Positions 1 to 64,000 of a stretch of 64,000 bases of DNA are shown here, one piece after another. The notes below the pieces were generated by a model that ran no database searches, was not told the origin of the DNA, and was given only the letters and a program-made list of their open reading frames with translations. A program made the translations under genes and the position numbers. The DNA lies in the NCBI GenBank assembly GCA_903813345.2, contig CAIIXF020000009.1:21913759-21977758 (forward strand). Reading direction: 5' to 3'. This DNA comes from Owenia fusiformis. Lineage: Eukaryota > Annelida > Polychaeta > Sabellida > Oweniidae. The stretch's first letter is position 1, and every line of letters starts with the position of its first letter.

Positions 1-101
1 ATGTAACTTTGGATAAGCTTTATAATGATATGTGACACATACTATGGGAACATTGGTGTATGTCTGCCTGGGGGGGGGCCCATACTTTCGGGACACCCTG
101 T
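1..101 (-). mobile_element. Terminal inverted repeat of a Tc1/mariner-like element (element continues off the left edge)
   Basis: The first ~101 bases match, with few differences, the inverted-repeat ends of the element at 34574-35180. This copy keeps the outer tip (CGGGACACCCTG followed by TA) that the right end of the other copy has lost. Only one end lies in the window. The TA next to the tip fits the TA target preference of Tc1/mariner transposons. Confidence 0.6.
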
Positions 102-149
102 ACATGTAGATTTTAAGTACATGTATGATACACATAACATGAGATTCAA

Positions 150-640
150 GAAAACTTTAACAAACGACAAAATTATTGCTGTAAATGGCGTCTAAACATT
201 AATATCAAAAAATCGAAAGTATTAACTATCAGTAAAAAAGAATATGACACATTCACATCCAAAAATAATCGAGAATGTCAATGCGTACATATACTTAGGG
301 GTATCCATAAGAAAAATGGCAGTAAAACCTCTGCAAATGATCTCGTATTGAAAGCACAAAAGGCTTGGTTTGCATTTAAAAACATTATTTTCTAATGATA
401 TAAAAAACATCAAACTGATTTTTCATTTATTTGACATGTGCATAAAGCCTATTATGACTTATTGTAGTGAAGTATGGTGTATGATTGCCAATTCTCCTCA
501 CAGCTCAAATTAACATGATTAAATATTGGATACCTAGAAAATCTACCAAAAGAAAGACTACTTTCCAAAATTTACAGTTTATCTAAATCAGAAAATCTGA
601 ATTGGTTCAAATATATAAAAAAAATGCCTTGCAACAATAA
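150..640 (+). pseudogene. Relic of a LINE-type reverse transcriptase (C-terminal part)
   Basis: Conceptual translation across frames gives YIYLGVSIRK near 280-315, then after a frameshift a stretch ending KAQKAWFAFKN near 355-380. LFDMCIKPIMTYCSEVW follows near 424-475, and a LENLPKERLLSKIYSLSK-like stretch near 530-590. These blocks, in this order, are typical of the region C-terminal to the catalytic core in non-LTR retrotransposon reverse transcriptases. Stops and at least one frameshift show that the copy is dead. The catalytic FADD-type motif is not in the window. The family cannot be named from this fragment. Confidence 0.6.
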
Positions 641-681
641 ATATAGACATTAATCAATACGACTAAAATATTGTGCTTTAA

Positions 682-806
682 CATTACTATGGTGGTGACA
701 GGCCTTGCATCCATTGTCACGGTCATATCAGGCTTTAAAATTACTATAGTCATGACAGGCCTTACAACCACTGTCATGGTCATATCAGGCTTAAACATTA
801 CCATGG
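682..806. repeat. 57-bp tandem repeat, about 2.2 copies
   Basis: Two consecutive ~57-bp units (TTACTATGGTGGTGACAGG and TTACTATAGTCATGACAGG starts) are followed by a partial third. A related diverged stretch follows at 1070-1130. The repeat abuts the inverted-repeat element at 805-1053. Confidence 0.6.
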
Positions 807-1053
807 TCATGACAAGAGGAGGGAAAACCCCATGATTCAATTGATGACATACGATTTCCTCCTTCGTGCACCTCCTTTTGTCAAAAACGTACCCTCCATC
901 TTGGTTTTCAAAGTTTTCAAATTGACCTAGTTTTAAACCAATCAATGATCGACTCGCAAAACCAATCAACGATGATGTCATCTCAATACAGATTTACATT
1001 ATAAGCGTATGTCATCTTTGAACCCTGGGGTTTCTCCCCCTCTTGGTCATGCC
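805..1053. mobile_element. Small inverted-repeat element (MITE-like), ~250 bp
   Basis: The segment at about 806-855 and the reverse complement of about 1004-1053 align over ~48 bp with about three quarters identity, both including GATGACATACG. The interior has no plausible reading frame. The superfamily is unknown and no clear target duplication was found. Confidence 0.5.
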
Positions 1054-2093
1054 TTGCAATATAATAAAACATTGTCACGGTTATACCAGGCTTTCATGAT
1101 AACACTACCACGGTCACGGCAGGATCCTTGCGCAACTTAAAAACACTGAAAAACATGGTGATGGCTGTGCAAGGCATAAGTCTTGCAACAGATAGGGTCT
1201 CAAAGGAGACTCAATTTGGATTTATATCAACCCTAACATACATGTACACTGTATACACAAGAGCTATACAGGATACATGTATATTGTATATACTATAGAA
1301 TGCCAGGATTAGACCTAAGGCTAAGGCATACTATATAGAAATGATTTCAAGAGTGTTGGCATTGTCAATGGAAATTGTTGAAGTATAATCCCATAAGTAC
1401 ACTGACTGGGTGAATAGAGTTCTACAATAGAGTCGGAACCTAATATTCTAATAGGCCAAGTTTTTACTCAAATTAGAAACTTACATGTTGCAGCTATTTG
1501 AAACTAAATTGGGCTCTTAATTAGGTAGAGCACATCACAACAGGTAGCAGAAAACCGTGTTCATAGTTGATTTAACAGCCTAATTCAACTAATCTCTAAA
1601 GTAAACAAATCAAAAAAATCTTAGGAAAAATTTTAGCTTCATTTTTACTAGTCAATATTAGGAGAACTACAAGATAAAACAATATGTATTTACCTACCTG
1701 TAAAACAGAACTCTTTCTTCTACTCATAGCTCCGACATAGCTACAATATCTCTTCTAATTCCGTCGATATCTTGCATATTTTAAAATAATTTTCTATTTA
1801 CTTCCTTATCTTCGCGGCCATTTTGGGTTGTGATTGGAAATATACACTGAAACCCCTGCACTGAAACGAAAATGTGAAATAAAAATAATTCTAGATTCTG
1901 CTGCACTAAAACAGACACAGCAATGTTGGTTAAAAATGAATACATCATGGACTTCAAATGGTAACATGGCTATATGTACAATTGCCCGGGTACAATTGAT
2001 CTATATCATATTCCATCATCAGACAGGCTGATCTCGAGCTCAATGAGACACTGAATCTATCATCATGCTAAAATTGATTCCAGTCATTTACAG
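1054..2093. other. No recognisable gene
   Basis: AT-rich sequence without a convincing coding exon or RNA gene on either strand. Short open frames here lack splice context and family resemblance. Confidence 0.5.
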
Positions 2094-4495
2094 TGTACAC
2101 TTGATCTCAATAACACATTCTGTCACAAAACTACAAGTGATCTTTATGACACAATCAATCATCAGCCAACAATTGATCTCTATGACACAATAAATCATCA
2201 GACTACAACTGATTTCTATGACACAATCAAACGTCAGGCTACAATTGATCTATATGACACAATCAATCAACATGCTACAATTAATCTCTATGACACAATA
2301 AATATTCAGACTACAATTGATTTTTATGACACATTCAATCATCAGGCTACACTCTATGGCACAATAAATCATCAGGCTACAATTGATTTTTATGACACAA
2401 TCAATCATCAGGCTACAATTAATCTATATGACACAATAAATCATCAGGTAACAATTGATTTTTATGACACATTCAATCATCAGGCTACAATTAATCTCTA
2501 TGGCACAATAAATCATCAGGTAACAATTGATATTTATGACACAATCAATCATCAGGCTACAATTAATCTCTAAATCTCTATGACACAATAAATCATCAGG
2601 TAACATTTGATATTTATAACACAATCATTCATCAGGCAACAATTAATCTTGATGACACTATCAATTATCAGGCTACAATTGATCTCCATGACACAATAAA
2701 TCATCAAGTAACACTTGATTTTTATGACACAATCAATCGATATCATCAGCCTACAATTAATCTCTATGACACAATAAATCATCAGGTAACAATTGATTTT
2801 TATGACACAATTAATCATCAGGCTATAATTAATATCTATGAAACAATAAATCATCAGGTAACAATTGATTTTTATGACACAATCATTCATCAGGCAACAA
2901 TTGATCTATATGACACAATCAGTCATCAGGCTACAATTAATTTTTATGACACAATCAATCATCAGGCTACAATTGATCTCTATGACACAATAAATCATCA
3001 GGTAACAATTGATTTTTTATGACATAATCAATCATCAGGCTACGATTGATTTTTCTGACAAAATCAATCATCAGGGTACAATTAATCTCTATGGCACAAT
3101 AAATCATCAGGTAACAACTGATCGCAATGGCACACAATCATTCATCAGGCAACAATTGAACTATATGACACAATCAATCATCAGGCTACAATTGATTTTT
3201 CTGACATAATCAATCATCAGGCTACAACTAATCTCTATGACACAATAAAATCATCAGGTAACAATTGATTTTTATGACATAATCAATCATCAGGCTACAA
3301 TTGATTTTTCTGACAAAATCAATCATCAGGGTACAATTAATCTCTATGGCACAATAAATCATCAGGTAACAATTGATCACAATGGCACAACAATTCTTCA
3401 GGCAACAATTGATCAAAGACACAATCATTCACAAGGCTAAAATCTATTTCTATGACACAAGCAATCATCAGGCTACAATTGATATTTATGACACAATCAA
3501 TCATCAGGCTACAATTAATCTCTATGACACAATCAATCATCAGGCTACAATTAATCTCTATGACACAATAAATCATCAGGTACAATTGATGGCAATGACA
3601 CAATCATTCATCAGGCTACAATTGATCTCCATGACACAATCAATCATCAGGCTACGATTGATCTCTATGACACAATAAATCATCAGGCAACAATTAATCT
3701 CTATGACACAATCAATCACCAGGCAACAAATGATGGCAATGACACAATCATTCATCAGGCTAAAATTAATCTCTATGACACAATGAATCCTCAGACTACA
3801 ATTGATTTTGATGACACAATCAAAGATCAGGCTACAATTGATCTCAATGACACAATCATTTATCCGGCTTCATTTGATCTATATGACACAATCAATCATC
3901 AGGCTACAATTAATCTCTATGACACAATAAATCATCATGTAACAATTGGTCGCAATGACACAATAATTCATCAGGCAACAATTGATCTCTATGACACAAT
4001 AAATCATCAGACTACAATTGATTTCTATGACACAAGCAATCATCAGGCTCCAATTAATGTTTATGACACAATCAATCATCACTCAACAATTGATGGCAAT
4101 GACACAATCATTCATTAGCAACAATTAATCTCTATGACACAATCAATCCTCAGACTACAATTGATCTCAATGACACAATCATTCATCAGGCTACAATTGA
4201 TCTGTATGACACAATCATTCATCAGGCTACAATTGATCATCAGGCTACAATTGATCTGTATGACACAATCATTCATCAGGCTACAAGTGATCTATATGAC
4301 ACAATCAATCAACAGGCTACAATTGATCTCTGTAACACAATCAATCATCAGGCTACATTTGATCTTTATGAGACAATCAATCATCAGCCTACAATTGATT
4401 TATATGACACAATCAATCATCGGGCAACAATTGATCTCTATGACAAAATAAATCATCAGACTACAATTGATTTCTATGACACAATCAATCATCAA
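2094..4495. repeat. Satellite array of 36-bp units, roughly 65 copies
   Basis: The unit reads approximately GGCTACAATTGATCTCTATG + ACACAATCAATCATCA (36 bp). It repeats head to tail with substitutions and occasional indels across ~2.4 kb. Because 36 is a multiple of 3, some frames stay open through many units and yield monotonous 12-residue repeats. These are a by-product of the repeat and not genes. There are no unique spacers, so this is not a CRISPR-like array. Confidence 0.9.
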
Positions 4496-4941
4496 TTAAA
4501 GATTTTAGGATATCTGCATTTTTAACCATTAAAAACTAATATTTTCTTCTATTTGAAGGCCTACCAATACCCATGATGCCATCTATTTTCCATTTATAAA
4601 TATGGAAAAAGGTCAATTGATCCCTATGGCAGTATGGAACAATCATTCATTAGGCTACAATTGGTCCTTATGAGACATTGAACATGACTGTATTCACGCC
4701 TTCTTTAAACTGTAAACAGAGTCAACATTTCACCCAGGGTATATTCTCGATCGATACCCCTGGTAATACGTATAATGTGTGACGTCATAACATTGGGTCG
4801 TAGTAATGGCGGACCATAATGAATATTCGAAACATTTTGGTGAGTTTTCATGTTCGAATCATAATATAGACCTCAGAGCAGGGGTAATATTGTTGAATAC
4901 ACCCCTTAGGGCTAGGCACAAAAGCTTTCAAACCCAGAAAA
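4496..4941. other. Unique spacer between two satellite blocks
   Basis: About 450 bp of non-repetitive sequence separates the 36-bp block from the 65-bp block. It contains two isolated degenerate satellite units near 4615-4680 and a short palindromic stretch around 4745-4765 (CGATCGATACCCC region). No gene is seen. Confidence 0.5.
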
Positions 4942-5700
4942 CAGGCTACAATTGATCTCATCGGCACATTCAATCATCAGGCTACACTTACAATACAATC
5001 TATCATCAGGCTACAATTGATCTCATTGGCACATTCAATCATCAGGCTACACTTACAATGTAATCTATCATCAGGCTACAATTGATCTTATCGGCACATT
5101 CAATCATCAGGCTAGTACACTTAAAATACAATCTATCATCAGGCTACAATTGATCTCATTGGCACATTCAATCATCAGGCTACACTTACAATATAATCTA
5201 TCATCAGGCTACAATTGATCTCATTGGCACATTCAATCATCAGGCTACACTTACAATATAATCTATCATCAGGCTACAATTGATCTCATTGGCACATTCA
5301 ATCATCAGGCTACACTTACAATATAATCTATCACCAGGCTACAATTGATCTCATTGGCACATTCAATCATCAGGCTACACTTACAATATAATCTATCATC
5401 AGGCTACAATTGATCTTATCGGCACATTCAATCATCAGGCTACACTTACAATATAATCTATCGTCAGGCTACAATTGATCTCATCGGCACATTCAATCAT
5501 CAGGCTACACTTACAATACAATCTATCATCAGGCTACAATTGATCTCTTTGACACATTCAATCATCAGGCTACAATTGATCTCATTGGCACATTCAATCA
5601 TCAGGCTACACTTACAATATAATCTATCATCAGGCTACAATTGATTTCATCGGCACATTCAATCATCAGGCTACACTTACAATACAATCTATCATCAGGC
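4942..5700. repeat. Higher-order satellite: 65-bp unit made of a 36-bp and a 29-bp half, ~11-12 copies
   Basis: Starts of successive units fall at 4943, 5008 and 5073, exactly 65 bp apart. Each unit joins a full 36-bp monomer (variant ATTGGCACATTC) to a shortened 29-bp monomer (AGGCTACACTTACAATATAA type). Units are much more alike than monomers in the 2-4.5 kb block, which suggests more recent amplification. Confidence 0.88.
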
Positions 5701-5960
5701 TACAATTGATCTCTTTGACACAGTCTATCATAAGTTTACAATTGATCTCTATGACACAATCTATCACCAGACTACAATTGATCTCTAAGACACAATCTAT
5801 CACCAGACTACAATTGATCTCTAAGACACAATCTATCATAAGGCTACAATTGATCTCTAAGACACAATCTATCATCAGGCTACAATTGATCTCTTTGACA
5901 CAGTCTATCATAAGTTTACAATTGATCTCTATGGAACAGTCTACCACCAGGCAACAATTT
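5700..5960. repeat. Return to 36-bp satellite monomers, ~7 copies
   Basis: 36-bp units of the type CAATCTATCACCAGACTACA + ATTGATCTCTAAGACA flank the higher-order block on its right side. They fade into unique sequence by ~5990. Confidence 0.85.
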
Positions 5961-6670
5961 ATCTCAACGGAACTAAATCTGTCATCAACCTCAAAATTAA
6001 TCTTTTTGGGTAATCATTATATGTTGTTAATGTAATCAACTTCTCTATAGCAACAAGTCAATCATGTGTTCATTTTTTCCAATTTATTTTGATCATAGGC
6101 AACATAAACATAAAACATGTAGAAACAATAAAAATACATCAAGTAAAATTGTATAGTAAAAATACATCTACTATTTATACTGGTATAGCTACCCTGAAAA
6201 TCACTAGTAGTATCATACTACCATACTAAGTACCCTCTGATAACCACAAATAAAGGAAGGTATGATATAGACTGGACAAGAAACCAGCATTTATGGCAAT
6301 TTGTGGTACTTGATTTTAGACCATGTAAATATGGCACTAATCTGCTAATGGGTTTACATGATTACCATGAACTAGTCTATAATCTTAAAGTTTTTAATGT
6401 TTAATCAGTCAATAGCCCAATTTACACTACACGCAACATTCCAAGACGTCTTGGCTAAAACTATATTGAGTTTTCAACACTATTTTCAAGATGTCTTACG
6501 AAGTATGACTGAGCTTTCTTGGCTATGGCTAGGGTCCTAAAACGTTTTGACAAAGCACTCTAAGCCGAGAGCTCTTGAGAAAAAACGCTAAAACGTTTTA
6601 CCCAAGACGTCGCAGGGATTTTAATTTAGTGTAAATCCAACTATTGAGATTTGAAAACTATAGGATAGAC
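5961..6670. other. Downstream flank / 3' UTR of EBP
   Basis: No coding exon. On the minus strand, an ATTAAA hexamer at 6625-6620 lies 46 bp after the EBP stop, and an AATAAA at 6088-6083 lies farther down. Either could be the polyadenylation signal. Confidence 0.4.
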
Positions 6671-7092
6671 CTAGTATTGTTTTTTCTTCTTTGGATTTCT
6701 AGATTTTGGTGCAAATGATTCAATTTTGTTCTTTTTATCAAAAATCTCTTGTGCTACCATTAAGTTCCTGAATGCATCTGCTACTAAAATTGCAGGGATA
6801 ATTATCCATATACTGTTGAGAAATACAAAATAAAACCAGAAATACAATGGATGCCACATCTCTCCATGTTTGAACCCATCAAAATAACTTGTCATGAAGT
6901 ACAAGACATCGCCATAGAGTTGACAAAGAGATACAGTGAGCTGCAGTGGGTAGCGGAGAGGATGTGATTTAACGAATGCAACTGTAGTTAGTATGCAAAG
7001 GGGTCCATCTATAAATGCTGTGATTGTCTCCATGCACACTGTGAAGTTATCACTGGCAATGTATCTGCTGTCACCAAGTCCATACTCCTTCC
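6671..7092 (-). CDS. EBP: EBP coding exon 2 (residue 97 to stop)
   Basis: Follows a TTACAG acceptor at 7093-7098. It opens with the W-K-E-Y run expected from the family, contains GDSRY and CMETIT, and ends with the lysine-rich tail and stop at 6671. Confidence 0.95.
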
Positions 7093-8038
7093 CTGTAAGT
7101 AAATCATTTATGCAGCTGTTACACTAGTTATAAAAACATGAAAAATTACATTCGATACAAGTACAATATAATTGCATTATTTAAGGATTTAAGCCCTGGA
7201 CTCAGTGTATTGTGTGCTGAATCATTGTTGTTGTTTCCAAATCTTTGCGTGATCATGCAGTGGGAATGCAAAGTTTACGAAGGAACGCCTGAGTGGAATG
7301 AAGCAGCCACTTAATGTATTGGAGTCTTGGGCCTATTAAATTCACTCCATACATTGCACAATTTTTCTAGGAAATCACCTAAAAGAACTCATTTTCAAAG
7401 AAACTTTTTGCAAGGATCAAGAGTTGGCAAGGTATCAATTTCACTCTGGAGAGTCAAGTTGTCAGCTTGCTTAAATGGGATGATTGATGATATTATATAA
7501 TGCACTGCAGTTAAATGAAATACTGTGTCCAGATTGGCTGGAATCAGACCAAGTGCCTATCTACATGTATGTGTGAATTGCATTTTATATTGGGTTGTAT
7601 TATAAATTGTTGCTCATATGGATTGAATTGCATACCATAATACTATCATCATCTAATTCCTATATCATTATACTGCTCACCCTTTGAACAAATCCCTGAT
7701 CACAAAATTCCAAAACATTAATACTTACACATCTGAGCAAGAAGAGTCTGCTCTCCAGCCAAGGTCCTGTGAAATACACTAAAATAACCCTCTAGAACCA
7801 TGTGAATGAGTCCACTAACAACCAGCCAAATCAGCTTTATCTTCAGTAGCACTCCTAGTCGCCCATGTTGCATCTTGCCTAGTATCAACCATGTTGCAAT
7901 CAGCACAAGCGTAACTATGGCAAAGAAGATCCCAAGTATTTCTAGTAAAGGCTTGGTGTTTGGCTCATAGTGAGGAAGTTGTAAGGATGATGGTAGGTAA
8001 GGATGGTCTCCAGGCATAGCTTAACTTGTAAAAGCATG
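6671..8038 (-). CDS. EBP: EBP: 3-beta-hydroxysteroid delta8-delta7 isomerase (emopamil-binding protein)
   Basis: Isomerase of late sterol synthesis, moving the C8-C9 double bond to C7-C8 in the ER membrane. Exons 8017-7729 and 7092-6671 join T|GG into a Trp codon and give 236 aa, close to the ~230 usual for the family. Hallmarks seen: an IH...EG pair (His72, Glu76), the block [19 protein letters not shown] (about 103-121) carrying Glu118 and Thr121, and the [11 protein letters not shown] membrane segment. These match the family's catalytic and ligand-binding positions. Four to five hydrophobic spans are visible. The C-terminus is lysine-rich and ends KKQY, a KKxx-type ER retrieval signal. The coding exon begins after an acceptor at 8039, so a non-coding first exon is likely (8226 upward). 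An out-of-frame ATG sits at 8037, upstream of the chosen start at 8017. The gene is head-to-head with the NDUFA3-like gene. Confidence 0.95.
7093..7728 (-). other. EBP: EBP intron
   Basis: 636 bp with GTAAGT donor and TTACAG acceptor on the minus strand. No other feature is recognised inside. Confidence 0.85.
7729..8017 (-). CDS. EBP: EBP coding exon 1 (residues 1-96 plus one base)
   Basis: Starts at the ATG at 8017-8015 and ends ATG-T before a consensus GTAAGT donor at 7728. It encodes the N-terminal segment and the first two to three membrane spans, including His72 and Glu76. Confidence 0.95.
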
Positions 8039-8225
8039 CTGAAACATAAAATTAAACATAAATTTAGATACTGCTGTCATTGGCTACTACATTTATTGTA
8101 TAAGTCTATTTTCAGTTTCACTTTCTGTAACTTCAGAACCTTGCACATTTGAAACTTCATCCAAGGCAATATCACTATTCATTGATCCAAAATGTGAACA
8201 GAATTACACAAACTATTTAACTTAC

Positions 8226-8405
8226 CAATTCCAAAATACTCTCTAATTCAAACAACTCAATGGGACAAAGTTATAAGACAAAGTTGTTCTTTGGTTTTGA
8301 CTTCGCTCTTTGGTTTTTCAAAATGGAAGTCTACGCCAGAATAGCGAACGTATTAATTGGAAATCATGTCGAATTTCTTCGCGTTCTGCATTTCATTGCA
8401 TCAAG
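8226..8405. promoter_or_regulatory. Probable bidirectional promoter of EBP and the NDUFA3-like gene
   Basis: A strong minus-strand GTAAGT donor at 8225-8220 pairs with the acceptor at 8039, which places a non-coding EBP exon just above 8226. The plus-strand gene begins with ATG at 8406 in the context AAGATGGCGAC, a YY1-like start common at animal housekeeping promoters. The two transcripts therefore start within about 180 bp of each other in opposite directions. No TATA box was singled out. Transcription start sites are inferred. Confidence 0.5.
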
Positions 8406-8418
8406 ATGGCGACTAAAG
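8406..8418 (+). CDS. NDUFA3-like coding exon 1 (13 nt of CDS)
   Basis: ATGGCGACTAAAG is followed by a GTTAGA donor. This tiny exon gives M-A-T-K plus one base, in frame with the acceptor at 10561. Its 5' UTR extends upstream towards the EBP promoter. Confidence 0.55.
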
Positions 8419-11400
8419 GTTAGAAATTCATATTTGTATTTTTTTGAATTTAATGTTATTTACATGTTCATCGAGACTTTTATTACCAAAATTAGTGGCA
8501 TTATACGATGTTCAAATAATGCGCTATTAAGAAATATTATTCATCTCCCAAATCATGTTGAAATATATATGTTATTGACCCTTTTACTTTCCTAAAAAAT
8601 TAGTAAAATTTTCACCTTTTCTCCCCGTCAATCAAATCTATAATTTGTATAAAATAAGCAATCAAAAGACCAAAGTGCAATATTATATGTAATATGAATA
8701 TTTCAGATGAATTCATTTTATGTGCAAACTAACCTACAGGTGTGCCCATGGCTTCTTCAGGAAAATCGCCTGTTGCCTACTAATAAAAGCCCTTAGCTTC
8801 TTCTAAGGCCACTGTATCGTGGCAAGTGGCCTTCCTGGAAAGATAATTGATCATGGCGTAGTCATAAAATTTGAAATCATATGTCCGCCATTTTTCCACC
8901 TCACAATTTGAATTGCGAGTTTTGGTCTTATTACCTCACCAAAAATTCCAAAACACACATGAAGTGATCAGTGTATTAGTTCACATCTTCTGGATCACTA
9001 ACTTAGAATTTACATCCAGTTACTAATGTCAGACGTTAACGACATTTCGTCCAGTTTTTCGAATATCGCCATTTTTCTTGGAGCCATTTTGTTTTAATTT
9101 TTGACGAAATCATGTCATATCTCATCAAGGAGTTGAGTCGGTTCCGATTTAATTGATGATTTATTTATCTGGCGATTTTTAAAATATTCAATAAATTTAT
9201 GACACTCCGGCCAGCTTTTTTCAAATGGAGTTCACAGTATTCCAGATGAAATCACCTCTTGCCAAGTATTGGCTAGAGACTCGAGTAACCTGGGCCTGTT
9301 GTAAATCATGGCATAGAATAATTGAAATGACGTCACAGTGCATGCACATAAATCAACATTTATCAAAAACCCAAGGGAGCCCCAGGGGATTGACTAACTA
9401 ACGAGCATAGTGTACATGTGCAACAAGCCAGATAAAGAAGTTGAAAGAAAGTGTGCTAAAGTCAATGCCCCATGTGGGAATCGAACCTAGGACTCTTGGA
9501 CCCAAAGTCTGATGCTCTACCAACTATAAAGGCTTAAGTCAATGCAGCTGGACTGTAGTAGCAACCTTCCATCAAGGGTCGTTACAATTTCATGGTTCAA
9601 AAATTTCAATGGAATCCTTGGCTTGTTACACCCATTAAAATACTTTTGACAGCTAAATGCATCCACAGATCTTTCGGCCTTGTCATTTTACTATATAGCA
9701 TTTGTTGAATGATCTAATCATCCCTACAGTGTGGCGTACCTTTCGGCCTTTTTGGTAATTAATTAATAATTAGTCAATATTTTGATTTTCAATCAGAAAT
9801 GCCTCCATTATTATAGCGGGATTTAATTATTGCAATATTTGACTGTGTCAACGTTTTTAGTTCAATTTGTTACCTTTGAAACTTGCCTCATATTGAACAA
9901 AAACTATCTTGCTGTTTTCATATACGAGAGTACATTTGTAAGAGTAGTATCCTCCCCAGGATTTTATCTTAAGTGGGAGCAAACTAGTAATTCTTATTTT
10001 CATAACCTACATGAAAATTGGTCAAATTATGCATATTTTTCGTGATATTTTTCATTTTGAAGTGGTTGGAAATGGATCCTCAGGTAACTCAATATAACTG
10101 AATATCCTAGATGCGAGTAGAAATAATCTTGATTTACATCATTTAAAATTCACAATTGGTTGTAGGTAGCAAACTGCCCATTCAAATATGGTAATTAACT
10201 TTTTGCTAATTTTATAAAAGTACAACCTATGACATCATCAATCTAGCTAATATATTGTGGTTTCTCTGATGGATCAAAAGATGGCATGATTTATTTGAAA
10301 TGTCTATTGTGCGCAAAAATGGTAAAAAACTGCATCAATACCAGCTCTGATTATATTAACCTATTATACAACACATGAACAAGTAACAGAAATTAATTTA
10401 GTCCCTCGATGTACACGTACCGTATACCTTCTATCTGCTCACATGAATCTGGTACTACAACCCAAGTTTCAAATGAAAACTGTCTTTACCGCAGCCTCAG
10501 TGGTAACCTTGTCTTTGAAGTGACCTAAATAATTAAAATTGATTTTTAATTTGCATTGCAGCAATGGGTCTGTTGAAGAGGGGGTGGACGGAGATCCCTG
10601 AAGTGATGGCTCCTGGAGTCCTATTTTTAGGAGGTTAGTGACCATTTTTGCTAAATTTTTTAAACTTGACTTTTGGCAGCATTTTGGTGGTTCAATAATT
10701 TTTAAAGGATATGAAATTAATCAAAATAAGTTGAAATAATTGAGTATTATGTCACCACCAGAAGTGGCGACATCTCTCCAAGGTGTTTGGTATCTCTAAC
10801 AAATGGCAGGTGGTGCATGTAATGCCGTGTGTATATATTGTACAGTGTAGTATTTATTGAAATACAAAGCTTATATACAAATTGAATTTGTCATTTTTGG
10901 TAGAAGAGAATGATAAAACTTCCATGAACTTTAATAAAAAGCAAATAGTGATGAAGGTTTTGTCTTCATTACCAATCCGCAGTGTTACCGCTGTTGATTA
11001 AGTTAAAACTGAATACAAGTAAGATATTTCTTCAGGATTACATACCCTATTTTTTTTTTGAAAATTCAAATCGAGCTTTAACTGAATATATTCTGTTTGC
11101 AGCCCTGGTAGCATCACCATTTATTTTGAAGAGAATTAAAGACAAAGGGGCTGATAGAGTACATATGCATAAGATGGAGTACACAGGTATTAGCCATACA
11201 ATTAACAAACTGTAATTTGATTTTATAATTCTGTACTCCAGATTTTGATCATTACCCAAGATCTTTGTGCATGTGTAGTGAACAACTTTGCCCGATAGTT
11301 CAAGTTGCCTCCAGACACAACACCTGCATTTTATAGTGCATTTTGTAAAATAGCCATAAAAGCATGACCATTAGGAATAGACCAATGTAACTTGGTAGAA

Positions 11401-11624
11401 TATGATTGTAAACTGAATGATTAACATTTGTTAAGGTTACCTTTTTTGACTCACCCTGTACTATTCGAATTGAATAAATACTTCGAAATGTACATTTTAC
11501 TTCAGTAAGAGAATCAACACTTCTCTGTTTTGAAAGAATTTTTATTAAATATTATTTTTATTTTCCAGTTATACGAGATACAGATATAAAAATAGACGAT
11601 TCAAATAAAGATGTATTCAATTGA
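8406..11624 (+). CDS. NDUFA3-like (complex I B9 subunit) small membrane protein, four exons
   Basis: Exons 8406-8418, 10562-10633, 11103-11186 and 11569-11624 join in frame (phases 1, 1, 1) to 74 aa, all with GT-AG borders. The protein starts MATKAMGLLKRGWTEIPEVM. One hydrophobic span follows (about residues 18-34), then a basic stretch, then a polar C-terminus with EYTVIRDTD. This layout resembles complex I accessory subunit NDUFA3, which is ~84 aa: short N-terminus with LLKRGW/FLKNAW, one transmembrane helix of the inner mitochondrial membrane, and a Y-x-V-x-R-D motif after it. Identity is modest because the protein is short, so another small inner-membrane protein cannot be excluded. An AATAAA lies at 11829. 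If correct, it is a structural, non-catalytic part of NADH:ubiquinone oxidoreductase. An internal ATG at 10564 could start a 69-aa form. Confidence 0.62.
8419..10561 (+). other. Intron 1 of the NDUFA3-like gene
   Basis: 2.1-kb intron containing a tRNA-like SINE head at 9467-9534 (minus strand) and a short copy of a dispersed repeat near 10108-10145. Nothing else is recognised. Confidence 0.55.
9467..9534 (-). repeat. tRNA-like SINE head or tRNA pseudogene
   Basis: On the minus strand the segment has an A-box-like TAGTTGGTAGAGC and an exact B-box GGTTCGATTCC at tRNA spacing, with complementary ends (GCC...GGGC). The anticodon arm is imperfect and no clean isotype can be assigned, which suggests a tRNA-derived SINE head more than a functional tRNA. 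No poly(A) tail was located. Confidence 0.5.
10562..10633 (+). CDS. NDUFA3-like coding exon 2
   Basis: Lies after the acceptor TTTGCATTGCAG and before the donor GTTAGT. It encodes the A-M-G-L-L-K-R-G-W segment and the start of the membrane span. Confidence 0.65.
10747..10835 (+). repeat. Dispersed repeat with hairpin head (GTCACCACC family), copy A
   Basis: Begins TTATGTCACCACC...AGTGGCGACAT, a stem-forming head, and ends near ACAAATGGCAGGTGGTG. Same family as 11912-12030 and, inverted, 19905-20049. It lies in intron 2 of the NDUFA3-like gene. Confidence 0.6.
11103..11186 (+). CDS. NDUFA3-like coding exon 3
   Basis: Acceptor TTCTGTTTGCAG, donor GTATTA. It encodes the end of the hydrophobic span and the basic segment ILKRIKDKGADRVHMHK. 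Confidence 0.65.
11569..11624 (+). CDS. NDUFA3-like coding exon 4 with stop
   Basis: Lies after the acceptor TTATTTTCCAG. It encodes VIRDTDIKIDDSNKDVFN and ends with TGA at 11622-11624. Confidence 0.65.
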
Positions 11625-11828
11625 TGCTGCAAAGACTTCTATAGGAATTATTTAATTAGTTAGTATCATAGACAATAGTTTCATACATGAATGGACTATG
11701 AACAATATATAATATTGTTTATTTTTTGTCAAGCTATTGAAATATAATTTGCCAGTTGCCAAAATAATGAATACTTGAATGTAACAATCTGATCTGAATA
11801 TATAACAAGTTGGAAAGTTTGGTGTGTA

Positions 11829-11834
11829 AATAAA
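11829..11834 (+). terminator. Candidate polyadenylation signal of the NDUFA3-like gene
   Basis: AATAAA hexamer 205 bp after the stop codon on the coding strand. It is the best-placed canonical signal before the next repeat. Confidence 0.45.
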
Positions 11835-11911
11835 AATACTATTATACAGAATCATAATGTTGTATTTATTTTAGTCTACCAGTGATGCATAGGTATTAAG
11901 TACCCTGATTT

Positions 11912-12030
11912 TTTATGTCACCACCACAAGTGGTCACATATTGTTATAGTCTCAAACTTTATTGTGTTTGGTGGTTTGCATCTGTAACAAATGACAGGTG
12001 GTGACATTTTGCATGTTAATGCCTTGTTTA
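11912..12030 (+). repeat. Dispersed repeat with hairpin head (GTCACCACC family), copy B
   Basis: TTATGTCACCACCACAAGTG heads the copy and pairs with GTGGTCACATA just after it. The tail carries ACAAATGACAGGTGGTGACA and TTTGCATGTTAATGCC. This is a clear relative of copies A and C. Confidence 0.65.
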
Positions 12031-12168
12031 GGAAATGCAACTTTGACTCTTAAGTTCATAAGACATCATCTTGTTAAAATGCACATTCAACTTTCTACAA
12101 GGCAATATGAAATTGAGAGACTTAATTTGGAATAATAGATGATGATGTTAAGTTTATTCATATCCTTA

Positions 12169-12890
12169 ACTAGGTGCAACACCTGGTAATCAAGTTCTGG
12201 GTGCAGTGCCTTGTTTATCAAATGCTGGATGCAGCACCTGATTTTTGGTTCACACAGTGAGCCTATGGGATCGCACAAATTAAAACTGCTATTCGGATTG
12301 AGTCATATCCACATTCATTTTATGCATATCCATAATGCCTATTTGACCTAACATCGCCATTTCCCAAGTTCGCCTGGTTTCCGAGATATTGCTGATTTTG
12401 ACGTCAAAAAGTCAAATTTTCTGTAAATACTAGACACTTTGTTGAAGTAGAACTTTCAAATAACTTGTAGTAGTTGCTGTATATGCAACTTATGTTCTCT
12501 GAAGATTTCAAAGCTCTTGAAATTACAGTGTTCGGTGTTTACTCTATAAAATTTGACAAAAAGTAGGACTGTCATTTTCAGGGAACTTTCTCATGTATAA
12601 AGTCAATCATCATTGACTGCACAAAACACTGTGTGAGCACAGGACTGTGGGTCCCTTATTCAGATGCTGGGTGCAGCACCTTGTTAATCAAATGCTGGGT
12701 GCAGCACCTTGTTAATCAAATGCTGGGTGCAGCACCTTGTTAATCAAATGCTGGGTGCAGCACCTTGTTAATCAAATGCTGGGTACAGCACCTTGTTAAT
12801 TAAATGCTGGGTGCAGCACCTTGTTAATCAAATGCTGGGTGCAGCACCTTGTTTAACAAATGCTGAGTGCAGCACCTGGTTACATCAATA
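12169..12890. repeat. 28-bp minisatellite with palindromic core
   Basis: About eight near-identical 28-bp units (AATCAAATGCTGGGTGCAGC + ACCTTGTT) fill 12662-12890. Two or three diverged units sit at 12169-12245, separated by ~415 bp of unique sequence. Each unit contains GGTGCAGCACC, an odd-length palindrome that can form small hairpins. Confidence 0.85.
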
Positions 12891-15591
12891 CTGTATAATT
12901 CAATACTAACATAGATTATAGAATTAATGACAACATAATAAATAGCTGTATTGTTATAACATAGCGATTAAAATATTTTATTTTTTACATTTATAAAATC
13001 TGAGTTCTGAACTTTTACAAAAAATATACACATACTTACACAGGTACATTCCACATGTGACTAGATTATAATCAAACATGATGCCTTCAATTTGTTAAAT
13101 ACATAAATAATAGTTTTTCAGATTTTATTTTTAACATGATTAAAAAGCATGAATAAGCAGTAAATATGAAAGGGAAGGGTACATTACCAAGTTGCTAAAA
13201 AACCTGTACAAACACTTCATTGTAAAGGCTAGATCTATTGAAACTTAGTATTTCTAAATTTTGACTTTATATTTGATTCTTAATCTTAGAACCTATATAC
13301 AGACAAATTATCTGCAAGACAGAGGTAGTGAAGGTTACTTTTATTTGAGAGTAAATATCAATTCATTAATGACAATGATCTTCAAAATGCTAATGATATT
13401 ATCAACAGTTCTCTTCTAATTCAAGTACACAATAATTGTATTTCTCAACTCCAAAAATTCCTTTTTTGGATGGATTGTACAGGATTCCATCGTTTTATCT
13501 CTTATGTGAATGTTATGTATTACATCATTTTAAATACCTTTTTTTTGTAAAATGTAATTAATCTCCAACTGTAGCCTGCCTTAATAGCACATGAAGATTT
13601 CTGGTAAGAACCTTCGTAAATATTCCTTGATGAACAATAAAATGTATTTTATAAAGCATGAGATAGATTTAGTGAAGTATGGCACATGCAAAACTACTTG
13701 TAAAACAGCAACTCCATGGAGTAGCAAATTCTGCCGAACATAACATGTTATATCAATTTATTATTCATTTGATATATCATACCAAGCTATGTGTGAATTA
13801 TTTTTATTTATCTAATTAATAATTTGCTACAATTATATTCTTATTTATACAATTTACATCAAATTCAATGATGGTATTTGAAAAAACCAACTAAAGATGT
13901 GCAAGTGGATGAGCAGAAAGACACTTGTTTTCCCTATATGTATATCCCAGCTAAAAAATTTATTTTGGTAGGATAATAGACATCTGAATACCACTCCTTT
14001 TCTTTTGACACTTTGGAAAAACCTGAAAACAGTCTCATAACTGAGGTATTATAATGCAGGCACTTTTCTGTTGAAGGAACTTTGACTTTTAAAAAATAGA
14101 ATAAAAAAACAGTTTAGTTTAACATTATTTCATCAATAAAGGCTCTTTTCTCAAGGCAGATGCATGATCTGAATAAATGATACACAATAAATACTACATT
14201 TAATAATAATGTACTCTACAAGTCGGCCAAGAATGCCCATATTTTCAAATTTGCCAATAAATGTTTAATATTTAGACATATATTTTAGAAACATTTTTAC
14301 TGATATAATGTTGATCAAACAAAAATCATACTGTCACTTTAAATGGGACAAATTGATTTTTGTACATTCCATCTATAAAAATGTAATATCAAATTAATAT
14401 TAATCGTTCTTTGACATTTGCATCCATACCTATTGTCTATTCGCTAAAATAACTGCTGAAAATATACTCATAGCATTTTAAAAACTATTAGGTATATAAG
14501 TGACTAATGCATCTTCAGCCACAATATTCATGAAATCTATCCCTTATTATCATTAACATATTTATAGCAAAATAAAAAATATGGATGTTTTTGGCCCACA
14601 ATGTATAGGCCTGATTACTATGTACTTAATGTATTCAAAAAACTTTGTACATTTTTTATTTTACAAACGATTGCACAACCTATAAAATGTACACAACCTT
14701 TATTTTAACATGGTTAAATTCTTATGATTGATTAACATATAATTTTATTTTGTGATAATGTGAGGTCATCAATATTCAATTTTAGTCTGTAATACACTGA
14801 CGGAATTCTACAACACATAATATAATCATAGGTGAAAGACCCCACATACTTTTCAACTGCTTGGAAGATGAATGAAGACACCATGCATGAATGAACAATT
14901 CCCTGATGATACATGTATATATACAAGAATGCAATGATGAATGTTAAAGCAAAAATATTTTCAATACAAACAATTATTTTTAATATTTTACTCAACTAAT
15001 GCTATATTATTCTTTACTTCTCTATGCTCAGATAACCATTGTGGTTGGGCATCTGATTTTTTCATTTTCAATTTAAACTTTTTTTAACAGAAAGACAAAT
15101 ATTTTATTCTTTGTTTGAAGACTCAAAATGTAGCAGTAGTATTGTGTGGACTTTTCATCCCAATGGTCATAGTAAGCACCAGCTCTACTCATATGTAAAA
15201 CCCAATTTTTAGTGTGTGAATAAAAATTGATTATACACATCGGCAAATATTTTTTGATTACTTATTCAGTCATAGTAGTAATATATTCAGCTGCTAATTA
15301 TGATTCATCAGCGGCATATTTCATTATGGCCAACTTTTAAAGTCACAGTGATAAATACATTTATTCTTAATCATTGATATTTGAGTAAGTTATGTACCGT
15401 TATGTCTATCCAAAACAACTCATATCAAACGCAGAACAATATCTCGTATTCCATTCCAATCTCATATAATTTAGAAATGCTGATCATTTTCAACAACATG
15501 TATGATGTCTAATCTCGTGATATGATTAGAACTTGTTATTTCTACATGTTCAGTCATACGGAATTGTTATTTCCACATGTACATTTATTTA
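12891..15591 (-). other. Downstream region / probable 3' UTR of PRKG1
   Basis: 2.7 kb of very AT-rich sequence beyond the kinase stop codon. No exon of any other gene is recognised, and several minus-strand AATAAA-type hexamers are present. How much is transcribed cannot be told from sequence. Confidence 0.45.
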
Positions 15592-15687
15592 TTAGAAATT
15601 TTCATCCCATCCTGACATCTCATCTGGAGGAATATCTACGTCTTTTGGATAATTATCAAAGTTGCTGAAGTCAGCTGGACCTTTTAC
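15592..15687 (-). CDS. PRKG1: PRKG1 exon 17 (residues 717-747 and stop)
   Basis: Encodes [20 protein letters not shown] then [11 protein letters not shown] and TAA at 15594-15592. Confidence 0.96.
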   Translation of the reverse strand, partial: VKGPADFSNFDNYPKDVDIPPDEMSGWDENF

Positions 15688-18600
15688 CTGGAAATATACC
15701 AGAATTTGAGTTATCCAGTGCATATATACATTTGAAAAATTGTTAAAGGTAATTGAACGCCATTGAGTTCAATAATAAAAAATATGCCATTATAATTTTC
15801 AACTGAGTTAATTTATTAAAGTATGTTGTTTCTTACCTTTGGTACAATTGGAGGAGTAAGTGAAGTTCTGTTGAGACCATCCCAGTCAAAACCTTGGAAC
15901 CACCTGAAACAGTACCCCAAATATAGTCTCACTCCATATTATGCATCATTGTTTATCATCATCATAAAAGACAATCAAAGCACAGAAATTGTGAAGCATT
16001 ATTTTGAGAAGCAAATTGTTGATATTGTCTGCAATTATTAGTTACCAGGTTATAGTGAATAGTCATTCAAAACACAACTTAAAATGTTTTTAATAGGCTA
16101 ACACAGCTTATAGGTCTTTTTATTGCTTGCTGTTTTCCAACTGTTCCTTTTTCGTTTCCATGCAATTGAAATATTATGAATCAAAATTGATATTACTACC
16201 CAATGCACAATGCCACAAGCATGCAATATAAGGTGTATGTCTTACTTGTGTTTCTTAATATCTGTGATGCCGTTTTTCTGGTAACCCAACCTTTCACTTG
16301 GGTTGTCCTTGCAAAGTCGTTTAATGAGAGTATGTGCATTACGGCTAATACGTTTGGGGAATTCTATCACATCAATGCCTTTTAGGATTATGTTGTATGT
16401 TTTCATAGGATCTGCTCCTGAGAATGGGGGACTGCAATGGAAATACTCATAGTTCTCTTTAGGGTTTCTTAGACATTTCTTTCATAAAAACAGAGAGGTG
16501 AATATTCATACATATGTAATACACCTCTCCCTTTAATCCCTTCATTCAGTCATTGCAGAAAATAGCATGTTATTATCAATTAAGTAACTTAATTTGCTAC
16601 TTAGTAATTTAGCATTGGTGGCAGCGGTGGGATATCTAGGATACCCACATTACCGACTCACTATACTAGAAGATCAAGCGATTGTTTTATACCTTCCTGT
16701 TAGTAGTTCAAACATGAGTATTCCTAGAGACCAATAATCAGCAGCATGATCGTGGCCTTTGTTCAGGATGATTTCTGGGGCTACATACTCCGGTGTTCCA
16801 CAGAAAGTCCATGTTTTACGACCAGCACCAATCTTTTTGGCAAAGCCAAAGTCAACCTGAATGACATAACATTACTGTATTTTTATTGCTTTGTTTTACC
16901 CAAAATTTCTGCACAATTATTTTGCTTGTGCAATGCACAACAGGCACAAAATGCGTCCCCTTTCAATCTTTTCTGAACTTTCAAAGAAAATCTACATTTT
17001 ATCAAAATGGCTGTCAAGATTTTGAAGGACAGTTCTCAGCACGTTTTCACAAAGTAGGGATTTGTGTTTACTGATTGTTTGTATTTAAAACGTTTAATGT
17101 CATAGATCAGGGAAATGAATGTTTCCTTTTCACCACATAATGGTCCCATTTTACGTATACAGTGAAACCTGTAAAGTGGAACACCTCTGTAAGTGGAACA
17201 CATTCAGAGTCTCAAGACTAATTGAATTAATGAAATGTGAACCTGTAGAAATGGAACACCTCACAGGTGGAACACTTTTTAGAGGTACCAAAGGTGTTCC
17301 ACCTGCTGTATCTTACCAATTTGACATAACCCTGGTTGTTGAGCAAGAGGTTCTCTGGCTTTAAGTCACGGTATATGATGCCGTGGTTGTGTAGATATTG
17401 GAACGCCTCAACAACACAAGCCACGTAAAACCGTGTTGTCTGGTCATCAAAACTACCTCTATAATCACATTCAGTTCATTCATTTATCAATGAGGTCCAA
17501 AAAATCCAATTAAAGTACATAAATTATAGACTATTTTTCACTCTAAAGCGAGCTAGTAGCAATTTAGTAAAACGAATGTCAACAATATTAAACAAGCTAC
17601 ACATTCAAGCAAAGGTTGCCATTTTTGCTTTATCATCTTGAGAATTTGATAATGTTGATGCGGTTTAGTGACAGTTTGAGTAAATATACATACTGTATTC
17701 AAAAAGATCAACTACCAACCTGTCTCTAAGAATGGTCCAGAGTTCACCTCCCAGACAGACCTCCATCAACATATAGACAAACTTTCTATCTTTGTATGTC
17801 TTAAATAACCTAGAATATAACAGACAGGACATTATATAGGCAAGGTTAGGGTGTTTGGGGTTTATCGTTTCAAGTTAAAACGACTGACAGTTTGGGCATG
17901 TCAGTAACTTTAACTAGCCATAAGTTTCCTCCAAGGGGGTTAGAGTCACAATCTTTCGCAAAAAATGCCTTATTCAGTTTAAGGAGAAGCCAGAAGATTT
18001 AAAGTCAAAAGATAAACTACGAAAAAAAGTTTAGGGCGGGGCAGATCTGTTTTATTTCTTTGGACTATAAGAATCTTAATTCATCATGCAGCACAGCACT
18101 GTAAGGGGGTTGAGCATCCTCAATTAGCGTAATGTCAGAATATCCACAGAACAAAAATAAGGAATAAATATTCACATCTTGTATCCACATACCTAGCTAT
18201 AAATTGACACTTTGCGTCAGACATGATTTTCTTCTCTGAGAAGATGTGCTCCTGTTGCCGTGTATCTACAATATGTTTTTTCTTGAGGCATTTCAAGGCA
18301 AATGTTTTGCTTCTGTCTGATGATACTTGTACCTGGAATCATATAATGTGAAAATGGTTGTTTCAAAAACATTGTGTCGTGATGATATGATATTGTGATA
18401 TGTGTCATTAGACACATTTCGCACAACGTTTTTAGCTCGACGCATCTAAAATCCGCAACGAATTCACTAGATTTAAATGCGTAGCAGTTCAATGAAAATG
18501 AGATGCGGTTGTGGATACGTTTTAGCATGGGCTTCAAGGTAATTTTTTGTGCGAAACCACTCTACTATCCAACTTTTGCACATACTAAGTTACTTTAATC

Positions 18601-21600
18601 ATTTGTTTTACCTAACACACACGTGTCACGCTGAGAAACCTGAAAAATGTATGTAATCCATGTGTTTCAAATTGTAATGAATCCAGAACATCAAGTAAAT
18701 TCTTACTATAGGAGCTTGGTCAATAGAAAGGTGACAATATTAACTATAACTAATGACCAAAAATCATATGACATCTTTATCAACACATATGGAGATTCCT
18801 TACCAGCTCCACTCTTCCAAAGCCTCCCATTCCAAGAGTAACCACAACCTCCAGATCCTCAAGTTTGATTGGTGAATATTCGTCTTCCAATTGACGACCT
18901 TCGTAATCATTGGATTCTGTACTGTTTCTGAAAAATCATAGTTTCCGGTTTATTTTCTTGTCTATCGTACTAATAAAAATTAATAATGGATATTTTAAAA
19001 TCGTATATGATCTAGTGAGGCTATTATATTAATTTATTCAACATGAAATGTTCATAAAGTTTTGTAAGCATAAATGTGTCGACACTTTTTGAAGACAGTG
19101 ACAGACAATTTGTAAATGGATCTATTTCAGGCTATGAGGGGTAAGGTAAACCATCATCTACTGATCTTTGTGCCAAAGGAAAATAGAATGCTAGGCCTAC
19201 ATGTACATGTACTTTGTTAATAACATATCATTTCATGAGCACATCTATGCTAATTAGCTAACTGTCAAACAGTAAGTTAGTTTGTTTGTTAACCCAACTG
19301 AAATAATTTAAAGTAAAGCAGTGTAACAAAATATAAATTTCACATGCAAAATTAAACAAGAATGGTCCATGAAATGATATCATTATAATGAACATCCTTG
19401 TATATCATAACAAAATAAGTTGATGCTCATCAAGCCATTTATACCATATCGTTTGATTTTAGCAACATTTCAAATCATCTTACAGTAGGTCGGCACATTT
19501 AGTGAAGATTGAAATAAGAATATTTTGTCATACTAATATCACACTTTCAGCAAAATAAAATAGGGTCATTCAAATCAGGATAGCGCCATCTATGTTAACA
19601 TCAAGCGAACATTCTTAGATTTTGGGAATACATACACACTCACTCGAGTATAGTACCAGTCCCAATAATTTGAGATTCTGCAAAATTTAACCAGCAAATC
19701 TGTTAATAATGATGATTTTCGTGTACGTATAGACTAACGTGAGTGGAGAATCTATTATAAATAATCACAAGAATTCTGAAAAGAAGGAGTCCAACACCTT
19801 GGTGCTATTGGAAAAAAGATTATGTTCCTATGTCCTGGCAGATGTAATGTTTAATAAGTAATGGTACAGATTATGGTAGGTGTCTAGAAGGTAAACAAGG
19901 CATAAACATGCAAAATATCACCACCTGCCATTTGTTACAGACGCCGACCACCGAACGTTAACCACCGAACACCAATAGCCGAACTCTGAACAAGGTCCAC
20001 AAAAAGAGACTATAACAATATGTCACCGCTTGTGATGGTGACATAATATAAACAAACCAAGAATGTAGTTATCATCAGAAAGTATCCTTAAAGATACTAT
20101 AGGCAAAGAAAGAAGTCCCTAATAAACAAGATAAGAGAACGGGAGATGAGTAAGTACATGATTCCAAAGGTAAAAAGAGCAACAAAAGATACGAATAAAA
20201 ACATCGTCTTTACTAATCAGTTATACTAAATCCATAAATTATATATCGAGGATTAGATTAGATGAATGGGGAATCGGGTTGGTCTAATATGTGATGTCAT
20301 ACCCATTTTGATAAAATGTGCTATTTCCATAAATGCTAACACACCTGCCAAGAATTACAAAAACTTATAACCACTTTAACTACCAACGATACTCACTCTA
20401 TTGATGGTGAAATCACCCTGATATTGGATATGAATAATTAAATACATTTAGAAAGATTTTGAATTAATCTAATTTAGTAGTCAATGCATAACATTATAAG
20501 GTCCAGTATTTTGTACTGTAAAATGTTTCATCGTTCGTGGATTGTCTCGTATAGGTTCTAAGATGTTTTTTACAGTGTAATGTAGTACAGTGCTGGAAAC
20601 CTTATATGAGGGAAATAGTGCATTGTTTCTAGCTGGAAAATGTGTGCATATCTGTAAAATCATCAGCTAAAGTGATTCATATAGAAATACCATGCAAAAC
20701 AATTGAGTGAAATAAGAACAATTTAATATAAAATGTGCATGTAAATGGATGGATATGTCTAGCATGCTTAACGGTAAATTTAAATGTTCAGTTCATAGAC
20801 CAAAGAAAATCTGATTCCAAAGTCTCACGCCTAACCATCATCAACGTACAGCGTCAAAATGTACCGCCGTACGGTTTCTCTGTATGTTGACGTTTCCGCC
20901 ATTTTAAGTTTTGACGGAGGGAGAGAGTAAGGTAAGAAACATGTTTTATTTTATCAATATCGAGTCAGTTCACCAATCAGTTCTATTGCAAATATGCATA
21001 TCTACCTCAATTGATCTACATCAACATTATTATAAATTAGAAAGTAAATTTAAAGGTTTTTCAAGAGAATGCTGTATTTGTTACACTTTGATGAAATCGT
21101 ATAAAATTCCCTTCGATTAACTTTTGAAAACCCACATCGTAGTTTTAAGTTCAAATCGGTTACTTTTGTCGTACAGAAAACTATACGACGGTATTTTTGA
21201 CGCTACGTTGTCAGATAGTTAGGCATGAGTCTTGCATCGTTGAAGACATATGGGTCTGTTTTAGAAAATCACACTAATGGACTATCCTTTTACTGAATTT
21301 TCATAGGTCTACGATTCAATTTATCCATTCTTTTCACTTATTGGAATACAATATTTGACAGATAAACTAATTCAGTGCAGTGTTTTAAAGATTTAAACAT
21401 GCAAACATTTACGGGTTTTCTTGACTGTATAAGTCTTACCTTTGTGCGCCCCTAGCTTCGTCGCCATAGTCCTTCTCCCTCAGTTCGTTTAAGTCTCCTA
21501 TTAGCGTATTGAAAGAACTAAAAGAAATGCAATTAAGAAATATTTGATGACTTAATTAAGGAATAAATAATGATAGGCCATTCAATATGGTGAAATTCAG

Positions 21601-24600
21601 CACAAGTTGGACAGAATGTTGTACAAAGCACGAACCGAAGGTGAGTGCATTTGTACTAAAGATTGTATGGCCTATCATTATTTATTCCTTAAATATATGC
21701 GATACCATACGTAATCTTTGAGAAACAGTCTTTTAAATTTGAAGTCTGAAGGAATGATAAGCCACTTGTCCCCAGTTATATTTCTTGATCTTTTTTCGTT
21801 GGGACACTTGAATAATGAAATGGAAGTAAGGACGAGCGCCCACTTTCGTAATTAGAATGACGTTCGTAATTAGAATGAGGTCACTTACTCTCTGTCTACT
21901 GTTAGACACTCTACACCAGGGGGCAGTGCAATGACGTTGGCTGTTCTCCTGTCCTCACTGTAAATGAACAAAACAAATATATTGTATATGTTTGTATTGT
22001 ACGTTTGTAAATAAATACAATAGGTCACAGTAGGTTAAGGTCACATATCTACTCGAGGTCACTCGAAATGTCAAAGGTCAATGTATGGTTGCATCACAGA
22101 GGATATACGTCCCTATGCCGGAGTATTTTTATTTGTTCACATTAAGAGCTCAAGGTCAACATCCCTTTTTATTTTATAGATATTACGTAAGGTACATGCA
22201 CTTTAACAGTATAGACTTTACATTTTATGTTTTCTGTGACTATTATCATTATGTCAAGAGAGTTTAGAGGGCAACGTAGTGTAAAGAATCGGCTCCAGTC
22301 GAGCTAGAAGTCCAACGCGCTGTCCATTGCCCCACAAAGTCATATGTAATGGAATTTGAGAAAAAACACAATTTTCTTCCATATTCATAACTATATCGAG
22401 ATTGGTTAACTTAGGTTATATCAGAAAGAAAACGTATACATTTCAATCAAAATGATCTACTGGACATGTAGTTGGGACACAATATCGAAAAACAACTTGA
22501 AACTTGTCTTGTGGAAAACCTTTCTGTAGGGAACGCCTGTCAACAGCAAAAGAACACAATATTATATGGTGAACTAGTCTATATGAACACACGTTTTTCT
22601 TAAATCAGTCATAAAAAATTCTGAAAATTTATATCGTCATGGTCATCTTTTGAATGGAAACAATATAATTTGAAAAAAAATATATGTACTTTTCTCTATA
22701 GTGTTTTATAAAACACATCAGACACTTCTTTTGTTCTTGGTATCATATGTTCGGAAGGAAATATCTATCCAAACCTCATTGGAACAAAACGACATTAACA
22801 CAACGTGTTTAGGTCCCTCAATATTGCAAATGTACAAAGGAAAGTTTGGTTGATTTTAAAAAAGTATCTTGTTCATGAAATAAAAGGTTTATCTTCATTT
22901 TTAGCTATTTTGGGGAGATTTGTTTTAATTTTTTAAATACTTTTTGTAAAATCAACCAAAATTTCCTTTGTATAACTATATATATTATTGAGAGGTCTAA
23001 CAGAACGTCGTATATGCTATTTTGTTCCAACAAGGTTCGGAAAGACATTTTATTTCATTCTCAAGAATTGGGAGAAAGGAACAAAAACAATTGCACTAAA
23101 AAACGAAAAATGTTAACAAAAACAGTTATATAATAAAAAAATTATATAAATAATTTCCAACGATGAAGTGAAATTCAATGCATGCACGAAATCAATAAAG
23201 TTACTTTTATTTCATGTCTTATCATACGTAGTAATAGATTGCTCTCATTATCAATCCAGTAATATTCTTGTATGCATGAATAGGATAGTTTCTAAATAGC
23301 AGAAAAATCAATGAAATCTCGTGCTGCCATCTTTTATTCAGCTTTTAACTCTGGCTAGAGCTCCATTCACTTACATGCTAAAATCTTGGAAAAGTGGCTT
23401 AATTTCATGATTTATCAAAGTGTGTTTGTTGAATCTGTATAAAACTTGAATGATATACCACATGATGACCCTGTTTATGAACATGTTGTGATTAAACATG
23501 CTAATGTTGATTGACATACAAATAATCCACGGTTTTAAAGAATTTTAGCATTGCATCTATGGACATTTGGCCCAACTTTTTTTAAATTGTCATAGAAAAT
23601 TATTCAAATTACATAACTGTGTAAATCAAAGCTATTTTAGGAGAAAACATTCCACTGAATTCAAATATACCATTTAAAAGAAGGTAATGTAAGTCATTAG
23701 AGGTCTAATATGCAAGTCTCTTAAAATCTCACGAAAAACGAGATTTAGCGAGATTTCAAAAGCTATATGGAAACTATACTATTGACTCTGTTGCGCAATG
23801 GATAGCGCGTTGGACTTCTAGCCGTGATAAACAAAGTGATTCAAAGGTTGTGGGTCCGAGTCCCACCAGAGTTCATAACACTTTTGTTAGAAGACAAACG
23901 GAACAGTGATATTCAATGCATACACGAAATCAAAAAAGTTACTTTTATTTCATGTTCTCATCATACGTAGTAACGGATTGCTCTCTTTATCAATCCAGTA
24001 ATATTCATTGTATGCATGAATTGACTCTGTGGCGCAATGGATAGCGCGTTGGACTTCTAGCCGTGATAAACAAAGTGATTCAAAGGTTGTGGGTTCGAGT
24101 CCCACCAGAGTTGATAACTTCTTTTGTTAGAAGACAAACGGTACAGTGATATTCAATGCATACACGAAATCAAAAAAGTTACTTTTATTTCATGTTCTCA
24201 CGATACGTAGTAACGGATTGCTCTCTTTATCAATCCAGTAATATTCATTGTATGCATGAATTGACTCTGTGGCGCAATGGATAGCGCGTTGGACTTCTAG
24301 CCGTGATAAACAAAGTGATTCAAAGGTTGTGGGTTCGAGTCCCACCAGAGTTGATAACTTATTTTGTTAGAAGAAAAACGGTACAGTAATATTCAATGCA
24401 TACACGAACAAAATCAATAAAGTTACTTTTATTTCACATTCTCACGATACGTAGTAACGGATTGCTCTCTTTATCAATCCAGTAATATTCATTATATGCA
24501 TGAATTGACTCTGTGGCGCAATGGATAGCGCGTTGGACTTCTAGCCGTGATAAACAAAGTGATTCAAAGGTTGTGGGTTCGAGTCCCACCAGAGTTGAAA

Positions 24601-27600
24601 ACTTCTTTTGTTAGAAGACAAACGGTACAGTGATATTCAATGCATACACGAAATCAATAAAGTTACTTTTATTTCATGTTCTCACGATACGTAGTAACGG
24701 ATTGCTCTCTTTATCAATCCAGTAATATTCATTGCATGCATGAATTGACTCTGTGGCGCAATGGATAGCGCGTTGGACTTCTAGCCGTGATAAACAAAGT
24801 GATTCAAAGGTTGTGGGTTCGAGTCCCACCAGAGTTGATAATTTCTTTTGTTAGAAGACAAACGGTACAGTGATATTCAATGCATACACGAAATCAATAA
24901 AGTTACTTTTATTTCATATTCTCATGATACGTAGCAATGGATTGCTCCCATTATCAATCCAGTAATATTTATTTATGCATGAATTGACTCTGTGGCGCAA
25001 TGGATAGCGCGTTGGTTTTCTAGCTGTGATAAACAAAGTGATTCAAATGTTGTGGGTTCTAGTCCCTCCAGATTGTTAAATGACAAACGGTACAGTGATA
25101 TTCATTGTATGCGAGAAATCAATAATGTTATTACTCATATTTCATGTTCTCATGATACGTAGCAATGGGTTGCTCTCATTATAAATTCAGTAATATTCAC
25201 TGAACGCATGATTAGACTCTGTGTCACAGTGGATGGCGCGTTGGACTTCTAGCTGTGATAAACAAAGTAAATAGACGCAAAATCATTTTTTTGACTCCTA
25301 AAATTATATTTTTTAGGAGTTGAAAAATGATTTTGCGTCACCTGAACTTACCTCAACAGAGCTTTTTCGCCAAAATAATCCCCTCGTTTCAACATTCGTA
25401 TTTCTTGCGGTTCTTCTTTTCCGGATACATTTTGTGTGACACGGACCTTGAAAGAATACCATTTTGATTTATAAGAACAATAAAAGTGATTAATAAATGT
25501 ATCTCTTCTTCTTTCATAATAATGTTTAATAATTACTAGTAACAGACAATGATCTTCCGTACACAAAAGCCAAAAAAGAAAAGGAAACCGTGTTCTTACC
25601 TCTCCTTTTCGGATGATAAAGAAAGTATCACCAGTTTCACCCTCTCGTAATATATACTCGTGTTCATGGAAGAAATCCTATAATATCAAAGTGTTACAAT
25701 CATGATAGAATACCAAGATTATTATATCATTCTCCATTCTCCAGCGCCCCATTGTGTTGTTTTAATTGGACTATACTAACCAACAAATATATTTTAACAG
25801 CACAATATTATCTCTTAAATTCGAACTTTGGCACACACTACCATAGGCTATAACTGTACTAATTGTTACACAGCATGCAGTTCATACATTTCTGTATCAT
25901 ATACATACTGATCCAATTTCAATATCTACTTACAACTTCAAGCACATCTGCAATTTTGGCAAGTTTGTCTGTAGGCAGCTTTTTCAGTAAAGGCACACTG
26001 AAAACAAGAGAAATTAATTGAAACGTGTTGCACATTTCAGTCTCATTGACATTCAGGGTATCTGCTGCATTTGGTTAAACAAGCCAAGTCAAGCACCGTA
26101 TTGAAAAGGGTAAGTACAGTTTGATTGTGCAAGGTTATTGCCAATAGACTAGATGTGAGTAGACTAGAAATAATCTTTTTTTTATTCATAGAAAAAACAT
26201 TTGAAAGCAGTTACATTAACATATACAATATACATAACATCATGGAAGTCACACAATTTTCCATCATATTCTTTTTTAAGGCATCTAACCACACTAGTCT
26301 AATCTAATCTAGTACCCATAATTTCCCACCTTTTTCTCTGCCTATTCGCTTATCAATATTACAATAGGATATTACATTTGCTTTAAATCCTATAAAGGTA
26401 CAATAGGTCTTAACATCGAACATTTGCATAGGTTCACATATCTTTTAACGTCCTTAAAAATTCAAAATTCTGTCAAAGTGATATCAAATGTGAAATATAC
26501 ATGTAAAATCACATCTAGAAATGTGGTTTTAAAAACTGTTATCAACTTTGAAACTTTAATTTTCCTTGAAAATGTGACATTTAGGTTGTGAAGATTCCCC
26601 CATAGACCCACGTTATAAAATAAAAAAACGCATCTTGGTAATTGTACCGTATATAGAATGACTTCGAGGGCTGTCAATAGATGCTACTCTGGCGGACATT
26701 GTAGTTTCATCATTCACGATTTCTACATTATACAGGTCAACGAACAAAATGATACTTTTGGACGACAGGTTGTAACAATGATTTTCCTCAAATAATTGTG
26801 TAGGCTTCATTTTTACAAACTCATATCAATCACCTGCTTGGCATAATTTCCAGATATATATTTTCACACTCTGGCCTTGGTTGGTATGTAAACATACAAC
26901 TGATCGATACAGTCGTATTATTGATCAATGTTGTATGACATACGGTCAATCTGTCACTAATTACTTTTCACTGGTAAGGGAGCTGAATAATTTCAAATTC
27001 ATTTGTTTCTAGGTTACCTTAGGAAACGTGATATCAATTGATTTTTTGTCATGAACTGACTGCAATGTGACTTTAGTTTTACATGTTTTCAATATCTCGA
27101 TCTTCCCGATGGTTTTGATAATTAGCACTTCGGAAATGTCATAATTTCACAATTATTGTGGTTTGAAAGAATGGTCAGTAATATGGGATCGATGCCAGTC
27201 TAGGCTACAGGGCTCAGTTGCTTGGATTAAATCCACTGGCGGATAATGGGGGGGGGGGGGGGGGGGGTAAATTTTGAAGAAAATGGGCCTCAAAATTTGG
27301 GCCCACTTTTGTTTTTTAGGGGCCCCACATTTTTTTCTCTGTCCCGAAATTTGCCCCCCCCCTTGTTGGTTCCCAGATCCGCCCCTGAAATCATTCCCTA
27401 TGTGCTCTACTATAGTTCCACACGGGGAGTCATTACATTGTCAATCCCATTACATCTACTGCAATACAATCCACTCCATAATTATTCAGTGGTATTGATA
27501 TACTAATACTAATAATTGATACCTTCTGAGAAAACGAATATTTTCTTCTTGTCTTTGTAGACCAGTTTTCATCATAATCGCCTGGAAGACTCGTCGGTCT

Positions 27601-30600
27601 AGAACCCACATCCGGGCATTGGAGGCAGCTGAAAGATAAATGTGCATGTCCGTAGTTGTTGTCTACTAACTTGAACCTTTTTGACTTGCTCACATGACCA
27701 GATAGGTTTCAATTTCTCAGAGGTAAGGATGGAAAGACTATTATCCTATGCTAGTCAAACCGATCCATATTAAGAACAGTTCGAAATCATTTTTTCCATT
27801 TCTTCATTTTTCAAAGTACGGCCCTGATAATTCAAAACGATATTCATGTATGTTTTAAACACCAACCCGCCTGCCCAAAATATGCGAGAATGAGCATGAA
27901 CGTATATATATTTTGTAATACCTCTGACTGAAGCTGTTCTGGTACAATTGTATAAAATTGCCAGTTCTCCGAATGCCCTGCCAGGTCCCATCTTTCCCAA
28001 CAATTTTCCATCCTTCATAACTTCCAGTTCTCCCTCTGCAACAAATAACAAACAAAAATAGTAGTTATTGACACGTACAGGCTCTACATTAGTATAACGT
28101 ATTGAGGTCTAACATCCGAATGGCCCATGGACTTAGTTTTTACCAATTTTATACGATTTTTGAAACAATTATTGTTCTATCCCTTCATTTAATTTAGGAT
28201 AACACTCCACCCGCCAATGGTTATATTAAAGAATGATTGTTTCAAAAATTACGGAGAGAAGTGTATGTGACGTCACTTTGCGTTTAATATGTATTTTGCA
28301 GATTTATATTTACCTCGTAAATAGTTGTTAATTGCGATACTAAATGTGCTAAATATGCTAACAACACACTAAATAAGAAACTCCGATAAGAAACGTTATG
28401 TTAGTACCGAAACAAATCAAAAAGTAGAAACACTTCCCAAGTTTACTACATTGTGAACTTTACTGAACAAAAATAAACATTAAAAATAGAAGAAATATAT
28501 CGAGTAATAAGCGCCATTAAAGCTACATCCCCGGAGGGTTCCAAATGTAACTTAAATTAATGAGAATACAATATTTTTAAAATAAAAAGTGTATAATCAA
28601 TTCCGCAATCGGAACCATAGGGAGCCATAAAGTGCCGTTTCGTGTTCCAGTCTCTGACGTGATACCGACACTAACGAGGCGCAGGGACCAGATGGATGGC
28701 AATGCGATGGAGATCAATTTAGAGATGGAAATAAATGATGTAATGTGAAAGCTTTTGGCAATACATCATATTCACATGAATGTAATTTAAAGAAGTTATT
28801 AATGTTCCTCATTAACAAGTCTAAACACTCAACTATTTTAATGCCAGTTGGGAACTGTTCAGCATATATCAGTGACATAAGCCTACTATAGTCTTCAAGA
28901 TTTCCTGATTATATACATTTTTAATATTTAGTTTTAATAATATTTTAGCCCCTTGGGTGATTGCGTAATTGCGCAGTACTAGCGGATGAACCCCATCGAT
29001 TAAGTTGTACTCGCGGTGTTCAATTATTGGATAAGGTATGCTAAAATTCTGGCAAAAGACTATTTCCTCTATTGTCACCCGATCGTCAAAGAATCGATCG
29101 TCAGTATCTTCTGACCATCATAAAGCTGACAATATTTTCCGCTAATCAATGTTCTCTTCGAAGTAATGTCCCCAGACATTTAAATGGACACGGAAGGCAC
29201 CGCCGCATTTAAATGTTGGACCTATTTTCTAAAAACATCACTTTTCATTTTTTGTCTAAAACCATCAAAAACTTCTTCAAATGTAGAATGATACTGAATG
29301 TCCAAATACCAAATTTCGTGACCAAAATGAGGCTGAAAACAATGGTTTGCAAAAATTGTCCCATCTTGCTGTTTTTGGAGAAATATGTGGTCTTTAATAC
29401 CTTTTCTGAAGTTGTTAAGACAGTTTTGGATATTTTGATATGTTGAAAATGGGAAAGGAAGATCATGTCATTTTTCAATTAATCAGTTTCAAATATTAAA
29501 ATGTGTCAATATGCTGCCCTAATCGATGGATTTTCATAATTACATTTACTGCAGTCCTACGATTAGATTTGACGTGTAGTTGATTTTCAGTTTTTTAAAT
29601 GCGGATAATGCAATTTCAAAGTGAGACTTGACCATTCGTATAACGTATCTTTGGTAATAGTTTCCGATATTCAGTTAAGCCAATGAATGATCGGTATTTT
29701 TGGAGAATTCTTGATAAATATGTGTTGTCATACCTGCTGATACGTAAACATGTTGACCGTCATCACCCTCTTTGATGACGTAATGGCTTGTCTTCACGTT
29801 GATGGCATACATACAATCTACCACTTCGCGGAGCTGTGTAGGCTCAAGATTCTTCAGAAAATCGTTATCTAATATGGCGTCTTTAATAAGCTGTTTAGAC
29901 CTGGAAATAAACATGTTTATTTATCAATAAGAGGCAGAATCGATTGCATCGTCCCTTAAAGCTTCCAGGTCATTGGGACTAAGCCTTTAACGTCCTCTTC
30001 AAATCTTAGAACTATGAGAACACAGGGCAGCCAAAATCTCAGATATATATTCAGTCAATAAACCGTGAAAATGATACCAATGATAACCAATTTCCTCATC
30101 CTGACATTTGTTTTTTAATATACTTTATATGCATCGTCAATATTTTATCATTTTGTGGGCATTGACCAAGGATCTTTGAATGGTCATGTCTCACGCACCT
30201 TGACAGATTCTGTGTATTATATAAAACGAATTTGCAGGATTCATATTATTACTTCGTGACTCTGCATCAGCAACGAACAGTGAGGTGATGCTCCCTGTGA
30301 TTTATGGTGCATCATCTGGGATATCATTGTGATTAGTACTATGTATCTAATATACGATTGAACTCAGCCAATTGCTTTCCTTCGGATTTCTAACTGCCTT
30401 TTCTTTGGCATTAGCCCAGAGGCCTTTGTCACAATGTACAACGATCAGAAATGGTACGTGGCCATTTTCAGTGATTTTTGAATTGAGGGCCGCTCATAAC
30501 GTTTCCAATAACAAATGAGCTACACCATATAAGTAAAAGATTAAAGTCCTCTCTGATATTGCATACATCTTGGATTCAGAGACCTGATTCGATACAAAAT

Positions 30601-33600
30601 GTGAAGTAACGCAGAGGCGTAGCTAGCCCATTTTGCGAGTGTACGCCCGTATGATTTCCCGGTTTTATCAAAATTAACAAAACGATGGTTCCATAAAATA
30701 GGAAAATCCCGGGTGTTCAGAAGATAAGGGACACACTAAACACTCTTTATTCAATGAGGGAAATATGTATTGTTTGATCATTTTGACATAGCTTTTTAAA
30801 GGGATTGAATTAACTGTATTAACAGATAATATTCGGGAAACAAAAAATACAGATTCTATATAATCATGCCATCGGCGATCGAAGCCGTCTATCAAGGCGA
30901 TTTTATTTTTTAGGCTACCTAAAACTGTATGTATGAGACTCACTGTTTTAAGCTTTTGTGGTCATTCTCCATGAAATATTATTATTTTTTCTGTGTTTGT
31001 TTTTATCTAGCTCACAAGATGATTAACAATAAAAGAACAGTTACACGACCGTCTCAACTCCATTTCGGATCTTAACAATCTGTACGTGATTCTATAGAAT
31101 AAATTCTATCTTTCTGTTTTTTTTGCATTGCGAACATGTCAATAACAGTATCAATGTTTATATCCTGTTCCCTATGGATATGTATCATGGCCAAGGAAGA
31201 AGGTCTTTCCTCGTTCATTGTGGAACGCAAGTATGACTTAATGCGTTTCAAACTGCTAAAGCTTCGTTCAGCCACGCAAGTGGATACTGGCAATGTTAGC
31301 AGCTGGACCAAACACGTGTAGACATCGGGGTAAAGAGGCTGGGGGTCTGTTGAATAATCTCCTATCGATTTCTATCTCTTGGTAAAATATTTATTTTTCA
31401 TCACAATTAATCAGGTAAATTTTATTTTTCCTTAAAATTTGAGAGTACGCCTGGGCGTACTTGGCGTTCACGTAGCTACGCCACTGAACGAGATTTAAAT
31501 CTAGGTAGGGACCTAGGATAAAGAAAAGACAATACGTATACTGTTACACATGTGGATTCAACCAGGATAACAAATGTGGACATGATGCAATCTAACAAGG
31601 CTTTATGTTAAAAAGTCATATCATCTGAAAAAGTACACTTGGATACACAGCACGGCGACCTTTGTAATGACAAAGGATTATATTTTTGATACTGGCTGTC
31701 TTCCTGGTCCAAATTGACGATGAGACTTTAAGTAGCAATTTTATTAATGTGTCAGAGTAAACTAATTTGATTTTGATTTAAACAATTGATATAATTGATT
31801 ACGACATTTTGAAAGTACAGTCTGGCCCAATCTAAATGACTTTACATTTGTATTCAAATTATGTTTTTATAGCATTTCAAGCGCTTTTCATGAAAGTGAT
31901 GTACTCATTTTTTCTGGGCCAACCTGTATGTTCGGTTTCATGAATAGTTGGCGTAGGCAATAAGGAATAACGCTAGTTATTTCTGTAGATTTAGCAGATT
32001 TGAGGTAAGGTGTGCTCCAAATGGAATGAGCCTCTCTGACATATTTGGGCAAAATGTTACTTTTTTTTAATTTTGAGTTACATCGCACTTACTGATAACG
32101 ATCGTGAATGCTCAGACACCCGATTTCCTCCATTTGACTAGGTCTAGAGGCGAAATATGTCATAAAACTGTTGTAAATATAAAGTGTACTTATGTTTGGA
32201 CCCTGTTATTATGCTATCGCTGCTGTTAAACTGTTAAGGATATTTGGGAGCTCGAAAATTAACAATTTGAAATACACGAGGTCCAAACTAATAAAATTAC
32301 ATCCTAACATTTGTTCTAAATAACTCGTCTACTTCATTCAAATCATTGGTCCACCGTTTTTCTCTCTGTTATACACTTCCCTTCCCAGTTTCCCAGTTTT
32401 AAGGGGGGAGGAGACAGAAAACAGGAATACTAAGTTAATAATTAAATCATAAAATTATCCCATTCTCGAACTCAGCGAACTCATAATCAATCATTTCATG
32501 TTTATCAGCTCAAATGCAGAGATTGTGCATTGCTATCATGTAGAATCAATCACCGAGCAACCAACAACGAATGTGTACATTATAAACACATCTTGTACTT
32601 TCCATCACAAGGAAACCTGAATGAAAAACATTATAGTTGATAACAATCCTCGTGAAAGAGATAAGAGAAAACAAAATGCACAGACACTCGTAAACAAAGA
32701 GCATGAAATTGGATTTATCTTTTTCAGCTCCTGATATCAGTGGCATTATCATAATGACCATAATGAAGATGTTACAATTCATAAGAGTTGGACTAGTTTC
32801 ATTTGCCAGCTCAAGTGTACTAGAGATAAGCAACGTATGGCATGTTTTGAAATGAATGCCATCCCAGGCTTTACGTTTTGTGTTGTATTGCATCAACAGA
32901 AGGGCTGCGATTTGATCTGTTTAACACTTTCATCTGACTGATCATCCAATGCTTTCTGATCAAACATTTTCATGCATCAAGGGGGTAACTAGGATACTGA
33001 GAGCAGATCGAACAATTTTTCAATACTATTGTCAGATAAGTCAGACCTTGAAAAATATTGTAAAATTGTGACAATTCCACCAAAATACATTAATCCCCAA
33101 CACATGTTCACGTGTATAAAGAATGCGGACCTTGAGAACACAAATCGCCTCTTTTCTACAACTGTTTAAAAACATCCAACCAGTGGCGGATCCAGGAACC
33201 AACAGGGGGGGGGGGCAAATTTGAGTTCAGAGAAAAAACCTCCGAAAAAAATTTTGGGCCCCTAAAGCCGAATAGTGGGCCTAAATTTTGAAAATTTGAG
33301 GCCCATTTTCTTCAAAATTTGGCCTAAAATTAAAAAAAATAAGGCCTTAGAAGGCCCAATAATGACCAAAAGGCCCACTTTTTGGGGCCTTAAGGCCTTT
33401 TTTGGCCTACATTTTTTTTGGGCCCAACTTTTTTTTTCTGGGCCAACCTTAGGGGGGGGGCATGCCCCCCCCCCCGGATCCGCCATAGCCAATCATTAAA
33501 AATATTGAAAATCCAAGCAGTCCATCAATCCAGGCGACCCATCTTATACCAAGTTATGAAGTTTTCATACTTGATTGAAAATCAAACTGATAAGTGAGTA

Positions 33601-36600
33601 TGTGAGCCAACACCAACATACAATTCAAACACCATGGCGTCTATGTTATGTAGAAATGTACGGTTGTTACAAATTGACTTTCAACTGTTTTTGATCTATC
33701 CCTTTAATGATATATCGATGTAATGTCAACACTTCGCGGTCGTATACGATTCTAATTACAGTATTTACACGCCTAACCATCGACAAGGTACAGTCACGTG
33801 ACAGGTGACAAAATCTGCCGTAGTACACTTTTGATGTACTATGTCACTATTAACTGATTTTGAGCGAAGACCATGATGTAGGTTCGATGCAGGTTTGCAA
33901 AAATAAATTTTAGGAGAACACAAAGGATTTTATGTTTGATTTCGCGTGCATTCGATTTCAAAGACATTTATTTTTCTAATAACGTTAAAAGATCTTCGAG
34001 CAGTGCTCGATTTTTTTCGTTGTTAGTCTACCCATACGATTCTTCGGTTGGAAAAATGTTGTTTTTTACACATTTCCTTTGATAATTTTCTCCCCTGACG
34101 TCTCAGAGTGTCGAATATTTTTATGAGAATGTGTTTCTCTAAACTACACAGTTTAGGACAGGTGAACATTTAATAAACATTCATGCATTTGATATAATTT
34201 AAAAAATCAGAAATGTACGTTGTCAACTCCCAGTGTAATTGAAATACATGAGTTATAATATTAAACATTGCAATGATTTAATTTCAAAATGCATTAAGGG
34301 TTTTATGCGTTACAAGTGATGTTCAACGAAATGCTCCTGTATCCCTAGTACAGATAAACAGGTAAAAGTGATTTTTTCGTTGAATGCTATTTTATTTTAT
34401 GAAAGTATTAATATGGTGATTAATATGTGACCACGGCGTGTTTTCTTCCGACCTCTCTAACCACTCGACGTCCGTACGTTACGTTATGTTTAGTTGCACT
34501 TTTATGAATTTTAATAATCTTAAGGAGTTCATAGAGAGATCTTTACTAGCTAATCCAAGATGACTTTATGCTACAGGGTGTCCCGAAAGTATGGGCCCCC
34601 ATAGGCAGACATATACCAATGTCTCCATGTATGTGTCGTATATCATTTTAAAGCTCATCCAAAGTTACATTAATTTGCCGAGTATCATGGTTCAACTCAC
34701 AAATGGAAAAAGTTACAGGAATTTCAAAAGTTAGTGTTTGGACAAAATTAAAGTCAGTTTTACACCAAAACAATAGTCGGTGTGTCTCCTTAGCCGCCAT
34801 GTTAACAGCAGCAATACTTTCCATATATGATCTTAAACTGGCTTCAAATAGGGATATGGCGTTTTGTAATCTTCATAAAACCTTTTTAAGGCATAAGAAG
34901 AGTTTCCTTGGAGTATCTACCCTAAACGTCATCTTTTTAGAACTCGATATCCATATATTATCCTCGAGAATAGCATCCATATTTTCTGTCACATTCAGGT
35001 CAGGGCTGTTTCCAGGATACTGAAATGAACTTTTTGGCAAAACGCTAATTTTTGAAATGCCTGTTACTTTTTACCATTTGAACCATCATATTTGGCAAAT
35101 CAATGTAACTTTGGATAAGCTTAAATATGATATATGACACATACTATGGAGAAATTGGTATATGTCTGCCTAGGGGGGAAAGTGCAGAAGTTCAAAAGCC
35201 AGGGTTATGGAATACTAAAAAATTATTAGTAACATTGAAATTTAATCATATCAATGACAATTTTATTGATTAACGGACAAAATATTAGAGTAAATTTTTC
35301 GATATGCCAGCCCTATTATTATAAATTATTACTTTATTATCAAATATGTTCCTTAATTACACGTACATTATAGCATTTCATTCATGTAAAATTAACTGTG
35401 AATTGAGATCTGTAAGGCCAATGTGACAACATACATTCGAGTTGACAACATACATTATCTGTTTTTCGTAGTAGCATCCAAAGTAAAAAGCGGTTTTGCA
35501 TTAACTCTGGATGTATATTTGTATACTTATCTTAAGTTGTGTTAGGCGTAGTTTGGCTGTTATTTGCATAGCAAAACAAAAATTAGAGAGAATTTTGCGA
35601 AATTCAGTCAAGATTTAGAGATCCCTGACGTACTGGGTAGATCTATAACAAGATATTGAAGTTGCTGAGGATCATTTGAAGTAGATGTGCATATTTGCAA
35701 CTTAATTACAAATCGAATGCAACAACTGCCTGATGATGAACTGACACAATATTGATCAAATCAATGCTAGTTCTTACCTCGCTTCCTCATTCTAGAAAAT
35801 GGCGATATAAAATGGCGGAAATGACATAGTACATCAAAAGTGTACTACGGCATATTTTGTCACTGTCACGTGACTGTACCTTGTCGATGGTTAGGCGTGA
35901 TTTATAGAAGATAAATCGGTCAATTTACTTAAAGCACGATAAATGGTCATGCATTCAAATGAAACTACGGAGTTTAGAAATCAAAGATGGCGCAAATAAC
36001 CCATGCTACCAAACTACACATGTTCAAGACATTGTTGGAGTAAGTTATTCACACATCAAGCATTTTTAATTTTGAGCAATGTATTCTATTTAATGCGTAA
36101 ATTTTCATAGAAAAATAATCATCATTTCATTTACTGTAATGGGCAATTGTAATCTTGAAAATTACATAAAATTCCCATCATGTGCATCGTGTCGTCGTCC
36201 AGATCGATATGAAATTAGATCATCATCGAATGTACTTATTGAGGAATGAATTGCTGATTGATTATGATACTTTACAAACAGAACTTGAATCTTGTAACAA
36301 GCCAACTTTAAAAGGATTAAGAAATAATATGCTGATCAATTTATGGGAGAAATAGCCGAGCACCTATATGTCACGATGACTTGTCAGTTCGATACACCAG
36401 CGGCTTATTTTCTATCGATCAAATTACCTGTTTAGATTAAGAACCGTTATATATTCTAACGGTGGGTTGATATGTTTCTATGATTGCCTGTCCGTCCGTC
36501 TGTCTGTCTGTCTGTTAATTTGTGTGTTTGCTGCTTAGAGGGACATTTGGTCCATTTGTATAGCTACTAACTCAATGATTTATTTCTTGAGTATATTTTA

Positions 36601-39600
36601 ATTCGACTAATAAGAGTTGTCTAAACCTGGTAAACATATGAGACTTTAAGATTATCAACTTGGTGCGAGGTAAACAGGCTATATAGATGCTGTACCAGGT
36701 TGCTTTGAACATTACTTGCTTCAATGCTGGTTGTTGGACCTAAAGCTAGTTGCTCCAATTCTGGTAACAGCATCAAGTAACTACAATGCTAGTTACAGCA
36801 ACTAGTTGTTTCATTGCTTGTTGCAGCATTTAGCCGCTTCAATCCTCGTTACAACATCAATTTACTTCAATGCTAGTTTCAGCACCTAAAGCTAGCTACT
36901 GTTATGATTAATTGTAGCAGCTTCAATCCTGGTTACTACACATAGTTGCTTAAATTATAGTTGCAGCTCCTAAAGCTAGTCGCTGTAATACTTGTTGCAG
37001 CACTCAGCAGCTTTAATTCTCGTTACAACACAAGTTACTCCAGTGCTAGCTGCAACGCATAAAGCTAGTCATTGTCATGCTTGTTGCAGCGCCTAGTAAC
37101 ATCAATTTCCTGTGCAGCATTTAGTTGGTTCCATGGTTGGATGAGAACAATTGCTGTTTCTGAACAGAACGGTTCATGTGCCACTTTTAGAACGTCATGG
37201 GGAGAACTGCAGCATGAGTTTCACTGTAGCTACAGGGCGTTCAATAAGTACTGATAAAAATGCTACTTTTTTGTTTTGTCATATATTTTACTAATTCTTC
37301 TAGTGTGCATTGTTGAGTATTATACCGATGTACTGTGAAAGTTACAGGACTGGTTGATTCAAAACCTTTTGTAAATACACGTTCATAGAAAGTTGTAGCA
37401 ATGGGTAAATGGATAGTTAATAATGCTCGTAGGAATCTTTATAAAATATTTTATTTATTATTTTTAAGAAGCTTTTCATTTTTATGTGAATCGATTTATG
37501 AATGAAGTTTTGAAGTTATCTAGCATGAATGACATATGTATTCAGTAATGGGAGTGATCTCCAAAATGGAAAAGTAGGATATAAGATCAAGTAAAATATT
37601 ATTAAATATGCACAATAAGATACATGATACATAAACTGGGTTTGCAAATTATCAAATGTATTGAGTAAATAGATATATGGTTGCTTTACTATGTAAATAA
37701 TTATATAAATGTAATAACTTATGATCTTACACAATGACAAAAATTATTCGATAATTGACACTAGTAAATTCTACAAAACTTAGCGGTAGTAGGTAATGCA
37801 TAAAGGATGGAATGTAAGAAAGCTTTGTTATAAAAAATGTAATAAAATGTGATATATTGTACAATAAAAATACAACATTCTATCAATTTCCTAATTTTAA
37901 TTTTCCTAATGACAAGAAACTTCCCATTGGATAAAATTATGCGGATACTATTTCCGACATTTAATTTTCCGAACCTGGCAAAAAGTAGGCAATAGGCAAA
38001 TAAAATGATTAGATAAAATTACCACTTATACAAAATATCGGAAAACAGTTGGCCTACAAAAATTACTAGAAGTACTTTAAACCTGATAGTGTTCTAAATT
38101 TTAGATGATTAGTTCTCCCGATATACAAGGTGTGCCAAAAAGTTTTTAAAGTTTTAAATCTTTTTAAAAGGCTAGGAAAGTATCATAACATTAAGGTATT
38201 GACATAAGAGAGGCATAATTTACCATTCACATATTTAAGCTAAAACTGACTTCAAATTATTTTGTGAGATCTTTGAATATCAATGTTCATTATCTATTTT
38301 TGGCACACCCTGTAGAACAGAATAAATTCTTCAAAGATCCTTAATACAGGTGTTTGGTTTGATGGGTATTGAATAATGTATAAAACGTCCACGACCTCGT
38401 TAGTAGTTGATTGCCAACTAAGGATAATCCTCGTTAATTGATTTAATAAATTGAACTTGAAAAGAATTTCATTATTGTTATTGCAAATGAGAGGAATAAA
38501 CTTAATTTAGAAATTGCATGCAATTGAAAAAACAATAAAATGTTATTTTACTAGAGGTAAATCATTCATGTTCATGGGGTCACGATGACATTAATAATCA
38601 ACGAACTACATTCAGAACATCATTCCTTTGACTCTGATTTGGCGCATTGTGTCCATGAAGAGGAACTGAACCAATTTCCACCGAATCCCATAAGGATACT
38701 GGGGGATAAAAGTGTCAAGGTAATTGTTTTAAACACTGATTTTGTTACACGGGAGGATAAATCGGCTTTGATGTAATTTTTTCCATAACAATATCACATC
38801 TGAATCAATTCTGAAGTCCATAGACTTTACTGTCGTCTTCATTGTTTTTGCTATTGCTGTTGTTATATCAATCGTTAGTATTCTCAATTTTATCCCCAAG
38901 GAAATCTCTTGAGGTCAAGTTAGTATACATATTATCGTCCAACGAATAAATACATCTTGAGAGTACTAAAGTTACACAGGCTGAGGTTCTATCGATATCA
39001 TTGCCGGAATCCTCGAGAATCTAAGGGTTGGCATGCCAAAAACGATTCGAAAATCGTGAGAATTAATAAAGTGTCCGACTATGTGTGAATGGATGGGGTG
39101 CTATTTGGGAAAGGCCATATACTGTATACCAATACCATCATTTGATTTAACACAGATGCAAGGGGCACTATAACAAGTAAAAGTGATAAAGGTGAGTGTA
39201 AGTGACAAACTCACTAATGAAAACACTTTCTCATCAAAACTCAATTATGTCTGGTAGATTCCTCCAAAGGGAAAACAGTGAAGGCTCGTGATAATCAAAA
39301 CTAATCGTTTTAAATATAAGGCCATTCTAGTTACCAGAGTTACCAGACCCCAAGCTCTTATTAATAGTCATGGACTCACATGATCCACACAAGTGCACTC
39401 CAGGTCGTTCAATATGTTCTGACATGTGGTTTGCCAACTTACCCAAAGTATACATGTGTTGTTTACGAGTGTGTACGCGTTAATTACGCCCCTGTAGACG
39501 TTAAACACCTGTTTGGACGTAAATTATGCGTGTGTAGGCGTAAATTACGCCAGAGACATATAAAACATCTCTGACTATGCAAGCACTCTCAGATCAGCAA

Positions 39601-42600
39601 TGCTAGCATGTGGGACACCAGCTTCCACTTTTTTGAAAACTCCAATTTCACACACATCCTTGACAGGGGAGTATGCACCCTGTTTCAAACCTCCGGTCCG
39701 TTACTAAGGTGTCACGGATTGCTTCCTGGATTAGCATAACACGATGATACTTCAAAATGTAATCTTGATATTATACATCACACTGAGCAACGATAACTAT
39801 TTTACGAAATTAAAATGAATAAATAATGTGGTAAACTGCAAACACATCTTTCTCTAAGATCTTGCAAGCAGAAAAATTGCTCAGAGCAGTGAAATATTGC
39901 CCCACTTTGAGCAAGAAAACAAGTCACCATAACAACCATAACTTGTGACCAATCATAACAAAGTTATTCATTTTTTGTGTCTCAATATGTAACTGTTGAA
40001 ACAAAATACTGGAAATTATAGAATAAAAGCATTTTGCACCAACTAGGTTAAGGTATGAGAGTCGATTGTTATTTTTATTCTGAAGTTGATAATATTTTAT
40101 TATTTCTGATAAAAATATTGAACATCCTGGTATTTGTTTGTTATTCTTATACGTATCCATTTGGTATACAGTCTTGAAATAGTCAATATATACATGGTGT
40201 CAGCCGTGACCGTCTGTTGATTTCTTGCATGCATATCTTTGCCACTGCCAGTTAGTTAACAAACAATGGATTCAATAATACATTAGTATATGGTCTTGAT
40301 TACAAATTGTTTTCCATCAGGCAATGTCAATTGTACCTGAGGCCGTATCGGATATATCTGGCTGCAATATATCCTTGCAAAAATCACATTGGAAGTCAAT
40401 ATTATAGATTTATAAGGGTAATTAATAAAATATGCTGTATTTCAGGCAAGAGCTCAATCACAAAATATGTATTTCAGTTTCACTGTTCCACAACTGGATG
40501 ACTCTAACTGCAGTTAGCTTCATTCAAGATGGTGGACAAAATTCGTTCGTTTTCGATAAATCTCCAATTACAGCCAAACCAAGCTGAATCTTGATCCCAA
40601 AAGTTTCGCCATGCAAACTAAAAAAGATATAATTGTAAACAACCACAAATAAAGGCTCAAGCACCCACGATATTAGAGAAATTGAAAGAAAACGGCTTCA
40701 CTTAGAATGACTCTAACTGAGGTTGATAATGAAGCTAACTCCAACACAGATTTCACCATTGATGATTCTAACTGAATGGAGATTTATAATGGGCTATACA
40801 AATTACCAATAAGCAGTTCCGTAACCAGGGGAAGCTGGAGGTTCGGTAGTTTCCCCCTCCCTGGCCAGAAATTATTTCAAATTCCCGCAGGTTTTCACCA
40901 CTCTGAGCACTTTTCGCACGATTTTGAGTGGGCTTTGTCTTGTTATGTAACCACGTGACCACAGATGATGCCTTCCAATGATACTGGTGGTTAATTGTTC
41001 TGTGTAAATATTAAGTAGTTGGTGTGGTGTATAGTGTTGGGAGTGGTGGCTTAGACCATGTCTTGAGACATTACCTTTTATGGACACGCATGGTCATGCA
41101 ATCTGTGTCAATTGGTTAGAGGTCTCGTTGATTGGACCTGGGAGATATGGTCTAGTATCTAAGTTTCCCCAAACCATCGTCAGTTCTTATGTGACAGGTA
41201 GAGTATATTTAGTTGATCCTAGGATGATGCCATTAGTGGTGACATCTCCTATTGTCATTAATGTAGAGCGGCCGGACATCTCGATCCTGTTGCGGATCCT
41301 CTCCCTTATATGTTGGTCATAATAAGGGCCCAAGATGTTTCGAACTCATGGGGGTATTCCATGATATGTTTCTCATCAATGGCCAAAGAAAAAAGGTTAA
41401 GAATATAGTGAGGGTTACTTTTTCCTGTTCAGGTTACGCGTTTCGCGGGATTGTTATTGGTTTCTAGAAAACGTTGTTTTGCTGGGTTAGGTTTTGTTTT
41501 GGGATTGTCTCCAGTTGGAGACAGTTAGTTGGGTGCTAAGTAAATTGGTATCATAGTTTGGTTGTGTTTGTAGATTGTGCCTGATTGTATTTAATAGTGT
41601 AATTTAATTGATTTAGTATTGGGTTGTGTCTGACTCTGTAACTGTGGTTGGTGTCAGGTTGTGTTGTAATGATTCAACAATGGGTTGATTTGAATTCGGT
41701 CTCGTTGGCTATGTTGTATTGTGTTGGTTTGTTGTTTGGTTGTGTTCCATTGTGTTAGTTTGATAGTCGATTGTGTTTTGGTGGTTGTTTGTCTGGTTGA
41801 GCCTGGTTGTGTTGTGTAAGTTTGGTATCGGGTTGTGTCTCATTAAGTTATGTTAATTTCAAAGTAGTTGTGTTATATTGTAATTGTGTTGTGCTGGTCG
41901 GTAGCGGGTTGTGCCAAGTAGGATGAAGAATGTGGTTGTGTCAGATTGTGTTGCGTGATTGGTGTTGTTTTCAGAGAGTGTTGGTTGGGTGTTTTCGTGT
42001 TTCAGTTTGGTTGTGCCTGATTGTGTTTTGATTGTTTTGTGTAAAATTGTGTTGTTCTTCGTCAATAATGGGTTGTGTTTTGGTTTTGTTGTTTTATTAT
42101 TTGGTTGTGCCAAATTGTGTTGCGTATATTTGACAATTGGTTGTGTTTTCGGAGGTTAAACTAAGGTTGTAGTATTGGGTTGTGTCGTATTGTGTTGTTG
42201 GCTTGTAGTTGGGTTGTGTCTGGTTGTTTATTTAGCCTGGTTTCGAGTTGTGCCTTATTGTGTTATGTTAATTTTAAAATGCGTTGTGTTATGTTGTGAT
42301 TTTGTTATGCTGGTCGGGGGGCAGGTTGTGCCAAGTCAGGTTAAGTATCTGGTTGAGTCCGATTGTGTTATGTGGTTGGTTGTGCCTGATCGTTAAATGA
42401 GGGGTGGTGGCGGGTTGTGCCCGATTATGTTAAGATAGGTGGTCGGTTGTGCCTAGTCGGGTGAGTTTATTTGGTTGTTTTCGGTTGAGTTGTGTGATCT
42501 CTCTGTGTTGGGGTTTTAGTTTGGTTGTTCCTGATTGTGTTTTGATAGTTTGGTTTGGTTGTGTGGTTGTGCCAAATTGTGTTGTGTTAATTTGACAGTG

Positions 42601-45600
42601 GGTTGTGTTCTTGGTAATTGTGAGTTCAGCTGCGTTCTAATTCTTCAGACATTGGTTGTGTTGCGTTGTTGGTGATCTTATAGGTTGTGCTTGGTTGTAA
42701 TGGTTGGTTGTGATAGGTTGTATATTGGGTAGCAGGTTATGCCGAATTGGGTTTTGGTGTATCGTGGAGTTTAGATACAAGTGGTGTTGTTTTCAGAGAG
42801 TGTTGGTTGGGTGTTTTGGTATTCCAGTTTGGTTGTGCCTGATTGTGTTTTGATTGTTTTGTGTAAAATTGTGTTGTTCTTCGTCAATAATGGGTTGTGT
42901 TTTGGTTTTGTTGTTTTATTATCTGGTTGTGCCAAATTGTATTTGCGTATATCTGACAATTGGTTGTGTTTTCGGAGGTTAAACTAAGGTTGTAGTATTG
43001 GGTTGTGTCGTATTGTGTTGTTGGCTTGTAGTTGGGTTGTGTCTGGTTGTTTATTTAGCCTGGTTTCAAGTTGTGCCTCATTGTGTTATGTTAATTTTAA
43101 AATGCGTTGTGTTATGTTGTGATTTTGTTATGCTGTTCGGGGGGCAGGTTGTGCCCAGTCAGGTGAGGTATCTGGTTGAGTCCGATTGTGTTGTGTGGTT
43201 GGTTGTGCCTGATCGTTAAATGAGGGGTGGTGGCGGGTTGTGCCCGATTATGTTAATATAGGTGGTCGGTTGTGCCTAGTCGGGTGATATTATTTTGTTG
43301 TGTTCGGTTGTCTTGTGTGATCTCTCTGTGTTGGGGTTTTAGTTTGGTTGTTCCTGATTGTGTTTTGATAGTTTGGTTTGGTTGTGTGGTTGTGCCAAAT
43401 TGTGTTGTGCTAATTTGACAGTGGGTTGTGTTCTTGGTAATTGTGAGTTCAGCTGCGTTCTAATTCTTCAGACATTGGTTGTGTTGCGTTGTTGGTGATC
43501 TTATAGGTTGTGCTTGGTTGTAATGGTTGGTTGTGGTAGGTTGTATATTGAGTAGCAGGTTGTGTTGGGTTTTGGTGTATCGTGGAGTTTAGATACAAGT
43601 TAGTGGTTTGGGGTATTATAGTGTAGGTATATTCGTTAATTCTTAGTAGAGTCAATAGTTTAATGTATTTGTGTACATTATTAGTATATGCGATAGGTTT
43701 GGTACCTATTCATACATAGTGAGATCTCTGGTGTGAGAAGTGCACCTGGTATGATGGGCGTTAGCCTTGCGTTGTTCATTTGGTTTGAAGAGGTAGTTTC
43801 TTGTTGTTCTTGTCTCAGTATGCAGTAGTTCGGCGCTTCTCTTTATATAATATTGCGCGGACGTTAGAGAACAAGCTTCCGGTTTTTGGAAATGCCCGTA
43901 AAGTGAACGATTTGCTCGGAAATTTGTGTTTCTTGCCTGTTTTGTATCTTTTATAGTTTCCGTTGTGGTGCGTCAATTCAGATGAAATTTGTTACATCTT
44001 ATTAGTTAGGCTTTGTAGAACATTTCGCTCGTGTTTTAGTGTTGGAGGTTGTTGGTAAGAACACGAATTCGATGATAATGTTCCATTTTGGTGTCTTCGA
44101 ACTGTGATTTCGTGCAATAATTGATTCTGTTGACAATGTTCCTTGTCAGGTAACATTGTAAATTGTTTCATTTTGTAGCGGGGGTTTGTGGCTACATTTT
44201 GATGTATAGTTTTATAGGTTTTGATATGGGTTTGGTGGTGTTTTGGTTGATAAACAAACACAGTTTGGCGCCGTGGATTATGGCATTGAGATGGATCCTG
44301 AAATACAAAATTATGTCATCCTTTAACGCTTTCCTATCCGTTGGAGTCTGGTCTCTGTATCTGTCTTCAGTAAACCTAAAATAAGAATACTGCAATGTTC
44401 CTTGGTGGCGTTTTTTAATTACAGGACGTGTAGACCATTCTTGCTTGACTAGCAAAACATTGACTTTCGGACGTTTGCGGCATTTCGCCTTTTACATCAT
44501 ATACTTTAATCCTAGAATACTTACAATATTTTACCATACCGTAAGCCTATTCATTTGGCCAATCAATCGTAAACTAAATTTTGTCTTGAAAAAGTAAATT
44601 TTCCAGATTTGTTGAAATTTCTACCAGAATTTGTCTGCTCCCCTCCGTCCAATTTCTACGATCACCGGCCATGGGATTGAATAGAAACTCACTCCATGTC
44701 AAAATACAAATGGCTACAACCAATAACAACAGTCATCAGGGCCGTCCATATATTCATCCCATTGAGTTAGCTTCATTCCCCGTTTCAGTTAGCTTTATTC
44801 CTACGTCATCACTAACTTCAGTTAGAGTCATTCTAAGTGAAGCCGTTTTCTTTCAATTTCTCTAATATCGCGGGTGCGTGAGCCTTTATTTGTGGTTGTT
44901 TACAATTATATCTTTATTAGTTTGCATGGCGAAACTTTTGGGATCAAGATTCAGCTTGGTTTGGCTGTAATTGGAGATTTATCGAAAACGAACGAATTTT
45001 GTCCACCATCTTGAATGAAGCTAACTGCAGTTAGAGTCATCCAGTTGTGGAACAGTGAGTTTGGCTAGGTGAATTAACATCCTATATTGAAGCACATGTA
45101 TCGACATTTTCTGACTACGTGTGTTGGGTGGGAGGGGGGGGGGGTATTGAAGGGGAAGACTGATTTCAATGTTATTTGATTCAACAGAGCTATAACGAGA
45201 AAAGGTTCTTCATAAATGAGTAAGTGATTAATTCTTATCATTTAAGACTCTTGTTCGTTGCTGGGCACTGCTTATACCAGAGACACAGATCTACCTGTTA
45301 CTTTGACGAATCTAACGAGGCTGAAACAGATATTAAAATCGGGAGGAATTCACTCGGCATGGGGTCATAAGAAAAACATACTTTATCAAAGTTCCTGAAA
45401 TAAATCTTGAGTGGCATCCATTTGAGATTTTATGATTCAACTTTGATGCTTTTGATCATCGGTGACCATAAATGTACTATTACCCTCATATACATATATT
45501 TATCATGAACTAATCGTTTAATAGCTATTTCAATTCGTGATCAATCTATTTTAACTCTTTTGCGCGGTCAGGCGAGTTTTGTCGCCACTACGCTTTATGG

Positions 45601-47369
45601 CGTATGTCAACCTGGAGTCGACATGCTATAGGAAAGTTTTAGCAGACTTCAAAAGATGTCACCCTTGTATTGCAGTGCCAATATTTGTTACTCACATTGA
45701 CAGGAAGTGATTTAAAATTAATTTGGCGAAGCAAAGTTTCTGAAAAAATTTATTTTGGTCACTTAATTGATTTATTTTGTAACAAATACGAATCTGGAAG
45801 TGATCAGACATTGTGGTATTTAAAAAGGGCTAGATTTAGACGGGTAATAATGATCAAATCGCTGCTATATTCAATTATTCTGGCAGTGAAGCCTAATATT
45901 TGAAGCCTCAGAAAATGAAACTCAGAACGATGATGGGCCTGACAACTCTGTGCCTGGGGGACAGGCAAGGGAAGCTGCTGGGGTACACCAAGGTAATATT
46001 TAGTAGGGGTCTTATGTTTTTTTGCAATACATAATGTTTAGGATTTTTTATCATCAGTGCCTCTATTTGTCACGTTCATACGTTAACATATGATTTATAC
46101 ATATGTTTCCAATTATGAGTAAAAATTTGGTGGTGTTATCTCTGTTGGTTTAGGTTTTATGTCACTTTCAAATTGGCAGGCATGAAAATCCTAATTTTTA
46201 GTAAATTAATTACCGCTCGGTAGCTTTTAAAAATAATTAAATACCGCGCAAAAGAGTTAATGCGTGGATTTGTATGTTCTTCATAGTGTAATTTTACCAA
46301 CGTTTTTATCAACGTGATGCATCAAAATTACGAACGTCATCTGCAATCCTGCATCGGTACTGGTCACCACGAGAGCCTATGATGCATGCTTTTGAATGAA
46401 CGGAGCAATGTATGGAATAATATATTCTGATATTGGCATCATCACTCCGCTGAACTGTCAATAGAATATCGAATTAATTTTTACCATCGGGTATTTCCTT
46501 CCGGATAATAACATCGCCTTGGCTAGACTAATATCATATAGGTAATGATTTGATAGGGACACCTGAGTATTGTATATTGACCACATCGTAACGATTTGGC
46601 AGGGTAATACAAGACAGGTAATCAATGAGCACATTGGTTAGCATTCCGTAGATGTAGACATCTCCCTCATGTGGGGAAAAGTCTAAACTAATTATATCAA
46701 TCTTCTTTGATGCAATATACAATACAAGTCCATCCACATCGAAGCACAGCTAGAAATCGAAATCGTGTACTTGTAGTATTACTTATACGTGATATTATCG
46801 TTCAGAGAAAACATACAGATGACGATGACATTGACCGAATTACATTTTTCATAGTTGATAATTACGTTACTACTATACAGCAAGTAAATACATTTGGCCA
46901 CTTACCTGAAATCTTTGTCAAAGTATTTGAGTTCCACAGAGTTCTGTCCAAATGGGGAACTTTCTCCGGAGACACCCTGTTTTTTAGTCCGCACCCCTGA
47001 CCCCTGGTCCTCGTGTATTGTGGCCAGTATATCTGGCTTTCCATCCTTGTGTACTGTGAGCTGAAGGACTGATTTTAATTTATCCACCTCTTCTCTAAGT
47101 CGCTGTATCTCGATATCACGTTCTCTTATTCTCTTATTTTTATCTTGTAAGTCCATTTGGTACTCCTCAATCTTAAGATCCTTCTCTTTAAGCTCTCGTT
47201 TGAGCTGGGGGAGAAGGATTTTAATCTTCTGAAGATCATAGCTCTCCCCGTCAGCCACTATGTGCGTAGCGCTGGCCCCATTACCCATAGTCTGGGCAGA
47301 GGCAGTTCCAGAGGCCTGACGCTCCACAGCCTCAGCTTTGTAGGTTTTGCTCTTGAATGGGAAAGGCAT
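15592..47369 (-). CDS. PRKG1: cGMP-dependent protein kinase, PRKG1/foraging type; 17 coding exons, 747 aa
   Basis: Serine/threonine kinase activated by cGMP, known in animals for roles in nitric-oxide/cGMP signalling, muscle tone and behaviour. Seventeen exons splice with consistent phases to 747 aa; mammalian type I is ~671-686. Order: basic N-terminus; coiled coil ~44-105 for dimerisation; autoinhibitory KKQGVSGE at ~129-136; CNB-A with [14 protein letters not shown] (232-245; Arg243, Thr244); CNB-B with FGEKALLSEDRRTA (356-369; Arg367, Thr368); kinase domain with GMGGFG (444-449), Lys467, Glu486, YRDLKPEN (559-566; Asp561), DFG (579-581), activation-loop Thr594 in [10 protein letters not shown], and APE (603-605); AGC tail ending GWDENF. 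All catalytic residues are present. The start at 47369 is supported by an in-frame TGA at 47399-47397. The tail and kinase core resemble type I/foraging more than type II. Intron 1 (17 kb) could house other promoters, as in other PRKG1 genes. Confidence 0.97.
15837..15903 (-). CDS. PRKG1: PRKG1 exon 16 (residues 694-716)
   Basis: 67-nt exon encoding [20 protein letters not shown] and VPK, the start of the AGC tail. Acceptor GTTTCAG, donor GTAAGA. Confidence 0.95.
16246..16431 (-). CDS. PRKG1: PRKG1 exon 15 (residues 632-693)
   Basis: Encodes [20 protein letters not shown] through [19 protein letters not shown], the C-lobe of the kinase. Confidence 0.96.
16693..16856 (-). CDS. PRKG1: PRKG1 exon 14 (residues 578-631), activation loop
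   Basis: Begins VDFGFAKKI and includes [20 protein letters not shown] and the [15 protein letters not shown] helix. Confidence 0.97.
17160..17308. mobile_element. TA-flanked MITE with AAGTGGAACACC repeats, in PRKG1 intron 13
   Basis: 149 bp bounded by TA at both ends. It starts CAGTGAAACCTGTAAAGTGG and ends GTTCCACCTGCTG, with several internal copies of a (A)GTGGAACACCTC motif in both directions. Same family as 62890-63724. The TA duplication and CAG...CTG ends suggest a Tc1/mariner-pogo type non-autonomous element. Confidence 0.65.
17317..17458 (-). CDS. PRKG1: PRKG1 exon 13 (residues 530-577), catalytic loop
   Basis: Encodes [20 protein letters not shown] and [19 protein letters not shown]. 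The donor GTAAGA at 17316 is followed within 6 bp by a TA-flanked MITE. Confidence 0.96.
17720..17809 (-). CDS. PRKG1: PRKG1 exon 12 (residues 500-529)
   Basis: Encodes [20 protein letters not shown] and GELWTILRD, the hinge region. The donor is a weaker GTTGGT. Confidence 0.95.
18193..18332 (-). CDS. PRKG1: PRKG1 exon 11 (residues 454-499), catalytic lysine
   Basis: Encodes [20 protein letters not shown] with ATP-anchoring Lys467 and the helix-C glutamate Glu486 in FSEKKIM. Donor GTATGT, phase 2. Confidence 0.96.
18804..18927 (-). CDS. PRKG1: PRKG1 exon 10 (residues 412-453), glycine loop
   Basis: Encodes a Ser/Asp/Glu-rich linker, then [20 protein letters not shown] with the ATP-binding glycine loop. 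Phase 0 donor GTAAGG. Confidence 0.95.
19905..20049 (-). repeat. Dispersed repeat with hairpin head (GTCACCACC family), copy C
   Basis: Inverted copy of the family at 10747 and 11912, and the fullest one. The head GTCACCATCACAAGCGGTGA can fold and the tail contains ACAAATGGCAGGTGGTGATA. It lies in PRKG1 intron 9. Confidence 0.65.
20826..21227. mobile_element. 402-bp inverted-repeat element, 5-bp target duplication AGTCT
   Basis: The left end CACGCCTAACCATC and the right end (reverse complement CATGCCTAACTATC) form imperfect ~70-bp terminal inverted repeats. AGTCT occurs immediately outside both ends (20821-20825 and 21228-21232). The subterminal motif TTTCCGCCATTTTA is shared with 33768-35899. 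No transposase is present. It lies in PRKG1 intron 9. Confidence 0.7.
21440..21517 (-). CDS. PRKG1: PRKG1 exon 9 (residues 386-411)
   Basis: Encodes [20 protein letters not shown] and EARGAQ, the linker between CNB-B and the kinase domain. The acceptor region is 42 bp from a TTAA-flanked MITE. Confidence 0.9.
21560..21688. mobile_element. 129-bp TTAA-flanked MITE with perfect 22-bp inverted repeats
   Basis: The ends at 21560-21581 and 21667-21688 are perfect reverse complements (22 bp, starting GGAATAAATAATG). TTAA sits directly outside each end. TTAA duplication is typical of piggyBac- and Kolobok-type elements. It lies 42 bp upstream of PRKG1 exon 9. Confidence 0.75.
21889..21957 (-). CDS. 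PRKG1: PRKG1 exon 8 (residues 363-385)
   Basis: 69-nt exon completing cassette [10 protein letters not shown], then VECLTVDRE. Acceptor TTTACAG; exit in phase 2 at GTAAGT. Confidence 0.92.
22286..22341 (-). pseudogene. 5' half of a tRNA-Arg(UCU) pseudogene
   Basis: On the minus strand: GACTTTGTGGGGCAATGGAC, then AGCGCGTTGGACTTCTAG, then an unrelated sequence in place of the 18-nt intron used by the plus-strand array. The 3' half is missing. It is inverted relative to the tandem array 1.4 kb away. Confidence 0.65.
22770..23042. repeat. Fold-back repeat, arms ~100 bp
   Basis: 22770-22873 and the reverse complement of 22940-23042 align with several mismatches, both holding TTGGAACAAAA and CAAAGGAAA(G/T)TTTGGTTGATTTTA. 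A short AT-rich loop lies between. It could be a degraded MITE. It is in PRKG1 intron 7. Confidence 0.6.
23784..23874 (+). tRNA. tRNA-Arg(UCU), array copy 1, probably decayed
   Basis: Full-length with intron, but differs in both Pol III boxes: A-box TTGCGCAATGG (consensus TGGC) and B-box GGTCCGAGTCC (T55C). It may be a pseudogene. Confidence 0.7.
24023..24113 (+). tRNA. tRNA-Arg(UCU) with 18-nt intron, array copy 2
   Basis: The cloverleaf folds: acceptor GACTCTG/CAGAGTT (G1-U72 wobble), D stem GCGC/GCGC, anticodon stem TTGGA/TTCAA with anticodon TCT, T stem GTGGG/CCCAC with TTCGAGT loop. The intron is 24060-24077, directly after position 37, the usual site for eukaryotic tRNA introns. A-box TGGCGCAATGG and B-box GGTTCGAGTCC are consensus. 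A TTTT terminator follows ~10 bp downstream. The mature length is 73 nt. It decodes AGA (and possibly AGG). Confidence 0.93.
24263..24353 (+). tRNA. tRNA-Arg(UCU) with 18-nt intron, array copy 3
   Basis: Identical to copy 2 over the tRNA, including the intron. Consensus A and B boxes and a downstream TTTT. Confidence 0.92.
24507..24597 (+). tRNA. tRNA-Arg(UCU) with 18-nt intron, array copy 4
   Basis: Identical to copy 2 over the tRNA. A TTTT terminator follows within 15 bp. Confidence 0.92.
24747..24837 (+). tRNA. tRNA-Arg(UCU) with 18-nt intron, array copy 5
   Basis: Identical to copy 2 over the tRNA. A TTTT terminator follows. This is the last intact copy. Confidence 0.92.
24986..25074 (+). 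pseudogene. tRNA-Arg(UCU) pseudogene, array copy 6
   Basis: Retains the 5' half and anticodon TCT. The anticodon stem is altered (TTGGT), the T arm is broken (TTCTAGTCCCTCC) and the 3' acceptor strand is lost. Confidence 0.8.
25215..25268 (+). pseudogene. tRNA-Arg(UCU) pseudogene, array copy 7, truncated
   Basis: Only the 5' half and most of the intron remain, with a degraded A-box (GTGTCACAGTGG). The copy is cut off just before the hairpin at 25274. Confidence 0.8.
25274..25339. repeat. Long hairpin next to the PRKG1 exon 7 donor
   Basis: Two ~30-bp arms (25274-25303 and 25311-25339, both containing GACGCAAAATCATTTTT) are nearly perfect reverse complements around a 7-nt AT loop. It begins at intron position +13. 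It may be a tiny fold-back element that ended the tRNA array. Confidence 0.8.
25352..25446 (-). CDS. PRKG1: PRKG1 exon 7 (residues 332-362+), cassette B start
   Basis: Encodes [20 protein letters not shown] and [10 protein letters not shown]. The donor GTAAGT at 25351 is followed 12 bp later by a long hairpin (25274-25339). Confidence 0.95.
25600..25677 (-). CDS. PRKG1: PRKG1 exon 6 (residues 306-331)
   Basis: 78-nt exon encoding [20 protein letters not shown] and the following strand of CNB-B. Acceptor ATTATAG, donor GTAAGA. Confidence 0.95.
25934..25997 (-). CDS. PRKG1: PRKG1 exon 5 (residues 284-305)
   Basis: 64-nt exon encoding [20 protein letters not shown] and EV, the start of CNB-B. 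Acceptor TTTTCAG, donor GTAAGT, phase 0 exit. Confidence 0.93.
26455..26635 (-). repeat. Dispersed repeat, second copy at 57110-57335
   Basis: The reverse complement matches 57110-57292 across ~170 bp. Shared stretches include CCACATTTCTAGA, TTACATGTAGATTT/TTACATGTATATTT and the CATAGACCC block. The family is unknown. It lies in PRKG1 intron 4. Confidence 0.6.
27234..27387. mobile_element. hAT-like MITE with polyG/polyC ends, copy 1
   Basis: Ends CACTGGCGGAT and GATCCGCCCCTG form the (CAGNGGCGGATC) inverted repeat. The interior is full of GGGCC and T/A runs, as in the copy at 33181-33487. It lies in PRKG1 intron 4, 135 bp from exon 4. Confidence 0.65.
27523..27628 (-). CDS. PRKG1: PRKG1 exon 4 (residues 249-283+)
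   Basis: Encodes [20 protein letters not shown], the end of CNB-A and the linker helix. The exon lies 135 bp from the polyG MITE at 27234-27387. Confidence 0.95.
27922..28035 (-). CDS. PRKG1: PRKG1 exon 3 (residues 211-248), cGMP-binding cassette A
   Basis: Encodes [14 protein letters not shown], the phosphate-binding cassette of CNB-A with its Arg and cGMP-specific Thr. Acceptor TTGCAG, donor GTATTA. Confidence 0.96.
28036..29733 (-). other. PRKG1: PRKG1 intron 2
   Basis: 1.7 kb of AT-rich sequence. Open frames on both strands near 29213-29478 have no coding character. Nothing else is recognised. Confidence 0.6.
29734..29900 (-). CDS. PRKG1: PRKG1 exon 2 (residues 155-210)
   Basis: Acceptor TTTCCAG. 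Encodes the start of CNB-A, with [20 protein letters not shown] and the YVIKEGDDG turn. Donor GTATGA, phase 1. Confidence 0.95.
30612..31486 (-). mobile_element. Internally deleted hAT transposon
   Basis: Ends CAGAGGCGTAGCTAG and GTAGCTACGCCACTG are inverted repeats of hAT type, and the element keeps a hAT C-terminal domain relic. AACG lies directly outside both ends (30608-30611 and 31487-31490), but a full 8-bp duplication is not seen. Confidence 0.75.
31072..31320 (-). pseudogene. hAT transposase C-terminal dimerisation domain remnant
   Basis: Open frame with [20 protein letters not shown] followed by [20 protein letters not shown]. This is the conserved hAT dimerisation block, in which (A/C)ERSFS and R...L..L(A/S) are diagnostic. 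The zinc finger and catalytic core are absent, so it is a truncated remnant. Confidence 0.85.
33181..33487. mobile_element. hAT-like MITE with polyG/polyC ends, copy 2
   Basis: Begins CAGTGGCGGATCCAGG and ends GGATCCGCCATAG. The interior is rich in GGCC and A/T runs. Reading frames on both strands reflect this low complexity and are not genes. It is related to 27234-27387. Confidence 0.7.
34574..35180 (-). mobile_element. Tc1/mariner-like element nested in 33768-35899
   Basis: Starts at TA followed by CAGGGTGTCCCGAAAGTATG. The inverted repeats extend ~150 bp inward (34574-34730 against 35060-35180). The right outer tip is missing, so the element is truncated there. It matches the window's first 101 bases. 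Confidence 0.75.
34703..35043 (-). pseudogene. Tc1-like transposase C-terminal remnant
   Basis: On the minus strand a short translation reads [18 protein letters not shown], matching the PxxSPDLNPIEN block that carries the third acidic residue of Tc1-family transposases. Stop codons and the short length show it is inactive. Confidence 0.7.
35987..36039 (+). other. Possible first coding exon of an unknown plus-strand gene (weak)
   Basis: ATG in the context AAAGATGGCGC opens 53 nt ([17 protein letters not shown]) ending at a perfect GTAAGT donor at 36040. The combination resembles a housekeeping first exon. No in-frame partner exon was found downstream, so this may be chance. Confidence 0.2.
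36480..36515. repeat. Short (TGTC)n-type microsatellite
   Basis: Consecutive CTGTCCGTCCGTCTGTCTGT units. Confidence 0.7.
36680..37130. repeat. Degenerate tandem repeat with GCTAGTTGCAGCA-like core
   Basis: Loosely repeated ~28-32-bp units alternate forms of CTAAAGCTAGTTGCT and GTTGCAGCA over ~450 bp. Old, much decayed minisatellite. Confidence 0.55.
38126..38312. mobile_element. 187-bp TA-flanked MITE (GGTGTGCCAAAAA ends)
   Basis: Left end CAAGGTGTGCCAAAAA and right end TTTTTGGCACACCCTG are inverted repeats, with TA outside each. This is a typical Tc1/mariner-type non-autonomous element. Confidence 0.75.
38585..38720 (+). other. Open segment with exon-like features, unknown (weak)
   Basis: The frame from ATG 38585 reads with balanced composition (e.g. 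[20 protein letters not shown]) up to a GTAATT donor-like site after 38720. No family is recognised. It does not join in frame with the candidate exon at 35987. Confidence 0.2.
41500..43660. repeat. Strand-asymmetric GT-rich block (GGTTGTG motifs)
   Basis: The plus strand is almost depleted of A and C over ~2.1 kb, with GGTTGTG, TTGTGTT and TGTGCC recurring irregularly. It is not a simple microsatellite. Minus-strand frames are Thr/Asn/Gln/His-rich low-complexity artefacts. Confidence 0.85.
41961..43599. repeat. 822-bp tandem duplication inside the GT-rich block
   Basis: GGTGTTGTTTTCAGAGAGTG begins at 41961 and again at 42783. The two ~820-bp copies run in parallel with few differences and both end GTGGAGTTTAGATACAAG (near 42780 and 43598). 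Confidence 0.9.
45551..46260. mobile_element. TTAA-flanked element, ~700 bp
   Basis: TTAACTCTTTTGCGCGGT at 45551 is mirrored by ACCGCGCAAAAGAGTTAA ending at 46260, so TTAA is duplicated and 14-bp termini are inverted. The interior shows no convincing transposase. piggyBac- or Kolobok-type origin is inferred from TTAA. Confidence 0.65.
46906..47369 (-). CDS. PRKG1: PRKG1 exon 1 (residues 1-154+)
   Basis: Contains the start codon, a Ser/Ala-rich leader, a charged coiled coil (~44-105) and the autoinhibitory motif KKQGVSGE. Ends D-K-D-F-AG before the GTAAGT donor at 46905 (phase 2). Confidence 0.95.
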
Positions 47370-47391
47370 ATAGGCGGTTGTTGTGGTGTGC

Positions 47392-47399
47392 CGACGTCA
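47392..47399 (-). promoter_or_regulatory. CRE-like site TGACGTCG just upstream of the PRKG1 start
   Basis: The minus strand reads TGACGTCG, one base from the CREB palindrome, 23-30 bp before the start codon. The same TGA is the in-frame upstream stop. Function is inferred. Confidence 0.25.
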
Positions 47400-50300
47400 C
47401 ACCTGGAGCTAAGCAATGATAGGCTGAAAGCAATTTCGCTTCTGTGTAATTTTCTCCACACGGTTATCACTTTCACTTGGCTATTTACTATGATGCCGTT
47501 TCATATTAATATCTGGATCTAATATACTGTATAAAACAATAGGTGATAAAAGGTCTACGCTGGCTGATAATGCTCAACTATTAGATTTTTCGTATGCAGC
47601 TCTAAATAGAAATAGCCTTTTCACCACTCACTGCAAATCGGCGGGAAATTCGAATTCGGAAACTTTAATTCATTTGTCAACAGCCTTTATTAGCGTTCAC
47701 CGGGTCTTTCTCCTGCAAGTAAAAAACAATCAATCAAAATCATAAAAAGTAAAATGATGCATACTCGTTAGAAAATTACAAATCTAATGTGGTAACTATG
47801 ACAATCCTTGGATATTATTTACAGTTTGCGTGAAAATGAACGAATTACTCGTTCTTTTTTGATACAGCTAGGCTATATATTATATATAACAAGATCTTTC
47901 AAATATTTCTCAGCATTTCACTTTCGTGTCCCTTCGTATATGGGTACCTTATGTAAGGGCATATACAGATGGCGGCGAGGTGTTAAGCTTGATAATCAAT
48001 GGATAGCATCATATTGTCGCGTGTTACTATGGTGATACTCGGTAAGGGGTACAATAATTGCTGTTTTATGAACTCTACGATTGTTTAAGTCCGAACTAAT
48101 TAAAGGTAAATCTACATTATTTACCTAAACAATGTGTTACCCAACCAAAAGACAAAGAAATGAGCATATGACCACGCCATTAAAGTAATAAATAGTTTGT
48201 TTACTAAAGATAACGTTAATATTTGTCAATTTAATTTTGATACATTAATTCTCATATAGTTCCAACAGATATGCACGTCTCAAACGGATTACACCCCACA
48301 ACATCAATAGTTAAAATAACGAAATAAGGAATGAGAACACTATCATCTAAAAGCTAGTTCAGTTGTAGGATTTTATAGCTTTGTAAAACCTTCGTTAAAT
48401 AAGTAAAGCAATCTGGAGAAAATGCGTATAGTTAGATAATTGTGAAATTTGGCTTTTTAATAGTTTCTGCATTTCCCAAATTTGTTTTTAGCAGCAATTG
48501 GAGCTCGAGGTTAGGATCAACGTAAAACGTAAAACATTGGCAACTTGTTTGGAAGTCTTGGATATATGTTCAATTATAGGATGCCAGGTCTTAGTTCTAA
48601 TTCCATTCCACACATGAATAAACATCGTCTCCATATTGAGTAATGTTTACAAAAAAACCTGGATGTTTTCTAGTAATCATTCATTTATGTGTCAGTGGTT
48701 GTCAGACAGTTCAATCTATAAATATCCGTTTACGTTTTATCCTTTTCTGCTGTTCACCAAGGCCAGATGCACGTCCGATAACATCAGGCGCCCATCTCGT
48801 TTCAAAATGGTTGAGCATCCGCTAGAATATTCTTTTCAAAAATATCTCGAATCTGTTTCTGTTTAAATGAACTTTTATGCCCCAAGTATGCGTACGCAGT
48901 AATACTTTTTACATGGCATTGGCATGACAAAATGTCACCACCTGCAAATGGTTGCAAAAGTATAACAAGTGTTTCAGATTTGAAATAAGTTGAAATTTGA
49001 CCTTGAAATTTTTTAAAGCTCTTTAAAAGCTCTTAAACTTTTATGAATTGTTAATACGTGAAGAATAGAGGAATGTATATCCTGACTTTCAATTCAAAAT
49101 ATACAACCATCATTTGTTTAACTCTGAGCATATGAATAGCAATTTGAATAGAAATATCCCTGCAATGAAAGACTGAAAACATATACCCAGAAATAGACTA
49201 TGTCCCACTCATATTTTACGAATACATTTACCAAGTTTATCCACCAAGCATCACACTTTAACGTTTACATACTAATTATGAAAGCAAAGTGAAACGTTGG
49301 AATTAGAAACAATTCAAGACTAACACTCACGATTTTGTGAGATGAGGTCTGTGAGGATGAATATAAATGCTGATGTTGATTAGTAATTGGCAACGTAACG
49401 AACTTGTCAGGAATCCCTATAGGATGCCATAAACCGTGTCATTAAATTGTTTTTGATACTATTTATCGCTGTGACTACTAATCCAGGGATCCTGGTGATC
49501 AGTATTACAGAAGTAACAACAGTATATGGTATTAGAGAATTAAAGGTCCTCAAGAGGTAAAAATGTTGACAGTGACATCTATTTTTGTTTCATCAAATAA
49601 GAAGTAAAATTAAGTTTCATCAATACAAGACACAGTCATTGATACCCACTGCTATGCCTCTCATGGATAATGGATCACGATATTTGAAATATTATTCCAC
49701 GTCCATAGTTTTATCACTTCTCAATAAACAAAGATTTCAAGTACCACATCCCATGTAACAGGAGATAACTCCACATGTCCCAATCGAAGTGTCTCTGGAA
49801 AAATTGCCACCAAAATCAAAAGATCTGATCACCTTTTCCGCCGTCTATTCGAATTTCTAAACAAATTAGATTTGAAAAGGTTTTAAGCTCAAGACAACCA
49901 TAACAAAAGGAAAAAATTCTTGTGAACCAAATCATTTCGTCAAACTTTTTATGAAATTATTTTATATACACGTAAGATAAACAAAATAAACGGCAACTGT
50001 CACACTTTCACTGTTGATTGCACCCTACAACAGCGACAGATGTGGAGAACACCCTGTAAGAGAATTAGAAGTTACTTTTCAAAGAAAATTAAAATGTCAA
50101 CGCTGCTAATTATAAACGATTTTTTAATACCATGCATCTTTTAAAAAAGTAATTTCAAAAAATGATATCAGTTTGCCTAATTTGAATATCTAATAACGAA
50201 AATCAAAACTTTTTCTAATTGCATCTAGTAAGGGCGATTTTGACTTCTTGAATAACTAGACTACGGCCCACTCTGATAATTGTAACTCCTTCCTTACATG

Positions 50301-51206
50301 AAAGGTTACACATTCCAACCTATTTCAAACCATCTGTATGATGACATTAGACACTTTCTGGGTAGTTGGACTTTCTATAGGGGTGGCAGACGCTCCTCAG
50401 ACCAATTTATACCCCTACCCCAAAAAAACCATGGGGGTACTTTAATACCACCCAATAAAAAGAATACTAATGCATGTCAGATATTCATTGTTTTATATTG
50501 GGTAGGGCATGTAATGGTTAGTAAGTGCCAGAAATTTCCAATCTCTAACTGATATGGTTACCATAGAAACAGTATTTATATCTTGAAATATTCTCAATTT
50601 GACCCCCTCCCAAATGTGTCCTTTTGATCTCAAAGTGAAATATTTGCAAATCTGTTTGGATTTTATGGCTGCTACTTTGTCAAAAATTGTATCAATATGT
50701 ATATTTTAACATTCAAACACTGAAAAGTGTTCATAATGATCCTATAAATCAATAATATTTATCAAATATAGTCACACATAGCTGCTTTTAGGGAAAAGTG
50801 GGCGTGGCACTTTTTGGTACGTGTGTACTTGTTGCAGCATTAAATGAAAAATACATATTATATCAACAACAATTGACATTTAATTAGCATCTACTTATGT
50901 TGTGTAACATTGTAATATGTTCATTATCATTATTAGACACTTTAAATATTTTATATAAGTATTATCCCGACCCTTCCCTTTATCCCTACACCCTTCAAGG
51001 TGGGCATTACCAATCGTGTCAAGTTAACATTTCTGTTTGATTTATTTTTACCATAGACAAGGTACAAAAGCTTTACCATGAGTACTGACCTTATTAGGTG
51101 CTAAACTGATGAATGGATAGGTAGATGGCAGCACTTGTGCTGGTTAAACGACACGCTAGCATCTACCATAGACACATATTGATTTACCATATTTGTTATT
51201 TTGGAT
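47400..51206. other. 5' flank of PRKG1, no gene recognised
   Basis: AT-rich sequence presumed to hold the kinase promoter or upstream non-coding exons. A fragment of the GTCACCACC repeat family occurs near 48929-48960. Confidence 0.5.
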
Positions 51207-51766
51207 TAAAGTAAAACTGCTTTCGCATCAAACTTAATGAGATTCAGATTGTGTTTGAAACTAGATGATCTTCAGATTTTGTGTGAACCTTAAATTCATG
51301 ACAATCAAAAGAATTCAACATTTAGGAAGTCAACATTAAGATTTTTAACATCGTCTCAATGAGAATTTAGCCCGACCTTTTTCAGAAAGTTAAAGATCAT
51401 AGAAAATTTAACACAATCAAAGTTCATCAGTAGAACATTTAATCTCCTAAAATCACATTAAAACTATATCAGCAATATTTCCATTTTAAAGTAAAACTGC
51501 TTTCGCATCAAACTTAATGAGATTCAGATTGTGTTTGAAACTAGATGATCTTCAGATTTTGTGTGAACCTTAAATTCATGACAATCAAAAGAATTCAACA
51601 TTTAGGAAGTCAACATTAAGATTTTTAACATCGTCTCAATGAGAATTTAGCCCGACCTTTTTCAGAAAGTTAAAGATCATAGAAAATTTAACACAATCAA
51701 AGTTCCTCAGTAGAACATTTAATCTCCTAAAATCACATTAAAACTATATCAGCAATATTTCCAAGC
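51207..51766. repeat. 280-bp tandem duplication, two nearly identical copies
   Basis: GTAAAACTGCTTTCGCATCA occurs at 51211 and 51491. The copies differ at about one position (GTTCATCAG against GTTCCTCAG). Confidence 0.95.
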
Positions 51767-52604
51767 TAAATAGTATAAAAACTTCTATCACATCATTTGC
51801 AACGTTTCATTATTCGATAGTTCAACCATATATGATTGAATTATTGATTGATTTTAAAAGTGCAAGGAATCTAAATGAATCAGGGAAGCCAGTGATATGT
51901 ATTTGCCTTAAACAGGATCTTAAGAGGTTCTGGACAAATCATTTGATTCTGGACTTGACATATTTTTTTTCCAACGAAATCACATCCAAGGGTTGAATTT
52001 TTATTGGATATTTAGAGAGCGAGTCCTGTATTGATTTCAATAAAAAGGTTAAAATAGAACGCTATTTGAGAGTTAATCTTATACTTTCATTACATTGATA
52101 AATTAAGGCAAATTCTGAAAAATTTTAAAATGAAATATTATCCAAGTATTTAGATGAAACGGTCTTATTTAAATACAAATCATAACATGATGATATTTTT
52201 TCATAAAATATTTCTTCAAGAAATTCAATTGAAGGCTCAAGATAAAACGAGCTAATTTAGGTGAAAACCCTTACATGATGATGTGTTTTCATGACTTCTT
52301 TCATAAAATTCCATCAAGGGGTGAAAATAAAATGATCGAATTTAAGTGATTTAAGGATCACGAGGATAGGTTTTCTTGGATATTTTCTATGAAATCCCAT
52401 CCAGTGGTCAAGGTAAAATTTTTATTTGGTATATTTGGTCACGTGTTCGAACCCATATAGAACCATATAGGAACGTCATTTTGAATGTTACGTGATAAAT
52501 CCATATAAGGCTTTTAGAACAATGTGGGGAAAGATGAGGGGAAACCCCTGACACCTGTTCACGATTTTATCCGAACGTTCATCGGATCATTTCGGTTTTT
52601 ATGC

Positions 52605-53000
52605 ACTTCATTATTTTACCGAAGTTTGCCGATTCGATTCGTCGTATTTCGGAATATTGGGGACAATTTTATACTCCATTGGGAGTATTTTTAATCTACT
52701 TCTTATTACGAAGATTCCCGAACCTTGTTCGGATTAATCCGGATTTTCTGACCTACTTCATCTACCGAGATTTAACGAGTTTACATTCGGCTCATTTCGG
52801 AATCCTGGTGACAATTTTATACTCCATTGGAGTATTTTTGATCTACTTCTTATGACGAAGATTTCCGAACCTTGTTCGGATTAATCCGGATTTTCTGACC
52901 TACTTCATCTACCGAGATTTAACGAGTTTACATTCGTCTCATTTCGGAATCCTGGTGACAATTTTATACTCCATTGGAGTATTTTTGATCTACTTTTTCT
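52605..53000. repeat. 147-bp tandem repeat, about 2.7 copies
   Basis: GGATTTTCTGACCTACTTCA occurs at 52741 and 52888, and a diverged partial unit precedes them. Units share TTTATACTCCATTGG and CCTTGTTCGGATTAATCCGG. Confidence 0.9.
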
Positions 53001-53049
53001 GGATTTTGCCCTACTTATTATATCTTTACAACAAGCAAATCAAAAAATT

Positions 53050-53130
53050 CGCAATGAACGGGTCTCGATCGACTAACCTAGGGCATGGAAGCTAGGCACG
53101 TTAGCCATGAGGCTAACGTGCAACCGATAC
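53050..53130 (-). repeat. Possible tRNA-like SINE head
   Basis: On the minus strand, TAGCCTCATGGCTAACG (A-box-like) is followed by GATCGAGAC, which fits the GNTCGANNC B-box core. The arms are imperfect. Confidence 0.35.
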
Positions 53131-56100
53131 GAAAGGACAAAAGTATTATATATTTATACCGAGCGTCAATTCAAAATGATCTTCACTTTTGACTGCACGT
53201 AAATACAACTCGTCAGTTGTATCCAGAATAGATGAACGCCTATGGTACTAGTGAATAACCAAGTCCCAGGCGAGTGGTTCGCACCCCACCGTGATATGTT
53301 ATTTTTGCTTTTTTAATACGACAGAAAGGAGCAAGGTCACTGGCATGTAGCGGTCCTGATATCGATACATTCTACACGCAATAAAACCAGATACCTGCGT
53401 GTGATTAAAACTACATGTTAGAGCGTCGATATCCTACAAATCCTATTTTTTCATAAAAATATTTTTTCATGAAATCCAATCGAAGGGTGAAGATAAAACG
53501 ATCTTTTAGGTAAAACAGCTTTACATGATCTGGTGATGTGTTTTCATAACTTTTTTCATAAAAGACCATTCTCGATTTGGAGAACAAAGTTCGTCACTCT
53601 AATTGAGCGTTATCCCTGCTTCGGACAAATTTGATTTTTTTACATAATATAGATTTGAATGTCTTCTTTTGAATAGTCATAGTTTAATTTGGGTAATATT
53701 TCTAGATTTTTCATATAAAAATTACTATTGAAACACCCAACGTCGCTTTTATGATTCGTACCACTTTTTTAACTTGGTGTATTGCATATTTCCGTGGGTT
53801 GATTTGAAAAAAAGACAAACAACGTATACATGAATATGTCATAAGCATATAGTGAGATAATTGTTAGATTAGGTTTGCTATAAGTGACTTTAAAACAAAA
53901 AAATAAAAAACATTAGTTCACGTGTTAAAGTCCCATTGACCACGACATCAAGGAAAATTGAGCTTTTTGTCATCAGACATCTGAACATCTAAGATGTTAT
54001 TTTTATTGATGAAAAGATTCTTACATACTAAAGTTACATTAAAATATCAATTGCAATAGCCACCTGTTTTTAACATCCCTTTGTCACTCATCCCTTAATT
54101 ATCTCTGTGTATCTTAAACGTGTGTGTGTTCGATGTTGATAGCACCCGAGTGCAACCTAAGGAGCACATACAATACATTTTGTGTATGCCCAGTCTGGCC
54201 GCCTTATATCTGCCTGCACCGAGAAATGGGCGCAGCTTTGACAATTAACGAATGATATAACGATATCACGGATTTCACCGAATGTTATTCATCCCTAAAT
54301 AGCTTTTTTATTTAGTCTTATGATCCGACTGATGTTTCAATTTTTTGCAGTGACTCTGAAATTGCTGCGCCAGATATGACATCACAGCGACTCATTTTCC
54401 TACATTTAAATCACTAAACTAAATCAATTGAAACATAATCATTAAAGAATGAGAACCTTGTATATTACTTTGGACGAGGGTAGTGGCCATGTCTTGGCAT
54501 GGCTAGTTGTGCATTAACGTTTGATACTGTTGTGCGGATAAAAATAATGAATATATGTTAAAGTAGCACTAAACAGATACTTTTAAAGTTAAAAGAATAT
54601 AGTTACATTTAAAGAATGGGCCCAACGAATAGATATTGAATATAGGACTCGTTTGATGAAACGTTCGTTCTTTTAATTCTAATAAACCTAGAAATCAATC
54701 AACGATTAAGTAAATTGACAAGACTTCATGTTCAAGTTGGCTGAATTTCGTGTAACTTAACTCTGTTATGTTTCTAGATTTTACATATGGAGAACAGAAT
54801 TCGAAATCATAATCACAATCGTATTTTAAGGCAAATAGGCCATGAATATGCTTTTAGTTACACGGTGGATGATCAAATTAACACATTTTGGATGTTGAAT
54901 TTCATTTCAAGTTCATTCGAATTTACGCATTATCGTGGGAAAGCCCATGGCATTATCCAATAAAATTGATATAAATACTGTCTAGGCTGAGACTAACATA
55001 TATAATGTTATTTAATGTATTTAATATACAGGATATATCTGAGAAAGTTATGCAATATATCTACACGAGAAATAGTAGGGACCTAGGGTTGATATATTAC
55101 CTTTACCTGTCGAAAATCGAGTATAAACTATGAGGATTAGATACGCATTGAATGTAATGGAACCGTCATGTAATAATTAGAAATGATAATCACAATCAAA
55201 TCATGGATATTTTATCTAGATTTAAAGTGCTTAAGATTTATTTTTAAAACTCAACCGAACTATTAACATTTAAAAGCACCGAACGAATTTTCTGGGGATT
55301 GCTGATGAGCGGGTGGGATGGGATGGGAGGGATAAAATGAAATACTAGATAAAATATTGATACCTTTACGCATGTCAATCTCAAATTAGAATGCATATAT
55401 CATTATCTCTTTATTCTTCTGTATTGTAATACGATAGTCTGATTATTGTCAATATCCTATACATGAAATAATGTACAACGTGTATTCTACATTGAATAAC
55501 AAACGAAATAAAACTCATCTTTGTACGAATTTATTTTTCATATGACACAAAGTAACATAACATTGTTATATGTTGCATTTACGACTACTACAGCAAATCA
55601 GAAAATTCGTACAATATCAAACGTAAGAGTTGTTCACAAATACATTGGTATTTTGATATGAGTATCATGTAGTATTAAAATATTAAAATCATATGATCAG
55701 CAAGTTTATAAGCTTAATATTGTATTGTTTTTTATTTAAGTGTCGCATGCTTAATTTCATACATATACATCTGTACAATCATCCAAAAAGCCTCGAGCCA
55801 CCAATGGCTTATGAGACACTGCTAATCAAAATAAATCATATAATATTATATAATAAGATGCATAATATGAGTCAGTTGCAGAAATAGGATTATGAATAAA
55901 GCAAAGTTCATGACCTCTATTACGAACATTGTTTGATGAACTCGATCACTCAGTCAGTTGTTGAACATATGCAAATGTGGTCAGGTTATAAATATAAGTA
56001 CAATTTAAGTCCATGATATTTTCACATATTGAACATAACACTCAGTTCACAAAGAGATGTATACAAATCTAATCCACAAGTAGAAATGATTGTTTCATGC

Positions 56101-57109
56101 TGTTTATGCATTGTGTATAAACTGTAATCCAAAACATGAATAAAGTGGGCAAGAGGTGGTTGTATGATGGCCCATAAAATCACATTATGTAACACCGGCA
56201 CCCTGGTTCAATATAGTGCAGTGGCCCATGTTTGATATACGTACATCAAAACTCATGTTTTTTCAAGGAAAGAAGCTAGATTAGTGATATATTGAAAAAT
56301 CAAACTACTATACCCCAATAATGTAGCCCGTATTTCTTTAAAAGGAATACAGGCTACAGTGAAGTTGCAAATGGAGGACCTTTGTTTATTTCCATAGTTC
56401 TGGAGGAATACTAGATTTTACATTGTATAGATTCATCGAGCAGTTTGCAACGCACTATCACCAGAAAAGTCCTATGGAAAAGGACAAAGAATACCCGCTC
56501 TATTTGCAACTTAACTGTACCCTGTATTCTTTTTAAATGTGTTCACGTGGTAGGGTAGTGTGATACTCCCTCTGCCTATGCCTACATCGTTTAATCTTTT
56601 TTCATAGTATAACGCCTTATTAATACAACAGTTATTGAGCTGTTAAGAAAACATACTAACAAACAAACCACCGAGTTTAGAGTAAGACATATACATGTAT
56701 TGTTCTATTATCAAATCATATATTGTGTCCCAATTCTAAAACGTTAACAGTTTATGGTGTACAATAAAACTATTACTATTAACCACTTTAATATATTTAG
56801 ACATAAAATATCAAGTTACTCATCAGCCAACAAATCTCAAAATATCGAAAAATGAAAAATACGAGGTACTTGTTCACTCAAATCTAGGAGTCAATTACCC
56901 AAATGCGAGTAGGTAGTTACCAGTTTCACCACCAGGTGGCTGATTCGGGTCAATTAACATGGCAGGTATATAAGAAAGTTCCCTTAAATTTGAATATTAT
57001 CAATTTAAGTGGCTCAATTTTCATATAACCCTTATGTGTCTAATACTTATACTAATGAAAATATGTCCAGTAAAGCAAAATATTATCTGTCCACTAAAAG
57101 AAAAGATAT
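53131..57109. other. No recognisable gene
   Basis: About 4 kb of AT-rich sequence. No exon, tRNA or clear inverted-repeat element was found. Confidence 0.45.
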
Positions 57110-57335
57110 TTCATTTTTTGTGATTTTATAGCATGGGGTCTATGGGGAATCTCCCCGAGCTAGAAGTCACATTTTCAAAGAAAATTAATTTTTCAAAGTT
57201 GATAAACACTTTTTAAAACCACATTTCTAGAAGTAATTTTACATGTAGATTTCAAATATGATATTACTTTGACTGAATTTTGAATTTTTAATGACGTAAA
57301 TTAAGATTATTTCTACTCGCATCTGGGTTATTGGT
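57110..57335 (+). repeat. Dispersed repeat, partner of 26455-26635
   Basis: Shares ~170 bp in inverse orientation with 26455-26635. Its right end (TACTCGCATCTGGGTTATTGG) recurs inverted near 10108-10140. Confidence 0.6.
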
Positions 57336-57800
57336 AATGTGTACCTATAGATAGTTCTCAAAGTAAATGAGCAAAAGCGCAACATTTGTATGTAGCATGC
57401 TTCATAAAACACTAAACTTAGCCCAAAAAGTAAGCGTGCATTTTGTTCCTGGCACTGATTGGTTAATAAGTGAATACAATTCGTTGAATGCACGATGCAC
57501 TCAAAAGATTAGCAGCTGGGAAAGGCTATCGAACAAAAAGTACGCTTTCGTACTCAAAAAAGGATTACCCTTTTACAACTTTGACAACTTTGAAGCATGA
57601 ACTTCGGAAGATCTAACGAAATGTACTTACTGTTACCCTGTGGATCCCAGGGTTTTGATATGTTCTACAAAGTCATGCAAAGACAGACCATATATGCACT
57701 AAAAATATCTGTGACACTTGTATGATATGTATTCCACTTTGAACCACCATCTATTTCAATATTGTGAAAATATATATTTCCCAAATTATGAAATAAAGGA

Positions 57801-58220
57801 GCTTGTATTCGCGAATGCCGCTAACGCCTGTCGGCTACCGGATAAACCTACTTTACTATTTTATGGGCAATTCATTAAAATATTAATGGAATATTGTCAG
57901 GTTCTTTTCATATTTAAATGATCGCCCATAGAATGGTAGGTTAATCCGGAAGCTGAAATCTTCCATTCCCAAATCATAGTCTTAGCTTGTATTCGCAAAT
58001 GCAACTAACGCCTGTCGGCTACCGGATTAACCTATTATTTTACTGGAAACTCATGTCAATACGAATAGTACCTGCCACTATTCCATTCATATTTAAATGA
58101 CTTGGTCATATTATACTGGGTTAATCAGGTAGCCGGAAGGCGTTAGTTGCATTCGCGAATATAAGGTTAGCTTGTATTCAATAATGCAAGAAACGCCTGT
58201 CGGCTACCGGATTAAACTAC
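57801..58220. repeat. 184-bp tandem repeat whose units carry internal inverted repeats
   Basis: GCTTGTATTC starts at 57801, 57985 and 58169, exactly 184 bp apart. In the second unit, the first ~45 bp (GCAACTAACGCCTGTCGGCT core) reappear inverted at the unit's end (58105-58160). Each unit is therefore itself a MITE-like fold-back. The third unit is partial. Confidence 0.85.
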
Positions 58221-58273
58221 CTCTGGAGACATCGGGATTTTAAAGCGGCGTGCAAAGCGTAATCGGGTACACC

Positions 58274-58322
58274 CCAGTTCTCCGAAACCCAGTTGTCCGA
58301 AACCCATTACTCCGAAAAATAA
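58274..58322. repeat. Three short CCGAAACCCA-type repeats
   Basis: AGTTCTCCGAAACCC, AGTTGTCCGAAACCC and ATTACTCCGAAAA lie side by side, each ~15 bp. Confidence 0.6.
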
Positions 58323-58329
58323 AGTCATA

Positions 58330-61300
58330 ATTTACCAGAGAAAGCGGGGGGCGTAGCTTACTTAAACTTACGTCAGTTTCATGCCATGTATTTGGCCAAA
58401 TTAATGGCATGGACGCATTCTGTTATTCATAGATCTCTCTCTCACTTTGAATTGCATCCATTGCATGGCGTTACCAGAATGGCAGGAACGGGAGATTTAT
58501 TTTACATTGTGATTCTAAAAAAAAGGTTATTAACACACAATATATATTACGGAACAGTTTATCTTATCTTCTTCAATCTCTTTTATATAGGCAAAATAAA
58601 ATGAAACATTTTGAAACAGATAAAATAATTTATCGCATAGAACTTTAAGAATAAAACAGTATACAAATTACGTTGTCAAAATATTTCGTCGCATTTAATT
58701 TCTTAGTCTCGGTCTCTTATCAAATCGTAAAAGAATAAAACATTCTATACTTAATCACTTGGGATTTATGTTTCGGCATTCGTTTCAGGCATTTGTTTTT
58801 TATGTTCTTCTCCTGAAATGTATTTGTTTGACAATAATCAGAGAAAGTGCGTATACGTATAAATATGCCACGCAAACAAACGGGTGTGACTTCAATTTCT
58901 TGTCTGTCTGAGGACGTATTGGGAACGAGGTAGAATTAAAGAATTCTTATGAACGAGTCATGCAAGATACTAGAACTAGTAAAGTAATGTAAATGGATAA
59001 GTTAATTTCTGATGGATCTGGATATAATATATTTCAAAACTTTGTAAACACTAGATAACTTCATTTAGGCAGATATAGTATCTTGATATATTTGGCTATC
59101 ATGCGTTTAAAATACGTTCCTAAAACTATGAAGACGTTAGGTGAGAAATATTGCTATTGTACGTTCGAAAAGTATTTGGTTGTATTTTGTAGTTCTCAAG
59201 TTACCCATGAACTTTCGTGGGCTAATTAACGTCTTGACTTAGCATATTTAGCCTAATTTTGCAATGATGTCAACGTGATTCAAATGTTATTCTGTTGTGA
59301 TTCGCAGAGGTTGCGACAAGATTCGTTTTACAACAGATGTAACTATGAGAACATGAAAGCTCATAATCCTGATTATGCAACCTTATACAATCGTTATCTT
59401 TGGGACAAGAGCCCAAAAACAAGGTACTCGTGAACGAGAGTTGAATTTGCTCCGTGAACGATAGGATACGCTGTTCCCCACCAACAAAATACAGACATAT
59501 GCTTCAGTGTCCTCAACGCAGATTGTAGAGAACAAGAGAAAAAATGAAATATACTTTGCCATAACAGAATACTGTTAAAGTATTGTTTATTAAGTTTATT
59601 AAGTTTCACAAATAACTTTTAAAGGGAATGCGAAGTTTTGTCCCTTAAACTTGATAATAAGTTAGAATAAAGATATATCTTTCAATCCAACTTAGTTTTA
59701 TTGTTCTATCATTATCCTTTTAATTGTTATTGAGCCCCGGGTTTTGCATATGAACTGGACCCACGGAGCTGCCATTTCAACCGTAAAGTGGTTCTTTACG
59801 ACATTGTTATGACGTCATTGATGCCAGATTGATGCCTTGGCATTCCAAAAGTTTTGTGGCGCCATTTTTGAATCAAAAAATGAATGCCGAGTTATTCCAA
59901 AACCAAAGAAATCGTTTCAAAGGAACTAAAAGAATACGTATATACCACCCATAATAAAGAACGATTTCAATAGAATATTAACGCCGGCATTTTCGGAATT
60001 GCTTTTTACCTATCTAGACATGGAATGCGGGTTAGATTTATTCTTTATTTACACTTGAAACAATCTGGGATTCGTTTTTATTAGGTCTAGCGCTAAATGC
60101 GAACAGAGAATGCTAATTCTATCAGGCGAATGCAAACTATTTGAATAAAACATAATAAAATTAATTCAACCAACCCATCTTGAATTTCCAAGAATGCAAT
60201 GGTTTAAATTTGCTAGTCTCATTACAAAAGTACGTATTCGTACTTTAATATTCATTGCATTTATGTTTATCTTTAACACGGGTATTCAAAGAAATTAACT
60301 ATTTTAAAATTAAATTTTAAAACCGTATTCAATTACTATCATTGATTCTTAGCCTCACGTCACATTTTTACGGGGACCGTACGGTCTATCATTTCTGTGG
60401 TAAGCAGGATTTCTACGGTTGCCTAAGTGTTTCTGCAGTCAGATAATTTAGCAGTCACATTTGCTAAGATAGCCGTACGGCGTATCTTGTTTATGAGGAA
60501 AAACTACGATTCCCGTACAGCTGATAAATGATGACGCACGATCAGCGTAGGGCGGCCCTACGACGTGCATTGTTTTTCTTGAAGGCATCCACAAGGGGTT
60601 CTATTAGACAGGTTCCAATTTCAGAATATCTCAAGGGAAAGGGTTTTTGAGGCATTTTTTAGAAAAAGCAACAGACCTATTTCTTCTGGATCAGTTTTTC
60701 ATGCTGATAAAGATATTAAAAGATGACAGCTCAACGGGGTGGTCACGACACTGAATTTTAGCGTTTTTACCCCCCTACGAAAATATTCTAGGGGGTACTA
60801 TGAAACTAGTTCTTAACTCAAAGGATATATAAACTATTGTTCTGAGTTCTACAGCATACATTGTTAGTACATAGATGAATACTACCCTAAAGTTATAGGT
60901 TGATATCTTTGTTGGTTTCGGAAAAATACAATTAATTAGAAAAAAATATGCAATTTTTGTCATTTTTTCTTGCTTATTTTATATTTGTAGCTTCAAGCAA
61001 AATATGATAACTTAAACAGCTCAAAGTAGTATTCTAACAACATTTCCAAGCTATGTGTGATATTGTAATACATCTATTATAGTGATGAAGTACTATTTTG
61101 TAATTTTAATATGACTTTATAGTGCCCTACCCCTGGTAAATAGAAGAAAGTTGGTGTGGTTTTCTTCTGGTTTTATAACATTTTATTATCTTCTTAGTTG
61201 AAGATACAATCAATTCTGTCAGTTAACCATGAGAAGCTTTACAATGGTTAAGTACTCCCATGAATAGAGGGTTGGGACCTCAAAAATACTGTTAAGTGGC

Positions 61301-62889
61301 ATCCTTGGGTAACCCTCTTCAGAGCATTTTCCTTATACTCCGATAAAATCTACAGGGGATACTATAAGAAACCTATATATCTAAGATACTAATGAAGATA
61401 TTAATTCAAATTTTCAGGATTTGGTCCTGGTATGATAGGTAATCTGTATGACAAAAATGACAAAAAAACTCTGTTGCCATAGTAACAAGAATACGACACT
61501 ATTTGTTTCCTAAGAAATGTGTTTTAAGAGGTTTTGTCATTCTCTTCATATTTTTAATTCTAAATATGTCTACAATGTGGGATGATTATAATTATGGTAA
61601 AGTAAACTTTTCTATTGCTCTATTGTTCTCTAAAACAGAAGTTGCTAGGGCGACACATAGATCATAGAAAAAATCCTGAGATGATCGCTCTATTTGTCAG
61701 GAAATTAAAATGGAAACTGAAAAATGAGTTTTTTCCTACTGAATAGCAATTTGGTAGACCATGGCTGACACGCACAAGAGAAAACGTCTATCAGTTCTAT
61801 GTCATTTTGTTGTTATTTTTATTTATTTATCGTGCTCTGGGACTTATAACACCTAATGCCGAATCTTTTCCAACTGCAAAGGAAGGCAAGATTTTAATAA
61901 TGAACATTCATATATCTCAACAAATATGGCCTAAGATTTGGACAATGATGATGAAACTCTGAGGGAAAATTAGACGAAACATTAATGTGAGTGGTCCAAA
62001 AATAACACTTACATGTTTTGAAAAAGTTATGCTCTCGGGTGAATCAGTGCTCATTTAAGGATAGTCTGAATCAGGTGAATTTTTTAACCTAATTGTACCC
62101 CTCCCCAAAACCCCCAAATTTTGACAATTGTCGAAAAGTGGCAAACAACAATTAAACAAACATCATTAAAGTTCAATATGGCTATTTCGCTTCTATGTCA
62201 TAAAGATGTGGTACGATCTCAGGTCAATCAATAAAGTTCACAAGTGACACTCTATCTTATGAAGAAAATATTATCGTATTTGAAGACATGTCAAAAATTT
62301 GGTGGAAATAATTTTGTCACTCCTGATTTGACTTGGAAAGGTTCAGGTAAGTAATCACAAACAATTTCACACAGTTATATCGTTGATTATGACTATTTTC
62401 AGACCATGAAGACAGGTATACAGGGATAATTAAGTCAATCGGACTCAGAGATATTTCACTAGCAATCAACCCATCAATATATTTTTTCAAAGTTGTTGAC
62501 CTCATTTTCACCAAAAATGCCATCATTTTAACAATGTTAACAATTCGGTGTCTTTAAAGTCCCTGGAGCAATCCACTTTTCCTCTTAGGGAAAAGAACAT
62601 GTCTCAAAGCATATTCTAATTATGCATTCAACAATATAATTAAAGGTTGCATCTTTGGTAAAAATTAGGTCAACATTTTTAGTAAAAAGTATGTTGATTG
62701 GGCCATTCCCTTTAATATCACTTAGGTCTGATTTTTTCAATCATTATATTTACTTTTCTTGAAGATAATGAATAGATCTAAAAGATATACCCATGTTCAT
62801 GGTCAGAAAATATTCATAATTCAAGTTAGAATTGTCTGAAGTTGTTTGCGATAACCTACATGCTCCTTTATAACATTATTATGTAAATA
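58330..62889. other. No recognisable gene
   Basis: 4.5 kb of mostly AT-rich sequence. A CG-richer patch with CCGTACGG palindromes lies at 60375-60560 and could be a decayed transposon. Open frames (for example minus-strand 59394-59609 and 62317-62526) match no known family. Confidence 0.45.
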
Positions 62890-63724
62890 CAGTAGAACCT
62901 GTGTAAGTGGAACACTCTCCGTTCTGCCACAAAGCGTTCCACTTAGAAGGTGTTCCACTTATGGAGGTTTTGGGTTCGCAGGGAACATACAAGATCAAAT
63001 ATAGGATTTATATGTATCATTGGAAATATGATTCTCCCTTCATTACAGGGCAGGTATATACCATTAATAATCCATTTCTTTTACTCAAAAAGGTATCTGA
63101 CATTCTTAATCCTCCTCATTCTGCCAAAAATGTTTTCTGACATTCTTAATCCTCCTAATTGTGCCAGTCTCGGGTACAAAGATTAGGCAATTAAGTTTTA
63201 AAGACTTGTTCCTACTGCTAATAATTCAATTGTTTTTAATTTTACTTATTAAGTTTGAAACAAACAGCAAGGGATATTAATTAGTGGTAGCATCACGTGT
63301 CCAGTTCTACAGGAGGTTAATCCAATTTTCTGAATGATAATCTTATGAAATCCTAATTTGCTGATTATCAAATTAATTATTGGTTGCATCACATGTTGAC
63401 CTCTACAGGAGGTTAATCCATTAAAATCCATTAAAGTCCTAATTTGCCAATTATCACAGTATTACCTGTTTTCATACCCAGATATCATTGAAGGAGATTA
63501 ATTCTGTTTACATATATCAATATTGAAATCTATGGAAATTGACTGTTCCACTTAGCAGGTTAATTTTTCAATATGGGGTGTTCACTGTTCAAGTTTGGAG
63601 GTGTTCCACTTACAGAGGTTCAATTAACATTAAGTCAATGGGTTTTTAAAACGAGACTTTGAAAAGGCGTTCCACTTGGGAGGTGTTCCACTTACAGAGG
63701 TGTTCCACTTATCAGGTTCTACTG
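62890..63724. mobile_element. 835-bp TA-flanked element with AAGTGGAACACCTC repeats
   Basis: Begins CAGTAGAACCTGTGTAAGTG and ends with its inverse, TTATCAGGTTCTACTG, with TA outside both. GTGGAACACC or its complement recurs many times in the terminal ~60-100 bp of each side. The interior includes two small tandem duplications (63099-63166 and ~63285-63450). Same family as 17160-17308. Confidence 0.75.
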
Positions 63725-63726
63725 TA

Positions 63727-64000
63727 CATTACTTGTGCATGATGACCACCATAGTCTAGTTGCTCAAATGAGATCAATTGATGATTATAATGTTTAGACT
63801 TTATGTCAATGTCCAGACTGTATGCCAACCTCTCTAGTATGTGATTACACTAGATTTCATTATGATACATGTACTAAATTGAAAACTTACATATAAAATA
63901 TCTTAAGTCCTATATTCTAGTAATAAATGAATTAGAATGTCACTAACATTTGATGATGGTATGAATTTATTGATTTGGTGTCTATCAATACATGTTTCTA
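63727..64000. other. No recognisable feature
   Basis: AT-rich end of the window without an identifiable exon or repeat. Confidence 0.5.

Follow-up and report, generated by a model that had tools for sequence, protein, structure and literature searches.

The 64,000-nucleotide stretch of Owenia fusiformis DNA analyzed here (referred to as the window) very probably carries a tandem nuclear cluster of tRNA-Arg(UCU) genes that lies within intron 7 of a PRKG-like gene, on the opposite strand, with the anatomy and history described below. Tandem tRNA arrays are of an ordinary, well-documented kind; what is new here is a related 22-unit array next to a duplicated piece of PRKG, about 330 kb from the window array on this contig.

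Structure of the window array and its host gene

The array extends from 23784 to 25270, where units of ~240 bp follow one another head to tail: six hold a tRNA-Arg(UCU)-like gene, and one holds a truncated copy. ARAGORN placed six tRNA genes on the plus strand (23784 to 25076), the Rfam tRNA profile returned the same six, four of them with an identical score of 58.1 bits, and TRF detected a period of 240 with 6.2 copies (23781 to 25268); six of the seven units passed the Rfam threshold. These results confirm the tandem tRNA-Arg(UCU) array of the original prediction, whose count of seven units is correct if the truncated copy is included, a detached spacer remnant being the would-be eighth piece. 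Neighboring genes are less than 1000 nt apart and are thus clustered tRNA genes as defined in PMC2888827 (neighbors under 1000 nt apart).

Units 2 to 5 (24023 to 24113, 24263 to 24353, 24507 to 24597, and 24747 to 24837, all on the plus strand) are complete tRNA-Arg(UCU) genes by Rfam profile, stems, and boxes. They are identical across the full 91-base gene, with Pol III boxes, T-run, and 18-base intron intact, and so bear out the predicted four identical intron-containing genes. Read from the sequence, the gene has the anticodon TCT and the intron after position 37. Stems of 7/4/5/5 pairs are present in units 1 to 5 of the seven, and the A box, B box, and T-run are unchanged in units 2 to 5, the box patterns being the array's own consensus, which agrees with the A- and B-box motifs of eukaryotes. 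ARAGORN, run with the bacterial code, left the amino acid unnamed; we take the tRNA to be an arginine tRNA from its anticodon and its resemblance to Arg(UCU) genes.

The edges are less well preserved. Unit 1 (23784 to 23874, plus strand; 49.0 bits) has three differences from the array consensus, of which the A box and the B box contain one each. Unit 6 (24986 to 25076, plus strand; 33.2 bits) has broken pairs in the acceptor, anticodon, and T stems and one change in the B box, and no T-run is present in the 59 bases 3' of the gene. The terminal unit 7 (25215 to 25270, plus strand) is truncated at the point where the related array's final unit also breaks off. Between it and the kinase exon 7 donor is an A+T-rich foldback hairpin (25274 to 25339; predicted RNA fold, −36.8 kcal/mol), of which a shorter version is found at the related array (−23.5). 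On the left, the detached spacer remnant (unit 0; 23160 to 23281, plus strand) carries the diagnostic variants that the related array shows at its own left edge.

A young mobile element with near-matching inverted ends (ATAGGATAGTTTC / GAAACTATACTAT) is inserted between units 0 and 1 (23282 to 23780); this insertion of ~500 bp, which separates the spacer remnant from the array, was absent from the original prediction. Of 1504 candidate places for the element, 40 were scored, and all of them, the window place included, were 100% identical (rounded) over positions 1 to 499. The unit 0/unit 1 junction of the related array (L005) is uninterrupted.

The host gene was mapped by tblastn, using a PRKG probe, to 15595 to 47195 on the minus strand, with 17 coding exons accepted; four of these are weak matches when taken alone (exons 1 and 5, E = 0.06; exon 8, E = 0.08; exon 9, E = 6). 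The array lies between the seventh and eighth detected exons, at a distance of about 80 bp from the donor site of exon 7. In the sequence of this intron (21958 to 25351, minus strand), the donor reads GTAAGT, the acceptor reads ACAG, and the reading frame is maintained. With the tRNA genes on the plus strand and the PRKG-like exons on the minus strand, the predicted opposite orientation is correct. The predicted location in PRKG1 intron 7 holds by exon count, unless a small exon was missed, and the name PRKG1 stands only as "PRKG1-like." PDB searches with two kinase exons gave PRKG1 chains as best matches, with no PKG II chain among the four listed, and a search with a stretch of a CNB exon gave a PKG II chain as best; the gene is PRKG1-like, and we take its identity no further.

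A related array beside a duplicated kinase piece

The 22-unit array adjoins a copy of PRKG exons 2 to 7 in which exon 4 carries an in-frame stop. Searches for kinase exons belonging to this piece found none, either across the genome with a kinase exon and exon translations or in the surrounding 49.5 kb, and genome searches yielded no second near-identical copy of kinase exons 13 to 15. To the left of the array, a BLAST comparison of the 49.5 kb (rows of <150 bp and short array-to-array rows left out) matched the window region in dispersed repeats only. Window positions 13000 to 23160 used as a query for the duplication likewise returned dispersed repeats only (E up to 1e-20), and the duplication was therefore mapped by one kinase exon, the exon translations, and the 49.5 kb.

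The two arrays have in common the left-edge spacer, both right-edge units, the truncation point, and the flanks; unit 6 of the window array and unit 21 of the related array also have a common 14-base deletion. Their interiors differ, as do their unit numbers (7 versus 22 as assembled; assembly errors are possible in tandem repeats). The interior of the longer array is less uniform than that of the window array and contains several unit types, among them a damaged type that has been multiplied (units 3, 7, 10, and 15), which indicates that copies spread regardless of function. Its best unit pairs at distances of 7 and 8 places reach 99.6% and 99.2% identity, the pattern expected of block duplication. 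Outside exons, the flanks of the two arrays differ at 122 of 4312 sites (about 2.8%), and the three exons next to the array differ at none of 222 sites, exons in this comparison being the tblastn-matched stretches (609 sites) rather than whole exons. This supersedes a narrower comparison of the nearest 2 kb, in which 0 of 233 exon sites and 44 of 1750 other sites differed.

Conservation of the tRNA and its dispersed relatives

All four stems, the A and B boxes, and the T-run are complete in 14 of the 29 units (4 of 7 in the window array and 10 of 22 in the related array), and an identical 91-base gene occurs in ten units across both arrays. Among the 27 full units, nucleotide diversity is 0.044 in the mature tRNA versus 0.105 in the spacer. 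The tRNA does not have a significantly smaller share of variable columns than the spacer (27/73 versus 70/149; P = 0.19); in four units the figures are 0/73 versus 16/149 (P = 0.0017), for genes already known to be identical. The 27-unit statistics and the box scores omit the truncated window unit 7 and unit 22 of the related array, both of which are within the 29, and the A-box score of unit 21 in the related array is distorted by a register shift.

A pattern for the 5' half of the gene (30 bases, ≤3 mismatches) matched 34 sites in the genome: 27 in the two arrays, 6 dispersed, and 1 antisense remnant in the window. Four of the six dispersed relatives have complete stems (scored by stems and T-run rather than boxes; L010, of 74 bases, was left out of stem scoring). 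The mature array tRNA differs from three of the complete dispersed genes only at the 6:67 pair, C-G versus U-A, which is changed on both sides; the fourth differs at 6:67 and also at position 72. The U6:A67 form is not confined to the arrays, since C194, a dispersed copy that is defective, has it too. Of nine candidates scored, full units were found in the two arrays only, and the six other places match in the tRNA part only. Judged from unit positions, dispersal as a unit, one mark expected of spread by a Helitron or as a mobile unit, is therefore unsupported. A tRNA-derived SINE was rejected, the 34 pattern sites being too few for a SINE family.

Origin, activity, and significance of the array

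The diverged edges and uniform interior of the window array agree with the proposed edge decay of the unequal crossing-over kind, and this reading is strengthened by the finding that the edge units, and not the interiors, are common to both arrays. Unequal crossing-over between the 240-bp repeats, or some other tandem exchange, would add and remove units, and its repetition would keep the middle uniform while the edges rot. The complete copies are likely to be transcribed by Pol III from the internal A and B boxes; the transcripts would then be spliced and, with little dependence on the kinase, supply part of the tRNA that reads AGA. The array plausibly contributes to AGA decoding, since 27 of the 33 Arg(UCU)-like sites (the antisense remnant aside) are in the two arrays and about half of the units are structurally complete. 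That the array lies in an intron of the kinase gene is probably an accident of history, although in Caenorhabditis intronic tRNAs and their host genes are reported to stay paired, most likely for adaptive reasons (PMC4999229), and this argues against extending accident to intronic tRNAs in general.

It is possible, if rather doubtful, that the array is a silent, satellite-like relic of passive tandem multiplication with little or no transcription, and that the functional tRNA comes from the dispersed Arg(UCU) genes. Such a relic would accommodate the 15 of 29 units that are incomplete by stem, box, and T-run criteria and the multiplication of a defective unit type, and it has a parallel in the tandem tRNA-Cys cluster of Arabidopsis, in which most genes are described as silent though their promoters are intact, with expression unseen for three of four genes (PMC10701932). 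The change of the 6:67 pair on both sides argues against it, as does the retention of the identical gene in ten units of two arrays despite the flank divergence of ~2.8%. The second array could also be the misplaced other haplotype rather than a segmental duplication, with alleles of 7 and 22 units; we consider this unlikely. Some invertebrates have heterozygosity in a range that includes the divergence seen, the array-adjacent exons are identical, the loci differ by mobile-element insertions, and homology runs on, interrupted, to window position 32312. Against this stand the absence of N runs from the 49.5 kb around the second array, the lack of matches other than dispersed repeats to its left (rows of ≥150 bp), the missing second copy of exons 13 to 15, and the stop in exon 4 of the duplicated piece.

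That the array regulates the kinase by transcription collision, splicing, or chromatin, or the reverse, and is kept for that reason is very unlikely. Its antisense position close to the exon 7 donor would suit such a role, and the relevant passages on C. elegans report effects of host promoters on intronic tRNAs, higher Pol III occupancy at opposite-strand than at same-strand intronic tRNAs, and conserved host-tRNA pairing among Caenorhabditis species; the same passages put intronic tRNA genes at 44%, not above chance (PMC4999229). Tandem tRNA-Lys arrays occur elsewhere in the O. fusiformis genome, and the longer Arg(UCU) array is kept beside an apparently dead kinase piece, so the array is apparently maintained without need of a working kinase, though it may affect the kinase incidentally. 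It is most improbable that the two are coupled, with antisense Pol III traffic tuning PRKG expression or splicing, or PRKG expression licensing a distinct U6:A67 Arg(UCU) isodecoder, and decay of the kinase piece freeing the second array to reach 22 units.

Among described systems, the tRNA-Cys(GCA) cluster on Arabidopsis thaliana chromosome 5 is comparable, being a single-isoacceptor cluster of few short units (about 420 bp, varying in number from four to six) with a pseudogene at one edge and putative transposable elements, and Helitron amplification has been proposed for it. It differs in belonging to a plant and another isoacceptor, and the relevant passages do not describe it as lying within an intron of a protein-coding gene; the window array, in contrast, is degraded at both edges and has a related array beside copied host exons (PMC10701932). 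The human 1q23.3 VNTR also has tRNA genes in tandem repeat, although its units, as the source describes them, are 7.3 kb long, GC rich, and CTCF binding, with 9 to 43 per allele, versus 240 bp and one gene per unit here (PMC4041453). Entamoeba likewise has tandem tRNA gene arrays, but these are reported to hold almost all of its tRNA genes, up to five per unit, with short tandem repeats between them (PMC2652664). In C. elegans, tRNA genes likewise lie in protein-coding introns, 56% in host orientation and many on the opposite strand, whereas the passages concerned describe single intronic genes and no tandem array (PMC4999229). Limited word searches of open-licence papers met no intron-nested tandem tRNA array, which does not imply absence from print.

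For gene annotation, the array is ordinary. Its value is as a clean, naturally preserved record of change in a tRNA array. One intron array survives in two copies that have diverged measurably, the first in a gene that apparently works and the second beside a piece of it that is apparently dead, their edges common and their interiors different. If the number of units varies among individuals, the dose of AGA-reading tRNA could vary as well.

Array units and the host intron

Six tRNA-like genes were detected on the forward strand at 23784-25076 of the window with ARAGORN and the Rfam tRNA model, and a 240-bp tandem repeat spans 23781-25268; the tandem tRNA-Arg(UCU) array of the original prediction is real and had been well described. 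ARAGORN, run with the bacterial code, did not name the amino acid, and the anticodon TCT and an 18-base intron after position 37 were read from the sequence; with the intron removed, all four stems are complete. Cutting at the anticodon arm gave seven units on the forward strand (starts at 23784, 24023, 24263, 24507, 24747, 24986, and 25215), as predicted, the last of them truncated to 56 bp, and the four intron-containing genes said to be identical (units 2 to 5) are indeed the same over 91 bases.

A tblastn search with a PRKG1 protein query yielded 17 accepted coding exons of a PRKG-like gene on the reverse strand (47195 to 15595), four of which are weak when taken singly (E = 0.06 for exons 1 and 5, 0.08 for exon 8, and 6 for exon 9). 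Pfam found cNMP-binding or kinase domains in four of the six stretches submitted, one of these (kinase, 16242-16481) lying below the cut-off. Among PDB entries, the best matches of two kinase exons were PRKG1 chains, the four listed including no PKG II chain, and the best match of a CNB exon stretch was a PKG II chain. Read from the sequence, exon 7 runs up to a GTAAGT donor at 25351, and exon 8 starts after an ACAG acceptor that ends at 21958; joining the two preserves the reading frame. Because these sites enclose the array, its predicted position in intron 7 of a kinase gene, on the opposite strand, holds, and its right edge lies ∼80 bp from the exon 7 donor.

Other features were observed in the window: an EBP (EXPERA) family exon (6671-7123, reverse strand) downstream of the kinase gene as transcribed; a C-terminal fragment of a hAT family transposase (31072-31371, reverse strand); a repeat of at least 1.5 kb (33760-35300) with 21 nearly full-length places genome-wide (95 to 98% identity) and many partial ones; strand-asymmetric long tandem repeats in which a 36-bp type prevails (2096-5987; GC skew, about −0.3); and a stretch of extreme strand asymmetry (42001-44000; GC skew, 0.52; AT skew, −0.48).

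A second array beside a probably duplicated kinase piece

Searching the genome with one unit gave 37 matches and revealed a second array of 22 units on the same contig and strand, ∼330 kb away (C9:21606262-21611485). Its right flank, which includes PRKG exons, is 94.8% identical to the window flank over a 2.1-kb alignment. Its left flank is 97.3% identical to window 22933-23156, which is part of a dispersed repeat of ∼590 bp (22564-23156) that stops exactly at the left edge of the window array; the 39 other scored copies of this repeat are only 84 to 87% alike, so the higher identity fits a common origin of the flanks. Homology on the right reaches window 30611 and, past inserts in both copies, resumes at 31531-32312, and farther left of the second array (∼22 kb) only dispersed repeats were found in common with the window region among the matches listed.

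The duplicated piece holds stretches of PRKG exons 2 to 7, with an in-frame stop in exon 4; the 49.5 kb retrieved around the second array gave no accepted match for either exon 8 or any kinase exon. Genome searches found no second near-identical copy of exon 13 or exons 14-15; at C9:24.56-24.60 Mb, the contig carries a further PRKG-like gene that is diverged (83% over exon 14). The aligned copies differ at 7 of 609 sites in exon stretches versus 122 of 4,312 elsewhere (P = 0.014), roughly the contrast expected if the parent were under constraint and the copy free of it; the three exons nearest the array show 0 differences over 222 sites. We take the second locus to have arisen by segmental duplication, after which the copy decayed. 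No N runs occur within the 49.5 kb, and that the second array is instead a haplotype misplaced in the assembly appears less likely than duplication.

The right-edge units (window units 6 and 7; distant units 21 and 22) have in common a 14-base deletion, the truncation point, and further variants; the two left-edge spacers likewise agree in variants of their own, that of the window being a detached remnant (unit 0, 23160-23281). Both edges are therefore older than the split. The interiors are unlike in both the number and the types of units; among the first 20 units of the long array, identity reaches 99.6% for the best pair spaced 7 places apart and 99.2% for the best pair spaced 8 apart. Such a pattern is expected after repeated unequal exchange or block duplication. 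The proposed decay of copies toward both edges, as unequal crossing-over would give, is supported, the exchange mechanism itself being inferred.

Units 0 and 1 are separated by a mobile element, at least 499 bp long (23282-23780). A genome search for it scored 40 of 1,504 candidates; all 40 are listed at 100% identity, and 13, including that in the window, have the top score; the element is therefore young, and it has probably been recently active. The corresponding junction in the second array is uninterrupted; ∼4 kb to the left of the second array there is a relative of the element that has diverged (72.6%). A diverged remnant of a tRNA-Arg(UCU)-like gene, derived from its 5′ half (22302-22341, reverse strand) and ∼820 bp left of unit 0, is the sole antisense site near the arrays in a pattern search.

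Functional potential of the units

The 5′-half pattern (up to three mismatches) matched 34 sites: the distant array accounts for 21 and the window array for 6, and the rest are 6 dispersed genes and the antisense remnant, matched at 22305-22334. The Rfam threshold was reached by 6 of 7 window and 20 of 22 distant units, complete stems were found in 5 and 11, and unchanged A and B boxes, a T-run, and whole stems together in 4 and 10, respectively. Stems are complete in four of the six dispersed genes (L006 to L009); L011 has a broken T-stem pair, and L010, with an extra base, was left out of stem scoring. By stems alone, the arrays hold 16 of the 20 complete Arg(UCU) genes. The array tRNA differs from three of L006 to L009 only at pair 6:67 (C-G against U-A), and the remaining one has a further difference at position 72; the defective L010 has the U6:A67 form too. 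This pair has changed on both sides, which points to descent of the arrays from a working founder gene.

Among the 27 full units, per-site diversity is 0.105 for the spacer, against 0.044 for the mature tRNA and 0.032 for the tRNA intron, and the proportions of variable columns (27/73 in the mature tRNA versus 70/149 in the spacer) do not differ significantly (P = 0.19); for window units 2 to 5, a set chosen for identity, they are 0/73 versus 16/149 (P = 0.0017). Units 3, 7, 10, and 15 of the long array belong to a damaged type that was itself multiplied, which speaks against function.

Tandem tRNA arrays in O. fusiformis and elsewhere

A genome search with the Rfam tRNA model scored 63 of 33,565 candidates, and 19 of the 33 matches listed lie <1,000 nt from another; the Arg arrays are absent from these 33, so the list is far from complete. 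Two of its clusters, on two other contigs, are tandem tRNA-Lys(UUU) arrays (L017, 645-3384; L018, 756-2292), one with nine Lys genes and one Glu gene and the other with five Lys genes; their reported repeat periods include ∼234 to 238 and 365 to 367 bp.

A survey of 74 eukaryote genomes describes tRNA genes as turning over rapidly and forming clusters, and states that, as of 2010, tRNA tandem repeats were on record from Entamoeba only (PMC2888827). Others have been described since: a human tRNA VNTR is known (PMC4041453), and the Arabidopsis tRNA-Cys cluster, with 4 to 6 units of ∼420 bp and a pseudogene at its edge, is a close parallel to the window array (PMC10701932). For Caenorhabditis elegans, one study gives 44% of 609 tRNA genes as intronic, not above chance, with host promoters able to influence them, reported conservation of intronic tRNA/host gene pairing, and Pol III occupancy lower at intronic than at other tRNA genes and higher at opposite-strand than at same-strand intronic genes (PMC4999229). 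The window array belongs to an already known kind of tRNA gene arrangement. The original prediction suggested that it could affect kinase expression; the fact that a longer form of the array lies next to a kinase piece that is apparently dead speaks against any need for a working kinase in array upkeep.
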